Assembly: GCA_022824365.1 (NCBI GenBank)
Contig: JAJEAA010000029.1
Span: forward strand, 186,001-250,000
Direction of reading: 5' to 3'
Length of the DNA: 64,000 nucleotides
From: Anaerolineae bacterium
GTDB taxonomy: Bacteria; Chloroflexota; Anaerolineae; Aggregatilineales; Phototrophicaceae
Under the pieces are notes generated by a model. It was not told the origin of the DNA, ran no database searches, and saw nothing but the letters and a program-made list of their open reading frames with translations. The translations under genes and the position numbers were made by a program. This document shows, piece by piece, positions 1 to 64,000 of the stretch. Position 1 is the stretch's first letter. Each line of letters opens with the position of its first letter.

Positions 1-2372
1 CCCGGCAGCGTCTCGCTGTGTCCCGACGGGAAATCAATGCGAATCTCATCAGATGCGCGACTGACGGTAAGGCCATGTTGCTCGACACTGATCGGATCAC
101 CCCAGCCGAATTCTCCACCCGTCCAAACTTTGTCGGGGGCTAGGACACGTATGCCGATGAGTTCGTGCAGCAAGCTCAGAGGCGCTATGCCGCCGACATG
201 ATGTTCCTCGCCGAAACCCTTGGCTTCATCAGCATGGTAAAACTGCGCCAGCTTGCCATCCCGCTCCAGGACGCGCGCGAGCATATCCAGGACTCGCTTC
301 ACGATGTCCGCCGTTTCTTTGGTATAGCCGGCCTTGACCATACCCTCGCAGACCAGCGTCAACCAGTACAGCCAGACGCCACCGCCGCCGCGCGCATTCG
401 ATGGGTCGTAATCACGATCGCTGGCGCTGACCATCGTCAAGCCGTTTGGGCGCAAGAAATGGGCATTGTCCAGCGCTGTTTCGGTCAAGGCCGAGGCGCG
501 GTTCGCTGCGAGGCGCCCGGTAATCAACGGCAGCAGGGCATTGATATCCAGCTTGCTGTAGTCGATTGTGCGGACGTAGACCTTGTACACGCGGCTCAAG
601 CCACGTATGGCGATTCTTTCTACGCGGGAAAGAGGCTGTTTGGTCGTGTATACGCCTTGCCTATTCTGCCAGACAAAGTCGTCCACCGGCGCTTCGATCG
701 TGCAATTGGCGCCGCTTTCGTCCTTCCCTTCCAGCTTGAGAGAGATTCGTGGGCGCTGGCTGACGCCGCCGACGACGCGGATCATCAATCGCGCTGGGCT
801 GGGTAAAGACTGCCCGATCTCGTGAACCTGGTCGCCGGCGCCACGTTGGAGCAGATGCCGCCCATCACTGGTATGGTGAGAATCGCGGTCACGGTAGGTG
901 TAACGCTCCCCGTCCCAGAGCTCTTCCAGATGGGCTTCCAGCTCTTCCAGCTTTTCCGCCATGACTTCTGCAGTTGCTTCGTCGCCCGCGAGCGCCGCCA
1001 TCTGTCGCAAGGCGTCAGCTTCCGAGACCAAATAAGCCAGCAAATCGGGTGTCTCCATCTGGCGAATATCGGCGCCCTGCGCCCAAGCTTGGCCGCGGCC
1101 AAAAGTGGGAAAGGCGATATATCCCATCTGGCGCTCCGATTGCCATTCAGGCAGGCCATCGTTGTCGGCGTCGGCTGCCAGCCAACTGCCAAAATAGCCC
1201 GCCAGCGCCGGCAGCGCTTCCGCGACAAATTCAAGTTCATCGGTCTGGCGCGCAAGCCAGAGACTGAGACGCGCCAATATCGGCGTGAGCAAGACGCCTT
1301 GCCGCTGTCCGCCCAAGCCGGGCTGCCGATCGATTCCTCCGGTTTCGTGCTGGACGGACAGATAATTCCGAATGATCGCTTTCGCGAGATCCACATCAAC
1401 GGTTGCGGCCGCCTTGGCTGCTTGATAGACAAACGTTGGATCTTGTCCCGCCCAGGCGCGAACATGGTCGCTGCCATCGCCACGGCGACTCCAGCCGCGA
1501 TTGCTGGCGCGGCTGGCGACCACGGAAGGGTAGGGCAGATGCTCCGTCGGATCCATAAATGACTTGATCAATTGGGCATAAGACAGGTCGATGAGCAAAT
1601 CCCAGTCGGCATTGCCGGTGCAGATCTTCGGTATGGCAGCGGCGCTACGATCAATCTGCTCGAAGTAGCGCTCCCAGGGGCGCGACAGCAAGTTCATGGC
1701 AACGCTGTAGGAATCGCGCATATCGGGCAAGCCGGCGACGACGAATGGCAGCCGCGCGTCGGCGCCCGGCGCCAGCACGATACGGCGCCCCAGCTTGGGG
1801 CTGCTAATACGACCGCCGTAGATGTCGATGCTCGCCCCTTCCAGCGTCACAACCGGATTGAGATTGCCGATCTGCCCAAGATGCAGCGCCAGGCTGTAGT
1901 CCGCCATTGTCAATACGTTCAAAGTCTGGTTGCGCTCATTGATGACGACGTGGCCAAAGAGATCGAGTTGAAGTTCAATGGGATCGCCGCTTCGATTGCG
2001 CAAGGCGAACTCACCTCCGCTCGCCCGAGATTCCAATGCCACAAAGCGGGCGACGAGCTCAAGTTCGGGCGTTGGCGCCGCTTCGACCTGAATAAAGTTA
2101 GGAGCAAATGCGGTGATCACGGGGCGTTTGTGGTATGCATGCGCTTGGTAAATGATGCGGTCGCTGATGCGCCACATCGGCACCAGGCTCACCAAGCCGG
2201 CGCGTCCGCCATATTGGGTCTGCAGCGCTATCGCCGCCTCATCGCGGAGGCCTAGCCGCGCCACCCAGGCTTGATCATCGCAATAATCCGTCTTGCTAAT
2301 CCGCGCGTCGGCCGCGAGATGGAAGTCGAATGGACGATCAGGGGCGATAGATTGGCGCCGGAGATGCTGCAT
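1..2372 (-). CDS. Glycoside hydrolase with (alpha/alpha)6-barrel domain (GH63/trehalase-like), 3' end cut by window
   Basis: This gene is missing from the ORF track because it has no stop inside the window. Reading the minus strand from the ATG at 2372 gives about 790 uninterrupted residues up to base 1. The N-terminal 250 residues are beta-rich. After this comes a helical region with SFMDPTEHLPYPS and, further on, DADNDGLPEW, a signature of six-hairpin glycosidases of the GH63/amylo-alpha-1,6-glucosidase/trehalase group. The late motifs GGGGVWLYWLTLV and FYHADEAKGFGEEHH also fit this fold. It probably hydrolyses an alpha-glycosidic bond in the cytoplasm; no signal peptide is visible. It starts 14 bp after a lipoprotein gene, so they likely share one transcript. 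The exact substrate (glucan, trehalose, mannosylglycerate) cannot be told. The plus-strand ORFs listed here are shadows. Confidence 0.8.
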   Translation of the reverse strand, partial: MQHLRRQSIAPDRPFDFHLAADARISKTDYCDDQAWVARLGLRDEAAIALQTQYGGRAGLVSLVPMWRISDRIIYQAHAYHKRPVITAFAPNFIQVEAAPTPELELVARFVALESRASGGEFALRNRSGDPIELQLDLFGHVVINERNQTLNVLTMADYSLALHLGQIGNLNPVVTLEGASIDIYGGRISSPKLGRRIVLAPGADARLPFVVAGLPDMRDSYSVAMNLLSRPWERYFEQIDRSAAAIPKICTGNADWDLLIDLSYAQLIKSFMDPTEHLPYPSVVASRASNRGWSRRGDGSDHVRAWAGQDPTFVYQAAKAAATVDVDLAKAIIRNYLSVQHETGGIDRQPGLGGQRQGVLLTPILARLSLWLARQTDELEFVAEALPALAGYFGSWLAADADNDGLPEWQSERQMGYIAFPTFGRGQAWAQGADIRQMETPDLLAYLVSEADALRQMAALAGDEATAEVMAEKLEELEAHLEELWDGERYTYRDRDSHHTSDGRHLLQRGAGDQVHEIGQSLPSPARLMIRVVGGVSQRPRISLKLEGKDESGANCTIEAPVDDFVWQNRQGVYTTKQPLSRVERIAIRGLSRVYKVYVRTIDYSKLDINALLPLITGRLAANRASALTETALDNAHFLRPNGLTMVSASDRDYDPSNARGGGGVWLYWLTLVCEGMVKAGYTKETADIVKRVLDMLARVLERDGKLAQFYHADEAKGFGEEHHVGGIAPLSLLHELIGIRVLAPDKVWTGGEFGWGDPISVEQHGLTVSRASDEIRIDFPSGHSETLP

Positions 2373-2386
2373 GGCGTCGTCAACTC

Positions 2387-3076
2387 TTAGCTGTCGATTG
2401 ACCAAGTGAAAGAATCTTCATTGAAGCGGAAGGTATCGCCGCTCGCGCCGCGCACGAGATGATAACCGGGTCCTGGCACGTAGATATTGTCGGCGTTGAG
2501 GTGACCGCCTTGATGGTATTCGTATCGAGTGGTGTGCCCGATCTCCGTTTCGAGCGCCCAGCCTAATTCTTGTCGCACTTCCAGATTCTCGCGCCATAGT
2601 TTGCCGAAGCCGCGTATCGGCTGATGATGGTTCTCCGGCGCTACGATCTGCGGGTCGAATTCCGCTTCGCCTTCCACAAAGGTATCGTCATAAACCGACC
2701 AGATGTTTCTGCCCGTTTCGTCGGCGCTGAGCAGCCAGATTTGGCCGTTGGGCTGCAACCAGAACATCCAGCCGCGTTCAAAGCGCTGTTCCGCCACATA
2801 GATCTTTCCCTTGACCGGCGTGGGAAAGGGATCGGGCGTCGGGGTCTCCGTCGGTATGTCAGTTGGCGCGGCTTCGGTGGCTGCGATTGCCACAGCCTCT
2901 GTGGCGTAAACGGCGGTGTTGGTGGCGGCGATGCTGCCGAGAGTCGCGATATGCTGCGCGACTGCCGCTGATTCCGCTGTCGCCGTCTGCTGCTGGGGCG
3001 CGATACCGGGTCCTTGGCAAGCGGCAAGCAAGATGATGCAGAGTTGCAGCAGGCAAATTCCATAACTTTTGCGCAT
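2387..3076 (-). CDS. Lipoprotein of unknown function
   Basis: The 229-residue product begins with MRKS, a hydrophobic stretch and the lipobox LLAAC, so it should be exported and lipid-anchored at Cys19 or so. A low-complexity Ala/Thr/Pro-rich linker follows (residues about 30-85, ending in TETPTPDPFPTP), then a compact domain with many aromatic residues (MFWLQPNGQIWLL, NIWSVYDD). This layout of membrane anchor, Thr/Pro linker and small Trp-rich domain suggests a surface-displayed module. I do not recognise a catalytic motif. It is the first gene of a two-gene minus-strand unit with the glycoside hydrolase, which hints at a carbohydrate-related surface role, but that is context only. Confidence 0.75.
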   Translation of the reverse strand: MRKSYGICLLQLCIILLAACQGPGIAPQQQTATAESAAVAQHIATLGSIAATNTAVYATEAVAIAATEAAPTDIPTETPTPDPFPTPVKGKIYVAEQRFERGWMFWLQPNGQIWLLSADETGRNIWSVYDDTFVEGEAEFDPQIVAPENHHQPIRGFGKLWRENLEVRQELGWALETEIGHTTRYEYHQGGHLNADNIYVPGPGYHLVRGASGDTFRFNEDSFTWSIDS

Positions 3077-3118
3077 ACTGTTTGCTCCACCTAATGCGAC
3101 GCCGACACAGGTTAAACC

Positions 3119-3146
3119 ATTGTATCAGAGCGAATACGTACTGCAA
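3119..3146 (-). promoter_or_regulatory. Predicted sigma70-type promoter of the lipoprotein-hydrolase unit
   Basis: On the minus strand TTGCAG (3146-3141) and TACAAT (3124-3119) are separated by 16 bp and lie about 45 bp upstream of the lipoprotein start. Both boxes match the consensus at four or five of six positions. Confidence 0.5.
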
Positions 3147-3246
3147 GTTGCGCCCGCGAATGGCGCCGGGGGCAGGGATTCGCCTGTTCAATCTTCCTGC
3201 AACACTATACGATAAGCTGGCAGCGAGAGTTACACAGGCAGCATGA

Positions 3247-3579
3247 ATGGATCCCAAACCGCAAGCGATCACATTGAACAAGACCGAGAGCCGGCTGGAA
3301 ATTACCTGGACCGATGGTTTGGTCAGCCGCTATCCCTTGAGTCATTTGCGGGAAGCCTGCCCTTGTGTTGAATGCCGCGGCGGGCATAGCAAGATGGGCT
3401 TGGAGCATGCTCCGGATGATTTGCTCAAGCTGGTTCCAAGGCGTTCCTACGCGGTTATCGCGCTCGCCGCGGTCGGCAACTATGCCCTCCAGCCGAGTTG
3501 GGACGACGGGCATAGCACTGGCATCTACACATGGGAATATTTGCGCCTCATTTCTCCGCAACAGCCGGCGGAGCTATAA
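3247..3579 (+). CDS. DUF971 (gamma-butyrobetaine hydroxylase-like N-terminal domain) protein
   Basis: A 110-residue protein whose sequence LEITWTDGLVSRYPLSHLRE followed by ACPCVECRGGH is typical of the DUF971 family, which is also found as the N-terminal domain of eukaryotic gamma-butyrobetaine hydroxylase. The Cys/His cluster (CPCVEC and H) is a likely metal site. The C-terminal GHSTGIYTWEYLR is the second conserved family block. In bacteria stand-alone copies are small cytoplasmic proteins of unproven role, sometimes near Fe-S assembly genes. The gene stands alone between the divergent lipoprotein unit and the sugar transporter, and no partner is evident. Confidence 0.8.
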   Translation: MDPKPQAITLNKTESRLEITWTDGLVSRYPLSHLREACPCVECRGGHSKMGLEHAPDDLLKLVPRRSYAVIALAAVGNYALQPSWDDGHSTGIYTWEYLRLISPQQPAEL

Positions 3580-3608
3580 CATCAGTAGGTCCGAACAGAC
3601 GCGTTCTA

Positions 3609-3637
3609 TTGATATACAGCGATATTGATTGTAAAAT
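3609..3637 (+). promoter_or_regulatory. Predicted promoter of the sugar ABC importer
   Basis: TTGATA (3609-3614), a 17-bp spacer and TAAAAT (3632-3637) form a near-consensus promoter about 45 bp upstream of the binding-protein start at 3689. Confidence 0.65.
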
Positions 3638-3648
3638 CTATATATCGC
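3619..3648. promoter_or_regulatory. Inverted repeat flanking the -10 box, possible operator
   Basis: GCGATAT (3619-3625) and ATATCGC (3642-3648) are perfect inverted arms of 7 bp with a 16-bp gap that contains the -10 box of the importer promoter. A repressor bound here would block transcription. No regulator gene is next to it, so this is a suggestion only. Confidence 0.3.
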
Positions 3649-3688
3649 CTTGATGAATGGTCAGGTAATCAAAGCAAAGGAATCTCTC

Positions 3689-4876
3689 ATGAATCACACA
3701 CGATTTTTGGTCTTGTTAATCGTGCTGTTGGCGAGCGTATTTGTCGGCTCGGCGCAGGACGATAGCCTAACGATTTGGGCGGATGACACCCGCGCGCCGA
3801 TCCTGGAAGAACTGGGCGCGCAATTTGAGGAAGAGTTCGGTATTCCGGTTGTTGTACATGAACTGGGTTTTGGCGATATTCGCGACCAATTCAAGACAGC
3901 GGCGCCCGCCGGCGAAGGTCCTGACATGATCATCGGCGCGCACGACTGGCTCGGCGAGTTGGCGGTTAATGGCTTGTTGGCGGAGCTGGATGTATCCGAC
4001 ATCGCCGATCAATTCTTGCCGGCTTCGCTGGCCGCCTTTGTATATGAGGGCGCGCAGTACGGCTTGCCTTATGCCGCTGAGAATGTCGCGTTCATCCGCA
4101 ATACGGAGCTGGTGCCGGAGAATCCGGAAACCTGGGGCGATGTCCGCGCGATCAGCGAGCAATTGGTTGCTGAGGGCGCCTCTCAGTACGGCTTCATCAT
4201 GTTCGACAATAATCCTTACCACTTCTTCCCGGTCCAGACTGCCTTCGGCGGCTACGTGTTTGGCTTGACTGACGAAGGCTATGACCCGAACGATGTCGGC
4301 ATTGACAGCGAGGGTTCAATCGCCGCGGCCGCCTATCTCGAAGCCTATGGCGCTGACGGCTTGATGCCCAGCGGCATCGACTACGATGTTATGCATACCA
4401 TGTTCGAAACGGGCGATGCCGCCATGATCATCACCGGTCCCTGGGCCATCCCGCGCATTGAGGAATCAGGCGTCAGCTTTGAGGTGGCGGGCTTGCCGGC
4501 CGGACCGGGCGGGGTTGGCAAACCATTCCTTGGCGTACAGGGCTTTATGGTAAGCGCCTTCAGCGAAAACAAGATCTTGGCGGAAGCCTTCCTCTTCGAC
4601 TACGTCGCCACTTTGGAGACGATGGAGTCGTTGTATAGCGCCGATCCACGGCCGCCGGCTTTGCTGGAAGCGCGCGAAAACCTGGATGACGAGATTATGC
4701 TCGGCTTCGTCGCTGCCGGCGGTGAAGGCTTGGCGATGCCGGCGATTCCCGAGATGTCTGCTGTTTGGAGCGCTTGGGGCAACGCGATGGAATTGGTCCG
4801 CACCGGCGAATCAAGCGCGGAAGACGCCTTCGGCAACGCTGGAGAGCAGATCCGCGAGCTAATCGCAGGGGAATAA
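3689..4876 (+). CDS. Maltose/maltodextrin-type ABC transporter substrate-binding protein
   Basis: The protein (395 residues from this start) has a signal peptide (MNHTRFLVLLIVLLASVFVGSAQ) and the class-1 sugar-binding fold. DSLTIWADDTRAPILEELG, GEGPDMIIGAHDWLGELA and GDAAMIITGPWAIPRI match the MalE family (COG2182). It should capture an oligosaccharide outside the membrane and deliver it to the two permeases downstream. No lipobox Cys is visible, so the anchoring mode is unclear. I chose ATG 3689 over the ORF-track start at 3650 because AAAGG lies 8 bp upstream and the signal peptide then starts correctly. A terminator hairpin follows it. No ABC ATPase gene is in the window; it may be shared and encoded elsewhere. 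Confidence 0.88.
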   Translation: MNHTRFLVLLIVLLASVFVGSAQDDSLTIWADDTRAPILEELGAQFEEEFGIPVVVHELGFGDIRDQFKTAAPAGEGPDMIIGAHDWLGELAVNGLLAELDVSDIADQFLPASLAAFVYEGAQYGLPYAAENVAFIRNTELVPENPETWGDVRAISEQLVAEGASQYGFIMFDNNPYHFFPVQTAFGGYVFGLTDEGYDPNDVGIDSEGSIAAAAYLEAYGADGLMPSGIDYDVMHTMFETGDAAMIITGPWAIPRIEESGVSFEVAGLPAGPGGVGKPFLGVQGFMVSAFSENKILAEAFLFDYVATLETMESLYSADPRPPALLEARENLDDEIMLGFVAAGGEGLAMPAIPEMSAVWSAWGNAMELVRTGESSAEDAFGNAGEQIRELIAGE

Positions 4877-4921
4877 TAAGCGGCTTTTCGGCTACGGCGC
4901 GGTAGAAATGAACAATCGAAA

Positions 4922-4962
4922 GCGGAGGATCGCCAGGAGGCAGTCCTCCGTTTTGTTTTTTG
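4922..4962 (+). terminator. Rho-independent terminator or attenuator between binding protein and permeases
   Basis: CGGAGGA (4923-4929) pairs with TCCTCCG (4944-4950) over a 14-nt loop and is followed by TTTTGTTTTTT. Placed between the binding-protein and first permease genes, it likely makes the binding protein more abundant than the membrane components by partial termination. Confidence 0.7.
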
Positions 4963-5019
4963 GCAGGTCAAATAGAAAGGATTAGGTCGTGACGCCTAAA
5001 GGCTCAGTGACCGACCAAT

Positions 5020-6645
5020 ATGGCTGAGATTTCATACGAGCAGAAGCGAAAGCGGAGTAGTTTCGGTCCGGCGACGATTATAAGGCTTGGCGCTGTCTAT
5101 CTAGGCTTGATGATCGTCGATGCCTTCGCCCTGTTTCTCGTGTATGCCTTCGCCACCGATGGCGTTTGGGAACTGGCGATCACAATAGGTTTGATCACGA
5201 TTATGGTCAATATCATCAACCTGCGCCGCGATCTTTACGCCCTGCGCTGGATCGCGCCGGCGCTGGCATTGATGTGCTTGTTGGTCGTCTATCCTATTGC
5301 GTACACGGTATATGTTTCTTTCACCAATTATGGCGATGGCAACTTGCTGACCAAGTCGCAGGTCATCAAGCTCCTGGAGCGTGAAACTTATCTGCCGGAA
5401 GGCGGCAAGGTATATGCCTGGGACCTTTACCAGAATCCGGATGGCCAATTTGCCCTCTGGCTGACCGATGAGAATGACGGCGACAAGTATTATTTCGCCA
5501 CCATGACTGACTTCTCGCCAGTAGAGAGCCTTGCCGCCGGTGCGGAAAAACCGGAGGACTATCAGGGTTATCGCAAGTTGAGCCGAGCCGAGTCATTGCG
5601 AGCCAGCGGCCAAGCGCAAGATCTAACCTTCGGGACGGAAGCGGCGCCAATCGGCATCGCCGGGCGCAGAGACGCGGGAGAATTCGCGCAGCGCTACGTG
5701 TATCAAACCGAGCAAGACGTAATGTTGGATCGGGCAACCGGCTCAATGTTTTATCCGGTGTACGAGACAGGAAGAGATGAAAACGACCAAGTCTATCGTA
5801 CCGGTCAATTCGAGAATGAAGCGGGCGACACCTTGCGCACCGGCTTCATTGCCAACATCGGCTTGAAGAATTACCGCAGCTTCCTCGAGCGGGACGACAT
5901 TCGCATCCCCTTGACGAGGATTTTTCTTTGGACGATCGGGTTCTCCTTTATTTCAGTGCTGTCTACCTTTACGGTTGGTTTACTCTTCGCGCTCTTGCTG
6001 CAGAACCGGCGCATACCTTATCGCCGCGCTTTCCGCACCTTGCTCATCGTGCCTTGGGCAATACCCGGGCTCATATCGGTGGCGGTCTGGAAAGGCATGC
6101 TCAACCCCAATCTGGGTGTGGTATCCAACATGCTACGCGCTATTGGCTTGGAGCCGCCGCCTTTCTTCATCGATCCCGGCTGGGCGAAGGCAGGCATTTT
6201 GCTGGTCAATCTGTGGTTGGGCTATCCCTACTTCATGCTGGTATGCAGTGGCGCGCTGGCGGCAATACCGTCTGATATGTACGAAGCGGCCGAGGTGGAC
6301 GGCGCTGGTTGGTGGAACAAATTCCGCGACTTGACGCTGCCGATGCTCCTGGTTGCTGTCGGGCCGCTTCTGATCGCGTCCTTCACTTACAACTTCAACA
6401 ATTTTGTGATCATTGAGGCATACAACGAAGGAGGACCACCGATGGTCGAGTCGGGCACGCTGCCCGCTGGACATACGGACATTCTTATAAGCTACGCTTT
6501 TCGTCTGGCATTCGGTGGCGGGCGCGGCGCCGATTTCGGTCTGGCCTCAGCGATAACCATCATCATCTTTCTGATGGTCGCGGGGGTGACCTTGCTCCAA
6601 TATCGGCTGACCAAAGGCTGGGAGGAGACTTCGGAAAATGTCTAG
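5020..6645 (+). CDS. Sugar ABC transporter permease, MalF type
   Basis: A 541-residue membrane protein. Two hydrophobic segments near the N-terminus (about 24-66) and one at about 75-95 precede a large polar loop (about 100-285), like the periplasmic P2 loop of MalF. The remaining segments form the usual permease core, with the EAA loop EAAEVDGAGWWNKFRDLTLP that contacts the ATPase. FNNFVIIEAYNEGGPPM is characteristic of MalF proteins. It forms the transmembrane channel with the next gene, whose start overlaps its stop by 8 bp, a sign of translational coupling. It probably imports maltodextrin or a related oligosaccharide. Confidence 0.88.
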   Translation: MAEISYEQKRKRSSFGPATIIRLGAVYLGLMIVDAFALFLVYAFATDGVWELAITIGLITIMVNIINLRRDLYALRWIAPALALMCLLVVYPIAYTVYVSFTNYGDGNLLTKSQVIKLLERETYLPEGGKVYAWDLYQNPDGQFALWLTDENDGDKYYFATMTDFSPVESLAAGAEKPEDYQGYRKLSRAESLRASGQAQDLTFGTEAAPIGIAGRRDAGEFAQRYVYQTEQDVMLDRATGSMFYPVYETGRDENDQVYRTGQFENEAGDTLRTGFIANIGLKNYRSFLERDDIRIPLTRIFLWTIGFSFISVLSTFTVGLLFALLLQNRRIPYRRAFRTLLIVPWAIPGLISVAVWKGMLNPNLGVVSNMLRAIGLEPPPFFIDPGWAKAGILLVNLWLGYPYFMLVCSGALAAIPSDMYEAAEVDGAGWWNKFRDLTLPMLLVAVGPLLIASFTYNFNNFVIIEAYNEGGPPMVESGTLPAGHTDILISYAFRLAFGGGRGADFGLASAITIIIFLMVAGVTLLQYRLTKGWEETSENV

Positions 6646-7747
6646 AGAAAGCAACGAGAAACGCAAACATTATCGTCCGGCGGAAAACCTGCAACTGGCT
6701 GTGCAGATTCTCATTCTAGTCGCCGCAGTCATCTTTGCGCTATTTCCCATTATCTGGGTGATCTCGGCTGCGTTGAATCCCAGCCAATCTATGAGTTCGC
6801 AGACCGTCATTCCACCTTTGCCAGAAACGCGCGTCATCACTGCCGAAGCGCCGGGCAGGCTTCTGCGAATCATTTCGCCTGCGGGCACTCGGGTTGAACG
6901 CAGCGCCGAAATGATCTTGCTCGTTGAAATCGAGGGCGAGGAAGAAGAATTGCGAGCGCCGAAAAATGGCTACGTCGAGAACATCCGATTTGCTGTGGGC
7001 GAGACCTTTCAAGACGGCGACCCCTTATACGATATCCGCTCAAGTTATCTCATCAATGTGGATACACTGCTCAACACGGAGCGCAAACCATTTCTGCGCT
7101 GGATGTTCAACTCGGTTGTCATTGCCAGTGTAAGCTCGATAATCGTGGTGCTCATCACTGCTTTCAGCGCCTACTCTTTCTCTCGCTTTCGCTTCGCCGG
7201 GCGGCGCAACCTGCTTGTCTTGATCTTGTTGGTGCAAGTTTTCCCCAATCTGCTGTCCATGGTGGCGATCTTCCTTATGTTGCAGCAGATCGGCCAACAC
7301 ATCCCCTTCTTCGGTTTGAACACGGCCGGCGGTTTGATTCTGGTCTATGTCGGCGGAGCGATGGGCATCAATATCTGGTTGATGAAAGGCTTCTTCGATT
7401 CCGTTCCGCGCGACATAGATGAATCGGCAATGGTCGATGGCGCCAACCACTGGCAAGTCTACTGGCGTCTGATATTCCCGCTGGTGCGGCCGGTGCTGGT
7501 GGTGGTTGGCATCTTGTCATTCGTCGGCATCTACAATGAATTTGTGCTGGCGCGGGTTTTGCTGCGCGATAAGGATAGCTGGACGCTGATGGTCGGTCTC
7601 TGGCAATTTATCAGCGCCACCTTTGGTCAAGACTGGGGCGTATTCGCCGCCGGCGCTGTTATTGGCGCGCTGCCCAGCCTGGTCATATATTTGTCGTTGC
7701 AAGATCAGATTGTCGGCGGATTGACACAAGGCTCTGTCAAAGGTTAA
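6638..7747 (+). CDS. Sugar ABC transporter permease, MalG type, with inserted barrel-sandwich-like domain
   Basis: The 369-residue protein has the MalG core: a first membrane helix (about 21-44), then five more from residue 155 on, and the EAA loop ESAMVDGANHWQVYWRLIF. MalG proteins are usually about 280-300 residues. The extra length is a segment at about 62-134 between helices 1 and 2. It reads like a biotinyl/lipoyl or HlyD-type barrel-sandwich hybrid: PGRLLRIISPAGTRVE, LVEIEGEEEELRAPKNGYVE and GETFQDGDPLYDI. No biotinylated or lipoylated lysine motif is seen, so a structural or binding role outside the membrane is more likely. It overlaps the MalF-type gene and should form the channel with it. 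Confidence 0.87.
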   Translation: MSRESNEKRKHYRPAENLQLAVQILILVAAVIFALFPIIWVISAALNPSQSMSSQTVIPPLPETRVITAEAPGRLLRIISPAGTRVERSAEMILLVEIEGEEEELRAPKNGYVENIRFAVGETFQDGDPLYDIRSSYLINVDTLLNTERKPFLRWMFNSVVIASVSSIIVVLITAFSAYSFSRFRFAGRRNLLVLILLVQVFPNLLSMVAIFLMLQQIGQHIPFFGLNTAGGLILVYVGGAMGINIWLMKGFFDSVPRDIDESAMVDGANHWQVYWRLIFPLVRPVLVVVGILSFVGIYNEFVLARVLLRDKDSWTLMVGLWQFISATFGQDWGVFAAGAVIGALPSLVIYLSLQDQIVGGLTQGSVKG

Positions 7748-7828
7748 GCCGACGGCGATACTAAGCAGTGTGCCTTATATATATGGCTGCTATACTTTTG
7801 GCGACGCCAAATAAACGAGGATGCCGAC

Positions 7829-8710
7829 ATGACACCGCCGTCAATGGAGACGGTCAATCAAGCGATAGGTTTGGAAATCGCGCGGACCAGCTACAGCTAC
7901 AGCGAACGGGATGCCGTGCTCTACGCCTTGGGCATCGGCGCGCCGTTTGATCCCCGAGATCCCGCCGAGTTGAAGTTCGTTTACGAACTCAGCGATGATT
8001 TTCAGGTCCTGCCGACCTTTGCCGTGATCTTCGCCAAAGATTTGATCAATGAGTTTCTCAGCGGCGATATTGCGGGCATCAGATACAACCCCATAATGAT
8101 GGTGCATGGCGAGCAAGAGTTGGAGGTATTCCAGCCGCTGCCGCCGGCTGCTACCGTGACATCGCGCTTTAAGATCGCGGATATTATGGACAAAGGCAGT
8201 GGCCTGCTCATGGTATTTGAGGTCACCAGTTGTGATGATCGTGGCGACTTGATCGCCCGGGCGCGGACATCAGTGTTCATCCGCGGGATCGGCGGCTTCG
8301 GCGGTCACCGAGGCGCCAGCCGCAAGGTTGATTTACCCAGCCGGGCGCCGGATCGGATCCATCAAGAGACGACGCTGCCGCGGCAAGCGCTGTTTTATCG
8401 TCTGTCGGGCGATCGTAATCCACTTCATGCCGATCCATCCATGGCCGCCATCGGCGGATATGATCGGCCCATCTTGCACGGGCTCTGTACTTATGGCTTT
8501 GCCGCGCGCGCCCTGATCAAGCAATTCTGTGAGAACGACGCCCGGCGATTTTGTGGTCTGGACGCGCGCTTTTCGTATCACGTCTTTCCGGGCGAGACCT
8601 TGGTCACCGAGATGTGGCGGCGGAATGCGAGCGAGATCGGCTTTCAAACCAAGGTCAAGGAACGTGATGCGGTCGTGTTGAGTCATGGCCGAGCGCGAAT
8701 CAAAGTCTGA
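7829..8710 (+). CDS. MaoC-family enoyl-CoA hydratase/dehydratase (double hotdog)
   Basis: A 293-residue protein with the arrangement of hydratase 2 enzymes: an N-terminal hotdog domain (about 1-150, with YALGIGAPFDPRDPAELKFV and PTFAVIFAK) and a C-terminal catalytic hotdog. The C-terminal half contains YRLSGDRNPLHADP, whose Asp/His pair is the catalytic site that adds water to trans-2-enoyl-CoA, followed by GGYDRPILHGLCTYGFAAR. It resembles the hydratase 2 domain of peroxisomal multifunctional enzyme type 2. It stands between sugar genes and galT and has only 3 bp to the latter. Its CoA substrate cannot be read from the sequence. ATG 7829 follows a GAGGA-like ribosome site. Confidence 0.85.
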   Translation: MTPPSMETVNQAIGLEIARTSYSYSERDAVLYALGIGAPFDPRDPAELKFVYELSDDFQVLPTFAVIFAKDLINEFLSGDIAGIRYNPIMMVHGEQELEVFQPLPPAATVTSRFKIADIMDKGSGLLMVFEVTSCDDRGDLIARARTSVFIRGIGGFGGHRGASRKVDLPSRAPDRIHQETTLPRQALFYRLSGDRNPLHADPSMAAIGGYDRPILHGLCTYGFAARALIKQFCENDARRFCGLDARFSYHVFPGETLVTEMWRRNASEIGFQTKVKERDAVVLSHGRARIKV

Positions 8711-8713
8711 CCA

Positions 8714-9751
8714 ATGCCCTTCGATTTCAGTGAGCATCCGCACCGGCGTTACAATCCGCTGTTGGACGAATGGGTCCTCGTCTCGCCGCATCGCACCAAA
8801 CGTCCCTGGCAGGGCAGCCGGGAAAAACCGATCGCGGATGAGCGGCCGCGGTACGATCCCGATTGCTATCTCTGTCCTGGGAATGTGCGCGCCAATGGCG
8901 ACCGTAATCCACAATATGACGCCACCTTTGTATTCGTCAATGACTTTGCCGCTGTGCTGCCCGCAACGCCCGACTTGGAGGCCGCCTCAAATCCGCTGTT
9001 TCGAAGTGAAGCGGTACGCGGCGAGGCGCGCGTGATTTGTTTCTCGCCGCGCCACGACCTGACGCTGGCTGAAATGTCGCTGCCTGATATTGGGCAGGTT
9101 GTAGACTTATGGGCGCAGCAGACTGAAGAACTGGGCGAGCGCTTCTGTTGGGTGCAGGTCTTCGAAAATCGCGGCGCGATGATGGGCGCGTCCAATCCGC
9201 ATCCGCATGGCCAGATTTGGGCGACCGATAGATTGGGCACGATTCCGGCCAAGGAAGACCGACAGCAGCGCGCCTACAAAGATCGCTACGGCGGTAGCCT
9301 GCTGGTGGACTATGCAGCGCAAGAAGGCGAAAGCCTGGAACGGCTAGTGGTCGAGAATGAGAGCTGGCTGGTTGTGGCGCCGTTTTGGGCGGTCTGGCCC
9401 TTCGAAAGCTTGCTCTTGCCCAAGTTCCCGGTGCGTCGCTTGCCCGATTTGGATGCCGCGCAGCGGGCCGAACTGGCGCAGATACTGAAACGGCTGCTCG
9501 TCAAATATGACAATTTGTTTGAGGTCTCGTTTCCCTATTCCATGGGCTGGCACGGCGCCCCATACAATGAGGAAGACAATGTTCACTGGCAACTGCACGC
9601 ACACTTTTATCCACCCCTATTACGGTCAGCTACGGTCAAGAAGTTCATGGTCGGCTATGAGATGCTGGCCGAGGCGCAGCGCGATTTCACGCCGGAACAG
9701 GCTGCGCGGGAATTGCGCGATGCCTCGGAAACTCACTTCAAACTGCGTTAG
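8714..9751 (+). CDS. galT: Galactose-1-phosphate uridylyltransferase
   Basis: The 345-residue product transfers UMP between UDP-glucose and galactose-1-phosphate in the Leloir pathway. [19 protein letters not shown] is the N-terminal family block, CYLCPGN holds the Zn-binding Cys pair, and [10 protein letters not shown] carries the catalytic HPH triad whose second His becomes uridylylated. [14 protein letters not shown] and [14 protein letters not shown] are the other conserved blocks. The length matches the bacterial class I enzyme (about 350). It is almost fused (3 bp) to the MaoC gene but fits the sugar theme of the upstream transporter. No galK or galE is present here. Confidence 0.93.
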
Positions 9752-9821
9752 TCAAGATTCATAGCCGCTTTGACGGGGCTGATCATAACGCCGCCGCGAC
9801 AATACTCGCGCGACACGAATA

Positions 9822-9849
9822 TTGACATCTTGATAGGAGGGACTATACT
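9822..9849 (+). promoter_or_regulatory. Promoter of tRNA-Leu(CAG)
   Basis: TTGACA (9822-9827), 16 bp, TATACT (9844-9849). The consensus -35 box and the expected start near 9856 fit a tRNA transcript with a leader of about nine bases. Confidence 0.75.
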
Positions 9850-9864
9850 GCTTGTTATTAGCTT

Positions 9865-9948
9865 GCCGAAGTGGCGGAATTGGCAGACGCGCTACGTTCA
9901 GGGCGTAGTTCTCTTCGGGGAGTGTGGGTTCGACTCCCACCTTCGGCA
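9865..9948 (+). tRNA. tRNA-Leu, anticodon CAG
   Basis: The acceptor arms GCCGAAG and CTTCGGC pair perfectly, with A as discriminator. The D-loop GGCGGAATTGGCAGACGC is typical of class II tRNA-Leu. The anticodon stem CTACG/CGTAG encloses the loop TTCAGGG (anticodon CAG, reading CUG). A long variable arm and the T-arm GTGGGTTCGACTCCCAC follow. CCA is not encoded. Confidence 0.96.
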
Positions 9949-9955
9949 TTTATCT

Positions 9956-9980
9956 AGCTCGGCGCGCGGCCGGGCTTTTT
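9956..9980 (+). terminator. Rho-independent terminator of tRNA-Leu(CAG)
   Basis: AGCTCGGC (9956-9963) pairs with GCCGGGCT (9969-9976), with one G-U pair and a five-base loop, and runs into TTTTT. The rest of the 310-bp gap between galT and the next gene holds only the tRNA and its promoter. Confidence 0.8.
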
Positions 9981-10061
9981 CTATTGGCAGTCCCCTGCGC
10001 TGGCGGTTTCGCGACGCTGGTATAAGATAATGATGGATGCTGTCTTTGGACAACTATTGGT

Positions 10062-10526
10062 ATGGCGGAAATCGGCATGAACAGCGGGGCGGAAACGGGC
10101 AGCGCGAGCCGACCTAAGGCCGGCCGCAGGTTGACCAGCGTTCAGGTAATATTGGGCGTCGCCTTGACACTCGGGCTGGTGCTGGCTCTAAATTTCAGTA
10201 GCCGCATCAAATTGGATCGCGATCTTGGCCGCATCCATGATGAATTCGCTCGCGAGATAGATGGGTTGCTCGCTGATCAGCGCTCCCTGCTGTCCGAGTT
10301 GGATTACGTCAAGAGCGACGCTTATGTCGAGTATTGGGCGCGCGACGAAGGCAAGATGGTTCGGGATGGCGAAGTCCTGGTCTTTCCGCAAGGCGTTGGC
10401 GTCCAAGATGTTTTGCCCGCTTCGACCCGCCGCCTGTTCGACCTCGAAACGACAGCGCCTGAGCCGGAGAATTGGGAATTGTGGTGGGCTCTCTTCTTCG
10501 ATGGTCCGCCTCTAGTCCTGGATTGA
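10062..10526 (+). CDS. FtsB/DivIC-like single-pass membrane protein
   Basis: A 154-residue protein with a short basic cytoplasmic N-terminus, one membrane helix (about 30-48, VILGVALTLGLVLAL) and an extracytoplasmic coiled coil (about 55-85, LDRDLGRIHDEFAREIDGLLADQRSLLSEL in pieces), then YVEYWARDEGKMVRDGEVLVFP. This order and the YVE.WAR..G...GE.....P pattern are those of septum formation initiator proteins (FtsB/DivIC), which join the divisome with FtsQ/DivIB and FtsL. The start could also be Met6 at 10077. It stands alone between a tRNA and a convergent ygfZ-like gene. Confidence 0.72.
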   Translation: MAEIGMNSGAETGSASRPKAGRRLTSVQVILGVALTLGLVLALNFSSRIKLDRDLGRIHDEFAREIDGLLADQRSLLSELDYVKSDAYVEYWARDEGKMVRDGEVLVFPQGVGVQDVLPASTRRLFDLETTAPEPENWELWWALFFDGPPLVLD

Positions 10527-10553
10527 TGCTGCGGGCCGCATGAATCGAGACAG

Positions 10554-11633
10554 TTACTTCTCCTGAATCAACTGCGCCACATAAGGCGGTTGACAACCGG
10601 CATACTCCTTGACTGTGGCCTCGACTTCTTGCTCTCCAATGCTCAGGCTCGCGCCGGCTCGCGCCTGATTGAGCCGGACGACCGCTAGCGCATATATCTG
10701 GCCATCGGGCGCTGCGACACTGCTTGTAAGCCTTCCGACAGCGCGGCCGTCGGCGAAAATCTGCGCCGGCGCCGCGACCAGCTCGGACAGATTCAGTTTC
10801 ACGATAGTCTTTGCCAAGCGTCTGCGGCTTTCCATGCGCGCGATGATCTCTTGCCCGGTATAACAGCCTTTGCTGAAACTGACCTCGTCCCAAAGCCCGA
10901 CTTCCAGCGGAATGTAGTTAGACGAGAGTTCGAGACCCGCCGGCCGGCCGCTACGGATGCGCAAGGCATTGTAGGTCAGGGAACCGGCAGGAATCAGACC
11001 GCTCGCCGAGCCCTCGCGCAGCAGCAGGCTATGAACAGCGGCTGCCTGTTCAGCCGGGCAGATAAAGAGCCAATGCTCTCCGCAGAGCGGTTTGCGCCGC
11101 GCCAGCGTAAGCCGACAGCCGGCCGCTTCCAGTTCGATACAGCCCATCAAGGCCAAGTCCGCCGCAGCCGGGGCGAGCGATGCAACAACAGCGTGGGCGC
11201 TCGGACCGTGAATGGCGAATTGCGCCGTTTCTCCGGCGCTTTCGCGCAGAGCCGCTTTGTCGCCGAAGAATATATTGCGCCGCAAGAATTCCGCCAGGGC
11301 GCCGCCTTGCCCCGCTTCGCTGATTAGCAGCAATCCCTCCGGTCGATTCAGACAGACAACTCTGAACAATATTCGCGCATTGGCATTGGTGAAGATGGTC
11401 GCGCAACCATTGTTTTCGGCCAAGGCGGCGACATCGTTGGTGGACATGCGATTGACCAGGTTGAGACGATCGCGTCCGCTCAAAAGGATGCGTCCTTCGT
11501 GAGAACGATCGAGTAGAATGGCTGAGCCGGACACCGATTCAAACTCGGCTGCCAGATCGCCGTAATCCAGCGGAATACGATCGGGCGCCAGATTAGCGCC
11601 AAGCTTGAGGTGATGCTCCGTAAGCGCAGTCAT
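10554..11633 (-). CDS. ygfZ: YgfZ/GcvT-fold folate-binding protein
   Basis: The 359-residue protein carries the YgfZ signature KGCYTGQEIIARMESRR, with the conserved Cys that defines this group within the GcvT (aminomethyltransferase) fold. LSGRDRLNLVNRMSTND is the N-terminal folate-binding block. YgfZ is a tetrahydrofolate-dependent helper in the repair and maturation of some Fe-S clusters in E. coli and mitochondria (IBA57). The start lies 5 bp after the gmk-like stop, so the two form an operon. It converges with the FtsB-like gene. Confidence 0.88.
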   Translation of the reverse strand: MTALTEHHLKLGANLAPDRIPLDYGDLAAEFESVSGSAILLDRSHEGRILLSGRDRLNLVNRMSTNDVAALAENNGCATIFTNANARILFRVVCLNRPEGLLLISEAGQGGALAEFLRRNIFFGDKAALRESAGETAQFAIHGPSAHAVVASLAPAAADLALMGCIELEAAGCRLTLARRKPLCGEHWLFICPAEQAAAVHSLLLREGSASGLIPAGSLTYNALRIRSGRPAGLELSSNYIPLEVGLWDEVSFSKGCYTGQEIIARMESRRRLAKTIVKLNLSELVAAPAQIFADGRAVGRLTSSVAAPDGQIYALAVVRLNQARAGASLSIGEQEVEATVKEYAGCQPPYVAQLIQEK

Positions 11634-11638
11634 GACGG

Positions 11639-12256
11639 CTAGCTCAGAAGACCGCGGTCGGCCAGTTCGCGCTTGATTATGGCGCGGGCGCGCCCAATCG
11701 CTTGCGACAGATCGTCATTAACAACGACATAATCACATTCATCTTGGTAGGGCAATTCCAGAGTCTTGGCTCGCTCCAGCCGCTTCTCAATATCAGTGTT
11801 TGGATCCGCGCGCTCTACCATTCTCCCTCGCAGGACCGCCAGTTGCTGCGCGATGTCATTGCCCGGCACGGTGATGTATATCTGGACTACATTGTCTCCA
11901 AAAGCCTTCGCCATTACCTTCGCGCCCAGCACCTCTATATCGGCGATACGAACGGCGCCCACGACCAGCGCGTCGACAACGGTCTGACGGGGAATGCCAT
12001 AGAATTTGCCGGGTGTCACTTCTTGGTATTCGAGCAACTCGCCGCGTTTGATCATTCGCTTGAATTCTGTCCGGCTGACGAAGAGGTGTTCCCGACCTTG
12101 CGCTTCATCGCTGCGCATCTGCCGAGTAGTTGCGGTCGCCAACTGCTGGACAATGCCGATGTCAGCGATTAGCGCCTTCATAATCGCATTTTTGCCGGCG
12201 CCGCCCGGTCCAATCATGACAAAGATGACGCCAGGAAGTTTCTCACAAGCGTACAC
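11639..12256 (-). CDS. gmk: Guanylate kinase-like protein with variant P-loop
   Basis: The 205-residue protein has the guanylate kinase layout: a P-loop GPGGAGKN (about 17-24), then TATTRQMRSDEAQGREHLF (the GMP-binding block, TTR.....E..G) and VVNDDL near the end. It would phosphorylate GMP to GDP. Deviations: the residue after the P-loop lysine is Asn instead of Ser/Thr/Gly, and the adjacent GMP-binding segment reads LLEYQEVTPGKFYGI, which is normal. The reading starts with GTG at 12256; a start further in would lose the P-loop. The length fits the family (about 200). Divergent from folD, and in operon with ygfZ. Confidence 0.8.
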   Translation of the reverse strand: MYACEKLPGVIFVMIGPGGAGKNAIMKALIADIGIVQQLATATTRQMRSDEAQGREHLFVSRTEFKRMIKRGELLEYQEVTPGKFYGIPRQTVVDALVVGAVRIADIEVLGAKVMAKAFGDNVVQIYITVPGNDIAQQLAVLRGRMVERADPNTDIEKRLERAKTLELPYQDECDYVVVNDDLSQAIGRARAIIKRELADRGLLS

Positions 12257-12431
12257 TGTATGTTATCCTAACAGAGAAAATGGCGCAGCTTAGTGTAGCA
12301 AGAGGATTGATAGTTCTCCATAGCCAAGCGCGCATGAAACAGTCTCGAGCGGGGTAGCAAACTGGCGCTGCCTAAGCATGTCGCTGATAGAGGGCGATCG
12401 TAAGGCGGCTCTTTGTGGAAAGGAATTCAAC

Positions 12432-13319
12432 ATGCCGGCGGAAATCATCGATGGACGGGCGGTAGCAAAGCGCCTGCAAGGAGAAATCGGCAAGACGGTC
12501 GTAGATTTTGAGAACAAGACCGGCTTTGTGCCCGGCCTGGGTGTTGTGCTAGTCGGCGATGACGCGGCTTCAGCAATGTATGTGCGGATGAAACGGCGCG
12601 CTTGCGAGCGGGTCGGCATCCATTCCAAGGCGGAGATTCTACCGGCTTCAGCCACTCAGGCTGAGGTGGAGAATGCCGTTCGAAGCTACAATGCCGATCC
12701 GAGTATTCATGGTATTCTGGTTCAATTGCCAATGCCAGACCATATTGACGAAGAGGCGGTCCTCAACGAAGTCAGCCTGGCAAAAGATGTCGACGGCATC
12801 CATCCAATGAACTTGGGTCGGCTGGGTATGCGAGGGCGCGAGCCCAGCTTTACGCCGGCCACGCCGACCGGCGTCATGACGCTGATCAATGAGACTGGCG
12901 CGCAAGTTGAAGGGGCGGAGGCGGTCGTGATCGGGCGCAGCAATATTGTTGGTCTGCCTGTCGCGCTGATGCTGGCCAATGCCAACGCCACTGTGACGAT
13001 TTGCCATAGTCGGACGCGTGATCTGCCAGCAGTGATCAAACGCGCGGACATCGTGGTGGCGGCGGTTGGACGCGCCGAGTTCGTCAAAGGCGACTGGCTG
13101 AAAACTGGCGCTGTGGTCATTGATGTGGGTTCAAATTCGCTGCCCGATGCGAACAGCGAAAAAGGCTATCGTTATGTCGGCGATGTTGATTATGCTGCGG
13201 CGCTGGCGGTGGCTGGCCATATCACGAAAGTGCCGGGCGGGGTCGGTCCCATGACCATCACAATGCTCCTGGCGAATACGCTGAAAGCGGCTCAGCGCAG
13301 CCGGGGCCTGGCTGGCTGA
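12432..13319 (+). CDS. folD: Bifunctional methylenetetrahydrofolate dehydrogenase/cyclohydrolase
   Basis: FolD interconverts 5,10-methylene-, methenyl- and 10-formyl-tetrahydrofolate in the cytoplasm. This protein (295 residues) has the substrate block YVRMKRRACERVGI with the catalytic Lys, the family signature GILVQLPMPDHI and the NADP site VIGRSNIVGLPVA, ending in KVPGGVGPMTITMLLANT. I use ATG 12432 and not 12378 because AAAGGA precedes it and homologs start at MPAEIIDG. It opens the long plus-strand run. A 94-bp gap separates it from the purine genes, so read-through into them is possible. Confidence 0.95.
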   Translation: MPAEIIDGRAVAKRLQGEIGKTVVDFENKTGFVPGLGVVLVGDDAASAMYVRMKRRACERVGIHSKAEILPASATQAEVENAVRSYNADPSIHGILVQLPMPDHIDEEAVLNEVSLAKDVDGIHPMNLGRLGMRGREPSFTPATPTGVMTLINETGAQVEGAEAVVIGRSNIVGLPVALMLANANATVTICHSRTRDLPAVIKRADIVVAAVGRAEFVKGDWLKTGAVVIDVGSNSLPDANSEKGYRYVGDVDYAAALAVAGHITKVPGGVGPMTITMLLANTLKAAQRSRGLAG

Positions 13320-13413
13320 GAGAATTTACCCTGGCCGCTCACGGACAGGAGCGATGTTGCGTCAGCATGTGGACGAGTGGATTCAAACCTGACAGATGAC
13401 AGCGAGCTAGGTA

Positions 13414-14772
13414 ATGTCGACGCTTCTACTACAGAACATCAGCAGTCTCGCGACCATGGACGAACAACGCCGCGAATTGTCGCAGGCCTGGATACTGATT
13501 CGCGATCGCGAAATCCAAGCGCTTGGCGTCGCCAGCGAGATACCGCCCGAGCCGAGCCCTGATCGTATCATTGATCTTTCGAATCATGCGGTATTGCCGG
13601 GCTTAGTTAATACACATCATCACATGTTTCAAGCCACGACGCGGGTCATGGGGCAACAGGGGGATCTGTTCGGCTGGTTGCGGGCTTGTTACCCGATTTG
13701 GCTGCGGCTGCGCTCTGAGCATGTGTATGCCTCGGCGCGCCTGGCTATGGCGGAGCTGTTGCTCTCCGGCTGCACGACAGCCAGCGACCATCATTATATC
13801 TTCCCCAACGATGTGCAGCTGGAAGACGAGATCCGCGCCGCGCAAGACATGGGCATTCGCTTTCATGCTTCGCGCGGCAGCATGAGCGTGGGAGAGGGGC
13901 ACGGTGGCCTGCCGCCCGACAGTCTGGTCGAGGGCGAGGACGATATCCTGCGAGATACGCGCCGTTTGATCGAAACCTGGCACGATCCCGCGCGTCACGC
14001 CATGCTGCGGATAGGCGCTGCGCCTTGCTCGCCGTTCAGCGTCTCAACCGACCTCATGCGCGAATCAGCCGCTCTGGCGCGAGCTTATGGCGTGCGGATG
14101 CACACGCATCTGGCGGAAACGGACGATGATGTCGCCTACAGTCTGGAGCGCTTTGGCATGCGACCCGGCGATTACGCCGAAGATATGGGCTGGGTCGGCG
14201 ATGATGTCTGGCATGCCCATTGTGTCAAGTTGAACGGAGAAGAGATCAATCTCTTTGCCAAGAGCGGCACCGGCGTATGTCATTGTCCGTCCTCCAATAT
14301 GCGTTTGGCTTCTGGTATCGCGCCAATCCGACAAATGCTTGACCGCGGCGTCAAAGTTGGCTTGGGCGTCGATGGCTCAGCCTCCAACGATAGCGGACAC
14401 TTGCTCAGCGAAGCGCGTCAGGCCATGTTGCTGCAGCGTGCCTTGGGTGACCCGGCCGGGCTGGCGGCCCGCGAGGCGCTGGAGCTGGCTACGCTGGGCG
14501 GCGCGCGTGTCCTGGGACGGGACGATATCGGCAGTATCGCGCCGGGCATGTCGGCCGATATCATCGCTTTTCGGCTGGATCAAGTGGCATTCGCTGGCGC
14601 GTTGCACGATCCAATTGCGGCGTTGGTCTTTTGCCAGCCACAGCGCGTCGACCTGTCCATCATCAATGGACGCGTTATTATTGAAGACGGGCAACTGCTT
14701 TGCGCCGACGAGCCAAGTCTGGTAGAAGCGCATAACAAGCTGTCGCTGTCGCTGGCGCGCGATGAAGCTTAG
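13414..14772 (+). CDS. Amidohydrolase, 8-oxoguanine deaminase-like
   Basis: A 452-residue enzyme of the TRZ/ATZ/guanine deaminase branch of the amidohydrolase superfamily. Metal ligands are visible: NTHHH (residues 66-70), HTHLAE (230-235), a later His in WHAHCVK, and the catalytic Asp in GLGVDGSASND (about 318-322). Blocks such as SGCTTASDHHYIF and CHCPSSNMRLASGIAPI match the group containing 8-oxoguanine deaminase. It likely removes the exocyclic amine of a purine-like ring (8-oxoguanine or isocytosine-type) in the cytoplasm. It leads a row of purine genes, and adenine deaminase follows after 39 bp. A specific substrate is inferred from family resemblance. Confidence 0.83.
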   Translation: MSTLLLQNISSLATMDEQRRELSQAWILIRDREIQALGVASEIPPEPSPDRIIDLSNHAVLPGLVNTHHHMFQATTRVMGQQGDLFGWLRACYPIWLRLRSEHVYASARLAMAELLLSGCTTASDHHYIFPNDVQLEDEIRAAQDMGIRFHASRGSMSVGEGHGGLPPDSLVEGEDDILRDTRRLIETWHDPARHAMLRIGAAPCSPFSVSTDLMRESAALARAYGVRMHTHLAETDDDVAYSLERFGMRPGDYAEDMGWVGDDVWHAHCVKLNGEEINLFAKSGTGVCHCPSSNMRLASGIAPIRQMLDRGVKVGLGVDGSASNDSGHLLSEARQAMLLQRALGDPAGLAAREALELATLGGARVLGRDDIGSIAPGMSADIIAFRLDQVAFAGALHDPIAALVFCQPQRVDLSIINGRVIIEDGQLLCADEPSLVEAHNKLSLSLARDEA

Positions 14773-14811
14773 GAGGCGCCTGACAACAGGGAAATCAAGC
14801 GGAGGCAGTCT

Positions 14812-16518
14812 ATGTCTATAGTTGATCGCTTGGCGGCGGCGCGCGGCGAGTTTCCGGTTGACCTCGTCCTCCGTGATGGCAATCTAGTGAATGTAATCAG
14901 CGGTGAAATCTATCGCAGCGATATCGTCATTCACGATCGTCATGTGGTGGCCCTAGGCGCTGGCTACGATGGGCAACGCGAAATCGACCTGGGAGGTCGA
15001 TATGTGACGCCCGGTCTTATAGATGCCCATGTCCATATCGAAAGCAGCCTTGTCACCCCGCCCGAATTCGCGCGCGCCGTGCTGCCGCATGGCGTCACCA
15101 CCGTCGTCACCGATCCACATGAGATCGCCAACGTGCTGGGTTTGGAGGGCATGCGTTACATGCTCGGACAGGCCAAGCATGGTCTGCTGAACATGTATGT
15201 GATGGCTTCAAGTTGTGTGCCCGCTACCGATATGGAGACATCCGGCGCGCGTCTGGAAGCGGAAGACCTGGCGGAACTGCTTGATCATCCCTGGGTACTG
15301 GGCTTGGCGGAATTGATGAATTATCCGGGCGTTGCCCTCGGCGACGAAGGCATGCTCGACAAGATCAGCCTTTTCAGCCATCTGGTCCTGGATGGACACG
15401 CGCCCGATATGACCGGCCCCATGCTCAACGCCTACGTCACCGCTGGCGTACGGAGCGAACACGAATGCACCACCGTCGCTGAAGCGGCGGAAAAGCTGCG
15501 GCTGGGCTTGACCATTTTCGTCCGCGAAGGCACGACGACCCGCAACCTCGAACCGCTGCTGCCCCTGATCACGCCGGAGAATCATGGCGCGATCTGCTTC
15601 TGTACCGATGACCGGATCCCAGCCGATCTGATCGACCATGGCTCGATCGACTACATGATTCGCGTCGCTATCGCCAAGGGAATTGATCCGCTGATGGCGA
15701 TTCGCATGGGCAGTTACAATACGGCGCGCCACTTTGGTTTGGGCAAGTACGGCGCTGTGGCGCCCGGCCGCTATGCCGACTTGCTGATCGTTCGCGACCT
15801 GCAGGACTTCAGGCCGGAGCAAGTTTATCGCGGTGGCGTTCTGGTCGCGCAAGACGGCGCCATGACGCTGGAGCCGCTGGCGCCCCGCGGCAGCAATCTG
15901 CGGAGTACGGTCAATGTGGCCACAAACTCCCTCGACTTCAAAATTCCGGCGGCCAGCGAGCGCATTCGCGTGATCGGCACGGTCAAAGACCAGGTCGTCA
16001 CCGAGCATTTGATCGAGCCGGCTCATATTGTCGCGGGCTTCGCTGAAAGCGATGTCGAGCGCGACATGCTGAAGTTCGCCATGGTCGAGCGGCACCATGC
16101 CACCGGCAATATCGGGCTCGGTTTCATCAAGGGATTCGGCCTGCAACGGGGAGCCATCGCCGGCACCGTCGCGCACGATCACCACAATCTGGCCGTGATC
16201 GGCGTCGACGATGCGAGTATGAAGACAGCCGTTCTGGCCGCAGTGGAGATGGGAGGCGGTTTGGTGCTGGCCGATGGCGATCGGATCTTGGCGCGCTTGC
16301 CCTTGCCTATTGCCGGCCTGCTTAGCGATGAGCCGATTCACACCGTGCGCGCGGATTACGATCGCATGATAGTCGCGGCGCACAGCTTGGGAAACCGGAT
16401 GAGTGACCCGTTCATGGTTATGAGTTTCATGGGCTTGGAAGTGATTCCCAAACTCAAATTGACCGACCTGGGTCTGGTGGATGTCGAAGGGTTCAAATTA
16501 ATTGGTCTATTTGTCTAA
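14812..16518 (+). CDS. ade: Adenine deaminase (Ade family)
   Basis: This 568-residue enzyme converts adenine to hypoxanthine with release of ammonia. DAHVHIESSLVTPPEFA (from residue 71) holds the first metal-binding His pair, TDPHEIANVLG is the signature of bacterial Ade, and the C-terminal third carries ATGNIGLGFIKGFGL and AHDHHNLAVIGVDD, typical of this family and absent from eukaryotic adenosine deaminases. The length is normal (560-590). A GGAGG ribosome site lies 9 bp before the ATG. The product hypoxanthine would be a substrate for the molybdenum hydroxylase encoded 20 kb downstream in the same direction. Confidence 0.94.
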   Translation: MSIVDRLAAARGEFPVDLVLRDGNLVNVISGEIYRSDIVIHDRHVVALGAGYDGQREIDLGGRYVTPGLIDAHVHIESSLVTPPEFARAVLPHGVTTVVTDPHEIANVLGLEGMRYMLGQAKHGLLNMYVMASSCVPATDMETSGARLEAEDLAELLDHPWVLGLAELMNYPGVALGDEGMLDKISLFSHLVLDGHAPDMTGPMLNAYVTAGVRSEHECTTVAEAAEKLRLGLTIFVREGTTTRNLEPLLPLITPENHGAICFCTDDRIPADLIDHGSIDYMIRVAIAKGIDPLMAIRMGSYNTARHFGLGKYGAVAPGRYADLLIVRDLQDFRPEQVYRGGVLVAQDGAMTLEPLAPRGSNLRSTVNVATNSLDFKIPAASERIRVIGTVKDQVVTEHLIEPAHIVAGFAESDVERDMLKFAMVERHHATGNIGLGFIKGFGLQRGAIAGTVAHDHHNLAVIGVDDASMKTAVLAAVEMGGGLVLADGDRILARLPLPIAGLLSDEPIHTVRADYDRMIVAAHSLGNRMSDPFMVMSFMGLEVIPKLKLTDLGLVDVEGFKLIGLFV

Positions 16519-16592
16519 AATTGCCTGTATTTTCTGGTTAGTTTTCGCTAGAGTATAGCTTTCCAATGAATTGATCGACAACAGGTTCCAAC

Positions 16593-17813
16593 ATGGTTGA
16601 CCATACTCAAATACAAGTTCTGCGCAGCCGCGTCGAGACGCAGCGACATGATATCATCCGCTTCTTGCGCGAGATCTGCGCCATACCAAGCATGGACAGC
16701 CAAATAAAGGATTGTGGCGAGCGCATCGCGGTCGAGATGACCAAGCTCGGTTTCGACGAAGTCTTCTGGGACAAGATGGGCAATATTGTCGGGCGCATCG
16801 GCAATGGCGACAAGATTTTGCTCTACGACAGCCATATCGACACCGTTGGCATTGGCGATCCCGACGAATGGGGGTGGGACCCCTTTGAGGGCAAAATCGA
16901 AAACGGCATCTTGTATGCTCGTGGCGCTTGTGATGAAAAAGGCAGCACGCCCGGCATGGTCTACGGTTTGGCGCTGGCTCGCGATCTTGGTCTGCTTGAT
17001 GGCTTCACCGGCTATTACTTCGGCAATATGGAAGAGTGGAACGATGGGCAGGCGCCGCAGGCCTTTGTCCAAACCGAGGGCATCAAGCCTGATTTCGTGG
17101 TTATTGGCGAGCCGACCAAGATGCAGATTTATCGCGGACACAAGGGCCGGGTGGAATTCAAAATTGTCGCCAAAGGCAAGAGCGCCCATGCCGCCAGCAA
17201 TTATCTCGGCGACAATGCCATATACAAACTGTTGCCTATTATTGAGCGCATCAGCCATATCGAACCGGAATTAGGCGACCATGACTTTCTGGGGCAGGGA
17301 CGGATCACCGTGACCGATATGGAGGTCAAGACGCCCAGCATCAATGCCGTTCCCGACGAAGCCACCATTTACATTGACCGGCGCATCACCTTCGGTGAAG
17401 AACCTGCGGCGGAATTGCAGCGGTTGCAAAATCTGATCGGCCGCCGCGATGATATTAAGGCTGAGATCCTGGTATACGATGAACCGAGTTATACCGGTTT
17501 TGTCTTTCCGCTTGACAAGGTCTACCCCGCCTGGGCTTATGAGGAAGATGAGCCCATCGTCAAGGCCGGTCTGGCGGCGGCCGAGGTGCTCTACGGTCCT
17601 GTCGATACCGGCAAATGGGATTTCTCCACCAACGGCATTTATTGGGCGGGCAAAGCCGGAATTCCTAGTATCGGCTTCGCGCCTGGCAACGAGATCCATG
17701 CCCATACCGTTCTGGATCAGGTGCCATTGGATGATGTCGTGCGCTCTACTGAGTGGTATGCTTTGTTCCCGGCTATCCTTCGGCAAAGGTTGAATGGCGC
17801 GGTTAGCGTTTGA
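16593..17813 (+). CDS. ygeY: YgeY-type M20 family metallohydrolase
   Basis: A 406-residue M20-fold hydrolase of the YgeY (selenium-metabolism-linked) group. Di-zinc site residues are visible: DSHID with His81, GACDEKGST with Asp114, the Glu pair in GNMEEWNDG (147-148) and His in AHTVLDQVP near the end. GWGWDPFEGKIENGILY-like text (DEWGWDPFEGKIENG) is diagnostic. In E. coli ygeY lies with ygeW, ygeX and xdh, where it is thought to hydrolyse an amide or carbamoyl-type intermediate of purine breakdown; the actual substrate is not settled. It precedes ygeW here by 82 bp, conserving that order. Cytoplasmic, no signal peptide. Confidence 0.9.
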   Translation: MVDHTQIQVLRSRVETQRHDIIRFLREICAIPSMDSQIKDCGERIAVEMTKLGFDEVFWDKMGNIVGRIGNGDKILLYDSHIDTVGIGDPDEWGWDPFEGKIENGILYARGACDEKGSTPGMVYGLALARDLGLLDGFTGYYFGNMEEWNDGQAPQAFVQTEGIKPDFVVIGEPTKMQIYRGHKGRVEFKIVAKGKSAHAASNYLGDNAIYKLLPIIERISHIEPELGDHDFLGQGRITVTDMEVKTPSINAVPDEATIYIDRRITFGEEPAAELQRLQNLIGRRDDIKAEILVYDEPSYTGFVFPLDKVYPAWAYEEDEPIVKAGLAAAEVLYGPVDTGKWDFSTNGIYWAGKAGIPSIGFAPGNEIHAHTVLDQVPLDDVVRSTEWYALFPAILRQRLNGAVSV

Positions 17814-17895
17814 GCGTCAAAGAATATTGCTTGCTGCCATGAAATGACAACCCGGCGGGCGGCTGGGAATAATCAGAATGGGAGAGGGGAAAACA

Positions 17896-18876
17896 ATGCA
17901 GACGGATCTTCGCGGTCGTGACCTGATCAGCACCCAAGATTGGACCCGAGAAGAAATAGAAACATTGCTTGATGTCGCCTGGGACTTGAAAAGGAAACGG
18001 GCGCTAGGCGAGCCGCAGGCCTACCTGCGCGATAAAGTTTTGGCTTTGCTTTTCTTCTTCACTAGCACGCGCACGCGCATCAGTTTCGAGGCCGGTATGG
18101 CGCAATTGGGCGGGCACGCCCAATTCATCGACCACACCACCACGCAGATCAGCCACGGGGATACCGCCAAGGAAATCGGCGAAATCGTCGGCCGTTACAC
18201 GGACGGCATCGCAATCCGCCAATGCGATTGGGGCTTCGGCAACAACTACATTAATGCGGTGGCCGAAGCCAGCCGAGTGCCCGTCCTGAATATGCAATGT
18301 GACATCTATCATCCATTTCAAATCCTGGCTGATCTGATGACGATCCAGGAGAAGTTCGGTCGGGACTTGCGTGGCAAGACAATAAACATCAGTTGGGCTT
18401 ACGCGTCCAGCTATCAGAAACCGATATCGGTGCCTCAGAGCCTCGTATTGCTAATGTCGCGCTTCGGTATGAACCTGCGTTTGACGCGACCGCCGGAATA
18501 CAAGTTGATGCCCGATATTGTCGAGCAAGCCAAAGAGAATACGCGCAGACACGGCGGCTCCTTTGAAATCATCGACGACTTTGACGCTGGTTTCGCCGGC
18601 GCCGACATCTTGTATCCCAAGAGTTGGGGCAGTTGGCTGACGACCGAGGATGAAGCGGCATCGGCTGAAATCGGCGCCAAATATACCGATTGGATCACGG
18701 ATGATCGGCGGATGGCCTTGGCGCGGGACAACGCGATTTATATGCACTGCCTGCCGGCCGACCGCAATATTGAGGTGACCGACAGCGTCATCGACGGGCC
18801 TCAGAGCGTCGTGTATGACGAAGCCGAAAATCGCCTTCACGTGCAGAAAGCGACCATGGCCTTGACCATGCGCTGA
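17896..18876 (+). CDS. ygeW: YgeW-type knotted carbamoyltransferase
   Basis: A 326-residue member of the aspartate/ornithine carbamoyltransferase fold. STRTR (57-61) binds carbamoyl phosphate, HPFQILAD is the conserved His-Pro block, and MHCLPADRNIEVTD (from 283) is the C-terminal phosphate/amine site. The long spacing and KTINISWAYASSYQKP segment are those of the YgeW group, an unknown-substrate carbamoyltransferase linked with purine catabolism. It is expected to work in the phosphorolytic direction, giving carbamoyl phosphate. The next gene, carbamate kinase, would turn it into ATP. ATG 17896 is preferred to 17878 because GGAGAGGGG lies just upstream. Confidence 0.9.
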   Translation: MQTDLRGRDLISTQDWTREEIETLLDVAWDLKRKRALGEPQAYLRDKVLALLFFFTSTRTRISFEAGMAQLGGHAQFIDHTTTQISHGDTAKEIGEIVGRYTDGIAIRQCDWGFGNNYINAVAEASRVPVLNMQCDIYHPFQILADLMTIQEKFGRDLRGKTINISWAYASSYQKPISVPQSLVLLMSRFGMNLRLTRPPEYKLMPDIVEQAKENTRRHGGSFEIIDDFDAGFAGADILYPKSWGSWLTTEDEAASAEIGAKYTDWITDDRRMALARDNAIYMHCLPADRNIEVTDSVIDGPQSVVYDEAENRLHVQKATMALTMR

Positions 18877-18886
18877 GGGTTTGTCA

Positions 18887-18908
18887 GGCGCCGCAATTGA
18901 ACGGCGCC
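18887..18908 (+). other. Perfect hairpin in the ygeW-arcC spacer
   Basis: GGCGCCG (18887-18893) and CGGCGCC (18902-18908) form a 7-bp GC stem with an 8-base loop. No T-run follows, so it is not an intrinsic terminator. It could protect or process the mRNA between the two genes. Confidence 0.45.
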
Positions 18909-18971
18909 AAGAATGACGCGCGCCATACGCTCGTAAGCAAGAGCGCGTTGATGAGTTAAGAGACGCTAATC

Positions 18972-19931
18972 ATGATTGACAAACTGGTAGTGGTGGCCAT
19001 CGGCGGCAACTCCCTGATACCTGATCCGCGCAATCCTGATATTGAATGGCAGTGGGAAGCGGTGCGCGAAACTTGTCGTCACATCGCCGATATGATCGCC
19101 GATGGCTGGCAGGTGGTGGTCACGCATGGCAACGGTCCTCAGGTTGGCTACATCATGAATCGTTCGGAGATCGCCAAACGCGAAGCCGGCATTCATGAGG
19201 TGCCGCTTGACTTGGTCGTGGCCGATACCCAGGGCAGCATCGGTTATATGCTGCAACAGGCCTTGGACAACTCGCTTCGCCGCGTCGGCATGAATCACAC
19301 GGTCGCGACAATAATCACGCAGATGCGAGTTGATCCGGACGATCCCGCTTTTGATAACCCGGACAAGCCCGTTGGCGGATTTCTATCCGAGGCGGAAGCG
19401 CGCGAAGCCGAGGCCGAAGGCTGGCAGGTGATGGAAGACGCCGGGCGGGGCTGGCGGCGGGTCGTCGCCTCGCCGAAACCGCTGGTGATCAACGAGATCA
19501 ATGCGATCAATGCGCTGGTCTTGGCTGGCTACATCGTGGTCGTTTGCGGCGGTGGCGGCGTGCCGGTCGTCCGCAACGAATATGGCAGCCTTCGCGGCAT
19601 CGCTGCTGTCATCGATAAAGACCGCGCCAGTAGCGCGCTGGCGCAAACCTTGCGCGCCGATCTGTTGTTGATCTCCACCGGCGTCGAGCGTGTCTGCCTA
19701 GATTTTAATACGCCGCAGGAAAAGCCGATCGATATCTTGACGTTGGAGGAGGCCAGGCGCTATCTTGCCGAAGGGCATTTCCCGCGCGGCAGCATGTATC
19801 CCAAAATTGAAGCGGCAATTGATTTTGTGCATAGTGGCGGACCGCGAGCGATCATCACAAATCCGCAGAATATCACACGGGCCTTGCACGGAGAGACAGG
19901 CACGCAAATCGTCCCTGGTGACGCTGGCTGA
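18972..19931 (+). CDS. arcC: Carbamate kinase
   Basis: The 319-residue enzyme makes ATP from carbamoyl phosphate and ADP, releasing CO2 and ammonia. GGNSL (11-15) and THGNGPQVGY (51-60) form the phosphate site, VVCGGGGVPVV is the family signature and MYPKIEAAIDFV lies near the end, as usual. The length is typical (310-320). It is the fifth gene of the purine block and corresponds to yqeA of E. coli. With YgeW it forms a substrate-level phosphorylation module, the likely energy yield of purine degradation. A 95-bp spacer with a hairpin separates them. Confidence 0.94.
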   Translation: MIDKLVVVAIGGNSLIPDPRNPDIEWQWEAVRETCRHIADMIADGWQVVVTHGNGPQVGYIMNRSEIAKREAGIHEVPLDLVVADTQGSIGYMLQQALDNSLRRVGMNHTVATIITQMRVDPDDPAFDNPDKPVGGFLSEAEAREAEAEGWQVMEDAGRGWRRVVASPKPLVINEINAINALVLAGYIVVVCGGGGVPVVRNEYGSLRGIAAVIDKDRASSALAQTLRADLLLISTGVERVCLDFNTPQEKPIDILTLEEARRYLAEGHFPRGSMYPKIEAAIDFVHSGGPRAIITNPQNITRALHGETGTQIVPGDAG

Positions 19932-19993
19932 GCCTGAGATATGGCGGATGCTCGACAGTCAATCAATAGGCGACTTAAGATGACGACATTGTA

Positions 19994-21250
19994 ATGGCGG
20001 AAATCACTGAACTGCGTTGTGTCATCGGTGGCTGCCGTTTCGCGCCAGATGAGGTTGAATATACTTGCCCGGAGCATGGCGAAGCGGGCACGCTTGATGT
20101 GCTCTATGATTATGCCGCGCTCAGCGCTTCTGTGGATCGCGACGCGCTCAGCGCTAGCCAACTCAGCAATATCTGGCGTTATAGAGCATTGCTGCCGGTC
20201 GACTCGGGCAGCCGCGTGCCGCCTGCCGCCGTTGGCTGGACGCCGCTTTACGAAGCGCCGCGCATCGCGGACCAGTTCGCCCTGCCCCGCGTTTGGGTGA
20301 AAGACGATGGCGCCAACCCAACGGGTTCGTTGAAAGACCGTGCGAGCGCGCTGGTATTGGCGCAAGCGCTTCAGGCAGAATACAAGATTGTGAGCGCCGC
20401 CAGCACCGGAAACGCGGCGGCCGCTTTGGCTGGCCTGGGCGCCGCCTTACCGGAAATTGATGTGCTGATCTTTGTGCCTGCAAGCGCGCCGGCGGCCAAG
20501 ATTGCGCAACTTCTCGTTTATGGCGCGCTTGTTCTACTGGTTGAAGGCAGCTATGACGATGCCTTCGAGTTGTGCATGGAGATCTGCCAGGATCAGGGCT
20601 GGTACATAAGAAATACAGGCGTGAATCCCTTCACGACCGAGGGCAAGAAGACGGTCGCTCTTGAGATTGCCGAGCAGTTGGATTGGCAAGTTCCGGATGT
20701 CGTGACGGTTAGCGTCGGCGATGGCAGTATCATAAGCGGTATCCATAAGGGCTTTCAAGATTTGGCTGAATTGGGCTGGATCGACCGCGTGCCGCGTTTG
20801 ATCGGAGTCCAGGCCGAAGGCAGCGCGGCGTTGGCGGATGCCTTCGCGGCTGGCTTGGCGCCGGAAGCAATGGCGCGGCAACCTGCGAATACGATCGCCG
20901 ACAGTATCGCCGCAGAATTGCCGCGCGACCGCGCCAAGGCATTGCGCGCGGTCCGGCAGACGGGCGGCGCCTTTCTCACGGTCTCGGATGACGAAATTCT
21001 GGCCGCGATACCGAGGCTGGCGCAACTGAGTGGCGTATTCGCCGAACCAGCTGCTGCCGCTAGCTTCGCCGGCTTGGGTCGGGCGCTGCGTATCGGACTT
21101 GTTGACAAAGATGAGACCGTGTGCCTCGTGAGCACGGGAAACGGCCTGAAGGATATCGATGGCGCGCGGAAGTCCGTAACGGGCGCATTAAGCGTCCCGC
21201 CTGAAATTGCCGCGGTCAAAACGGCATTAAATGAGTTCGGGGTCTTATGA
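19994..21250 (+). CDS. Threonine synthase-like PLP enzyme
   Basis: A 418-residue fold-type II PLP enzyme. The N-terminus has Cys residues (LRCVIGGCRF, YTCPEHGE) like the zinc-ribbon start of many threonine synthases. NPTGSLKDRASALVLAQA holds the PLP lysine, STGNAAAALAGLGA the phosphate-binding stretch. Threonine synthase turns O-phosphohomoserine into threonine and phosphate. The position, next to carbamate kinase and in place of ygeX (diaminopropionate ammonia-lyase) in the E. coli order, makes a catabolic lyase acting on an amino-acid product of purine breakdown an alternative. The sequence alone favours the threonine synthase family. It overlaps the next gene by 4 bp (ATGA). Confidence 0.75.
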   Translation: MAEITELRCVIGGCRFAPDEVEYTCPEHGEAGTLDVLYDYAALSASVDRDALSASQLSNIWRYRALLPVDSGSRVPPAAVGWTPLYEAPRIADQFALPRVWVKDDGANPTGSLKDRASALVLAQALQAEYKIVSAASTGNAAAALAGLGAALPEIDVLIFVPASAPAAKIAQLLVYGALVLLVEGSYDDAFELCMEICQDQGWYIRNTGVNPFTTEGKKTVALEIAEQLDWQVPDVVTVSVGDGSIISGIHKGFQDLAELGWIDRVPRLIGVQAEGSAALADAFAAGLAPEAMARQPANTIADSIAAELPRDRAKALRAVRQTGGAFLTVSDDEILAAIPRLAQLSGVFAEPAAAASFAGLGRALRIGLVDKDETVCLVSTGNGLKDIDGARKSVTGALSVPPEIAAVKTALNEFGVL

Positions 21251-22296
21251 GCGCGCGCACAACGGTTTCGATCGTGGCGCCGGTATATAATGAAGCCGGC
21301 AACTTGCGGCGCTTCTACGAGGAGGTGAGGGCGGCGCTGGAGGGCGCCGGCCTAAGCTGGGAGTTGCTGCTGGTTAATGATGGCAGTACCGATGGCTCGC
21401 ATGAATTAATGTTACAATTGGCCGATGCTGATCCGCGCTTGCGCGTCATCAGTTTCGCGCGGAACTTCGGTCATCAGATCGCCGTGACGGCCGGGATCGA
21501 TTATGCTTGCGGGCGCGCGGTGATCTTGATTGATGCCGATCTTCAAGATCCGCCAGCGGTCATCCCGCGCTTGGTCGCCAAATGGAGAGAAGGCTACGAC
21601 GTGGTCTACGCCGTGCGGTCCGAGCGGAAGGGCGAAAGTTTTTGGAAACGGTTCAGCGCCAGGATCTTCTATCGCTTGATCCACCGCATCACGGATATCG
21701 ATATTCCCGTTGATACGGGAGATTTTCGTTTGATGGACGAACGGGTGGCGGTTGTGCTGCGGCAAATGCGCGAACATCATCGCTTTGTGCGCGGCATGAC
21801 GAGTTGGGTCGGCTACAAACAGATCGGCATCGAATACGTGCGTGAGCAGCGAGTTTGGGGGGAAACAAAGTACCCGCTGCGCAAGATGATCGCGTTTGCG
21901 CTGGACGCCGTGACCAGCTTTTCCTTCTTCCCCTTGCAGATCATGATTTATATCAGTTTCACTCTTGCAATACTGTCCTTACTGGTCGGCGTCATAATTT
22001 CCGGGCTGCGGCTGGTTATGGGCGAGGAGTTCTTCGGCGGCCAGGCGACCACGATCATTTTGTTGCTGCTTCTCAGCTCTTTTCAACTATTTTTTCTCTT
22101 TATAATCGGTCAATATGTCGCGCGCACCTACGACGAGTCGCGCGATCGTCCACTATATGTCGTGTCGTCGACTTATGGTTTGGGCGAACCGTTGGCGCCA
22201 AATCAACGCATCGGTATTGCGCCCAGCAGTGGTCAGTCGGGCGCTGGCTTAGTCGATCAAGAGACGATGGGGGTGGCGGGTCATGGCCGCGTCTGA
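21247..22296 (+). CDS. Family 2 glycosyltransferase, DPM1/GtrB-like with two C-terminal membrane helices
   Basis: A 349-residue membrane enzyme. The N-terminal GT-A domain has SIVAPVYNEAGNL, LVNDGSTDGS and the DxD-containing IDADLQDPP, then DTGDFRLMD. Two membrane helices follow (about 233-258 and 270-296). This is the organisation of polyprenyl-phosphate hexosyltransferases such as GtrB, which load a sugar on undecaprenyl phosphate at the inner membrane face. It is an outlier in a purine cluster: no other glycan gene is near. It overlaps the threonine synthase-like gene by 4 bp and the next small gene by 14 bp, so translational coupling is likely. Confidence 0.86.
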   Translation: MSARTTVSIVAPVYNEAGNLRRFYEEVRAALEGAGLSWELLLVNDGSTDGSHELMLQLADADPRLRVISFARNFGHQIAVTAGIDYACGRAVILIDADLQDPPAVIPRLVAKWREGYDVVYAVRSERKGESFWKRFSARIFYRLIHRITDIDIPVDTGDFRLMDERVAVVLRQMREHHRFVRGMTSWVGYKQIGIEYVREQRVWGETKYPLRKMIAFALDAVTSFSFFPLQIMIYISFTLAILSLLVGVIISGLRLVMGEEFFGGQATTIILLLLLSSFQLFFLFIIGQYVARTYDESRDRPLYVVSSTYGLGEPLAPNQRIGIAPSSGQSGAGLVDQETMGVAGHGRV

Positions 22297-22534
22297 AGGC
22301 AAGGACCTGCAAATGGTCCGTCAGTATCGGCAGTTGGTTGAAGATTACGAGGCGATCGACAGTCGCATTGACGCGTTGATCATGGCAAACAAGGGCAAGA
22401 GTGAAGACATGTCGGCCGAAGATCGGCGCCTTTACCGCGAGTTGGCGCGAAAGCGCAGCGAAATCCTCAATGAAATGCGATTGTTGGAACGACAATTGAA
22501 TCTGATGGAAGATGACGCGCCCGACGCCAAATGA
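22283..22534 (+). CDS. Small coiled-coil protein of unknown function
   Basis: An 83-residue, highly charged, probably alpha-helical protein; the region about 12-75 (e.g. QYRQLVEDYEAIDSRID, RRLYRELARKRSEILNEM) shows heptad-like spacing. No known domain. It overlaps the glycosyltransferase end by 14 bp and is followed by the PLP gene after 10 bp, which supports that it is translated. It might bind its neighbour's product, but nothing in the sequence proves this. Confidence 0.6.
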   Translation: MAASEGKDLQMVRQYRQLVEDYEAIDSRIDALIMANKGKSEDMSAEDRRLYRELARKRSEILNEMRLLERQLNLMEDDAPDAK

Positions 22535-22544
22535 GGAATACAAG

Positions 22545-23924
22545 ATGGTCACAGGTCCCAGCTTCGAAGAAATGTTGCACCCGCAGACAATTGATCCGAA
22601 AATTCGCGCTGATGCTTTGGCCGCATTGGAGAATGATCCGCTCAATCCGCTGAATCTTTATAACATCACCTGGCGAGACCCGCAGAATCAGATCTACCAC
22701 ATTGTTTTACCCAGAGAACTCACCGGCGTTGACGCCAATATCGTTTTGATATACGGCATGCATTTCCCGTCGGGCAGCCACAAGGTCGGGGCGGCCTATT
22801 CGGTTCTGCTGGAGAAGCAGTTGTTAGGCGAGGTCGACCCGAATGCGCACACACTGGTTTGGCCCTCGACCGGCAATTATGGGATCGGTGGCGCTTTCAT
22901 CGGCTGCCGCATGGAGTACGACAGTATTGTCGTATTGCCGGAGGAGATGAGCCAGGAACGATTCGATCGCATTACCCGCTATGGCGCGCGGATCATTCGC
23001 ACGGCGGGCAGCGAGAGCAATGTCAAAGAAATATATGACGAGGTTAAGCGGCTGCGCGGAAGCGATCCCAAGATTCGCGTGCTCAACCAATTCGAAGTGA
23101 TGGGCAATTATCGCTTTCACTACCATGTAACCGGGAATACCTTGGTAGAGTTGGCGGCTGAGTTGCAGGATGAGGGCATTGGCGCGGGGATGATTTCGGC
23201 TTATGTGTCGGCCATGGGTAGCGCCGGCACCATCGCCGCTGGCGACCGACTAAAACAGATTTGGCCGGATCACAAAATCGTCGGCCTGGAGCCGATCCAA
23301 TGCCCGACGCTCTACAACAATGGTTACGGCGCGCATGAGATACAGGGCATCGGCGACAAGCATGTGACCTGGATCCATAATGTGTTTAATATGGATGCGC
23401 TCATGGCGATAGACGACATGGATGCTCTGAATGGATTGCGAATACTGGCGGAGGAACGCGGCCGACAGGTCTTGCGCGAGCGCTTTGGCCTGGCGGAAGG
23501 CATGGCCCGGCAGCTTTCGCAAGCCTTGGGCATCAGCGGAATCTGCAATATTATCGGCGCTATTAAAACAGCGAAGTTTTACAATTTGGGGAGGCAGGAT
23601 GTGGTGGTGACTGTCGCCACCGATGCCATGGAGCGTTACGGCTCGGTTATGAAGCAACTCCGCCGTCAGCATGGTCCCTTGGACGAGGCGAGAGCGACGG
23701 CGATTATCGACGGAGTCTTTCATCGCGCGGGCACAGACTGGGTGGTGGAAGGGAGCCGCGAAGCGCGAGAACGCTGGCACAACTTGAAGTATTACACCTG
23801 GGTGGAACAGCAAGGCAAGACGGTCGCTGAACTCGACGCTCAGCGCGATCCGGCTTGGTGGATCGGCCATCAGGAGCGGGTCGCCGAGATCGACAAGCGC
23901 CTCCTGGCGCAACGCAGGCAGTAA
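22545..23924 (+). CDS. PLP-dependent lyase/synthase of the cysteine synthase fold (possible YgeX counterpart)
   Basis: This 459-residue enzyme belongs to fold-type II PLP enzymes. FPSGSHKVGAAY carries the PLP lysine, WPSTGNYGIGGAFIGC the substrate and phosphate loop, and SAMGSAGTIAAGDRL the glycine-rich stretch near the cofactor phosphate. It is longer than cysteine synthase (about 310), with an N-terminal extension of about 90 residues and a C-terminal extension of about 110 residues, so it is not a standard CysK. In E. coli this position in the cluster is held by ygeX, a 2,3-diaminopropionate ammonia-lyase; this protein lacks a clear match but could do a related elimination. ATG 22545 follows GAGGA; the ORF-track start 22512 overlaps the previous gene. 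Confidence 0.78.
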   Translation: MVTGPSFEEMLHPQTIDPKIRADALAALENDPLNPLNLYNITWRDPQNQIYHIVLPRELTGVDANIVLIYGMHFPSGSHKVGAAYSVLLEKQLLGEVDPNAHTLVWPSTGNYGIGGAFIGCRMEYDSIVVLPEEMSQERFDRITRYGARIIRTAGSESNVKEIYDEVKRLRGSDPKIRVLNQFEVMGNYRFHYHVTGNTLVELAAELQDEGIGAGMISAYVSAMGSAGTIAAGDRLKQIWPDHKIVGLEPIQCPTLYNNGYGAHEIQGIGDKHVTWIHNVFNMDALMAIDDMDALNGLRILAEERGRQVLRERFGLAEGMARQLSQALGISGICNIIGAIKTAKFYNLGRQDVVVTVATDAMERYGSVMKQLRRQHGPLDEARATAIIDGVFHRAGTDWVVEGSREARERWHNLKYYTWVEQQGKTVAELDAQRDPAWWIGHQERVAEIDKRLLAQRRQ

Positions 23925-23945
23925 GCGAGAGACACAGGTTCGATA

Positions 23946-24389
23946 ATGTATGCTGACGACCGAGTGCTGGTAGGCGTCATAAAGCGCAAGAAAGATTTCC
24001 AGATCGCCCGTCGGTCTAACTGGTATCGGATCCCGCAGCGCCAATTGCCGCGCGGACTGAATGCCGAGTACATCGCCTTGTTTTTAAGCGGCAAGACCTT
24101 TCGCGAGCGCAGCGGCACCATCGCTTACTTCGCGCGAATCACCGGGTTGGAGCTGGCCCGGCGAGGCGAGTTGCTGCCCGATGAAGACCAGCGGGCGAAT
24201 GAGATCTACTACAAGGTGCAGTTTCGTCAACTGATTCAGCGAGACCCGCCGATAGCTAATTTGCCGGCGCGGTCCATCAGTTTCATCCGCACGACCTGGG
24301 ATCGTTTCATCTGCGCCGAGACTGTCGGCGACTTGTACAGCGCTGCTGATTTCTATGTCGATCGTGTTTATCACGCGCTGCGGAACTGA
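23946..24389 (+). CDS. Conserved-looking hypothetical protein
   Basis: A 147-residue basic protein (VGVIKRKKDFQIARRSNWYRIP, then FLSGKTFRERSGTIAYFARI and SFIRTTWDRFICAETVGDLY). No signal peptide or membrane helix. The pattern of Arg/Lys/aromatic residues suggests binding of a nucleotide, nucleic acid or phosphate ligand. It lies 21 bp after the PLP enzyme and 20 bp before ssnA, so it is in the same transcript. I do not recognise the family. Confidence 0.65.
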   Translation: MYADDRVLVGVIKRKKDFQIARRSNWYRIPQRQLPRGLNAEYIALFLSGKTFRERSGTIAYFARITGLELARRGELLPDEDQRANEIYYKVQFRQLIQRDPPIANLPARSISFIRTTWDRFICAETVGDLYSAADFYVDRVYHALRN

Positions 24390-24409
24390 AGCGCAGGAGG
24401 CATAGACTC

Positions 24410-25771
24410 ATGTCCGATATGATCATCGTAAACGGGACGCTTGTCACCTTGGGCGGGGCTCCGCGCATATTACCCGATCAGGCGCTGTATATCGCCGACG
24501 GGCGGATAATGGCCTTGGGCAAGCGCGCCGATTTGGCGGCGCTGCATCCCAATGCCGACATTGTGGATGCCCGCGGACAATATGTGATGCCCGGCAACAT
24601 CTGCGCCCACACCCATTTTTATGGCGCCTATGCCCGCGGCATGGCGATACCGGGTCCGGCGCCGCGTGACTTCCCACAAATTCTGAGTCGCTTGTGGTGG
24701 CCGCTGGATAAAGCCCTGGATCGAGAGAGTGTGCGGGCGAGCGCCCTGGTCTGCCTTGTCGACGCGGTCAAGCACGGGACGACCAGCCTGGTTGATCATC
24801 ATGCCAGTCCAAACTTCATCCACGGCAGCCTTGATGTCATTGGCGATGCCATTGACGAGGCTGGCCTGCGCGCCGTCTTGTGCTACGAAGTGACCGATCG
24901 CGATGGCATGAACAAAATGCGCGCCGGTATCGCCGAAAACTTGCGCTTCATGGCGAAGTCAGCGACCCATCCGCGGATACGCGGGACCTTTGGTCTCCAC
25001 GCCAGCTTGACGCTCAACGATGAAAGTCTGCGCGCCTGCGCCGATGCCATTACGACGGACGGCGGCTATCATATCCACGTCGCCGAACACGAGGCGGACG
25101 AAGAGGACAGTCTGCGCCGCAGCGGAGCGCGCGTGGTGGAGCGGCTGGACCAATACGGCATCTGGCGCGATTCCACCATCGCCGCGCATTGCGTGCATAT
25201 TGACAATGCTGAGCGAGATATTTTGCGCGAGCGGGGCGTCTGGGTCAGCCATCAGCCGCGCTCTAATATGAACAACGGCGTGGGAGCGGCTGATATCGAT
25301 GGCTTGCTTGATGCCGGCATCAAGCTCTGCCTTGGCAATGATGGCTTCAGCAATAATATGTGGGCGGAATGGAAAGCGGCTTATCTCCTGCACAAGGTCG
25401 TCAATCGCGACCCGCGCCGCGCAAATGGCATGAACATCGCCCAAATGGCTTGGGGGAATAACGCCCGCTTGATCGGGCGATTTTTCCCCGGCGAGACCAT
25501 CGGCGAGATTGTCCCGGGCGCGGCCGCCGATTTGATCTTCGTCGATTATCAGCCCTTCACGCCGCTTACCGCCGGCAATCTGCCCTGGCATCTGCTGTTT
25601 GGCTTTGAGGCGTCGATGGTGACCGCTACGATCTGCGGGGGCCGCCTGCTCATGCGCGATCGGGAGTTGCTCACGCTGGACGAAGCCGAGATCGTGGCGG
25701 AGGCCATGGCATTGGCGCCAAGAGTTTGGGAAAAGTATACGCGAAACGCCCAGGATACTTTACAATCCTAG
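24410..25771 (+). CDS. ssnA: SsnA-type putative aminohydrolase
   Basis: A 453-residue amidohydrolase. Metal site residues: CAHTHFYGAYARG (His67, His69), the block DHHASPNFIHGSL, HIHVAEHEADEED, then AAHCVHID and LGNDGFSNNMW with the catalytic Asp. DHHASP..I.GSL and NARSNMNN-like QPRSNMNNGVG match E. coli SsnA rather than guanine deaminase. SsnA is part of the purine/xdh region in enteric bacteria; its substrate is thought to be a purine-derived amine. It has a strong AGGAGG ribosome site. It is the last purine gene before the F420 block. Length compared with E. coli SsnA (442) is normal. Confidence 0.88.
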   Translation: MSDMIIVNGTLVTLGGAPRILPDQALYIADGRIMALGKRADLAALHPNADIVDARGQYVMPGNICAHTHFYGAYARGMAIPGPAPRDFPQILSRLWWPLDKALDRESVRASALVCLVDAVKHGTTSLVDHHASPNFIHGSLDVIGDAIDEAGLRAVLCYEVTDRDGMNKMRAGIAENLRFMAKSATHPRIRGTFGLHASLTLNDESLRACADAITTDGGYHIHVAEHEADEEDSLRRSGARVVERLDQYGIWRDSTIAAHCVHIDNAERDILRERGVWVSHQPRSNMNNGVGAADIDGLLDAGIKLCLGNDGFSNNMWAEWKAAYLLHKVVNRDPRRANGMNIAQMAWGNNARLIGRFFPGETIGEIVPGAAADLIFVDYQPFTPLTAGNLPWHLLFGFEASMVTATICGGRLLMRDRELLTLDEAEIVAEAMALAPRVWEKYTRNAQDTLQS

Positions 25772-25802
25772 AAATACTGTGACGGCTGGAACAGGGGCGG
25801 AT

Positions 25803-26465
25803 ATGAAGACACTGGCGATTCTGGGCGGTACTGGCAAGGAAGGCGCTGGCTTGGCCATGCGCTGGGCGCTAAAGGGCTATCGCGTTATCATCGGGTCGCG
25901 CGCGGCGGAAAAGGCCGAGCGGCGCGCGAGAGAGATGAATGCCGAACTCGGCGATGACTTGCTGACCGGTTTGGCGAACGAAGACGCCGCTGCCGCGGCT
26001 GATATCGTGATTCTTAGTGTGCCATATAGCGCGCATGGCCCCACGCTGTGTGACTTGCGCGAGCAATGTCGCGGCAAAATCCTGGTTGATTTGACCGTAC
26101 CGTTGAAGCCGCCCGAGATCATGGCGGTCAATCTGCCCGAAGGCGGCGCCGCGGCAATTGAGGCGCAAGCCATGTTGGGCGATTCTGTATCCGTGGTCGC
26201 CGCCTTTCAGAATGTCAGCGCGATCAAGCTGCGGCAACTCGATCGGGATGTCGATTGCGATGTCTTGGTCTGCGCCGATGACGCCGATGCCAAGTCGGCG
26301 GTCATTGAATTGGTCATTGCCGCCGGCATGCGCGGTATCGATGCGGGTCCTCTGAAGAATGCGGTGGCGGCCGAGTCTTTGACTCCCATACTCTTGCATA
26401 TCAACCGCGCTTACAAGGTCAAGGGCGCCGGCATTCGCATTACCGGCTTGGAAACATCAGAATGA
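25803..26465 (+). CDS. npdG: F420-dependent NADP oxidoreductase (NpdG/Fno family)
   Basis: A 220-residue Rossmann protein. MKTLAILGGTGKEGAGLAMRWALKG is the NADP-binding start typical of NpdG, with GSRAAEKAERRA next, where the basic residues bind the 2'-phosphate. DIVILSVPYSAH and GAGIRITGL at the end also match the family. It moves hydride between F420H2 and NADP+, coupling the deazaflavin pool to NADPH. ATG 25803 is preferred over 25779 since the Rossmann strand starts there. It overlaps cofE by 4 bp, the first of several overlaps in the F420 genes. Confidence 0.9.
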   Translation: MKTLAILGGTGKEGAGLAMRWALKGYRVIIGSRAAEKAERRAREMNAELGDDLLTGLANEDAAAAADIVILSVPYSAHGPTLCDLREQCRGKILVDLTVPLKPPEIMAVNLPEGGAAAIEAQAMLGDSVSVVAAFQNVSAIKLRQLDRDVDCDVLVCADDADAKSAVIELVIAAGMRGIDAGPLKNAVAAESLTPILLHINRAYKVKGAGIRITGLETSE

Positions 26466-27229
26466 GCCACGCGCCAAGATTGACCGCCTTTGCCATCCCG
26501 GCTATCCCGCTCATCCGCTCAGGTGATGATATTGTTGACATAATCCTGGCGCGGGCGGCTGCGGCGGATATGCAAATCCAAGATGGCGATGTATTGGTCA
26601 TCGCGTCCAAGATCGTCGCCAAAGCCGAGGGACGTTATTTGCGCTTGTCAGAGGTATGCCCTTCGGAGCGGGCCGATGCGCTGGCGGCCGAGACGGGAAA
26701 GAATCCTCGCCTGGTCGAGTTGATCTTGCAGGAGTCCAACGCGATCTCGCGCAAGCGCCTGGGCGTACTGGTCACGGAGCATCGTCTGGGTTTCGTCTCC
26801 GCCAATGCCGGCGTCGATCAGAGCAATATAGAAGCAGGTGATGATGCGGCGCTGCTTTTGCCGCGCGATCCAGATGGCGCGGCCGCCGCGATTCGCGCCG
26901 ATATCAAGGCGCGTTGCAGCATCGATGTCGCCGTCATCATCAGCGATACGCACGGCCGAGCCTTTCGTGTGGGCAATGTAGGCGTCGCCATCGGCGCTGC
27001 CGGCTTGCCGGCGGTCAAGGATCTGCGCGGCAGCCGCGATCTCTATGGTCGCATGCTTGAGGTGACGCAATTGGCTTACGCCGATCTGGTCGCGTCGACG
27101 GCGCACTTGCTTTCCGGTGAAGCGGACGAAGGTTTGCCGGCGGTCGTGATCCGTGGACTGGACCTGAGCGCAAAGCACGGACGCGCGGCTGATATGATCC
27201 GTTCGGCCGAGCATGATCTTTATCGCTAA
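26462..27229 (+). CDS. cofE: Coenzyme F420-0:L-glutamate ligase
   Basis: The 255-residue enzyme adds glutamates to F420-0 with GTP. GDVLVIASKIVAKAEGR (about 40-58) is the diagnostic CofE block, then LVTEHRLGFVSANAGVDQSN and the metal-binding VIISDTHGRAFRVGNVGVAIG. It corresponds to the N-terminal domain of mycobacterial FbiB; the C-terminal domain is a separate gene here, directly downstream. Overlaps npdG by 4 bp. Confidence 0.94.
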   Translation: MSHAPRLTAFAIPAIPLIRSGDDIVDIILARAAAADMQIQDGDVLVIASKIVAKAEGRYLRLSEVCPSERADALAAETGKNPRLVELILQESNAISRKRLGVLVTEHRLGFVSANAGVDQSNIEAGDDAALLLPRDPDGAAAAIRADIKARCSIDVAVIISDTHGRAFRVGNVGVAIGAAGLPAVKDLRGSRDLYGRMLEVTQLAYADLVASTAHLLSGEADEGLPAVVIRGLDLSAKHGRAADMIRSAEHDLYR

Positions 27230-27236
27230 GTCAGCG

Positions 27237-27842
27237 ATGAATCCCGACGCCCTGCTGCAATTCATGCGCGAGCGCCGCTCACTGCGACGCTATGAGGCGC
27301 GTGCCGTTCCGCCGGAATGCATCGAGCAATTGCTGGAAGCCGCCAGTTGGGCGCCATCCGCTCATAACCGGCAGCCCTGGCGCTTCGTGGTTATAGAAGC
27401 GCCCGCTATCAAGGAGCGGCTGGCGCGGGAAATGGGCGCGCGCCTACGCCTCGACTTGCAAGCGGATGGTATGGCGGAAGAGTTCATCGAGAACGATGTC
27501 GGGCGTTCCTACGCGCGCATTACCTCGGCGCCGCTTTTGCTCCTGCTCTGTATGAGTCTTGGCGATATGGATGTCTATGCCGACGACCAGCGCAACGCGC
27601 ACGAGGCGACCATGGCGCAACAAAGCGCGGCGATGGCGGGCCAGAATATATTACTGATGGCCGCCAGCCTCGGCTTAGGCGCTTGCTGGATGTGCGCGCC
27701 CTTGTTCTGCCAGGGCTTAGTCGCATCGGTTTTGGACCTGCCCGTCGACTGGCGACCGCAAGGCATGATCACGTTGGGTTATCCGGCGCAGATTCGAAAG
27801 CGAAGCCGCGACCCTTGGGAAGCAAAAACATTGTGGCGATAG
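27237..27842 (+). CDS. Nitroreductase-fold protein resembling the C-terminal domain of FbiB
   Basis: A 201-residue FMN-binding nitroreductase. FMRERRSLRRYEAR and ASWAPSAHNRQPWRFVVI are the FMN phosphate and ring site, followed by AASLGLGACWMCAPLF. In mycobacteria this domain is fused to CofE as FbiB and reduces dehydro-F420-0 to F420-0. Being next to cofE and cofD, the free-standing protein most likely does the same step. The start could be 27213, which overlaps cofE, but homologs begin near MNPDALLQFM; this remains uncertain as neither has a good ribosome site. The end overlaps cofD by 10 bp. Confidence 0.82.
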   Translation: MNPDALLQFMRERRSLRRYEARAVPPECIEQLLEAASWAPSAHNRQPWRFVVIEAPAIKERLAREMGARLRLDLQADGMAEEFIENDVGRSYARITSAPLLLLLCMSLGDMDVYADDQRNAHEATMAQQSAAMAGQNILLMAASLGLGACWMCAPLFCQGLVASVLDLPVDWRPQGMITLGYPAQIRKRSRDPWEAKTLWR

Positions 27843-28777
27843 ACAAGAATGTTGTTGTCCTGATCGGCGGCGTCGGCGGAGCCAAGCTGGCGCTCGGTTT
27901 GAGCCAGGTGGTGAAGCCCGAAAGGCTAACCTTCATCGTCAACACTGGCGATGATTTCTGGCATCTCGGCCTAAAAATCTGCCCGGACCTCGATACGCTG
28001 ATGTATACTCTGTCCGGCTTGGTTGACCCCGCCACTGGCTGGGGCGTCGCGCATGACTCCGATGCGGTATTAAGAAGCCTGCATGTAAATTTTGGTCTTG
28101 AGCCCTGGTTTCGGCTCGGTGACAAAGACCTGGCCACGCATCTCATGCGGACGCAAATGTTGCGATCAGGAAACACGCTGACCGAAGCGACTGTGTGCCT
28201 GACTGAGCGTTTAGGCATTCGCGCGCGCTTGCTGCCTATGTCCGATGCCGAAGTGCCAACGATCGTGGATACCGCCGAAAAGGGCGAGCTCGGTTTTCAA
28301 AAATACTTCGTAAAGCACCGCTGGCAGCCGACTGTCAGATCGATACGACATCAGAATTGTGAAAGGGCGCAAGTTTCGACGGCTGTCCAAGCGGCCCTTG
28401 CCGCCGCGGATATGGTGTTGCTTGCGCCATCCAACCCCTGGCTTTCGCTGGCGCCGATCCTGGCGGTTCCCGGTCTGCGCGCCCTCCTCAAAGACCTGAC
28501 CTTGCCAATTGTGGCGGTGACGCCGATTATTGCTGGCGACGCTGTAAAAGGTCCGACGGCAAAGATCATGACTGAGCTTGGCATTGATGTATCGGCGAAG
28601 TCAGTGGTCGATTACTTCGGCGTCTTGATTAATGGTTTTGTTGACGACATTCGCAACGAGCCCTTTGACGATGGGAGGCTGCGTCTGGCGCGGATGGATA
28701 CGCTGATGACAGACCTGTCGGCCAAGGTCGGCCTGGCGCGCGCAATTCTGGCTTGGATCGAGGGCTGGGCGCCATGA
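27833..28777 (+). CDS. cofD: 2-phospho-L-lactate (or PEP) transferase of F420 synthesis
   Basis: A 314-residue CofD/FbiA enzyme joining the guanylylated side-chain precursor to FO. VVVLIGGVGGAKLALGL (from residue 7) is the family start, NTGDDFWHLGLKICPDLDT the FO/metal site and LLAPSNPWLSLAPIL the late signature. I place the start at GTG 27833, preceded by GGGAAG, since the ORF-track start (27683) lies within the preceding gene and is in excess of the family length (about 310). Overlap with cofC by 4 bp (ATGA) indicates coupled translation. Confidence 0.92.
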   Translation: MAIDKNVVVLIGGVGGAKLALGLSQVVKPERLTFIVNTGDDFWHLGLKICPDLDTLMYTLSGLVDPATGWGVAHDSDAVLRSLHVNFGLEPWFRLGDKDLATHLMRTQMLRSGNTLTEATVCLTERLGIRARLLPMSDAEVPTIVDTAEKGELGFQKYFVKHRWQPTVRSIRHQNCERAQVSTAVQAALAAADMVLLAPSNPWLSLAPILAVPGLRALLKDLTLPIVAVTPIIAGDAVKGPTAKIMTELGIDVSAKSVVDYFGVLINGFVDDIRNEPFDDGRLRLARMDTLMTDLSAKVGLARAILAWIEGWAP

Positions 28778-29421
28778 GCCTTTGGGCTATCATTCCGGTG
28801 AAACCGCTGAAAAACGCCAAGAGTCGCCTGGCGCCGGCTTTGCTGCCCAATCAGCGATTCGAATTGGCTCAAGCGATGTTTCGCCATGTGCTCTCTGTGA
28901 CCGCTACAATTCAACAGGTCACAGGCGTGCTGGTGATTTCCCGCGATACCAAGGCGCTGGCGATAGCCCGGGAATTGGGCGCTAAGACCTTGCAGGAAGG
29001 CGCTTTATCGAATCTTAATCCCGCGCTCCTGCGAGCGACCATGGTGGTCAAGAGCTGGCGCGCCGACGCTGTTCTGATCTTGCCGGCGGACCTGCCCTTC
29101 ATCAATGCGGAAGACATCCGCGCGATGATCCGGCTGGCTGATGAAGATTCTCTTGTCATCGCCACCGATCGCGAACGCGATGGCACCAACGCCCTGCTGA
29201 TTCGCCCGCCCGGCGCGATCGAATATGAATACGGCCGCGGCAGTTACGCGCGGCATATTCACTTGGCGGAGAAAGTCGGCCTGCGTGTCTCCACCTATCA
29301 ATCTGACCGAATGGCTCTGGATATTGATGTTCCTGAGGATCTCAGAGATTATCAGGAAATCCTGGCGGGCGGCCAGTTCGGTCACTTGCCGTCCTTCCCG
29401 CTGGCGCTCGGCGCGAGTTGA
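28774..29421 (+). CDS. cofC: 2-phospho-L-lactate guanylyltransferase-type enzyme (CofC/FbiD)
   Basis: The 215-residue nucleotidyltransferase activates 2-phospholactate or phosphoenolpyruvate with GTP for CofD. IIPVKPLKNAKSRLAPAL is the family-specific N-terminus with the GTP-binding K..KSRL pattern, and LILPADLPFI holds the metal-binding Asp. GRGSYARHIHLAEKVGL and DIDVPEDL are later conserved blocks. Start at 28774 overlaps the cofD stop as ATGA. With the nitroreductase beside it, the PEP (dehydro-F420) route is more likely than the phospholactate route. No fbiC/cofGH for the FO core is in the window. Confidence 0.92.
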   Translation: MSLWAIIPVKPLKNAKSRLAPALLPNQRFELAQAMFRHVLSVTATIQQVTGVLVISRDTKALAIARELGAKTLQEGALSNLNPALLRATMVVKSWRADAVLILPADLPFINAEDIRAMIRLADEDSLVIATDRERDGTNALLIRPPGAIEYEYGRGSYARHIHLAEKVGLRVSTYQSDRMALDIDVPEDLRDYQEILAGGQFGHLPSFPLALGAS

Positions 29422-29435
29422 GGTCGGGGCATGAT

Positions 29436-29463
29436 TTGCCTCAAGAGGCGATGATGATAGATA
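29436..29463 (+). promoter_or_regulatory. Possible internal promoter before the F420 oxidoreductase
   Basis: TTGCCT (29436-29441), 16 bp, TAGATA (29458-29463) within the 84-bp gap that is the widest inside the F420 part. Weak matches, so tentative. Confidence 0.28.
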
Positions 29464-29505
29464 ATATCGGTGACAAGGGATGCACTAGCGAACTGGAGAA
29501 TTCTC

Positions 29506-30510
29506 ATGGCTGATCGGGTAGCGCTTTATCTGCAGGACGCGCACAATTTGGCTGACGCGATCGAATATGTGAAATATGCTGAGTTATGCGGTTTTGAGGC
29601 GGTCTGGCAAGCCGAAAGCCGCCTGGTTCGCGACGCGATCGTGCCGATGGCCGCTTTCGCCGCCGTCACCTCGCGCATCAAAATCGGCTCGGGCGTGATT
29701 AACAACTGGACGCGAAACGCCGCCGTGATCGCTGCCACTTTCCTCACGCTGGATGACTTGGCGGAAGACCGTATCTACTGCGGCATTGGCGCTTGGTGGG
29801 ATCCTCTGGCGGCGAAAGTCGGCATCACCCGCCGCAAAAACCTGCTCGCCATGCGCGAAGTGGTGACTGTGGTCCGTCGACTGTTGAATCGTGAACGCGT
29901 CAGCTTTGATGGCGAATTTGTCCAGATGGATGACGTGGAACTGGATGTCGTGCATGGACGCAAGGAACCACGTAACGTGCCCATATATATTGGCGCGACC
30001 GGGCCGAAGATGATGGCGCTCACGGGTGAAATCGCTGACGGCGCCGTGCTGAATTATTTGGTCTCTCCCAAATATAATGAGATGGCGATGGCGCAACTGG
30101 AGATCGGGGCGAAGAAGGCAGGCAAATCGATCCATGATGTGGATCGGCCCCAGCTTGTCGTCTGCTCGGTGGATAATGATCGAGCCAAGGCGCTCGACGC
30201 CGCCCGCAAACTCGTGACGCAATACCTTGGGCAACAGCCGCATATCATGAAAGCCAGCGGCGTCAGCCAAGAATTGCTCGATGAAATCGGACAAGTTTTG
30301 ACCTGGCCCGCTACCGAGGAGCAGATCCTGGAAGCGATGAAGCTGGTGCCGGACGAAGTCGTGCAGATGATTACCGCTTCCGGGACGCCGGCTGAAGTCA
30401 AGGCCAAGGTGCGTGAGTATATCGCGGCAGGCGCGACTTGTCCCATTCTTTACCCGCTGGGTGAGGATGTTCGCCTCATGATCGACACCTTCGCCGGCGG
30501 CTACTCGTAA
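29506..30510 (+). CDS. LLM-class F420-dependent oxidoreductase (Mer-like)
   Basis: A 334-residue TIM-barrel protein of the luciferase-like monooxygenase superfamily in its F420-dependent branch. [19 protein letters not shown] and [20 protein letters not shown] resemble methylenetetrahydromethanopterin reductase (Mer) and related enzymes; [23 protein letters not shown] is the common cofactor block. It would use F420H2 to reduce, or F420 to oxidise, an unknown substrate. The start at 29506 fits CTGGAG upstream. Its position directly after cofC makes F420 use very likely. A Mer-like role on folate or methanopterin is possible but unproven. Confidence 0.85.
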
Positions 30511-30562
30511 TAGACTCGACGAGGCAATAGAAGAAAGCGCGTATCAGAAAGCTATCGGCGGT

Positions 30563-31174
30563 GTGAAGATCCTCTGTGTAAGCGATATCGAGATGCCGCA
30601 ATTGCATAACGCGGTGAACCTGCGCCGACAGTACAGCGATATTGACATCATTATCAGCTGTGGCGATCTGTCGCCTGGCTACCTAGATTTCATTACGAGC
30701 ATCACCAGTGTGCCGATGTTTTACGTTCGCGGCAACCACGACGAGGCCTATGATCATGAGCCGCCCGGCGGCATCAATCTTCACCAGCAAGTAGTCGAAT
30801 ATGGCGGGATCACCATGGCCGGCCTGGAAGGCTCGATCAGGTACAACAAGGGGCGCATCCAATATACTCAGTCACAAATGCAGCGTATGGTCTTGGGGCT
30901 GGCGCCGGCGGTTCTTTGGCATCGTTGGGTGCGCAAGCGCGGCATTGACCTCTTCGTAACACATTCGCCGCCGAAAGATATTCACGACGGCTCGGATGTC
31001 GCTCATCGCGGCTTCAGCAGTTTTCTGGTCTTTATGCGCTGGTTCCAGCCGCGGTACATGCTTCACGGGCATGTCCATACCTGGGATCGCCGCAAGACAG
31101 TGCGGACCGAGTTCGAATCGACCTGCGTCATGAACATTAATCCTTTCACGATCTTGGAGCTTGATCCCGTTTGA
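30563..31174 (+). CDS. Calcineurin-like metallophosphoesterase
   Basis: A 203-residue cytoplasmic phosphoesterase with GTG start. The dimetal site is read as KILCVSDIE, IIISCGDLSPGY, VRGNHDE, VTHSPPKDIHDG and LHGHVHTW, in the expected order. The first motif is D-x-E instead of the usual D-x-H, a variation in the first metal-binding position. It may hydrolyse a phosphoester or cyclic nucleotide; the substrate is unknown. It lies between the F420 oxidoreductase and the Mo-hydroxylase subunits, with gaps of about 50 and 40 bp, so is probably co-transcribed. Confidence 0.84.
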   Translation: MKILCVSDIEMPQLHNAVNLRRQYSDIDIIISCGDLSPGYLDFITSITSVPMFYVRGNHDEAYDHEPPGGINLHQQVVEYGGITMAGLEGSIRYNKGRIQYTQSQMQRMVLGLAPAVLWHRWVRKRGIDLFVTHSPPKDIHDGSDVAHRGFSSFLVFMRWFQPRYMLHGHVHTWDRRKTVRTEFESTCVMNINPFTILELDPV

Positions 31175-31215
31175 GCGAGAGCAGCCGAGATCAAGCGATT
31201 GGAGGCACAGACTGA

Positions 31216-32643
31216 ATGTGGCGAGCTTATTACAGTGTCAGCAGCATTGATGAAGCGCTCGCGCTTTTGGACGAACACCAGGCGACAGCGCGTATTGTGG
31301 CCGGCGGCACCGATCTGATCATCGAGATGGAACACGGCGGACATCCTCAGCTAAAAGCGCTGATTGATATCACCCGCGTGCCCGGTCTGGATCAAATTCG
31401 CCTCGAAGACGACACGATTGTATTGGGCCCACTCGTGACCCACAACCATGTCGTGAGCAGTGAATTGATCCGGCTGAGGGCGCTTCCGCTGGCGCAAGCA
31501 TCTTGGGAAGTCGGCGCGCCTCAAATACGTAACCGCGCCACTGTCGCCGGCAATCTGATCACCGCGTCGCCCGCCAACGATACCATCACGCCGCTGATCG
31601 CCATGGATGCCGAAGTGACCCTGGTTTCGGCCGAAGGCGAACGGACGCTGAAGCTGGCCGATTTCTATAGCGGCTTTCGACAGACCGTCCTCCGTCCGAA
31701 TGAGCTGCTGCTTGCCATTCGCATTCCGGCGCTGGAAGCCGACCAGCGCGGTGTTTTTCTGAAACTGGGCTTGCGGCGCGCCCAAGCCATTTCTGTTGTG
31801 GATGTCGCTGCAGTTTTGCGTCGCGACAAAGATCAACGGGTTGCGGAGGCTCGCATAACGCTAGGCAGCGTTGCCGCTACTATCATTCGCGTGCCCGCCG
31901 CCGAGCAATTCTTGCTTGGCAAGCGGTTGACGGCGGAGACGATCGCCGAGGCCGGGCGCCTAGCCAGCGCGACTGCTACGCCGATCGACGATGTACGCGG
32001 CAGCGCCGAGTATCGTAGCGAAATGGTCAAGATCCTAGTCCTACGCGCGCTGCGCCAGTTGGCGGCGGCTGAGCAAGAGAGCGGCTTGCCCGCTGCGCCT
32101 CCCATGCTCTGGGGCGGAGATGGCGCCATCGTAAAGCGCGGTCTCCCGCGGCAAATCCTTCATAGGCCCGATACGCCGATCGAATGCCGCGTCAACGGCG
32201 AAGACTTGAGCATCCCCACCGGTCAACAGAAATCACTGCTGCATTGGCTCCGCGATGATGTCGGCCTGCTCGGCGCCAAGGAAGGCTGCGCCGAAGGCGA
32301 ATGTGGCGCTTGCACGGTCTTCTTGGATGATGTGGCGGTCATGTCGTGCATGGTGCACGCGCCGAGGGCGCATGGCGCCGCGGTCGTCACGGTCGAAGGC
32401 TTGCGGCAGGGCGAGCGTCTGCATCCTATTCAACAAGCTTTCATCGATGAAGCCGCCGTTCAATGCGGTTACTGCACACCGGGCTTCTTGATGGCGGGGG
32501 CCAAACTTCTGGAAGAAATTGCCGAACCCGACACTGAACAGATCAACTACAGTATCAGCGGCAACCTTTGTCGCTGCACCGGCTATTATAAAATCGTGGA
32601 GGCTTTTCGTCAGGCGAGCAAAGCGAAGGCGAGAATCAGATAA
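31216..32643 (+). CDS. Molybdenum hydroxylase (xanthine dehydrogenase family) FAD and [2Fe-2S] subunits fused
   Basis: A 475-residue fusion. Residues about 1-285 are a CoxM/XdhB-type FAD domain (ATARIVAGGTDLIIEME, then APQIRNRATVAGNLITASPANDT). Residues about 318-475 are a CoxS/XdhC-type ferredoxin part: CAEGECGACTVFLDD holds three Cys of cluster one with the fourth in MSCM, and CGYCTPGFLM plus CRCTGYYKIV bind the second cluster. It carries electrons from the Mo site to FAD. The order FAD then Fe-S is unlike fused xanthine dehydrogenases, where Fe-S comes first. GGAGG lies 9 bp upstream of the start. Substrate likely a purine, from context. Confidence 0.93.
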   Translation: MWRAYYSVSSIDEALALLDEHQATARIVAGGTDLIIEMEHGGHPQLKALIDITRVPGLDQIRLEDDTIVLGPLVTHNHVVSSELIRLRALPLAQASWEVGAPQIRNRATVAGNLITASPANDTITPLIAMDAEVTLVSAEGERTLKLADFYSGFRQTVLRPNELLLAIRIPALEADQRGVFLKLGLRRAQAISVVDVAAVLRRDKDQRVAEARITLGSVAATIIRVPAAEQFLLGKRLTAETIAEAGRLASATATPIDDVRGSAEYRSEMVKILVLRALRQLAAAEQESGLPAAPPMLWGGDGAIVKRGLPRQILHRPDTPIECRVNGEDLSIPTGQQKSLLHWLRDDVGLLGAKEGCAEGECGACTVFLDDVAVMSCMVHAPRAHGAAVVTVEGLRQGERLHPIQQAFIDEAAVQCGYCTPGFLMAGAKLLEEIAEPDTEQINYSISGNLCRCTGYYKIVEAFRQASKAKARIR

Positions 32644-32652
32644 GGACAGCGT

Positions 32653-34407
32653 ATGGACCGACGCGTTCCCAAAACAGGCAGCGAAGAAGTCGAACTTTAT
32701 ATGCGCACTTATTATTCGCTGCTGCGCTCCAGCGATAGCATCAAGATCGAGACCTTGGTCGAAAGCCATTTGGCAATGTCATCGTCATTGCACGAGCATG
32801 CTGATGCCGCCGAGCTGGATGCCTCCGCTTTGATGTATAGCGCTTTGCGCCTGCCCAGTTGTATCATCGATGTCGACGAGGTCCTGGTCGGGCAATTGGA
32901 GCGCGCATTCGTCGCCGCTGGCTACAAGAACATCTCAGCCTGGCAGCGCGTCTATGCGCCTGGCCGCCGCCGCCGCACGCACTTCAATGGCGATAGCGCC
33001 ATGGCGGTTTTCATTGTCAGCCGCTCCGATATTGACGATCTCGTGCCTATGTTGACCGCTTTTCAGATCGAATGGAACAAGTTGCACCGTCTGCTGCAGG
33101 CGGAGGACTTGCGCCTTCTGCTTGAACCCTTTGCCGAGGAGGGCCGGCTGCCGGATGCGGAATTCGATGAACTGGCGACTTGCCTGCGGATGGCCGTTAG
33201 CGACTTGCGACGCCTCCAGCTGTTGTGGGGCGCCGACTTCGTGAATAACTTGCTGCGCATCGGACGACGGCGCAAGAGCATGACCTTGCGTTTGATCTCC
33301 GGCTCGCTCGCCGATTATCGCCGCGCGACTGCCTCCTGGTGGTATGAACTCTGTGAAGAGATGGCGCTTGCCGACATAGATCTTCAGGAACGGCCCGTTT
33401 ACTTCGTCTCCAGCAATACCCATTCCTTGATCAATTTGCTGGCCGGTTTCGCCCGCCGCTTTGAAGAGAGCCTGGTCAACTATATCGAGCAGTTTGAAGA
33501 AAAGTCGCTGCTGACCGAGTACGAAGATCTCAAAGAGAGCTACCACAAGAGCATCGATAACTTCTTGTATTTTGTCTTGCGTCAATATCTTTCGGAACAA
33601 GGCGGTCAGGCGAAACGCATACTCCAGAAAGAGGAACATCGCCTCGGCATCCATCGTGTGCCCAGCCGGCACGGCTTCGAAATGGAAACACAGGTGATCG
33701 AACTGGGTAAACTGGAAGCGCAATGGTTTGATCCGCGCCTGGGCCGGGCTGATGACCTAGAGCCTTTGCGACATAGCAACGCCATCATCATCAATATTGA
33801 TTACCCGCTGGGTATGGCGTCTTATGAGCTTCTTAGCCGGATATCCCAAGGCGTTGGCCGGCTTGATGGCGTCTATGTCATGGGCAAGGCGGCCACGCTA
33901 AACGGTCGCATCGGCGATATGATGATCCCGAACGTGATTCACGATGAGCACTCGCAGAATACCTACCTCTTTCGCAACTGCTTTACCGCGCGTCACGTCC
34001 GCTCCTGGATGGAGCACGGCAACGTCCTTGACAATCAGAAAGCGGTCACCGTTCTGGGCACCTTTCTGCAGAACCCGCACTATATGAGCGTTTTCTACAA
34101 AGAAGGCTACACCGATATCGAAATGGAAGGCGGACCATACCTTTCGGCGGTATACGAGGCCTTCCGCCCGCAGCGGCATCCGGTGAATGAAATTGTAAAT
34201 CTGCATTCGGTGCGCTTTGATATCGGCTTCTTGCATTACGCATCGGATAAACCCATGAATCGCGGGCAGAACCTGGGCGCGGGCAGCTTGAGTTATGGCG
34301 GTGTGGAGCCGACCTATGCTGCCGCCATCGCTATATTGCGCCGCATCTTTTACAACGAAACGGAAAAGTTCATTGAGACGACATTCGAGGCGATTCCATC
34401 GTATTGA
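32653..34407 (+). CDS. Large protein of unknown function between the Mo-hydroxylase subunits
   Basis: A 584-residue soluble protein, start 9 bp after the fused subunit. Residues 1-250 are helical and charged, without a known motif. The middle (about 245-350) has YFVSSNTHSLINLLAGFARRFEE and a long helix. The last 200 residues include GVYVMGKAATLNGRIGDMMIPN, then IEMEGGPYLSAVYEAF and SLSYGGVEPTYAAAIAILRR. The pair G.GK....GRIGD and MEGG...AVYEA loosely recalls the nucleoside phosphorylase/hydrolase fold (MTAN/PNP), where a late Met-Glu binds ribose. I cannot name the family. Position inside a purine hydroxylase gene set makes a nucleoside-related role attractive but unproven. Confidence 0.72.
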   Translation: MDRRVPKTGSEEVELYMRTYYSLLRSSDSIKIETLVESHLAMSSSLHEHADAAELDASALMYSALRLPSCIIDVDEVLVGQLERAFVAAGYKNISAWQRVYAPGRRRRTHFNGDSAMAVFIVSRSDIDDLVPMLTAFQIEWNKLHRLLQAEDLRLLLEPFAEEGRLPDAEFDELATCLRMAVSDLRRLQLLWGADFVNNLLRIGRRRKSMTLRLISGSLADYRRATASWWYELCEEMALADIDLQERPVYFVSSNTHSLINLLAGFARRFEESLVNYIEQFEEKSLLTEYEDLKESYHKSIDNFLYFVLRQYLSEQGGQAKRILQKEEHRLGIHRVPSRHGFEMETQVIELGKLEAQWFDPRLGRADDLEPLRHSNAIIINIDYPLGMASYELLSRISQGVGRLDGVYVMGKAATLNGRIGDMMIPNVIHDEHSQNTYLFRNCFTARHVRSWMEHGNVLDNQKAVTVLGTFLQNPHYMSVFYKEGYTDIEMEGGPYLSAVYEAFRPQRHPVNEIVNLHSVRFDIGFLHYASDKPMNRGQNLGAGSLSYGGVEPTYAAAIAILRRIFYNETEKFIETTFEAIPSY

Positions 34408-34449
34408 TGCGTCCGCATCCCTGTACGCCACTTTCCGAGGTACAAACCT

Positions 34450-36675
34450 GTGTTAAATGAAACGACCGCGGTCATCAGTGAATCCATGAAGCGCATAGAC
34501 GCCAGGGGCAAGGTCACCGGCGAAACCCCTTATCCCGGCGATATTGATATCGACGGCCAACTCTGGATGCGCATCAAGTTTAGCGAACGCGCCCATGCCC
34601 GTGTGGCGCGCATAGACGTTAGTCAGGCAGAAGCGCTGCCCGGCGTCATCCGCGTATTTACGAGCCAAGATGTGCCGGTTAACGAATATGGCTTGGTGAT
34701 GAAGGACCAGCCAGTGCTCTGCGGTCCCGACGGTGACAAAGCCGGGACCGATGTCGTGCGCTGCTACATGGACATGGTGGCCACGGTCGTCGCGGAAACG
34801 GACGACATCGCCAGGCGCGCGCTCGACTTGATCCAGGTCGAATACGAAGATTTGCCCGCGGTATTTGATCCCGAAGATGCCATGGCGGCATCTGCGCCGC
34901 AGTTGCATCCTGAGCATCCTCAAAATCTGGTGACGCAATACCGCATCCGCCGGGGAGATATGGCGGCCGGCTGGGCGGCGGCCGATGTCGTTGTCGAAGG
35001 CGAATACGAGACCACCTGGCAGGAACACGCCTATCTCCAGCCGGAAGCCGGTCTCTCATATATTGACGAAGAAGACCGCGTCACCGTGGTCGTAGCCGGC
35101 CAATGGACGCACGAAGACCAGGAACAGATTTATCATGCGCTCAACCTGCCGCCAGCGGAAGTGCGCGTGATATACCCAGCGATTGGCGGCGCCTTCGGTG
35201 GCCGCGAAGACATGTCGGTGCAGATCGTCTTGGCGCTGGCGAGTTGGAAGCTGCGCCGGCCGGTGAAGATCCAGTGGAATCGCGAAGAATCCATTCTCTA
35301 CCATCACAAGCGCCATCCCATCAAAGTTCGCGCGAAATGGGGGGCGGCTCGGTCCGGCAAATTGACTGCGGTCCAGGCCGAGGTCATCGGCGACGCCGGG
35401 GCCTATAACTATACTTCCAACAAGGTGCTGGGCAACGCCCACATCAACGTCAGCGGTCCTTATGAAATTCCCAACATCAACATTGATACTTACGCCGTCT
35501 ATACCAACAACATCCCATCGGGAGCTTTTCGCGGCTTCGGCGCGCCCCAGGCTCTGCTGGCCGCCGAAGGGCAGATGAACCGTCTCGCGGCCGCGCTGGA
35601 TATAGATCCCCTGCAAATCCGCTTGATCAACAGCATCCGCGAAGGCAGCATCGGCACAGTCGCTACGCCCTTTCCCGCCGGTGTGACTATGCCTGAAGTC
35701 TTTGAGGCTTGCGGCAGAGAGTCCTGGTGGCGCGAAACGACCGCAGGCTGGACGTTGCAAAAGCCAACTCAACCAACCGACAAAAGCAAGCGGCGCGGCC
35801 GCGGACTGGCCGGTGGCTTCAAAAATGTCGGTTTCGGCTTCGGGTACCCCGAACATTGCTGGGCTGGCATCGAATTGCTGGGCAGCACGGAGATCGAGAC
35901 GGTCATTCTTTACCAGGCCGGCGCCGATGTGGGGCAAGGGGCGCATACCGCCCTTTCGCAAATGGCGGCTGATGCCGTCGGTGTGCCATTTGACAAGGTG
36001 CGGATCGTCGCCTCCGACACCGCCACCTCCGGATCTTCAGGCAGCGCTTCCGCCTCGCGGCTGTCATTCATGTCCGGCAATGCCATCCGCGGCGCCGCTG
36101 AAATCGCCTTGCGCAAATGGCGCGACGAAGAGCGGCCCGCCAAAGGCGAGTTCATGTATCACCCGCCGCCGACCACCGATTTTGACCCGCAAACCGGCAA
36201 GGCGGAACCTAACTTCGCCTATGGCTACGTGGCGGAAGCGGTCGAAGTTGAAGTCGATATCGAAACGGGTCAGGTGCAATTGATCGATGTGGTTTGCGCC
36301 AACGATGTCGGCAAAGTGATCAATCCGCAGCAACTGGAAGGTCAGATTGAAGGCGCGGTCATTCAGGCTCAAGGCTATGCGCTGATGGAGTATCTAGTAT
36401 CGCGCGAGGGCAAGATCCTTAATCCCTATCTGTCGACCTATCTGATCCCGACCTCGCTGGATGTGCCGCCCCGGATAAAGTCGGTCGTGTTGGAAAATCC
36501 CGATCCGCTCGGTCCTTGGGGGGTTCGCGGCATGGCCGAGATGCCCTTCTTGCCTCTGGCTCCGGCTATAGCTGCCGCTATCTACGACGCCACCGGCGTC
36601 TGGGTTGATTCCCAACCCTTTCTTGCCCAGAAGGTCGTCAAGGCGCTGCGCAAGCATGGCATTGGCGCGGTCTGA
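34450..36675 (+). CDS. Molybdenum hydroxylase (xanthine dehydrogenase family) Mo-binding subunit
   Basis: A 741-residue large subunit. After the small N-terminal domain (RIDARGKVTGETPYPGDI), GAFGGREDMSVQIVLA, PSGAFRGFGAPQALLAAEGQMNR and GADVGQGAHTALSQMAA bind the molybdopterin cofactor, and the catalytic Glu is in RGMAEMPFLPLAPAI near the end (GMAE in place of the common GxGE). The GAFRGFG loop is that of purine-type hydroxylases; the CO dehydrogenase loop (AYRCSFR) is absent. GTG 34450 has GAGG upstream; ATG 34486 is an alternative. It pairs with the fused FAD/Fe-S protein, but another gene is between them. Presumed substrates are hypoxanthine, xanthine or a related ring. Confidence 0.93.
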   Translation: MLNETTAVISESMKRIDARGKVTGETPYPGDIDIDGQLWMRIKFSERAHARVARIDVSQAEALPGVIRVFTSQDVPVNEYGLVMKDQPVLCGPDGDKAGTDVVRCYMDMVATVVAETDDIARRALDLIQVEYEDLPAVFDPEDAMAASAPQLHPEHPQNLVTQYRIRRGDMAAGWAAADVVVEGEYETTWQEHAYLQPEAGLSYIDEEDRVTVVVAGQWTHEDQEQIYHALNLPPAEVRVIYPAIGGAFGGREDMSVQIVLALASWKLRRPVKIQWNREESILYHHKRHPIKVRAKWGAARSGKLTAVQAEVIGDAGAYNYTSNKVLGNAHINVSGPYEIPNINIDTYAVYTNNIPSGAFRGFGAPQALLAAEGQMNRLAAALDIDPLQIRLINSIREGSIGTVATPFPAGVTMPEVFEACGRESWWRETTAGWTLQKPTQPTDKSKRRGRGLAGGFKNVGFGFGYPEHCWAGIELLGSTEIETVILYQAGADVGQGAHTALSQMAADAVGVPFDKVRIVASDTATSGSSGSASASRLSFMSGNAIRGAAEIALRKWRDEERPAKGEFMYHPPPTTDFDPQTGKAEPNFAYGYVAEAVEVEVDIETGQVQLIDVVCANDVGKVINPQQLEGQIEGAVIQAQGYALMEYLVSREGKILNPYLSTYLIPTSLDVPPRIKSVVLENPDPLGPWGVRGMAEMPFLPLAPAIAAAIYDATGVWVDSQPFLAQKVVKALRKHGIGAV

Positions 36676-36911
36676 GCGTGTCCCGGCTGGTATTGTCTGC
36701 CGCTAACATCAAACCAGCGGGCCAAGGACCGATTGGCTTGATTCGCCGCAAGGGGAATCTGACCCTTTTCTTAACCCTTTCTTGATTTCTTGCTTGGTCC
36801 AACATGGGCGCGTCTCGGCGCTTTCGTGTTATGATTGGAGCGATCCAGCTTTCTAGTTGCCGCTGCTCGGCATTTTGGCGAGACGTGGCTTGCCTAACCG
36901 ACGGAGTAATG

Positions 36912-38273
36912 ATGAGATTTGCCCAAGCCTTTGAACTGGCGCCCGGCGATGTAGTCGCCTTCGTCGGCGCTGGCGGCAAGACATCACTCATGGTCAGTTT
37001 GGGATATGAACTTGCCGAAGCGGGCTGGCGCGTTCTAGCGACTACTACAACCCAACTCGCCAAAGATCAGTTGGCGCTCTTTCCTTGCGTCTTGCCCGCT
37101 GATACTGATGCCCGCGCGATATCGCAGGCGCTAAGTGAAAAGCAATTCGTCTTGTTGCACGACGAGGTTAGTGGGGGAAGCGTTTACGGACCGGCGCCTG
37201 AGTGGACGCGGCAAATGCTGGATAGCGTTGATTCTGATATCTTGCTGGTAGAAGCCGATAACGCGCGTGGCTTGCCTTTCAAGGCTCCATTGGCGGATGA
37301 ACCGCGGATTCCGCCGGAGACATCGTTGGTAATTGCGGTAGCATCGCTTAAAGCCCTGGGCGCGCCGCTGGATAATGATCATATTTACAATCCGCGAGCG
37401 ATGATCGAGAAGTACGGCTTTGCCGAGAACAGTCCGGTCAAATCTCCCTGGCTCGCGCAAGTCTTGCGTGATGAGGACTTGGGCTTGCGCGGCGTCCCGC
37501 AAGACGCGAGAGTTTTGATCTTCCTCAATCAAACGCCGGAACGCGGTTATGTCCGCGGCCGGGCTCGCATGATCGCGCGCTTGAGCCTGCAAAGCGAGCG
37601 CATCAGCGCAGTCGCGCTTGGCTCGGTCCGGGGCGTGGAACCGGTATACGAATTGCAGCGGGCGGTTGGCGCGCTGGTCCTGGCGGCCGGCGACGCCTCC
37701 TGCCGGAACCTTGACGCCCTCCTGCAACCAGTCGATACCGGCGGCTGCGCCTTGGCGAATGTCACCGAACAACTGATGCGCTCTCGAATTGATCATATCC
37801 GCCTGGTCACTGGCCGGGGCGCCCGCGATGTGAAAAAAGCCGTGAAGCACCTCGGTGTCAAATCAATTCAAAATCGCGCCTGGAAATCCGGAGGCCTTGT
37901 CTCTTCGCTCAAAGCGGGTTTTGGCTCCCTGCCGGATCACGTCGCTGCGGCGCTTCTGGCGCCCTGCTGCGAGGCGCGCATCCAGCCCAAGTTGATCTAT
38001 CAACTCTTTTCCGCATTTGCGCGCTGCGACGGAGACTTCATCGTTCCGCAGTTTCAACGACGGTACAACCAACCGATCCTGATCGCGCGGAAATACTGGG
38101 ACGAAATCCTCAAGCTGCCGCGCCAAACCGACCTGCGCTCCATCATCAACCACTTTGAGGCTCAGGTGACCTTTGTCGATGTGGACGCCAACGGTATCTT
38201 CCGCGATGGCGATTCGCTTAACGATACGGGCCGCAGGCGCCGGCCCGCAAGCATAAAGCATCACGGACCCTAG
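36912..38273 (+). CDS. YqeC-MocA fusion, Mo-hydroxylase maturation; MocA half degenerate
   Basis: A 453-residue fusion. Residues 1-240 are YqeC (selenium-dependent hydroxylase accessory protein): AFVGAGGKTSLM (17-28) is the P-loop, ATTTTQLAKDQ and DILLVEADNARGLPFKAP follow. Residues 253-453 align with MocA-type cytidylyltransferases, but the nucleotide motif LAAGxSxRMGxxK reads LAAGDASCRNLDA, and the GDxP metal motif is replaced by APCCEA. So this half probably lost catalysis and may only scaffold cofactor transfer. In E. coli yqeC and mocA lie beside xdhD and ssnA. It lies 236 bp after the Mo subunit; that gap shows no clear promoter. ATG 36912 has GGAG upstream. Confidence 0.85.
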   Translation: MRFAQAFELAPGDVVAFVGAGGKTSLMVSLGYELAEAGWRVLATTTTQLAKDQLALFPCVLPADTDARAISQALSEKQFVLLHDEVSGGSVYGPAPEWTRQMLDSVDSDILLVEADNARGLPFKAPLADEPRIPPETSLVIAVASLKALGAPLDNDHIYNPRAMIEKYGFAENSPVKSPWLAQVLRDEDLGLRGVPQDARVLIFLNQTPERGYVRGRARMIARLSLQSERISAVALGSVRGVEPVYELQRAVGALVLAAGDASCRNLDALLQPVDTGGCALANVTEQLMRSRIDHIRLVTGRGARDVKKAVKHLGVKSIQNRAWKSGGLVSSLKAGFGSLPDHVAAALLAPCCEARIQPKLIYQLFSAFARCDGDFIVPQFQRRYNQPILIARKYWDEILKLPRQTDLRSIINHFEAQVTFVDVDANGIFRDGDSLNDTGRRRRPASIKHHGP

Positions 38274-40342
38274 TTGCCTTCGTGCTGCGCGATTAATTCA
38301 CGAACCATATCGCGCGACCAGCTGCCGGTGCTCATCATGTCTACATTCAGACGCAACGTTGCTGGGCGTCTGTCTTTATGACTGGTTGCTTGCGCTCGCA
38401 GTTCATCGAAATACTGCATCGGTGTGATAATGATCAATACCTCGTGCGGCTGAATGACATGCTCCGCCGATGGCGTGTAGATAAATCCCGCGCTGTTGGA
38501 ATGTCGGATGCCGATAACCCCGGCGCGATAACGAATCGTGAGCCGCAAGTCGCGTATCCTCTGGCCGATCCAGGGCGAATCGCCTTCCATATATAATTCA
38601 GCCGTCTCCAAACCGGTAAGCTCATTGTAGAGCACGTGCTGCAAGAAGTTCGCAATTTCCGGACGCGTGGTAGACAACATCACAAATTGCGCCGCGACGT
38701 GAAAAGGGCTCACGACACGATCCGCCCCAGAGCGTTTCAGCTTGTCTATCATGTCATCGGTCTTGGCGGTGACCGAGATCAACAATGACTTGCTGATGCT
38801 GCGAGCCGAGAGTACGGTGAGCACTGCTGCCGCTTTGTCATGGACCGAGAGCATAAGCGCTTGCGCTCGCTCAACACCGGCCTTTTTCAAAACGTCTTCT
38901 TGTGTTGGGTTGCCGTGGATCACACTGAATCCCCGTTCAATCCACTGTTCCGCCAAGGCCTTATCGCTTGTGAGCAATACGAAGGGACGCGAAGGATCAA
39001 GAAAGCGGACAGCGCTCTGAATAATTTGATCATTGCCGCAGATCACGAAGTGCTTCCGCATTTCTCTTATCTTTTCTTCGCACTCGGCCAAACTCATTAT
39101 TTCGTCCAGGCGCTTGACCTGGCGCGCTTGTACCAAACGCTGGAAGGCGGCGAAGCGCATCTCATTCCGCCCGGAGGGTCGGCATTCGCTTTGTAACTTG
39201 GGGATCATCTGCCCCGGCGCGACCACCAGCAGGATTTCATCTTCCGCAAGGATGCGGCTGCCACCGGGCGTATGGATGAAATCGCCCGTCTCCAGGCGAA
39301 TGCCGATGACGCCAGCATCGTAAGTCTCGCGCAGGTTCAAGTCGCCGATACGCTTGCCTATCCAGGGCGAATCATCCTCGAGTTCCAACTGTGTGATCTG
39401 GTGATGCGTGTCCTGATCAAACATAATACTGTTGAAGAAGTCATTCACAGCCGGGCGGAGCGTCGCGCTGTTCAGAAATTGCGACGATACTTCATACGGC
39501 GCCAGCACGATGTTGGCGCCGGACTTGATCATCTTCACTTTCAATTCTTCTTCGACGGCCGCCGCCGTAATATACAGTCGGGGATTGAGATTCCGCGCCG
39601 TCAAAACGGTGAGCAGGCTCTCGGTATCTTGGTTCAGCATGACCATGATCGCTTTTGCTCGCGCGATACCAGCCACAAGCAAGGTATCGTCATCGGTAGG
39701 GTCGCCATCGATAACCAGTATGCCGGCGCTGCGCAGCCGTTCGGCATAGTCCGTGTCTTCGGTGACGACAACGATGAGATCGAGTAGAGTTGTGTGCTCG
39801 ACGAAATTGTCATGATAAAAAACAGAAATCCGCCTGAACAATTTTCGCAGGCTTTTGAATCGGCCGCGATCAGGGGCGCCCAACAGGCGGTTCAGCAGCG
39901 CTTCCGCTGGCTGCAAGATCGCGTCCCGATGCTGTGTGCGCCGAATCTCTGCGCCGTGAAGAACGTAACCAATGGTCTTGTCGACCATTTCGCCCGTTCC
40001 ACAAATGATGTAATGGCTGTTCAGTTTTTTGATCTTATGCCGAATGCGGAACTTGTGGCGCCGCGCCATCGCCTCTGCGCTGAATAGCAGGGCAAATGAA
40101 GACGATAGAAAAAACGCCAGGGCGCCCAATCCAGCGAAGACGAGCAGAAGCGTGAAAAATCGGCCGAATATCGTTATTGGCACGACATCGCCGTAGCCAA
40201 TCGTCGTAAGTGTGATGATGGTCAGGTAGACCGCTTCAAACAGTGTCCGCTCTTCAATGATCATGTAGCCGACGATGCCGATTGGCAAGATAATCAGGAT
40301 TAGTATTGTTGCTGCGCGGAATTGCCTGCGGACATCGTCCAA
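38270..40342 (-). CDS. Two-helix potassium channel with tandem RCK (TrkA-N/TrkA-C) domains
   Basis: A 690-residue inner-membrane channel. Two helices (about 11-29 and 62-90) enclose the pore with the K+ selectivity filter TIGYGDVVP. Two RCK units follow: the first has YIICGTGEM and, after an insertion of about 55 residues rich in Arg/His, VVVTEDTDYAERLRSAG; the second has FVICGNDQIIQSAVRFL and LLTSDKALAEQW. Each ends with a TrkA-C part (SPWIGKRIGDLNL, SPWIGQRIRDLRL). Tandem RCK resembles GsuK/BK-type gating by ligands. It reads from TTG 40342, with GAGGGG upstream. It converges with yqeC-mocA, overlapping by 4 bp, and diverges from the PNP gene. Confidence 0.9.
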   Translation of the reverse strand: MDDVRRQFRAATILILIILPIGIVGYMIIEERTLFEAVYLTIITLTTIGYGDVVPITIFGRFFTLLLVFAGLGALAFFLSSSFALLFSAEAMARRHKFRIRHKIKKLNSHYIICGTGEMVDKTIGYVLHGAEIRRTQHRDAILQPAEALLNRLLGAPDRGRFKSLRKLFRRISVFYHDNFVEHTTLLDLIVVVTEDTDYAERLRSAGILVIDGDPTDDDTLLVAGIARAKAIMVMLNQDTESLLTVLTARNLNPRLYITAAAVEEELKVKMIKSGANIVLAPYEVSSQFLNSATLRPAVNDFFNSIMFDQDTHHQITQLELEDDSPWIGKRIGDLNLRETYDAGVIGIRLETGDFIHTPGGSRILAEDEILLVVAPGQMIPKLQSECRPSGRNEMRFAAFQRLVQARQVKRLDEIMSLAECEEKIREMRKHFVICGNDQIIQSAVRFLDPSRPFVLLTSDKALAEQWIERGFSVIHGNPTQEDVLKKAGVERAQALMLSVHDKAAAVLTVLSARSISKSLLISVTAKTDDMIDKLKRSGADRVVSPFHVAAQFVMLSTTRPEIANFLQHVLYNELTGLETAELYMEGDSPWIGQRIRDLRLTIRYRAGVIGIRHSNSAGFIYTPSAEHVIQPHEVLIIITPMQYFDELRAQATSHKDRRPATLRLNVDMMSTGSWSRDMVRELIAQHEGN

Positions 40343-40405
40343 GCCGATGATCCCCTCATTGTGCCAGTCTTGTCCTCGCTGTCATTATATCGGAGAACCG
40401 TAAGT

Positions 40406-40414
40406 TGTGATAAT
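40406..40414 (+). promoter_or_regulatory. Possible extended -10 promoter of the PNP gene
   Basis: TGTGATAAT (40406-40414) is an extended -10 element 66 bp before the start of the PNP gene; the -35 region is poor. Tentative. Confidence 0.3.
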
Positions 40415-40479
40415 ATGACCCTTATCAGCGCGGCTGCGGCTGCCGGCAGCGTATTTGGGTTATTGGTCCCGTCAATGCC

Positions 40480-41337
40480 ATGAATCGGAGCGAAGCAATG
40501 CGCCAGCGAGAGGAATATCGACGAGCAGCCGAGTTCGTACGCGGACGCATTGACTTGCAGCCGTCAATCGGCTTGGTGCTCGGTTCGGGCTTGGGCGCCC
40601 TGGCCGATACGATGGGGCGGAGTATTGTCGTGCCTTATGCGGATATCCCCGGCTGGCCCCAATCGACTGTAGTGGGCCATCACGGTAATCTTGTCATTGG
40701 CGAGTTGGAAGGTCAGGTCGTCGTCGCCCAACAAGGGCGGGCCCACTTCTATGAAGGTTACACGCCCCAGCAGGTCACATTTCCTATTCGCGTGATGAAG
40801 GAATTGGGTATTCATTCCCTGATTTTGACGAACGCTGCCGGCGGCGTAAATCGGTCTTACAAAGTGGGCGATCTGATGTTGCTTGAGGACCATATCAATC
40901 TGCCCGGTTTGGCCGGCGCCAACCCTCTCATGGGACCGAACGATGACGAATTAGGCGAACGCTTTGTGGGCATGGCGCAAGCCTATGACCGCGCCTTGCG
41001 TATGCGGGCGTTGGAGGTCGCGCGCGAGCGCAATATTCCGCTTCATAGCGGCGTCTACTTTGGCCTGTCCGGTCCCGCATTCGAGACTCCCGCCGAGATT
41101 CGCATGGTGCGCGCGCTCGGCGGCGATACTGTGGGAATGTCTACCGTGCACGAAGTAATGGTGGCGCGCCACGCGGGCATGCGCGTCATGGCCTGCTCCG
41201 GCGTCACCAACGTCGCCATCGACGCGGTCGAAAGCGATCTCGAAACCAATCATCTGGAGGTCTTGGAAGCCGCGGAGATAATCGTGCCGCGCCTGACTGC
41301 CATACTGAAAGGCGTGCTTCGAAACTTCCCGACATGA
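40480..41337 (+). CDS. punA: Purine nucleoside phosphorylase (trimeric, PNP-I)
   Basis: The 285-residue enzyme splits guanosine and inosine with phosphate. GLVLGSGLGALAD is the phosphate-binding loop, GHHGNLVIGELEGQVVVAQQGRAHFYEGY the family signature region, LTNAAGGVN contacts base, and VGMSTVHEVMVARHAGMRV the ribose/base site with the conserved Met. Length (about 275-290) is that of trimeric PNPs. The freed bases would feed the purine cluster 2 kb upstream on the same strand. It overlaps the following membrane protein gene by 4 bp. Confidence 0.95.
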   Translation: MNRSEAMRQREEYRRAAEFVRGRIDLQPSIGLVLGSGLGALADTMGRSIVVPYADIPGWPQSTVVGHHGNLVIGELEGQVVVAQQGRAHFYEGYTPQQVTFPIRVMKELGIHSLILTNAAGGVNRSYKVGDLMLLEDHINLPGLAGANPLMGPNDDELGERFVGMAQAYDRALRMRALEVARERNIPLHSGVYFGLSGPAFETPAEIRMVRALGGDTVGMSTVHEVMVARHAGMRVMACSGVTNVAIDAVESDLETNHLEVLEAAEIIVPRLTAILKGVLRNFPT

Positions 41338-42125
41338 CTGCCATAATTGCGCTCATCGATCAGGTCGCAATCGGCATCTATTTTCTAATTGCCGCCGGCA
41401 TTCTCTTTGCCCTGCGCCGGTATCTCATTCATGGTGAAGAATATCGCTCATCGTATTTTGAGCTCGAGCGCGACCTGGCGCGCTACCGTCGTACAAACGC
41501 TGTTACGCTCATTATCTTTCTGATCGAGTTCGCCATTATCATCGTCGGCGTTCAATTGGTAATCGTCCCTGAGTTGGTCGACGAGCGTAGATTACAGGAA
41601 TTGCTCGCCGAGACCCGCGCCGAGGATGGCATATTTGAAACGCCTGTGCCTCCCCAGCCCGCCGCCGACCTTGGCATTGATCCGGTCGCGTTGCCGCGCT
41701 CTGTCGATACCAGCGGTCAAATTCAAGCCACGCCTTTGCCGACGCCGACCGCCGTCGGCACCATCATCCCGGCTGACCCGCCTATCGGCTGCGAGTCGCC
41801 CGAGGCGCAATTGCAAATACCGGGAAACGGCATGCGCGTCTTTCAACCGGTACCTGTCGTCGGCACGGTCTACACTGACCAGTTCTCATACGCTTCCGTA
41901 GAGATCAACGGGCCAAGCACTCGTGGCAACTTTCAGTTGATTGACGACCAGCTAAGCGAGGTCCGCGAGGCGGCGGAATTCAGTTTGTTTGTACCCGCGG
42001 GTTATGAGCAGGGCGAGTACCAGTTTCGCCTGATGGTTTACGATATCACCAATACACTCAAGGCATCATGCCTGGTTCACATTTATATTTCCGCCCCGCT
42101 GCCGACATTGACGCCGGTTCGTTGA
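41334..42125 (+). CDS. Two-helix membrane protein with extracytoplasmic beta domain
   Basis: A 263-residue protein with membrane helices at about 6-26 and 54-76, a Pro/Thr-rich linker (about 95-150, including TPLPTPTAVGT) and a beta-rich domain (about 155-255: CESPEAQLQIPGNGMRVFQ, VEINGPSTRGNFQLID, GEYQFRLMVYD) resembling an Ig-like fold. The N- and C-terminal parts hold a possible Cys pair in the outer domain (C..PEAQ and KASCLVH). Function unknown. Start overlaps the PNP stop (ATGA), so it is co-translated. It converges with fabH. Confidence 0.75.
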   Translation: MTAIIALIDQVAIGIYFLIAAGILFALRRYLIHGEEYRSSYFELERDLARYRRTNAVTLIIFLIEFAIIIVGVQLVIVPELVDERRLQELLAETRAEDGIFETPVPPQPAADLGIDPVALPRSVDTSGQIQATPLPTPTAVGTIIPADPPIGCESPEAQLQIPGNGMRVFQPVPVVGTVYTDQFSYASVEINGPSTRGNFQLIDDQLSEVREAAEFSLFVPAGYEQGEYQFRLMVYDITNTLKASCLVHIYISAPLPTLTPVR

Positions 42126-42229
42126 GGCCTGGTGAAGCCGAGTTTAGGCGCGTCTCTCGCGCTGATACGCGGCGCGCAATAAATCTACTTGCGCAGCAGA
42201 CTGCCTCTAATCTGTGAACGATTTGGGGG

Positions 42230-43405
42230 TCAGTTTCGCATGTCCTGCACCTTGCGGTTAACCCGTCGGCGCCACCGGCGGGAGCGAGACCGCCACTTCG
42301 CAATGCGATACTGTACATGACGACGTTGGCGGTTCAGGAGCGAGCTATGCTGTTCGCTCGGTTTTGGCACACCCCAGCGTATGACCATCGCCGCCCAGGT
42401 CAAACCGCCGCCGAAGCCAACCAAGGCAATATGATTCTTGTCTTGAATCCGCTTTTGCTCGATGGCATCGCACAAGGCAATCGGGATGGAGGCTGCCGAT
42501 GTATTGCCGTAATGCTCGACATTGCTCATAAATTTTCTAATGTCGATGCCCAGCTTGCGCGAAGCGGCTTGCAGGATACGTAGGTTGGCTTGATGCGGGA
42601 TCACCAGGTCTATATCCTTCACCGAGATTCCCGCCAGTTTGCAAGTCTGTTCAATGCTCTCGCTGACAACACGCGTGGCGAATTTGAAAACTTCGCCCCC
42701 AGCCATATACATCTTGTACAACTTGTAGCCGTTCGCGCCAGCTCTGGATTCGTTGGCGTCGATGCTGCCGACGCTCGGTATGGCGAGCAAATCGCCGCCC
42801 GCGCCATCGGACCTGAGCACACTTGAAAGCACACCGCCGGGAGCATCGCTCGCCTGCAGGACGACCGCGCCCGCGCCATCGCCAAAGAGGATGCAGGTGC
42901 TGCGATCTTGCCAATCGAGAATGCGGCTCATCGTCTCTGCGCCGATCACGAGCGCCGCCTTAATTGACCCGGCCCGGATCGAATCCGCCGCCATATTCAA
43001 AGCGTAGACAAAACCGGAACAAGCCGCGCTCAAATCGAAGGCGCCGGCCTCGTGCGCGTTCAGCCAATCTTGCACCAGGCTGGCGGTGCTGGGAAATATA
43101 TTCTCCGGCGTCGATGTCGCGACCACAATCAGATCGAGATCTGTCGGCAAGATGTCCGCCACTTCCAGGGCTTGCTGCGCGGCGCGATAAGCGAGTGTCG
43201 CGGTCGATTCGCCTTCATCGGCGATATAGCGTTGGCGAATGCCGGTTCGCGCGAATATCCATTCATCGTTGGTTTCTACGAAGGTTGAAAGTTCATCATT
43301 ACTGAGGGCAGTATCCGGCACAGCCATGCCCCAGCCAATAATATGCGCGTAGCGCCTTGCGGCTAAGCCGCCGTCGATGTCGGTCCGCGGTTCAAAGGTT
43401 GCCAT
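42230..43405 (-). CDS. fabH: 3-oxoacyl-ACP synthase III (FabH) with basic C-terminal tail
   Basis: FabH starts fatty acid synthesis by condensing acetyl-CoA with malonyl-ACP. In this 391-residue copy the triad is complete: SAACSGF (Cys129), VIPHQANLRIL (His) and VEHYGNTSAAS (Asn). NDEWIFARTGIRQRY is the usual N-terminal block. FabH normally ends soon after FGGGLTWAAMVIRW; here 45 more residues follow (about 347-391), with many Arg (RQRRH, KWRSRSRRWRRR). The start at 43405 is internal to the ORF-track line and overlaps fabF by 14 bp. It is downstream of fabF on the same strand. No acpP, fabD or fabG nearby. Confidence 0.92.
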   Translation of the reverse strand: MATFEPRTDIDGGLAARRYAHIIGWGMAVPDTALSNDELSTFVETNDEWIFARTGIRQRYIADEGESTATLAYRAAQQALEVADILPTDLDLIVVATSTPENIFPSTASLVQDWLNAHEAGAFDLSAACSGFVYALNMAADSIRAGSIKAALVIGAETMSRILDWQDRSTCILFGDGAGAVVLQASDAPGGVLSSVLRSDGAGGDLLAIPSVGSIDANESRAGANGYKLYKMYMAGGEVFKFATRVVSESIEQTCKLAGISVKDIDLVIPHQANLRILQAASRKLGIDIRKFMSNVEHYGNTSAASIPIALCDAIEQKRIQDKNHIALVGFGGGLTWAAMVIRWGVPKPSEQHSSLLNRQRRHVQYRIAKWRSRSRRWRRRVNRKVQDMRN

Positions 43406-44645
43406 TATCTTGGTATTCGCCAAATATAACCACGGCATTATGCCCGCCAAACCCAAAGGCGTTTGACATGGCATTACGAATTTGGTGGCGGATCCCTACC
43501 TTTGGCACGTAGTTTAAATCGCAAACCGGATCCGGCTCCTCCAGATGAATCGTCGGCGGGACGAAACTCTCACGTATCGCCATAATGCAGAAGATCGCCT
43601 CAATCGCGGCGCCGCCGCCGAGCAAATGCCCGGTCATTGACTTGGTCGAACTGACTGGTATGTTATAGGCAGTTTCGCCAAGGGCGCGCTTGAGCGCGTT
43701 GGTTTCCGCAGCGTCGTTCAAAGGCGTGCTCGTGCCGTGGGCGTTGATGTAGTCAATATCTTCAGGCGCAAGCCCGGCATCGCCCAGCGCGAGTTCAACC
43801 GCCTTGGCCGCGCCTTCTCCCGTTTCCATCGGCGCCGTAATATGGTAGGCGTCAGACGTGTGCCCATATCCCATCAGCTCGGCATAAATCTTTGCCCCCC
43901 GCGCCAGGGCATGGTCCAACGCTTCAAGCACGAGGACGCCTGCGCCTTCGCCCGGCACAAAACCATCGCGGTTCAAGTCGAAAGGACGGGAGGCCGAGGC
44001 CGGGTCATCATTGCGGCTCAAGGCGGTCATATTGTTGAAGCCAGCCACGCAAAGGGGGACGATCGCCGCTTCCGACGCGCCGGCTACCATCGCCTTGGCA
44101 TCGCCCCGGCGAATAATATGCATCGCCTCGCCAATGGAATTGTTGCCGGAGGCGCAGGCAGTGACGATACAGTGATTCGGCCCGCGCAAATTGTAGACCA
44201 TCGATACTGTGCCCGAGCAGGAGTCGCTGAGAATCTTCGGGATTGCCAGCGGCTTGATGCCCCGATGACCGCGCGTGTCAATACTCTGCTGGGCCTCCAC
44301 AAAGGAGTTAATGCCGCCAACGCCTGAACCGATGATGCAGCCGACGTCATACATATTGTCGGCGTTGATCGTCAAGCCACTGTTGTCGATTGCTTGACGA
44401 CTCGCTTCTAACGCGAACTGCGCCACTCGGTCCATGCGCCTCGCCTCTTTCCGGCCGAAGAGCGAGTTCGGATCAAACTGCTTCACTTCACCCGCCAACT
44501 GATTCTGCGTGAGCGCTCGGTCATAGCGAGAAATGAAGCCGATACCATTGACGCCGGCGGAGGTGTTCGCCCAAGCATCTGCCACATTGTTGCCCGTCGG
44601 GCAGACGATGCCCATGCCGGTGATGACGACTCTTGTTTTGTCCAA
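43392..44645 (-). CDS. fabF: 3-oxoacyl-ACP synthase II
   Basis: A 417-residue condensing enzyme that elongates acyl-ACP. VVITGMGIVCPTGN is the N-terminus, VTACASGNNSIGEA holds the nucleophilic Cys, NAHGTSTPLND and KSMTGHLLGGGAAIEA the two catalytic His. The start is TTG 44645, preceded by GGAGGAG at a spacing of about 4 bp; the ORF-track start 44732 adds 29 non-family residues. Transcribed with fabH as a two-gene unit. Confidence 0.94.
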   Translation of the reverse strand: MDKTRVVITGMGIVCPTGNNVADAWANTSAGVNGIGFISRYDRALTQNQLAGEVKQFDPNSLFGRKEARRMDRVAQFALEASRQAIDNSGLTINADNMYDVGCIIGSGVGGINSFVEAQQSIDTRGHRGIKPLAIPKILSDSCSGTVSMVYNLRGPNHCIVTACASGNNSIGEAMHIIRRGDAKAMVAGASEAAIVPLCVAGFNNMTALSRNDDPASASRPFDLNRDGFVPGEGAGVLVLEALDHALARGAKIYAELMGYGHTSDAYHITAPMETGEGAAKAVELALGDAGLAPEDIDYINAHGTSTPLNDAAETNALKRALGETAYNIPVSSTKSMTGHLLGGGAAIEAIFCIMAIRESFVPPTIHLEEPDPVCDLNYVPKVGIRHQIRNAMSNAFGFGGHNAVVIFGEYQDNGNL

Positions 44646-44720
44646 GCGCTCCTCCGATTCGAGCTTTGCAGGCGCAACGACGTCACAACCATTGTAACAC
44701 CATGTCGCCGCTTCCGTTGC

Positions 44721-44749
44721 TTTACAGGCCATGCGTAGCCACCTATAAT
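44721..44749 (+). promoter_or_regulatory. Promoter of the SDR/GNAT/proC unit
   Basis: TTTACA (44721-44726), 17 bp, TATAAT (44744-44749), about 61 bp before the start at 44810. This lies in the divergent region with fabF. Confidence 0.65.
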
Positions 44750-44809
44750 ACGGACTTTAGCCTGCGTCGTGGCGGGAAAAGACGAAATTCTGGGTAGCTT
44801 AGTCAATTC

Positions 44810-45769
44810 ATGATTCTTATAACTGGCGCGACCGGACTTGTCGGGCGGGCGCTGGTGCAGCGCACAATGGCGGAAACTCTGCCCACACGCTGCCTGCTTG
44901 CCGAAGGGCGAACGCATCGCTTGCCTTGGGATACTGGCAATCCACATGCGCCCGAGGTTGTCATTGGCGCGGTCACGGACGAGCAGACATTTTTCCGCGC
45001 GGTTACCGGCTGCCATGCGGTAATCCATCTGGAGAACGCCATGTGGTGGGGCAGGCGGCGAGATCTGGAACAAGTGGAACTTGAAGGCGCCAAAACGCTG
45101 GCCGCAGTGGCGCGGGCCGCTCGCGTCGGGCGGATCATCACCCTCAGTCACTTGGGCGCCGCGCCGTCCTCGGCCTACATCTTGCATCGCGTCAAGGGCG
45201 AAGTGGAGCATATCCTGCGACACAGCGGCGTCGCCTACACCATCATCCGCAGCGGCCTCGTGTATTCGGCAGAAGACGCCTTCATAAACCACATTGCCAG
45301 CATGTTGCGCATCAACCCGGCATTCTTCCTCATGCCCGGCAGGGGCGAGACCGTCTTGCACCCCATCTATATTGACGATCTCGTGGAAGCCATTTATCGT
45401 AGCCTGAATCTTATCAGGTTGGTGGATACAACGGTAGAAATCGGCGGCGCCGAATATGTTTCTTTACGCGATCTTATGCGCACAGTCATGCGCGTGACCA
45501 ATATGCGTCGTATCCTGGTCGATATGCCGCCGTATCTGTTGCGCTGGATCACCGGCATTTACAGCCGCCTGCTTCCGCGCTCGCTAATGACCAATCAATG
45601 GCTCGATATTCTGGCGGCAAATCGCACTGCTCCGCTCGGCAATACCTACGATTATTTTGGTTTTCAGCCGCGGCGCTTTGAAGAGACCCTGCTGACATAC
45701 CTGCCGCAAAGGCGCCATTTTGTCGCCTCCTTGCGGGGCACATTCCGCCGTCGGCCACGCGCCGCTTGA
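44810..45769 (+). CDS. Atypical SDR (NAD(P)-dependent epimerase/NmrA-like, complex I NDUFA9 type)
   Basis: A 319-residue Rossmann protein. LITGATGLVGRAL is the nucleotide-binding glycine motif (TGATGxVG), then HLENAMWWGRRRDL and the YILHRVKGEVEHIL region with K and Y, then TIIRSGLVY and LHPIYIDDLVEAI, typical of extended/atypical SDRs related to NDUFA9 and sugar epimerases. The C-terminus is basic. It might act as an NAD(P)H-binding chaperone or a reductase; no substrate can be given. The first gene of a three-gene unit with GNAT and proC. Confidence 0.82.
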   Translation: MILITGATGLVGRALVQRTMAETLPTRCLLAEGRTHRLPWDTGNPHAPEVVIGAVTDEQTFFRAVTGCHAVIHLENAMWWGRRRDLEQVELEGAKTLAAVARAARVGRIITLSHLGAAPSSAYILHRVKGEVEHILRHSGVAYTIIRSGLVYSAEDAFINHIASMLRINPAFFLMPGRGETVLHPIYIDDLVEAIYRSLNLIRLVDTTVEIGGAEYVSLRDLMRTVMRVTNMRRILVDMPPYLLRWITGIYSRLLPRSLMTNQWLDILAANRTAPLGNTYDYFGFQPRRFEETLLTYLPQRRHFVASLRGTFRRRPRAA

Positions 45770-45785
45770 TCGACCGGATATCGAT

Positions 45786-46670
45786 ATGGACGAAATACGA
45801 ATCGAGCGCCTGCTACAACGAGAGCAGCATGATCAAGCGGTGGAGCTGCAAAAAAACTATTGGGGCGACGACGCCGGCAACCTCGTCCCCCGACACATGC
45901 TGCATTCCATTGCCCATTACGGCGGTCATATCATCGGCGCCTATCACGGCCAGCAGCTTGTCGGTTTCGTCATGGGTTTCATCGGCGCCGATATCGACAT
46001 CGACCACCAAGATGCGCGTCCGGCCATGGCTAACTTGTTGATCATGTCGAAACGCATGCTCGTGCTGCCACAGTTCCGCGGCCGGAATATCGGCTTTCGC
46101 CTGAAGATGGCTCAGCGCGATATCGCCCTCAAGCAAGCTATTCGGTTGGTAACCTGGACGGTTGACCCCATGCTGTCGGCGAACGCTCATCTCAATATTC
46201 GCAAGCTGGGCGGCGTCATTCAACGCTTTTCAGCCAATTACTTCGGCCTGGACGAGCCAGACAGCCTGCGAGCCGATCGCCTGTTTGTCGACTGGTGGGT
46301 GACGCATCGGCGGGTCAAAGAGCGCGCCCGGGGCAAGGGCAGCAAACTGACGCTGAGGCAGTACTTCGATGTCAATGCGCCGATCGTCAATCGCGCTGAA
46401 ACGAAGGGACCGTGGCTGCAGCCGCGGTCAATGACCGACGTCCCCAATTCGACATTCGCGCTTGTGGAAATCCCGGCCGATTTCCGCCAGTTCGAAGTTT
46501 CTGAGCGCGGCCTCGCCGACGACTGGCGCTATCATATTCGCGATGTTTTTAGCCGGATGTTTGCCGCTGGCTATATCGTCACCGACTTTGTCTCCGACCA
46601 TTACGACGGTCGCCGCCGCTCCTTCTACCTGCTCAGCCATCATTTTGATAATAACTATCGAAAGAATTAA
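45786..46670 (+). CDS. GNAT-family acetyltransferase (COG3375-like)
   Basis: A 294-residue protein whose N-terminal 150 residues are a GNAT domain: RLLQREQHDQAVELQ, LVGFVMGFIGAD (strand 4) and LPQFRGRNIGFRLKMAQRD, the acetyl-CoA-binding Q/RxxGxG/A loop variant. The second half (YFGLDEPDSLRADRLFVDWWV) is typical of the COG3375 group, for which no substrate is established. Start at 45786 instead of 45720 places it 16 bp after the SDR gene. Confidence 0.8.
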   Translation: MDEIRIERLLQREQHDQAVELQKNYWGDDAGNLVPRHMLHSIAHYGGHIIGAYHGQQLVGFVMGFIGADIDIDHQDARPAMANLLIMSKRMLVLPQFRGRNIGFRLKMAQRDIALKQAIRLVTWTVDPMLSANAHLNIRKLGGVIQRFSANYFGLDEPDSLRADRLFVDWWVTHRRVKERARGKGSKLTLRQYFDVNAPIVNRAETKGPWLQPRSMTDVPNSTFALVEIPADFRQFEVSERGLADDWRYHIRDVFSRMFAAGYIVTDFVSDHYDGRRRSFYLLSHHFDNNYRKN

Positions 46671-46679
46671 GGTGTGACT

Positions 46680-47495
46680 ATGGCTTTCAATGGTGAAACG
46701 ATTGCATTTGTCGGCGCCGGCGTTATGGGCGAAGCGATGATCAAAGGCTTGCTGCATCAGGAATTGTTGCAGCCGACCCACATCGTCGCCTCTGATCCAC
46801 GGGCGGAGCATCTCGAGACTCTGCGCGAGCGCTACGACATTCGAGTTACAACCGACAATGTGGAAGCGGCGCGCGGCTCCGATGTCTTGGTCCTGTCCGT
46901 CAAACCGCAAGTGATGAGCAAGGTCCTGCCCGAGCTTCGCGGTCATGTCGATGGCGTTCGCTTGATCGTCAGCATCGTCGCCGGCGTGCCGCTCAAGACC
47001 ATCGCGGACAGCTTGCTAAATGTTCGAGTGGTGCGGTCCATGCCCAATACCCCCGGGCAGATCGGCCAAGGCATAACCGTTTGGGCGGCCTCGCCCGAAG
47101 TTGGTGGCGACCAGCGCAAACAGGCGGAAATCCTCCTGGGCGCGCTCGGCCAACACATATATGCCAGTGACGAGAGCTTTCTCGATATGGCAACGGCGCT
47201 CAGTGGTTCCGGACCCGCCTACGTCTTCATGTTCATGGAAGCCATGGTTGATGCCGGCGTCCACATGGGTTTCGCCCGCCGCGATGCCGAAAAGCTGGTG
47301 ACGCAGACCTTGCTCGGCTCCGTCCTCTACGCCCAGCAATCGGGATTGCATCCGGCGCAACTGCGCAACCAGGTGACGAGCCCGGGCGGCACAACGGCGG
47401 CCGCCTTGCACGAGATGGAAAAAGGCGGCCTGCGCACTGTGCTGTCCGAAGGCGTCTGGGCCGCATATCGGCGGTCTCAGGCTCTGGGACAATAA
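46680..47495 (+). CDS. proC: Pyrroline-5-carboxylate reductase
   Basis: A 271-residue NAD(P)H enzyme for the last step of proline synthesis. TIAFVGAGVMGEAMIKGLL is the dinucleotide fold, LVLSVKPQVM the second block, RVVRSMPNTPGQIGQG the substrate region, and ALSGSGPAYVFMFMEAMVDAGV plus QVTSPGGTTAAALHEME the C-terminal signature. ATG 46680 has AAGG 7 bp upstream; GTG 46674 is less likely. It ends the SDR-GNAT-proC run. Confidence 0.95.
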   Translation: MAFNGETIAFVGAGVMGEAMIKGLLHQELLQPTHIVASDPRAEHLETLRERYDIRVTTDNVEAARGSDVLVLSVKPQVMSKVLPELRGHVDGVRLIVSIVAGVPLKTIADSLLNVRVVRSMPNTPGQIGQGITVWAASPEVGGDQRKQAEILLGALGQHIYASDESFLDMATALSGSGPAYVFMFMEAMVDAGVHMGFARRDAEKLVTQTLLGSVLYAQQSGLHPAQLRNQVTSPGGTTAAALHEMEKGGLRTVLSEGVWAAYRRSQALGQ

Positions 47496-47647
47496 GATGG
47501 CTTGCGGATCCTGATGAACGCTTTGCGTTTCGCCCGTTGCCGCCACGCTAATGTCTTGGGAAGATTAGAGGGCAAGGTGATCTGGAACCGGAAACTTGCG
47601 CCCGTAAAGGACAAGATTTCTGCCGAAAGAATCCGTTTGTGAAATAA

Positions 47648-47676
47648 TGGACAAGCCCCGTTATCTACGCTACAAT
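47648..47676 (+). promoter_or_regulatory. Promoter of the atpAGDC operon
   Basis: TGGACA (47648-47653), 17 bp, TACAAT (47671-47676), about 147 bp upstream of atpA. It lies in the 327-bp gap between proC and atpA. The rest of that gap has no ORF worth calling, no clear terminator and a 5' leader of about 140 bases. Confidence 0.65.
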
Positions 47677-47822
47677 TGACTGGATTCAGCGGAATAGGCC
47701 AATTGATCGCTGCCGCAGGGCACAGGCGATGGGATGAGCAAAGTTCTTTCCGCATAAACATTAGACGACATTAGATTATTGCCAGACCCGAATTTGCTTA
47801 AGCTGAGGCAAGGAGCCTGCGA

Positions 47823-49328
47823 ATGGCAGACAATATCTACGAATCTATTTTGGAGCAGATAAAAGATATCGAGCTTGGCCAGCTCGAATCGGTCGAAGTC
47901 GGCTATGTCGAAGAAGTCGGCGACGGCATCGCCCGCGTCTCCGGCTTGGACAGGGTCCGCTATAACGAATTGGTGCAGTTTGACAATGGCGTCGCCGGGA
48001 TCGCCTTCAACCTGGAGAAAGACAATGTCGGCGTCATCATCATGGGCGCCTACGATGACATTCAGGAAGGCGACACCGTCAGCGCGCTCGGGCGAATCGC
48101 TTCTGTCCCAGTTGGTATGGGACTGGTCGGTCGCGTCGTCAACGCCCTGGGCCAGCCTATCGACGGCCGCGGACCGGTTCAGTTCGACGAATATTACAAC
48201 ATTGAGCGCATCGCCCCCGGCGTGATGGAACGCCGCAGCGTCGATCGCCCCGTGCAGACCGGCATCCTGGCCATCGACACCATGATCCCCATCGGCCGTG
48301 GCCAGCGCGAGTTGATCATCGGCGATCGTCAGACTGGCAAGACCGCCTTGGCGCTTGACACCATCGTCAATCAAAAAGGCGAAGACATGTATTGCATCTA
48401 TGTCGCCATTGGCAAGCGGCGTGGCGAAGTGGCGCGCATCCGCGAAACACTCGAACGCGAAGGCGCCATGGAGTACACGACCCTGGTTGTCGCCTCCGCT
48501 TCCGATGCCGCCGCGCTGCAGTATCTTTCGCCGTATTCAGGCTGCGCTATCGGCGAGTGGTTCATGGAAAACGGCAAGGACGCCCTGGTCATCTATGACG
48601 ACCTTTCCAAGCACGCCAACGCCTATCGCCAGGTCTCTCTGCTGATGCGCCGCCCGCCGGGGCGCGAAGCCTTCCCTGGAGATGTCTTTTATTTGCACAG
48701 CCGCTTGCTGGAGCGCGCCGCCCAATTGAGCGACGAGCGCGGCGGCGGCAGCTTGACCGCCTTACCCGTGATCGAAACCTTGCTCGGCGATGTCTCCGCC
48801 TTCATTCCCACCAACGTCATTTCCATCACCGACGGCCAGATCTACCTCGAATCCGAACTCTTCAACGCCGGCCTGCGCCCAGCATTAAACACCGGCATCA
48901 GCGTGAGCCGCGTGGGCAGCGCCGCGCAAACTCGCGTCATGAAGGATGTCGCCGGCGGCTTGAAGCTGCAAATGGCGCAATTCCGCGATTTGGCGGCTTT
49001 CGCGCAATTCGGCTCCAACCTCGATAAGGCGACGCAGCAGCAGCTTGACCGCGGCATGCGCCTCACCGAGCTTTTCAAGCAGGTCCAATATCAGACCCTC
49101 TCCCTGGACGAACAGGTCGCGCTGACCTACGCCGGCACCAGCGGCTTGACCGACGATGTGCCGGTTGAGCGTATGCTCGCCTGGAAAGAAGAATTCCTGC
49201 GCTCTTTCCGCACTCAGTTTTCGGATACCGGTGAATTCATTCGTGAGAACCGCAACGAGCGCGCCAAAGAGCAAGTACAGGAAAAACTGGATGCGGCCGT
49301 CGAAACCTTTAATGAGGCCTGGTCATAG
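47823..49328 (+). CDS. atpA: F1Fo ATP synthase subunit alpha
   Basis: A 501-residue subunit, the standard length. [15 protein letters not shown] is the N-terminal barrel, [15 protein letters not shown] the (noncatalytic) nucleotide P-loop, [21 protein letters not shown] and [11 protein letters not shown] the family blocks. It forms the alpha3beta3 head with atpD. First gene of atpAGDC; atpB, E, F and H are not upstream, where proC lies instead. GGAG-like ribosome site AAGGAG at 47809-47814. Confidence 0.97.
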
Positions 49329-49360
49329 TGTCACCATCGATTGAAAAGAGGAGACACTAA

Positions 49361-50329
49361 ATGCCCACCCTCAGAGAAGTCAAGAACCGCATTCGCAGCG
49401 TCCGCAACATCACGCAGATCACGCGCGCCTTGGAGGCGGTTTCCGCCTCGCGTGTGCGTCGTGCGCAAGCTCGTGTTTTGGCCAGCCGCGCTTTCGCCGA
49501 GAAGGCCTGGGAAATCCTGGTCAATATTCAAGCGGCCAGCAAGAACCTGCCGCTCCATCCTTTGCTGACTGAGCGCGAGGAAATCAACCGCGTGATGGTG
49601 GTTGTGATCACATCCGACCGCGGCTTGGCTGGCGCTTACAACGCCAATATCCTGCGCGTCGCCCAGCGCTTCGCCACCCGGCTGGGCAAGCCTGTTGACT
49701 ACATCACGGTGGGGCGCAAGGGACGTGACTCGCTCGCCCGGCTCAATGCGAATATCGTCGCCTCCTTCACCGATATATCGGCGGAACCGAAAATTGCCGA
49801 TATATCGCCTATCGCCCGCATCGCCATTGACGCCTACCTCGGCGGCGAGGTCGACGAAGTACTGATCGCCTATACCGACTTTATCAACATGCTGGCGCAG
49901 CGTCCCGCGGTGCTCGGCTGGCTGCCCCTGACCACGCATAGTATCGCTGAACAGGTCGCGGCCGAATACGTTAAGGATGTGGCGACGGTCAGCGGCGGCA
50001 TCCAAAATTACGACTACGAACCTAACGCCGAAGCGGTTGTCGATGAGATCGTGCCTCGCTTCACCGAGTTGCAACTCTACCAGGCTCTGCTCGAAGCGCA
50101 AGCCAGCGAGCATGCCGCGCGTATGGCCGCGATGAGGAACGCCACCGACAACGCCACCCAACTGACCGCCGACCTGACTCTGCAATACAACAAAGCCCGC
50201 CAGGCGGAAATTACGGCGGAAATCCTTGATATCGTCGGCGGCGCCAACGCCTTGCAGCAAGCAATCGACAATACCGCGGATGACATTCTCAAAGCGGACA
50301 CCCTAAGAGGACAATTGCAGGACGCTTGA
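49361..50329 (+). CDS. atpG: F1Fo ATP synthase subunit gamma
   Basis: A 322-residue central stalk subunit. LREVKNRIRSVRNITQITRALEAVSASRVRRAQ is (in sections) the N-terminal helix, and SDRGLAGAYNANILR and EHAARMAAMRNATDNA, then LTLQYNKARQAEITAEI at the C-terminal helix, are conserved. It is about 30 residues longer than the E. coli subunit, mostly in the Rossmann-like middle. Between atpA and atpD, with a GAGGA ribosome site. Confidence 0.95.
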   Translation: MPTLREVKNRIRSVRNITQITRALEAVSASRVRRAQARVLASRAFAEKAWEILVNIQAASKNLPLHPLLTEREEINRVMVVVITSDRGLAGAYNANILRVAQRFATRLGKPVDYITVGRKGRDSLARLNANIVASFTDISAEPKIADISPIARIAIDAYLGGEVDEVLIAYTDFINMLAQRPAVLGWLPLTTHSIAEQVAAEYVKDVATVSGGIQNYDYEPNAEAVVDEIVPRFTELQLYQALLEAQASEHAARMAAMRNATDNATQLTADLTLQYNKARQAEITAEILDIVGGANALQQAIDNTADDILKADTLRGQLQDA

Positions 50330-50362
50330 GCCGGACGCTCGGCGCCTGTGAGACTGACATAA

Positions 50363-51778
<1,416 letters not shown>

Positions 51779-51787
51779 GAGGTGATC

Positions 51788-52240
51788 ATGCCGATTCATA
51801 TCGAGCTGGTCACGCAGGAACAGAAAATCTTCGACGAACCGGAAGCGGATATTATTATTGTGCCCGCTGTCGAGGGGGAGATGGGTGTCTTGCCTAATCA
51901 TGCCCCGGTTTTGACTACCCTTACCTTCGGCGAGTTGGTCGTGCGCAAAGGCGAGGCGGAAGAGCGCTTCGCCATCTACGGCGGCGTCGTCGATGTGCGC
52001 CCCGATAAAGTGGTTGTCCTCGCCGATCTTGCCGAGTCCTCCTATGCCCTGGACCTGGAAAGGGCGCAAGAAGCGCGCGATCAGGCTCGCGAAGTGCTGG
52101 AACAAGGTCCTCCCGATGCCATCAATCGCGAAGCCGAATTGGCGCTCCGTCGCGCGAACCTGGCTCTGCGTATTAGCCAGAAAATCCGGGGCCGCGGCTC
52201 CGCAATTCGTATTATCGACGAGCACAGCGACGAGGTCTGA
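51788..52240 (+). CDS. atpC: F1Fo ATP synthase subunit epsilon
   Basis: A 150-residue subunit of the central stalk. The N-terminal beta-sandwich has VTQEQKIFDEPEADIIIVPAVEGEMGVLPNHAP; the C-terminal two helices (about 95-135, QEARDQAREVLE, ALRRANLALRISQKI) can act as the inhibitory arm. ATG 51788 has AGGAGG 5 bp upstream; the ORF-track GTG 51782 overlaps it. It closes the operon before a terminator. Confidence 0.93.
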   Translation: MPIHIELVTQEQKIFDEPEADIIIVPAVEGEMGVLPNHAPVLTTLTFGELVVRKGEAEERFAIYGGVVDVRPDKVVVLADLAESSYALDLERAQEARDQAREVLEQGPPDAINREAELALRRANLALRISQKIRGRGSAIRIIDEHSDEV

Positions 52241-52279
52241 GATCTCAACGCTATCTGCCATACACTTCTACATTCCTGC

Positions 52280-52315
52280 GCCCGGCACTGCTTTTGTAGT
52301 CCGGGCTTTCATTTT
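52280..52315 (+). terminator. Rho-independent terminator of the atp operon
   Basis: GCCCGG (52280-52285) and CCGGGC (52301-52306) form the stem, extended by an inner ACT/AGT pairing, followed by TTTCATTTT. It separates atpC from the mreB-like gene. Confidence 0.7.
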
Positions 52316-52363
52316 GCAGTAAAATATCCCTAGCGTTCATAGCTAGCTTCATCGGTGAGAAGC

Positions 52364-53380
52364 ATGCCTCGCTTTGGAAAACAGCTCGGCGTCGACCTCG
52401 GCACCATCAACGTTCTCATCTACGATAGCGGCCGCATCGTTCTGCAGGAGCCCTCCCTCGTCGCCTTATTGGCGGAAGAAGAGCGCATCGTCGACTTCGG
52501 CAACCCCGCGCGTGAAATGCTGGGCCGCGTGGATGATGAAGATATTCAAGTTATGCGTCCGCTGCAAAACGGGGTCATAGCCGATTACGAAGTCACCGAA
52601 GCCATGCTTGAGTATTTCTTTAGCCGCATCGCGGGTCGCTTGCGCTTGTTCCGTCCGTCCGTCATGGTCGCTGTGCCCTATGGCGCGACCAGCGTCGAGA
52701 AACGCGCGGTCCGCGAGGCGATCCTGGCGGCCGGCGCTCGCGAAGTTCAGTTGATATGGGAGCCGCTGGCAGCGGCGCTTGGCGCTGGCTTGCCGGTGAG
52801 CACGCCAGCTGGCGGCATGGTCGTCAACATCGGCGGCGGCATCACAGAAGCGGCAGTGTTGACGATGAACAACATCGTACGGGCGGAGAGCGGACGAGTC
52901 GGCGGCTTGCGCCTGGATGAGGGCATCGTCAGTTATGTTCGCCGCAAGTACAATTTGACGATGGGCCAACCCACCGCCGAGTCAGTCAAAATCCAGATCG
53001 GCGCTGCTGTCGATCAACCACAAGAATTGGCGATGGAAATCCAGGGCCGCGACAATGTTTCAGGCCTGCCTCGTACCGTGCGAATTACCACCGGCGAAGT
53101 CGTTGAGGCGCTCGACGAATCTCTCGGTCAAATCGCCACCGTGGTGAAGAACGTGCTGTCTACGACTCCGCCGGAACTCTCCTCCGATATTATCGATCGC
53201 GGCATTGTGCTTTCCGGCGGCGGCGCCCTTCTGCGCGGCGTCGATGCTTACTTGACGCGGGAAACCGGCGTGCCGGTCTATCAAGCTGATAATCCGCTTA
53301 TCAATGTGGTCGTCGGTTGCGGCAGGGCAATGGAAGACCCGGCGATATTGCGCCGGCTGGCGCAGACCAACTATTACTAA
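52364..53380 (+). CDS. MreB/Mbl-like actin-family protein
   Basis: A 338-residue bacterial actin. QLGVDLGTINVLIY is phosphate loop 1, VVNIGGGITEAAVLT phosphate loop 2, and GIVLSGGGALLRGVDAYL the adenosine motif; VMVAVPYGATSVEKRAV matches MreB. Usual MreB loops are DLGTANTLIY and DIGGGTTEVAV, so both are slightly changed. It would polymerise under the membrane and guide wall synthesis. mreC/mreD are absent. It converges with rex. ATG 52364 is likely rather than GTG 52355. Confidence 0.88.
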   Translation: MPRFGKQLGVDLGTINVLIYDSGRIVLQEPSLVALLAEEERIVDFGNPAREMLGRVDDEDIQVMRPLQNGVIADYEVTEAMLEYFFSRIAGRLRLFRPSVMVAVPYGATSVEKRAVREAILAAGAREVQLIWEPLAAALGAGLPVSTPAGGMVVNIGGGITEAAVLTMNNIVRAESGRVGGLRLDEGIVSYVRRKYNLTMGQPTAESVKIQIGAAVDQPQELAMEIQGRDNVSGLPRTVRITTGEVVEALDESLGQIATVVKNVLSTTPPELSSDIIDRGIVLSGGGALLRGVDAYLTRETGVPVYQADNPLINVVVGCGRAMEDPAILRRLAQTNYY

Positions 53381-53398
53381 AGCACCAGCGGCTGCGTC

Positions 53399-54025
53399 CT
53401 ACAAGTAATAGGTCATATGCTGCAGGTGCGTCACCGGGTCAATATACTGGATCTGAACAGTCTCCGGCACGTTAATGTTGATTGGCGCGTAGTTCAGGAT
53501 CGCCTTCACGCCAGCCTCTACCAGTTGATCCGCCACCGTCTGCGCGTGTTCCGCCGGCACCGCCAGCATCGCAATCTTGATGCCGTCTTTGCGGATCGTC
53601 TCGCTCATTTCGCTGACGGGAAGCACTACAAACGCGCCTATGCGCTGCCCGACTTTATCCGGGCTGATGTCGAATAAATGAGCGATACGGAACCCGCGAT
53701 CCTGAAAGCCGCGATAATGAGAGATCGCGCTGCCGAGGTTGCCCGCGCCGACTACCGCTACCATCCATTCTTGATTGACCTGCAGCACAGCCTGCAAGCG
53801 CTCTATGAGGAACTCTATCTGATATCCCGTTCCTTGCTTGCCGAAGCCGCCAAAGTGCGACAGGTCCTTGCGGATCTGAGCCGAGCTGATATCCAGCCGC
53901 CGTCCCAATTCATGCGACGAGGTAACTTGCTTGCTTTCTTGTTGCAATCGCGTGAGCGCGCGCAAATACAGGGGCAGTCGCCCGATGACAATATCTGGAA
54001 TAGTCGATGTTGATACGCTTGACAT
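53399..54025 (-). CDS. rex: Redox-sensing transcriptional repressor Rex
   Basis: A 208-residue repressor. The N-terminal winged helix (IPDIVIGRLPLYLRALTRL, SSHELGRRLDISSAQIRKDLSHFGGFGKQGTGY) is highly typical of Rex. The Rossmann domain starts at VAVVGAGNLGSAI and binds NADH/NAD+; a high NADH ratio releases Rex from DNA. The upstream region has a Rex-like operator 25 bp before the start, implying autoregulation. Rex usually controls fermentation and respiration genes. Confidence 0.95.
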   Translation of the reverse strand: MSSVSTSTIPDIVIGRLPLYLRALTRLQQESKQVTSSHELGRRLDISSAQIRKDLSHFGGFGKQGTGYQIEFLIERLQAVLQVNQEWMVAVVGAGNLGSAISHYRGFQDRGFRIAHLFDISPDKVGQRIGAFVVLPVSEMSETIRKDGIKIAMLAVPAEHAQTVADQLVEAGVKAILNYAPININVPETVQIQYIDPVTHLQHMTYYL

Positions 54026-54049
54026 CGATACTGATCCGCGAAGAGAAGT

Positions 54050-54067
54050 TTGTGAAACTTTCTACAA
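54050..54067. promoter_or_regulatory. Candidate Rex operator
   Basis: TTGTGAAACTTTCTACAA matches the known Rex site TTGTGAA-N4-TTCACAA at 12 of 14 arm positions. It lies 24 bp upstream of the rex start, between rex and the divergent GbsR-like gene. Confidence 0.65.
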
Positions 54068-54221
54068 TCATCATCTTACCACCCTCCACAAATCCACGCC
54101 ATAGAATCCTTCCTCGCCCGCTTCCGGTGAGGGTAGGTCATAGCCTCCTGCTTGATAGCCGATTGCCGCGATGTTAAACTGATGTGGCAATACAAACCGC
54201 GCTCACTTTCCATAGGCTTTT

Positions 54222-54848
54222 ATGAATTCCTTGACCGATCACGACGATACAACTGGGAACACTTCGTTGCCGCATAACAGCAGGCAGGTCAGCGATGATC
54301 GGCTGCTTACCGGCGATCTGCAAATTGTCCACGACAGCATGTTGGACGGTTTGGGCCAACTCGCCGATTATTTCGGGTTCAGCAAGGTCATGGGCCAGCT
54401 TTACGGCAGCTTGCTGCTAAGCGCCGAGCCACTGTCCCTGGACGATATGATGGCGCGGCTCAGCATCTCCAAAGCCAGCGTGAGCACCAACATTCGCGCC
54501 CTGGAACACATGGGTATGGTGCGGCAAGTATGGGTCCGCGGCGGGAGCGGGCGTCGCAAGTACTTTCAGGCGGAGACCGATTTCTGGCAGATTTTCTCCA
54601 ATTTCCTTAGCGGACGCGAGCTCCGCGATCTAGAACACGCGCTCGCAGTCATGGAGGAAAACCACGAGCGGATCACCGCTGCGCTGGGGGACTTGCCGCC
54701 TGAGCAGAAGATCCTGGCGCGCCTCTATCTCGATCGCATTGCCCAGATGCAAGCGCTCTTCCGTTTCGCCCAGCTTATCATCAGCAGTGTGCTCAACCAG
54801 GTCAGCGGCCGCGATGTCTCCGATGTCTCCGGCGTCGAGCTTCAGTAG
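54222..54848 (+). CDS. GbsR/MarR-family transcriptional regulator
   Basis: A 208-residue winged-helix regulator. GFSKVMGQLYGSLLLSAEPLSLDDMMARLSISKASVSTNIRAL, seen in parts, is the GbsR-type HTH (GQLYG.LL....PLS.D....L..SKGSVS), followed by WVRGGSGRRKYFQAE (wing) and a C-terminal helical dimerisation part. GbsR proteins regulate osmoprotectant or antibiotic transport genes. Neighbours give no target. It is divergent from rex. Start ATG 54222 has no strong ribosome site, so Met at a later codon is possible. Confidence 0.82.
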   Translation: MNSLTDHDDTTGNTSLPHNSRQVSDDRLLTGDLQIVHDSMLDGLGQLADYFGFSKVMGQLYGSLLLSAEPLSLDDMMARLSISKASVSTNIRALEHMGMVRQVWVRGGSGRRKYFQAETDFWQIFSNFLSGRELRDLEHALAVMEENHERITAALGDLPPEQKILARLYLDRIAQMQALFRFAQLIISSVLNQVSGRDVSDVSGVELQ

Positions 54849-54858
54849 CTTTCGCCCC

Positions 54859-54887
54859 TTGTAGGCATTCCGCCGCCTGACTATAAT
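54859..54887 (+). promoter_or_regulatory. Promoter of tRNA-Leu(TAG)
   Basis: TTGTAG (54859-54864), 17 bp, consensus TATAAT (54882-54887), about 20 bp before the tRNA. Confidence 0.7.
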
Positions 54888-54907
54888 TTCACCTAGTTCC
54901 TAACGCT

Positions 54908-54988
54908 GAGGAAGTGGCGGAATTGGCAGACGCGCATGACTTAGGATCATGTCTCTTTGAGGTGAGGGTTCGAGTCCCTCCTTCCTCA
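54908..54988 (+). tRNA. tRNA-Leu, anticodon TAG
   Basis: Acceptor arms GAGGAAG and CTTCCTC pair, with A discriminator. D-loop GGCGGAATTGGCAGACGC, nearly the same as in the other tRNA-Leu of this window. The anticodon stem CATGA/TCATG encloses CTTAGGA (anticodon TAG, reading CUA). A class II variable arm and T-arm GAGGGTTCGAGTCCCTC follow. No encoded CCA. Confidence 0.96.
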
Positions 54989-55004
54989 TCATGAATGCAA
55001 CTCC

Positions 55005-55023
55005 GGGGCGCAGAACGCGCCTC
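55005..55023 (+). terminator. Weak hairpin after tRNA-Leu(TAG)
   Basis: GGGCGC (55006-55011) and GCGCCT (55017-55022) form a stem over a 5-base loop; the following T-run is poor (CTCGACTTTC). It may end the tRNA transcript. Confidence 0.35.
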
Positions 55024-55047
55024 TCGACTTTCTAATGTATGATCTGC

Positions 55048-55075
55048 TTGGCAGGTCGCCGGCTTGTGTCATAAT
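55048..55075 (+). promoter_or_regulatory. Promoter of tig
   Basis: TTGGCA (55048-55053), 16 bp, CATAAT (55070-55075). Transcription would begin near 55082, after the ORF-track start of the gene (55064), which supports the TTG start at 55103. Confidence 0.6.
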
Positions 55076-55102
55076 GAGTCCAGTAGAATTGAAGGAAGTA
55101 TC

Positions 55103-56725
55103 TTGAAACTGCAAACAGAACGTATCGACAACCACCGGGCGCAATTCACCATCGAAATTGATACGGAGCGGCTGGAAGACGCCAAGCGTAAAGCGGCGCG
55201 CAAAATCTCGCGCCAGGTTCGCATCAAAGGTTTTCGCAAGGGCAAGGCGCCGTATCGCCTGGTCGCGCAACATGTCGGCGAAGGCGCGATCCTGGAAGAG
55301 GCTCTGGAAGCGCTCGGCGATGTCTTGTACAAGCAAGCACTGGAAGAATCCGATATTGTGCCCTACGGTCCCGGCGCCTTTGACGACTTTGAGCTTGAGC
55401 CGGCCCCCACCTTCATATTCTCCGTGCCGTTGCAACCGGAAGTCGATCTCAAGGATTACCGCGAGATCCGCGTCGACTTTGAAGAGCCGGAGGTCAACGC
55501 CGACCAAATTGAACAAACCATGCGACAAATGCAATTGCGGGCGGTTGAGGTAACTGACGAGAATGTTCAAGTTGCCGCCGCTGGCAACCGCGTCACAGTC
55601 GCCGTCGAAAGCGAGTTTGTTGATGGCGAGTCGCCCGATGAATTGACTGAAGAGGACGCGCCCCCCCTGGAACAAGATTCGCTGACTGATGATGAAAGCG
55701 AGGAAGAAGACGGCGAAGACAGCCCGGCGCCCTACATCCCAAAAATGGGCGATGCCTTCGTCAATGACGAAAACGCGATTATCATTCTTGATCCGAACGA
55801 AGATCCGTTCACGCATGGCTTCGTTGAGCATCTGATCGGCGTTGAGCTGGGCAGCGATGTCGAATTCGAATTGACGATTCCAGATGACGACGCCGACGAA
55901 ACGATCCACGGGCGTCGCGTGAGATTCTTCGTGTCCTTGAAGAATATCGAAGCGATTTCAATTCCCGAGTTAGACGACGACTTCGCTCGCCTTGTCAGCC
56001 GCAACCGCGGCGACGAAGAGCTGGACCTGGCCAGCCTGCGCGCGGCGACCCAGGAAGAGCTGGAGCGCTCGACGCTTGCCGAGGCCAAGTCCCGCTATAG
56101 CGGCGAGGTGCTACAGAAGATTGTCGAAGGCGCCGCTATCGATTATCCGGAAATGATGCTTGAAGAGCATATTGACGACATGATCGGTGACTTTGAGCGC
56201 AACCTCGCCCAGCAAGGCATCAAGCTCGAAGATTATTATCGCCTGACCAACAGCGGCAAAGAAAATTTGCAAGAACAGTATCGTGATCGCGCGATCCAAT
56301 CGCTGCGGCAATCGCTCGTCCTGCGGGAAATTGTCACTGCGCAAGAGATCGAGGTGAGCGAGGACGATATTGAGTTGCGGCTCGACTTGGTGACCGCCGG
56401 CTACGGTCCCGGCCCGGAAATCCGCAAGCTCTTCGATACGCCGCAGATGCGCGGAAATATTCGCAATGAACTGATGATGAACCACCTCAACGAACACATC
56501 ATCGCTATCGGCCGAGGAGAAGATCCGGCTGCGGCTATAGAAGCTTGGCGCGCCCAAATGACGGGCGATGCCAAACGCGCTGAGGAACGCAGCGAACGAC
56601 TGCAACGCTACCAAACGGAGGATGCGGCTGACGCGCCCGCGGAAGAGCAATCAAGCGACGCGGAGTTGGAAGTTCTTTCGGAAGCGGAAACTGCTCAACC
56701 AGGCGACCAATCGACCAGCGCCTAG
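55103..56725 (+). CDS. tig: Trigger factor with an acidic insertion
   Basis: A 540-residue ribosome-bound chaperone with a TTG start preceded by GAAGGAAG. The ribosome-binding domain has the signature GFRKGKAPYRL (about 43-53). The PPIase-like middle is interrupted by an acidic stretch at about 175-215 (EEDAPPLEQDSLTDDESEEEDGED) and the conserved region DPFTHGFVEHLIGVELG follows. The C-terminal chaperone arms run from about 290 to 480, then an acidic tail (EEQSSDAELEVLSEAE). Most trigger factors have about 430-450 residues, so the insertion and tail explain the excess. It is followed by clpP and clpX, as in many bacteria. Confidence 0.93.
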   Translation: MKLQTERIDNHRAQFTIEIDTERLEDAKRKAARKISRQVRIKGFRKGKAPYRLVAQHVGEGAILEEALEALGDVLYKQALEESDIVPYGPGAFDDFELEPAPTFIFSVPLQPEVDLKDYREIRVDFEEPEVNADQIEQTMRQMQLRAVEVTDENVQVAAAGNRVTVAVESEFVDGESPDELTEEDAPPLEQDSLTDDESEEEDGEDSPAPYIPKMGDAFVNDENAIIILDPNEDPFTHGFVEHLIGVELGSDVEFELTIPDDDADETIHGRRVRFFVSLKNIEAISIPELDDDFARLVSRNRGDEELDLASLRAATQEELERSTLAEAKSRYSGEVLQKIVEGAAIDYPEMMLEEHIDDMIGDFERNLAQQGIKLEDYYRLTNSGKENLQEQYRDRAIQSLRQSLVLREIVTAQEIEVSEDDIELRLDLVTAGYGPGPEIRKLFDTPQMRGNIRNELMMNHLNEHIIAIGRGEDPAAAIEAWRAQMTGDAKRAEERSERLQRYQTEDAADAPAEEQSSDAELEVLSEAETAQPGDQSTSA

Positions 56726-56781
56726 GCCTGTGCCAATCTACATTCAGTCTCCTTAGCCGAGCGAAAGGAATGCAATAGCGA

Positions 56782-57396
56782 ATGAACCACTTTCACAGCG
56801 TTATCCCTATGGTCATCGAGCAGGGCAGCCGCGGCGAACGCGCTTACGACATATACTCCCTGCTTCTAAAGGAGCGTATTGTCTTTGTCGGCTCCGGCAT
56901 TAACGACCAAATCGCCAATCTCATCGTGGCGCAGTTGCTCTTTCTCGAGCGTGAAGGTCCCGATCGCCGAATTCAAATGTACATCAATTCGCCCGGCGGG
57001 GCTGTTTATTCTGGCTTGGCAATCTATGACACCATGCAGCAGATTGCGGCGCCGGTCAGCACGGTTGCCGTCGGCATCACCGCTAGCTTCGGTACCGTCC
57101 TCTTGACCGCTGGCGGGCCCGACATGCGCCTCGCCTTGCCCAATGCCACCATCCACATGCACCAGCCTCTTGGCGGCGCGCAGGGCCAGGCTTCCGATAT
57201 CGTGATCCAGGCCGAAGAGATCGTTCGGCTCAAGAAGCGCATCATCGATATCTTCGTCAAGCACACGGGCAGAACCCCCGAAGAAATTGAACGCCTCACC
57301 GACCGCGATGTCTATATGACCGCGCAGGAAGCGGTCGATTTCGGCTTGATAGACAACGTGCTCGTCGGTGAAGCGCGCGAGCTTGAAAGGGCATAA
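56782..57396 (+). CDS. clpP: ATP-dependent Clp protease proteolytic subunit
   Basis: A 204-residue serine protease that forms tetradecamers. [18 protein letters not shown] is the family block, the nucleophile Ser is in [11 protein letters not shown] (commonly GQAASMGA), His in [14 protein letters not shown], and Asp in [13 protein letters not shown]. The variant residues around Ser (Ile-Thr for Gln-Ala, Phe for Met) are conservative. It would degrade substrates unfolded by ClpX. The start is 56 bp after tig, with GAAAGGAATG upstream. Confidence 0.93.
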
Positions 57397-57397
57397 C

Positions 57398-58681
57398 TTG
57401 AGCTTCTCACCTATCAAACATCGCTGTAATTTCTGCGCCCGCACTCACGACGAAGTCGACCGTCTGATCGCCGGTCCCGAGCATATCCACATCTGCAACT
57501 TCTGCGTGGAGCTCTGCCACAACCTGCTGCTCAAAGAGGAAGCCAACGAAGTAAACGTCTCAGGCGGTGTTGAATTTGAGTTCTCTTTCTCGCCCCGTCA
57601 GATCATGCAGCGGCTTGATGAGTATGTCATCGGGCAGCGAGACGCCAAACGAGTCCTGAGCGTCGCGGTATATAATCACTACAAGCGCATCCAAGCAGCC
57701 GATGAGCCGCTCGATGTCGAATTGGACAAGAGTAATATCCTGCTTATTGGACCCACCGGCTGCGGCAAAACCTTGCTCGCGCAGACCCTCGCGCGCATTC
57801 TGGATGTGCCCATCTGCATTACTGATGCGACCGCGCTCACGGAAGCCGGCTACGTCGGCGAAGATGTGGAGAACATTCTCCTGCGCCTGATTCAAGCGGC
57901 CGACGGCAATATCGCCCGCGCCGAGCGAGGCATCATCTATATCGACGAGATCGATAAGATTGCGCGCATGTCCAACTCGAATCCCTCGATCACGCGCGAT
58001 GTATCCGGCGAAGGCGTACAGCAGGCGCTGCTCAAGATACTGGAAGGCACGGTAGCCAACGTGCCTCCGCAAGGCGGGCGCAAGCATCCCCATCAAGAAT
58101 TCTTGCAGATTGATACCCGCAATATTCTCTTCATCGTCGGCGGAACATTCTCCGGTCTGGACGAGGTCATTCGCCGCCGCGTCGGCATGAAGAGCAAGAT
58201 AGGCTTCGGCGCCCAGCAGGACGCAAGCGAGCAAGACATGACTGACCTGCTGAGCCTCGCCTCGCCGGAAGATTTGGTCCAGCACGGTATGATCCCCGAG
58301 ATGGTCGGGCGCCTCCCGGTCATCGTAGCGCTTCAATCGTTGGAGCTGGATGATCTGGTGCGTATCATGATTGAGCCGAAGAATGCGCTCATCCGTCAAT
58401 ATGAACATCTGCTTTCCTTGGACGATGTTGAGCTGGTCTTTGACGAGGCGGCAATGCGAGCGGCGGCTGAACTGGCGATTGAGCGTGATACCGGCGCCCG
58501 CGGTTTGCGCTCCATCATTGAGTCCTGCTTGCTTGATGTGATGTTCGAAGTGCCCAGCCGCGAGGATATTACTCAGGTCCTAATCAATGATGCTGTCATC
58601 CGCGGCGAGGAAAAACCTCGCATCCTCACTGGCGACGGCAGCGTCATCAATTTGTCAGGCGAGATCGATTCAGCCGCCTGA
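57398..58681 (+). CDS. clpX: ATP-dependent Clp protease ATP-binding subunit
   Basis: A 427-residue AAA+ unfoldase. The N-terminal zinc finger has CNFCARTH and [11 protein letters not shown]; the AAA+ part has [15 protein letters not shown] (Walker A), the GYVGEDVE pore loop, [12 protein letters not shown] (Walker B) and the [15 protein letters not shown] loop. I place the start at TTG 57398, 1 bp after the clpP stop, with AAAGG 7 bp upstream; the ORF-track start lies within clpP. Length fits ClpX (about 420). Confidence 0.95.
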
Positions 58682-58693
58682 TGCGCCGGCGCT

Positions 58694-59317
58694 TTATGGA
58701 TTAACCGGCAACAGCAGCACTTCGGTTGCGCCTGTCACACGGCTTCTGAAACTCTGAGCGTCCAATTCCGTCGCTTCCGCGCCGGCGCCGCCCCAATTGT
58801 ATGGAATCGCCCAGGCCGGTTTCATCATGTCCACCAGTTCCAGCCCCGCCTCTACCGACAGCCGACCGTAACCATCAATTGGCAGCAGGATGATATCGGG
58901 CATGAAATGTCTGACATCCGGTATAACTTCTGATTCGCCCACATAATATATGTCGTACAGGTCCAGCGATATCAGGAATCCCAACCTGCCATCCGTTGTC
59001 GAAGCGCGCGCGGACCGCCTCGTGGCCGCCGGTATCGCGGTGATGCTCGCCCGCTCAACGCTGATGCTCTGCCACTCTCGTAATACCTTGACCTCCGGGA
59101 TGACGCGCGCGGCGCTTTCGCTGCCGATCACAACTGTGTTCTCGCCGCGGATCTTCTCGATATCAGCCGGCGAACAATGATCGAAGTGATCATGCCCGAT
59201 GAGAATAACATCGGGCGGCTTGTCGCTCTTGACCACCCGCCAGGGCGCGATCTGAATCGAGGGCTTGCCTTCTATGACAAAGCTCCCGTGACCCTGCCAA
59301 CGTATGCGATCGATCAA
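58694..59317 (-). CDS. MBL-fold metal-dependent hydrolase
   Basis: A 207-residue protein with the metallo-beta-lactamase fold of the UPF0173/UlaG-like group. GHDHFDHCSPADIEKI carries the HxHxDH metal site, then DIYYVGESEVIPDVRHF and LLPIDGYGRLSVE. Such proteins act on lactones or phosphoesters. Substrate unknown. It is convergent with clpX and divergent from obg. Confidence 0.82.
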   Translation of the reverse strand: MIDRIRWQGHGSFVIEGKPSIQIAPWRVVKSDKPPDVILIGHDHFDHCSPADIEKIRGENTVVIGSESAARVIPEVKVLREWQSISVERASITAIPAATRRSARASTTDGRLGFLISLDLYDIYYVGESEVIPDVRHFMPDIILLPIDGYGRLSVEAGLELVDMMKPAWAIPYNWGGAGAEATELDAQSFRSRVTGATEVLLLPVNP

Positions 59318-59520
59318 GTTGCTATCCTTCGCCGTTCAATTCAATTCGGTTGACTTGCTTTAACTTTTCCCTGCGGATTATAGTTGGCGCTGTGCTGGCG
59401 CGCCATGATTTTTGCAGGCGCTTGCAGTCTTTCCCGCAGCCATTCAATCTACTCGCCTGTCACAATCTGCTGTATGCTCAAGCTGCGCAAAAATTGCCAC
59501 CAATCGACGGTCATGCGGCA

Positions 59521-60789
59521 ATGCTGGTTGATGAAGCCAAGATATTTGTAGCGAGCGGCAAAGGCGGCGATGGGATGGTGTCCTTCCGCCGTGAAAAGTT
59601 TATCCCGCGCGGCGGCCCCTCTGGCGGCGACGGCGGGCGCGGCGGCGATGTCCTGCTGAAAACGGACGCCAATCTCAATACCCTCTATTTCTTCCGCAAG
59701 CGCGTTCACTTCAAAGCCCGAGCCGGTGGCAAAGGCGGCTCCGGCAACAAAACCGGCGCCGATGCTGACCGGCTTATCGTGTCCGTGCCGATGGGCACCG
59801 TCGTCCGCGACGCGGAGACCGGCGGCTTGATCGCGGACCTGGTCGCGCAGGACGCTGAAGTTGTGGTTGCCCCCGGTGGACGCGGCGGCCGAGGCAACGC
59901 CCGCTTCAAAACCTCCGCCAACCAAGCGCCTCGTATGGCGGAAAAAGGCGAACCTGGCGTTGAACGCTGGATCACCCTGGAACTCAAGTTGATCGCCGAT
60001 GTCGCCCTTGTCGGCTTGCCCAACGCCGGCAAGTCCACGCTGCTCTCGGTCGTCAGCAACGCCAAGCCTAAAATCGCCGATTATCCCTTCACCACCCTTG
60101 AACCGAATATCGGCACGGTAGTATACGACAATAAAGACCTCGTCTTTGCCGATGTGCCCGGGCTCATCGAAGGCGCTCATCTCGGCGTCGGCCTCGGCCA
60201 TTCATTTCTCCGGCATGTGCAGCGCACCTCTTTGATCGTGCATCTCCTGGACGGCGCCGCTGCCGATCCCTTGGCCGATTACAATCAGATCCGGGCCGAG
60301 TTGGCGCTCTTTGATGAACGCCTGGCGGAGAAACCGGAAGTTGTCGTCGTCAACAAAATTGATCTCCCCGAGGCCCGCGAGTATCTGTCCATAATAGAAG
60401 AGAGCCTTGTGGAGCGCGGCGTCGAGAAACCGCTGGCGATCTCCGCCTTGACGCGCGAAAATGTCGACCGCCTGATACAGCGAGTTTTCGCGCTGGCCGC
60501 GACCTTGCCCAAACAGCCCGAAGTTTCGCTGGAAGAGACGCCGATCTATGATCTGAACGAAGATGCAGATCCCCCATTTGAGCTGACGGTGGACGACGGC
60601 GTCTATTATGTCAGTGGCGACCGGATCGAGCGCGCCGCGGCAATGACATACTGGGACTATGACGAAGCGGTTACGCGCTTTCAAAGAACGCTGGACGTCA
60701 TGGGCATAGCCGACGCGCTGAAGCAAGCGGGCGTGACAAACGGCGATACCGTTTTCATCGGCGACTTCGAATTGGAATGGTCGGAATGA
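59521..60789 (+). CDS. obg: GTPase Obg (CgtA)
   Basis: A 422-residue ribosome-assembly GTPase. The glycine-rich Obg domain starts FVASGKGGDGMVSFRREKFIPRGGPSGG (in parts), then the G domain with GLPNAGKSTLLS (G1), FTTLEPNIG (G2), ADVPGLIEGAH (G3) and NKIDL (G4), and the C-terminal OCT domain at about 345-422. The start is ATG 59521, at MLVDEAKIF; the ORF-track start adds 57 residues outside the family. Overlaps nadD by 4 bp. Confidence 0.95.
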   Translation: MLVDEAKIFVASGKGGDGMVSFRREKFIPRGGPSGGDGGRGGDVLLKTDANLNTLYFFRKRVHFKARAGGKGGSGNKTGADADRLIVSVPMGTVVRDAETGGLIADLVAQDAEVVVAPGGRGGRGNARFKTSANQAPRMAEKGEPGVERWITLELKLIADVALVGLPNAGKSTLLSVVSNAKPKIADYPFTTLEPNIGTVVYDNKDLVFADVPGLIEGAHLGVGLGHSFLRHVQRTSLIVHLLDGAAADPLADYNQIRAELALFDERLAEKPEVVVVNKIDLPEAREYLSIIEESLVERGVEKPLAISALTRENVDRLIQRVFALAATLPKQPEVSLEETPIYDLNEDADPPFELTVDDGVYYVSGDRIERAAAMTYWDYDEAVTRFQRTLDVMGIADALKQAGVTNGDTVFIGDFELEWSE

Positions 60790-61394
60790 AACGCCAACGT
60801 ATCGGCATTCTGGGCGGATCTTTCGATCCACCGCAGATCGGCCATCTTATCCTAGCGGAATACACCTGCGAAGCGCTGGATATCGATCGTATCCTCTTTG
60901 TCCCGGTCGCCGACCATCCGGTTAAACGTGACGACCTTCGCCTCCCCATCGCGCATCGGCTGGCCATGCTGGAACTGGCAATCTGCGGCAATCCCAGATT
61001 CAGCATCTCCCGCATCGATATTGATCGAGAAGGACCGCATTATTCGGCCGACTCAGTGAAACTGCTGCGCGAACAGCATCCGGATGCCGAATTTTATTTC
61101 CTCATGGGCGGCGATAATCTGCGCACTTTGCCGACCTGGGAGCGTCCGCGCGAGCTTTATCGCTGCTGCCGGCTTGCCGTCATGAAACGAGCTGATGAAG
61201 ATATCGCGGCGGACATGCACGACGATACCCTGCCGGGCTTGTCCAGCCAGGTTGATATCATCGATGTGCCGATGCTCAGCGTCTGGCTCTCTTCCAGCTA
61301 CATCGTCAGTCGCTTGCGCGCGGGCCTCAGCGTCCGTTATCTCGTGCCGGATAGCGTCCTGGCTTACATCAATCAAAACAATCTGTATCGCTGA
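60786..61394 (+). CDS. nadD: Nicotinate-nucleotide adenylyltransferase
   Basis: A 202-residue enzyme that adenylates nicotinate mononucleotide in NAD synthesis. IGILGGSFDPPQIGHLILAE holds the nucleotidyltransferase (GxFDP..GH) motif, FLMGGDNLRTLPTWERP the substrate region and SVWLSSSYIVSRLRAG the SSSxIR-type motif (here SSSYIV). Its ATG overlaps the obg stop (ATGA). Order obg-nadD is common in bacteria; rsfS is not next to it. Confidence 0.93.
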   Translation: MKRQRIGILGGSFDPPQIGHLILAEYTCEALDIDRILFVPVADHPVKRDDLRLPIAHRLAMLELAICGNPRFSISRIDIDREGPHYSADSVKLLREQHPDAEFYFLMGGDNLRTLPTWERPRELYRCCRLAVMKRADEDIAADMHDDTLPGLSSQVDIIDVPMLSVWLSSSYIVSRLRAGLSVRYLVPDSVLAYINQNNLYR

Positions 61395-63140
61395 ATGACT
61401 ATGGCTCGTAACTCCCTGCTGATTTTGACATTCCTTCTCGCTTTGGCGGCGCTACCGCTGCTGCGCGCCCAAGACAGTCCGCCTGTGCCGACCTTGATCG
61501 CGCCGACTTTGGTCCCGCCGCTTGAAACCGCCGCGCCGTTGGACGCCCTGCCCGCTGTCTCCGCCGTCGCGGAAATCGCCGATTCCGGTGTATTTCGCGT
61601 CGGCTTGCTCTACAACGATCCCCCCTATAGCGAACTCACCTTGCGCGGCGAACTCAGCGGTTTCGATGTGGACCTGCTGCGCAAGATCGCCGCTGCCTGG
61701 GAAAGCGAAATCGAGTTTGTCCAGGTGACGCGACTCAACGCCCTCGACAAACTCAACGCCGGCATAGTGCACGCGGTCGCTTCCGCCTTTGTCCATTATC
61801 GCGACCTTGACGCGGAAATGGACTTCAGCCAGACCTACTTACGCGGGGCGCAAGCGCTTATGGTGTCCGCCGACAGTCCCGTCACAAGCCCCGCCGAAGC
61901 CAGCGATCAAACCATCGGTTATGTCCTCGGCACGCGCTCCGAAAAAGCGCTCGCCATCTGGCAAGATCGACTGGGTCGGGAATTGAACCTGCGGCCCTTC
62001 CTCACGTTGGATAGAGCGGTCGCGGCTTTGACGCGCGCTGAAATCGTCTCTTTGATCGCGGAGGAGCAGGCGCTGCTGCGCGTCACTGCCGATTCCGCCG
62101 CCAGCGTGATACTGCTCGAAGAACCGGTCCTCCGCGAAGCGCATGCCTTTGCTGTCCGGCGTCAGGACGCGCCCATGCGGCAATTGCTGAATCGCTCGCT
62201 GCAATTCCTGGCCAGTGATGGCGAACTTGACGTGCTCTTCCGCGAGTACTTCCCCGATGCCGACTACAACAGCGATGTGATTGCGCTTTGGTCGGGCATC
62301 GGCGATGAAGTGCGCCCGGAACAGTTTCCAGCCGAAATCCGCTACCAGACCTCGTATGCGCTGCCTCGCATCGCCTCACGTGGCGTACTGCGCGTCGGTG
62401 GCATTACGGATGCCGGCCAAGCTGGGACCGCGGGGCAACGCCGCCTCGCCGATTTGAACCGCGCCCTCGCTGGCGAGATTGCCGCGCGTTGGGGCGTCAG
62501 TCTCGAATTCAATTCGGGCGATCCAGCATCAGTTGCCGACTTGTTGAACAGCGGCGCGGTCGATATTGTCGTCGGGGTCAAGCCCGATTGGAGCGAGGCC
62601 GCTGCCCTGGAGTTCTCGGCGCCTTATCTCCTGCACGGCGACCGGCTGATGGCGCGCGCGAATTCCAGTATCGCCGGATTCAACAACCTACGCGGCCGCA
62701 TCGTCGGTATCCTCATCGGCGACGCCACCGCCCAAGAGCGGGCTGAAGCTTGGGCTGATAGCATCAATGCGACAGTGCGATTCTTTCGCACGACCGAAAG
62801 CGGCGCCGCCCTGACGCTTCTGGACCACAACAATGCCAATGCCATCTACGCCGATAGCCTGGCTTTGCTAGCGCATTTGGAAGCGAATCCTGATTCCCTG
62901 CGCTTGACAGACCGCTGGTATAGCCGCTCCTTCTATACCTTTGCTCTGCCTTACAATGACCCGGATACCCGCCTTTTGCTCGATTATACGCTGCAAGAGT
63001 TCATTGTCGACGGCACTCTGTATCGTTTGACCGCGCCATTGATCGTTTCTGACGAACTGCCCGATTTCGATATCATTCCCGGCGCCAGCCAATTCGCCGG
63101 CATTGAACTGTCTAGCCGCTCGACCGATGCTGCCCCCTGA
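61395..63140 (+). CDS. Exported protein with two tandem family-3 solute-binding domains
   Basis: A 581-residue protein with a signal peptide (residues 3-26, LLILTFLLALAALPLLRAQ) followed by a Pro-rich linker (about 27-55). Domain one (about 65-300) has GVFRVGLLYNDPPYSE, GELSGFDVDLLRKIAA and VASAFVHYRDL, typical of amino-acid-binding SBP_bac_3. Domain two (about 320-570) starts GVLRVGGITD and has NSGAVDIVVGVKPDWSEAAALEFSAPY. Each would be a clam-shell. No permease or ATPase neighbours. Could be a binding sensor or two-site transporter component. The 3' end overlaps the opposite eamA-like gene by 29 bp. Confidence 0.82.
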   Translation: MTMARNSLLILTFLLALAALPLLRAQDSPPVPTLIAPTLVPPLETAAPLDALPAVSAVAEIADSGVFRVGLLYNDPPYSELTLRGELSGFDVDLLRKIAAAWESEIEFVQVTRLNALDKLNAGIVHAVASAFVHYRDLDAEMDFSQTYLRGAQALMVSADSPVTSPAEASDQTIGYVLGTRSEKALAIWQDRLGRELNLRPFLTLDRAVAALTRAEIVSLIAEEQALLRVTADSAASVILLEEPVLREAHAFAVRRQDAPMRQLLNRSLQFLASDGELDVLFREYFPDADYNSDVIALWSGIGDEVRPEQFPAEIRYQTSYALPRIASRGVLRVGGITDAGQAGTAGQRRLADLNRALAGEIAARWGVSLEFNSGDPASVADLLNSGAVDIVVGVKPDWSEAAALEFSAPYLLHGDRLMARANSSIAGFNNLRGRIVGILIGDATAQERAEAWADSINATVRFFRTTESGAALTLLDHNNANAIYADSLALLAHLEANPDSLRLTDRWYSRSFYTFALPYNDPDTRLLLDYTLQEFIVDGTLYRLTAPLIVSDELPDFDIIPGASQFAGIELSSRSTDAAP

Positions 63141-64000
63141 GTACAATCATCACGCCCAGCAACAGGATCACGGCGCCGGCCGCCTGCCAGCCAGTTGGTA
63201 TCTCGTTGAAGATAATGTATGCCCAAATGGCGCTCAAGACCGGCACCGTTTGAACAGACATCGTCAAGGTCGTTGGCGACATGAACTTAACCACGAAATT
63301 GAGCGCGCCGTGACCAATGATCTGCGCCAGGATTGCCAACAGCAGCACCCAGAGGTATCCACGCAGGTCGTAGCTGACGAGCGGTAGGCCGCTGATTGCA
63401 ATGATAAGCAGTGTGACAAGCGCGCCGCCAGAATATACCAGCCAGATATACGGAACGAAGGAGACGCTGCCCCGCAATCTCCGACCGACAATAATATACA
63501 GGGAAGCCGAGCAGGCGCTGCTTACCGCCAGCAGCACCCCAAGTGTTGGGTTGCCGCCGTCCGTAATGGCAGGTTCCCCCGAAGTGGCGAAGGCGATCAT
63601 AAAGCCGCCGACAAATGCGGCTAGAATGCCGATCCAAACTGCCTTGCCGAGATTCTGTTTGAGCAGAGTCACCTCAAGAAAGGCAACCCAAATCGGGATC
63701 GTCGCGATAAAGGCTTGGTTGACCATTACACTGATATGCTGGAGGGAGGCGACCATTAGCAGGATATTGGCGCCGGATAAGACCCCCGCGCCTACCGCCA
63801 GCCACAGTGTTCTACGAGGCATCGCGACTATCTCTCGCTGGCCCTTGTACCAGATGTAAGGCGCAAACATGAGCACTCCCGTGATCATCCGGCCGAATGA
63901 AACCAGCGCAGGCGGCATGTCGTATTGAAACGCGTAACGCACACAGATGGGACCGAATGACCAGGCAAGAGCCGATAATGCCACAAGGATCCAAAGTTGG
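63112..64000 (-). CDS. EamA/DMT-family transporter, 5' end outside window
   Basis: The minus-strand reading stays open to base 64000, so the protein is incomplete at its N-terminus (the ORF-track start 63984 is a GTG in the middle of helix 1, ILVALSALAWSFGPICVRYAF). At least 296 residues with about ten hydrophobic segments in two EamA repeats: first PPALVSFGRMITGVLMFAPYIW, second LLAVSSACSASLYIIVGRR. Such proteins export amino acids or small metabolites. Substrate unknown. Its 3' end overlaps the SBP gene tail. Confidence 0.85.
   Translation of the reverse strand, partial: QLWILVALSALAWSFGPICVRYAFQYDMPPALVSFGRMITGVLMFAPYIWYKGQREIVAMPRRTLWLAVGAGVLSGANILLMVASLQHISVMVNQAFIATIPIWVAFLEVTLLKQNLGKAVWIGILAAFVGGFMIAFATSGEPAITDGGNPTLGVLLAVSSACSASLYIIVGRRLRGSVSFVPYIWLVYSGGALVTLLIIAISGLPLVSYDLRGYLWVLLLAILAQIIGHGALNFVVKFMSPTTLTMSVQTVPVLSAIWAYIIFNEIPTGWQAAGAVILLLGVMIVLRGQHRSSG

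Follow-up and report, generated by a model that had tools for sequence, protein, structure and literature searches.

MocA (YgfJ; PucB in Bacillus subtilis) is a CTP:molybdopterin cytidylyltransferase, represented by profile TIGR03310. Among the molybdenum hydroxylases, 4-hydroxybenzoyl-CoA reductase carries MCD, the cytosine-dinucleotide form of the cofactor. The nicotinate dehydrogenase of E. barkeri is selenium-dependent and its MCD has been identified (PMC2276186), while the xanthine dehydrogenase of Rhodobacter capsulatus carries Mo-MPT (PMC2997495). YqeC (TIGR03172) is an accessory protein of selenium-dependent molybdenum hydroxylases, with YqeB as its usual partner; Clostridioides difficile deleted for YqeC showed no clear phenotype (PMC11448449).

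The locus described here encodes a YqeC-MocA fusion and lies in a stretch of 64,000 nucleotides, positions 186001-250000 of contig C6 in an Anaerolineae genome of the Chloroflexota, hereafter the window. In the preliminary description a fused pseudoenzyme was considered unusual. This does not apply to the fusion itself, which is ordinary, being the rule in the order and common across the class. It does apply to the loss of the MocA motifs, which is special to the genus and shared in part by one other genome. What is out of the ordinary is that a MocA half stripped of its catalytic motifs has been retained under selection throughout the genus.

The fusion gene and its surroundings

The yqeC-mocA gene (36912..38273, plus strand), identified as an open reading frame with profile matches, encodes 453 amino acids; a further in-frame ATG is present at 36909 and the open frame starts at 36804. 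The YqeC half, comprising the first ~225 residues, scores above the cut-offs of both PF19842 (E 9.9e-35, 120 bits, cut-off 27.6) and TIGR03172 (140 bits, cut-off 73). Its P-loop, GAGGKT (residues 19-24; 36966..36983, +), is intact, and is invariant or nearly so in 52 relatives. The last ~190 residues form the MocA-like nucleotidyltransferase half, which matches NTP_transf_3 with 63.6 bits and TIGR03310 with 79.8 bits. The latter score is below the curated cut-off of 186 bits, as is likewise the case for intact fused relatives within the order (145-186 bits).

Upstream of the fusion gene is the operon of a xanthine-dehydrogenase-type molybdenum hydroxylase, with a fused FAD/[2Fe-2S] subunit (31216..32643, +; profile matches) and a molybdenum-binding subunit (34450..36675, +; profile matches and solved relatives). 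Among solved structures, the molybdenum subunit is most closely related to those of 4-hydroxybenzoyl-CoA reductase (1rm6) and of nicotinate dehydrogenase (3hrd). The window's genome contains five molybdenum-hydroxylase catalytic subunits. Between the two subunit genes lies that of a DUF6909 protein (32653..34407, +; PF21850, 718 bits), which occupies this place in the operon not only in the genus but also in several further lineages of the order. A sequence search gave no solved relative for this protein; its C-terminal DIEMEGG stretch tentatively recalls nucleoside phosphorylases or nucleosidases. An F420 cluster, with npdG-like, cofE, nitroreductase, cofD, cofC and LLM oxidoreductase genes, occupies positions 24410-30510, directly upstream of the operon. 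The stretch from cofC to the LLM gene is syntenic in the genus loci examined, and in all 15 degenerate loci of the genus examined with long flanks the genes between cofC or cofD and the fusion follow this order.

YqeB (TIGR03309), usually encoded between xdhMo and the fusion outside the genus, has no match in the window's genome, nor in 33 of the 34 genus genomes. The selenium-cofactor trait, consisting of SelD, YqeB and YqeC, is thus incomplete in the window's genome by its YqeB component; SelD is present. The SelD genes of this genome (G000:C32:180140-181075) and of most relatives contain one in-frame TGA, probably encoding selenocysteine, so these organisms likely use selenium. The only YqeB of the genus is part of a second molybdenum-hydroxylase locus in one member, G031 (L120, G031:C15:325662-345420, positions 7170-13411), together with an XdhD-like subunit, an FAD subunit, a YqeC without a MocA domain, and XdhC. 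We considered loss of YqeB as a trigger for the decay of the MocA half and rejected it: G034, G035 and several genomes of family f2 are without a clear YqeB, yet their fused MocA is intact.

Motif loss, its distribution and the stand-alone MocA

We aligned the window copy with E. coli MocA and with intact fused relatives. All five MocA motifs are lost. The nucleotide-binding signature LAAGxSxRMGxxK reads LAAGDASCRNLDA (residues 257-269; 37680..37718, +), the GEM(L)SS motif (GEMxSS) has become GGLVSS (residues 327-332; 37890..37907, +) and the GDQP metal site (GDxP) APCCEA (residues 350-355; 37959..37976, +). Further on, RGHP is replaced by YNQP (residues 385-388; 38064..38075, +) and D(I/V)DTPED (DxDTP) by RDGDSLND (residues 431-438; 38202..38225, +). 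The signature lysine and the metal-site aspartate are gone, and the alignment shows no equivalent residues for them. The claim of the preliminary description that the MocA half has no catalytic motifs is therefore borne out; to the nucleotide-binding and metal-site losses it reported, residue mapping adds the other three.

The collection contains 34 genomes of the window's genus, and 59 of the 61 relatives searched for the fusion matched. Within the genus there are 33 fusions, none being found in G019 only, and 32 of these are degenerate. The exception is G033 (UBA6055), the only genus member with an intact MocA half. All 19 outgroup copies, from the family and the order, are intact. The nucleotide-binding signature is lost in each of the 32 degenerate copies and intact in the 20 others (G033 and the outgroups). 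The metal-site aspartate survives in 20 of the 32, so the decay is graded within the genus. In 19 of the 32 a lysine or arginine is displaced from the signature by one residue, and in five genomes a deletion spans the nucleotide-binding loop. Because the same domain is degenerate in 32 genomes, with frames open throughout, a sequencing error or a local pseudogene is ruled out.

A scan of GTDB genomes for the fusion yielded 80 loci, of which 79 could be read in a single frame. In this set L157, from genome G063, is the only degenerate copy outside the genus, and its degeneration is partial (LAASASEHMDMPK, ADQP, RGYP). In a tree of the YqeC halves, with modest supports (0.53-0.94), the 32 genus copies form one clade with G033 as its sister, and L157 clusters with the intact L159 and L181. 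The motif loss is one phylogenetic event in the genus, with at most one more in G063; this, like the graded decay, weighs against the explanation favoured below.

Several other Anaerolineae families have a divergent fused MocA (L208-L219 and L222), in which KQLL follows the signature, either ADQP or ADLP is present, and GHP is absent. A change of specificity is possible in these proteins. Their genomes also possess another MocA, which in G133, G195, G167 and G216 is in tandem with the divergent one. The reverse of the window's arrangement is seen in a single genome from another family of the order, G044, where the molybdenum subunit is immediately followed by an intact MocA that has no YqeC attached (L207, G044:C9:10232-20795, positions 4932-5591).

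The bin prefixes of many genus records (COS, RHO, CAR, APA) apparently correspond, judging by name, to the sponge hosts Coscinoderma, Rhopaloeides, Carteriospongia and Aplysina (PMC8163846). Sponge lifestyle as the sole cause of the motif loss is weakened by L184 (RHO3_bin_8) and L185 (COS1_bin_10), which have sponge-type names, lie outside the genus and keep the motifs.

The preliminary description suggested searching the rest of the genome for an intact mocA, and there is one: a stand-alone gene at C25:223713-224264 (138.7 bits), whose product has canonical motifs (LAAGLSSRMVENK, PADMP, RGHP, DVDT). It is the last gene of a cluster that begins with a MadB-type AAA ATPase, a MadC-type VWA protein, an XdhC of the aldehyde-oxidoreductase maturation type and a MoeA-like protein. 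Throughout the genus and also in G033, wherever the contig extends far enough, the stand-alone gene is accompanied by this MadB-MadC-XdhC-mocA cluster, and an intact mocA adjoining XdhC is present in nearly all genus genomes. The assemblies of G013 (87% complete) and G031 (94%) contain a degenerate fusion and no stand-alone mocA that we could find, which counts against the explanation we favour below.

A search of 46 fusion genomes outside the genus gave just one MocA (E <= 1e-20) in 45 of them; the exception, with two, is G063, the same genome that has the decaying fusion. The stand-alone MocA proteins of the genus group with those of G033 and G063 in a single clade (support 1.0). This pairing of fused-MocA decay with an extra stand-alone mocA is suggestive. 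A strict rule, by which a stand-alone mocA means decay of the fused one, agreed with the sample of 46 genomes but does not hold for the class as a whole, where families such as f34, f27 and f28 have another MocA as well as a fused one whose nucleotide-binding signature is kept. Since the two coexist elsewhere in the class, redundancy permits the loss but does not force it.

Predicted fold and selection on the MocA half

An AlphaFold2 model of the dead MocA domain (pLDDT 89.1, pTM 0.88) confidently predicts that a MobA/MocA-like fold is kept, in agreement with the preliminary description, which had noted the retained fold length. The best Foldseek matches are Sulfolobus 3d5n, Rv0371c and E. coli MobA, with TM-scores of 0.70-0.84 on the target; the intact G036 fusion (pLDDT 92.9) has the same neighbours with better scores. 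The former nucleotide-binding loop is modelled with reduced confidence (blocks of 70-73), and the C-terminal tail (residues 430-453), helical in the intact protein, is predicted to be disordered.

Despite the lost catalytic residues, the MocA half is under purifying selection. Nei-Gojobori dN/dS estimates for close pairs, which are descriptive because the pairs share branches, have a median of 0.17 for the MocA half (pairwise 0.08-0.37; 82 close pairs within the genus) and 0.10 for YqeC; the same two values are obtained for a 51-pair subset. For the intact MocA that these genomes encode as a stand-alone gene the value is 0.26 (35 pairs). Relative to YqeC, the MocA half has diverged 1.93-fold in the genus and 0.96-fold in intact copies.

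These figures bear on the possibility that the MocA half, once redundant, is vestigial and decays without function under relaxed selection. Its evolution at about twice the rate of YqeC would fit, as would the disordered tail and the higher dN/dS (0.24-0.37) in the five genomes without the nucleotide-binding loop. However, the dN/dS is well under 1, and also under that of the intact stand-alone enzyme. None of the 32 copies is truncated or has a premature stop, although ~2.9% of random point changes in MocA-half codons would create one and a single stop codon could remove this C-terminal domain. Compared at equal mean divergence (~50% identity), the genus copies also conserve other columns than the intact ones: catalytic columns have turned variable, and columns that vary in intact relatives have become near-invariant. 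We therefore regard a functionless remnant as unlikely; the selection analysis favours a functional pseudoenzyme, as the preliminary description had supposed, over a relic.

The residues newly conserved are R297, P351 and R371 (453-residue numbering), near-invariant in the genus and absent or rare in the outgroups, and thus derived. R297 is located on a strand with the sequence HIRLVTG (37794..37814, +). Other genus-conserved residues (R290, R292, R322, P359 and K360) are mostly common to close family members. The derived residues, together with the purifying selection, could indicate a pocket rebuilt around R297, R322, P351 and R371 that binds or transforms another ligand. But the loop of the former pocket is variable, modelled with reduced confidence and deleted in five genomes, making such a new catalyst or ligand binder quite improbable.

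Possible role and relation to known systems

We consider it rather probable that the MocA half of the genus is a pseudo-cytidylyltransferase that gives YqeC a non-catalytic module for structure or docking, with CMP transfer taking place in trans. The usual YqeC-MocA fusion of the order, beside its xanthine-dehydrogenase-type operon, presumably helps to mature the cofactor of that operon. In the genus, the nucleotidyltransferase fold would have been kept and, judging from the motifs, the binding of CTP-Mg and the transfer of CMP to Mo-molybdopterin lost. The hydroxylase, still MCD-like, would then probably be supplied in trans, the CMP transfer being done by the MocA of the MadB-MadC-XdhC-mocA cluster and not by the fusion. 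Purifying selection retains the dead half, which may serve YqeC as a non-catalytic part, most likely by offering a surface for the apo-hydroxylase, the cofactor or the stand-alone maturation proteins; this is the least certain step. Delivery or insertion of the cofactor, put forward in the preliminary description, is a possible role for the fusion. More tentatively, the dead half may be a handover module, docking to take MCD from the stand-alone MocA and presenting it, with YqeC, to the apo-hydroxylase. If so, the dinucleotide maturation of the molybdenum cofactor would include a pseudoenzyme, and this would provide a handle on the role of YqeC; our literature search found no pseudoenzyme of the MocA family or of this maturation step.

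MocA activity could also have become unnecessary at this operon if its hydroxylase used Mo-MPT instead of MCD. The R. capsulatus enzyme is a precedent, and the absence of an intact mocA from the G013 and G031 assemblies would be in keeping with it. The molybdenum subunit, though, is nearly unchanged relative to those of relatives with an intact fused MocA: only six of 281 outgroup-invariant columns are changed in the genus, which gives no indication that MCD has been abandoned. MCD enzymes are, moreover, among its closest solved relatives, and we judge this explanation highly improbable. That the MocA half is still a cytidylyltransferase through displaced catalytic residues is scarcely credible: the retained fold, the surviving aspartates and the offset basic residues would allow for it, but the window copy has neither the lysine nor the aspartate nor aligned substitutes, five copies are wholly without the loop, and RGHP and DxDT are lost too.

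With the MocA half read as a non-catalytic module, the genus constitutes a natural separation-of-function experiment, in which YqeC is tied to a conserved MocA domain predicted to be catalytically incapable. Whatever the dead domain still does, be it binding, docking or assembly, is likely to be the role of the fusion beyond CMP transfer. Within this group of Chloroflexota, annotating such proteins as cytidylyltransferases is probably a mistake.

Compared with MocA (YgfJ) and PucB, the MocA half of the window is alike in predicted fold and length, is recognisable by profile and also adjoins a molybdenum hydroxylase, but it has none of the five conserved motifs and is fused behind YqeC. The N-terminal half resembles YqeC in its intact P-loop and its place in a molybdenum-hydroxylase operon; it differs in bearing a MocA domain and in the absence of YqeB from all but one genus genome. 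The intact YqeC-MocA fusions of other Anaerolineae share the architecture of the window's protein and, within the order, also its operon. Unlike it, they keep their MocA motifs, and most of those in the order have YqeB between xdhMo and the fusion.
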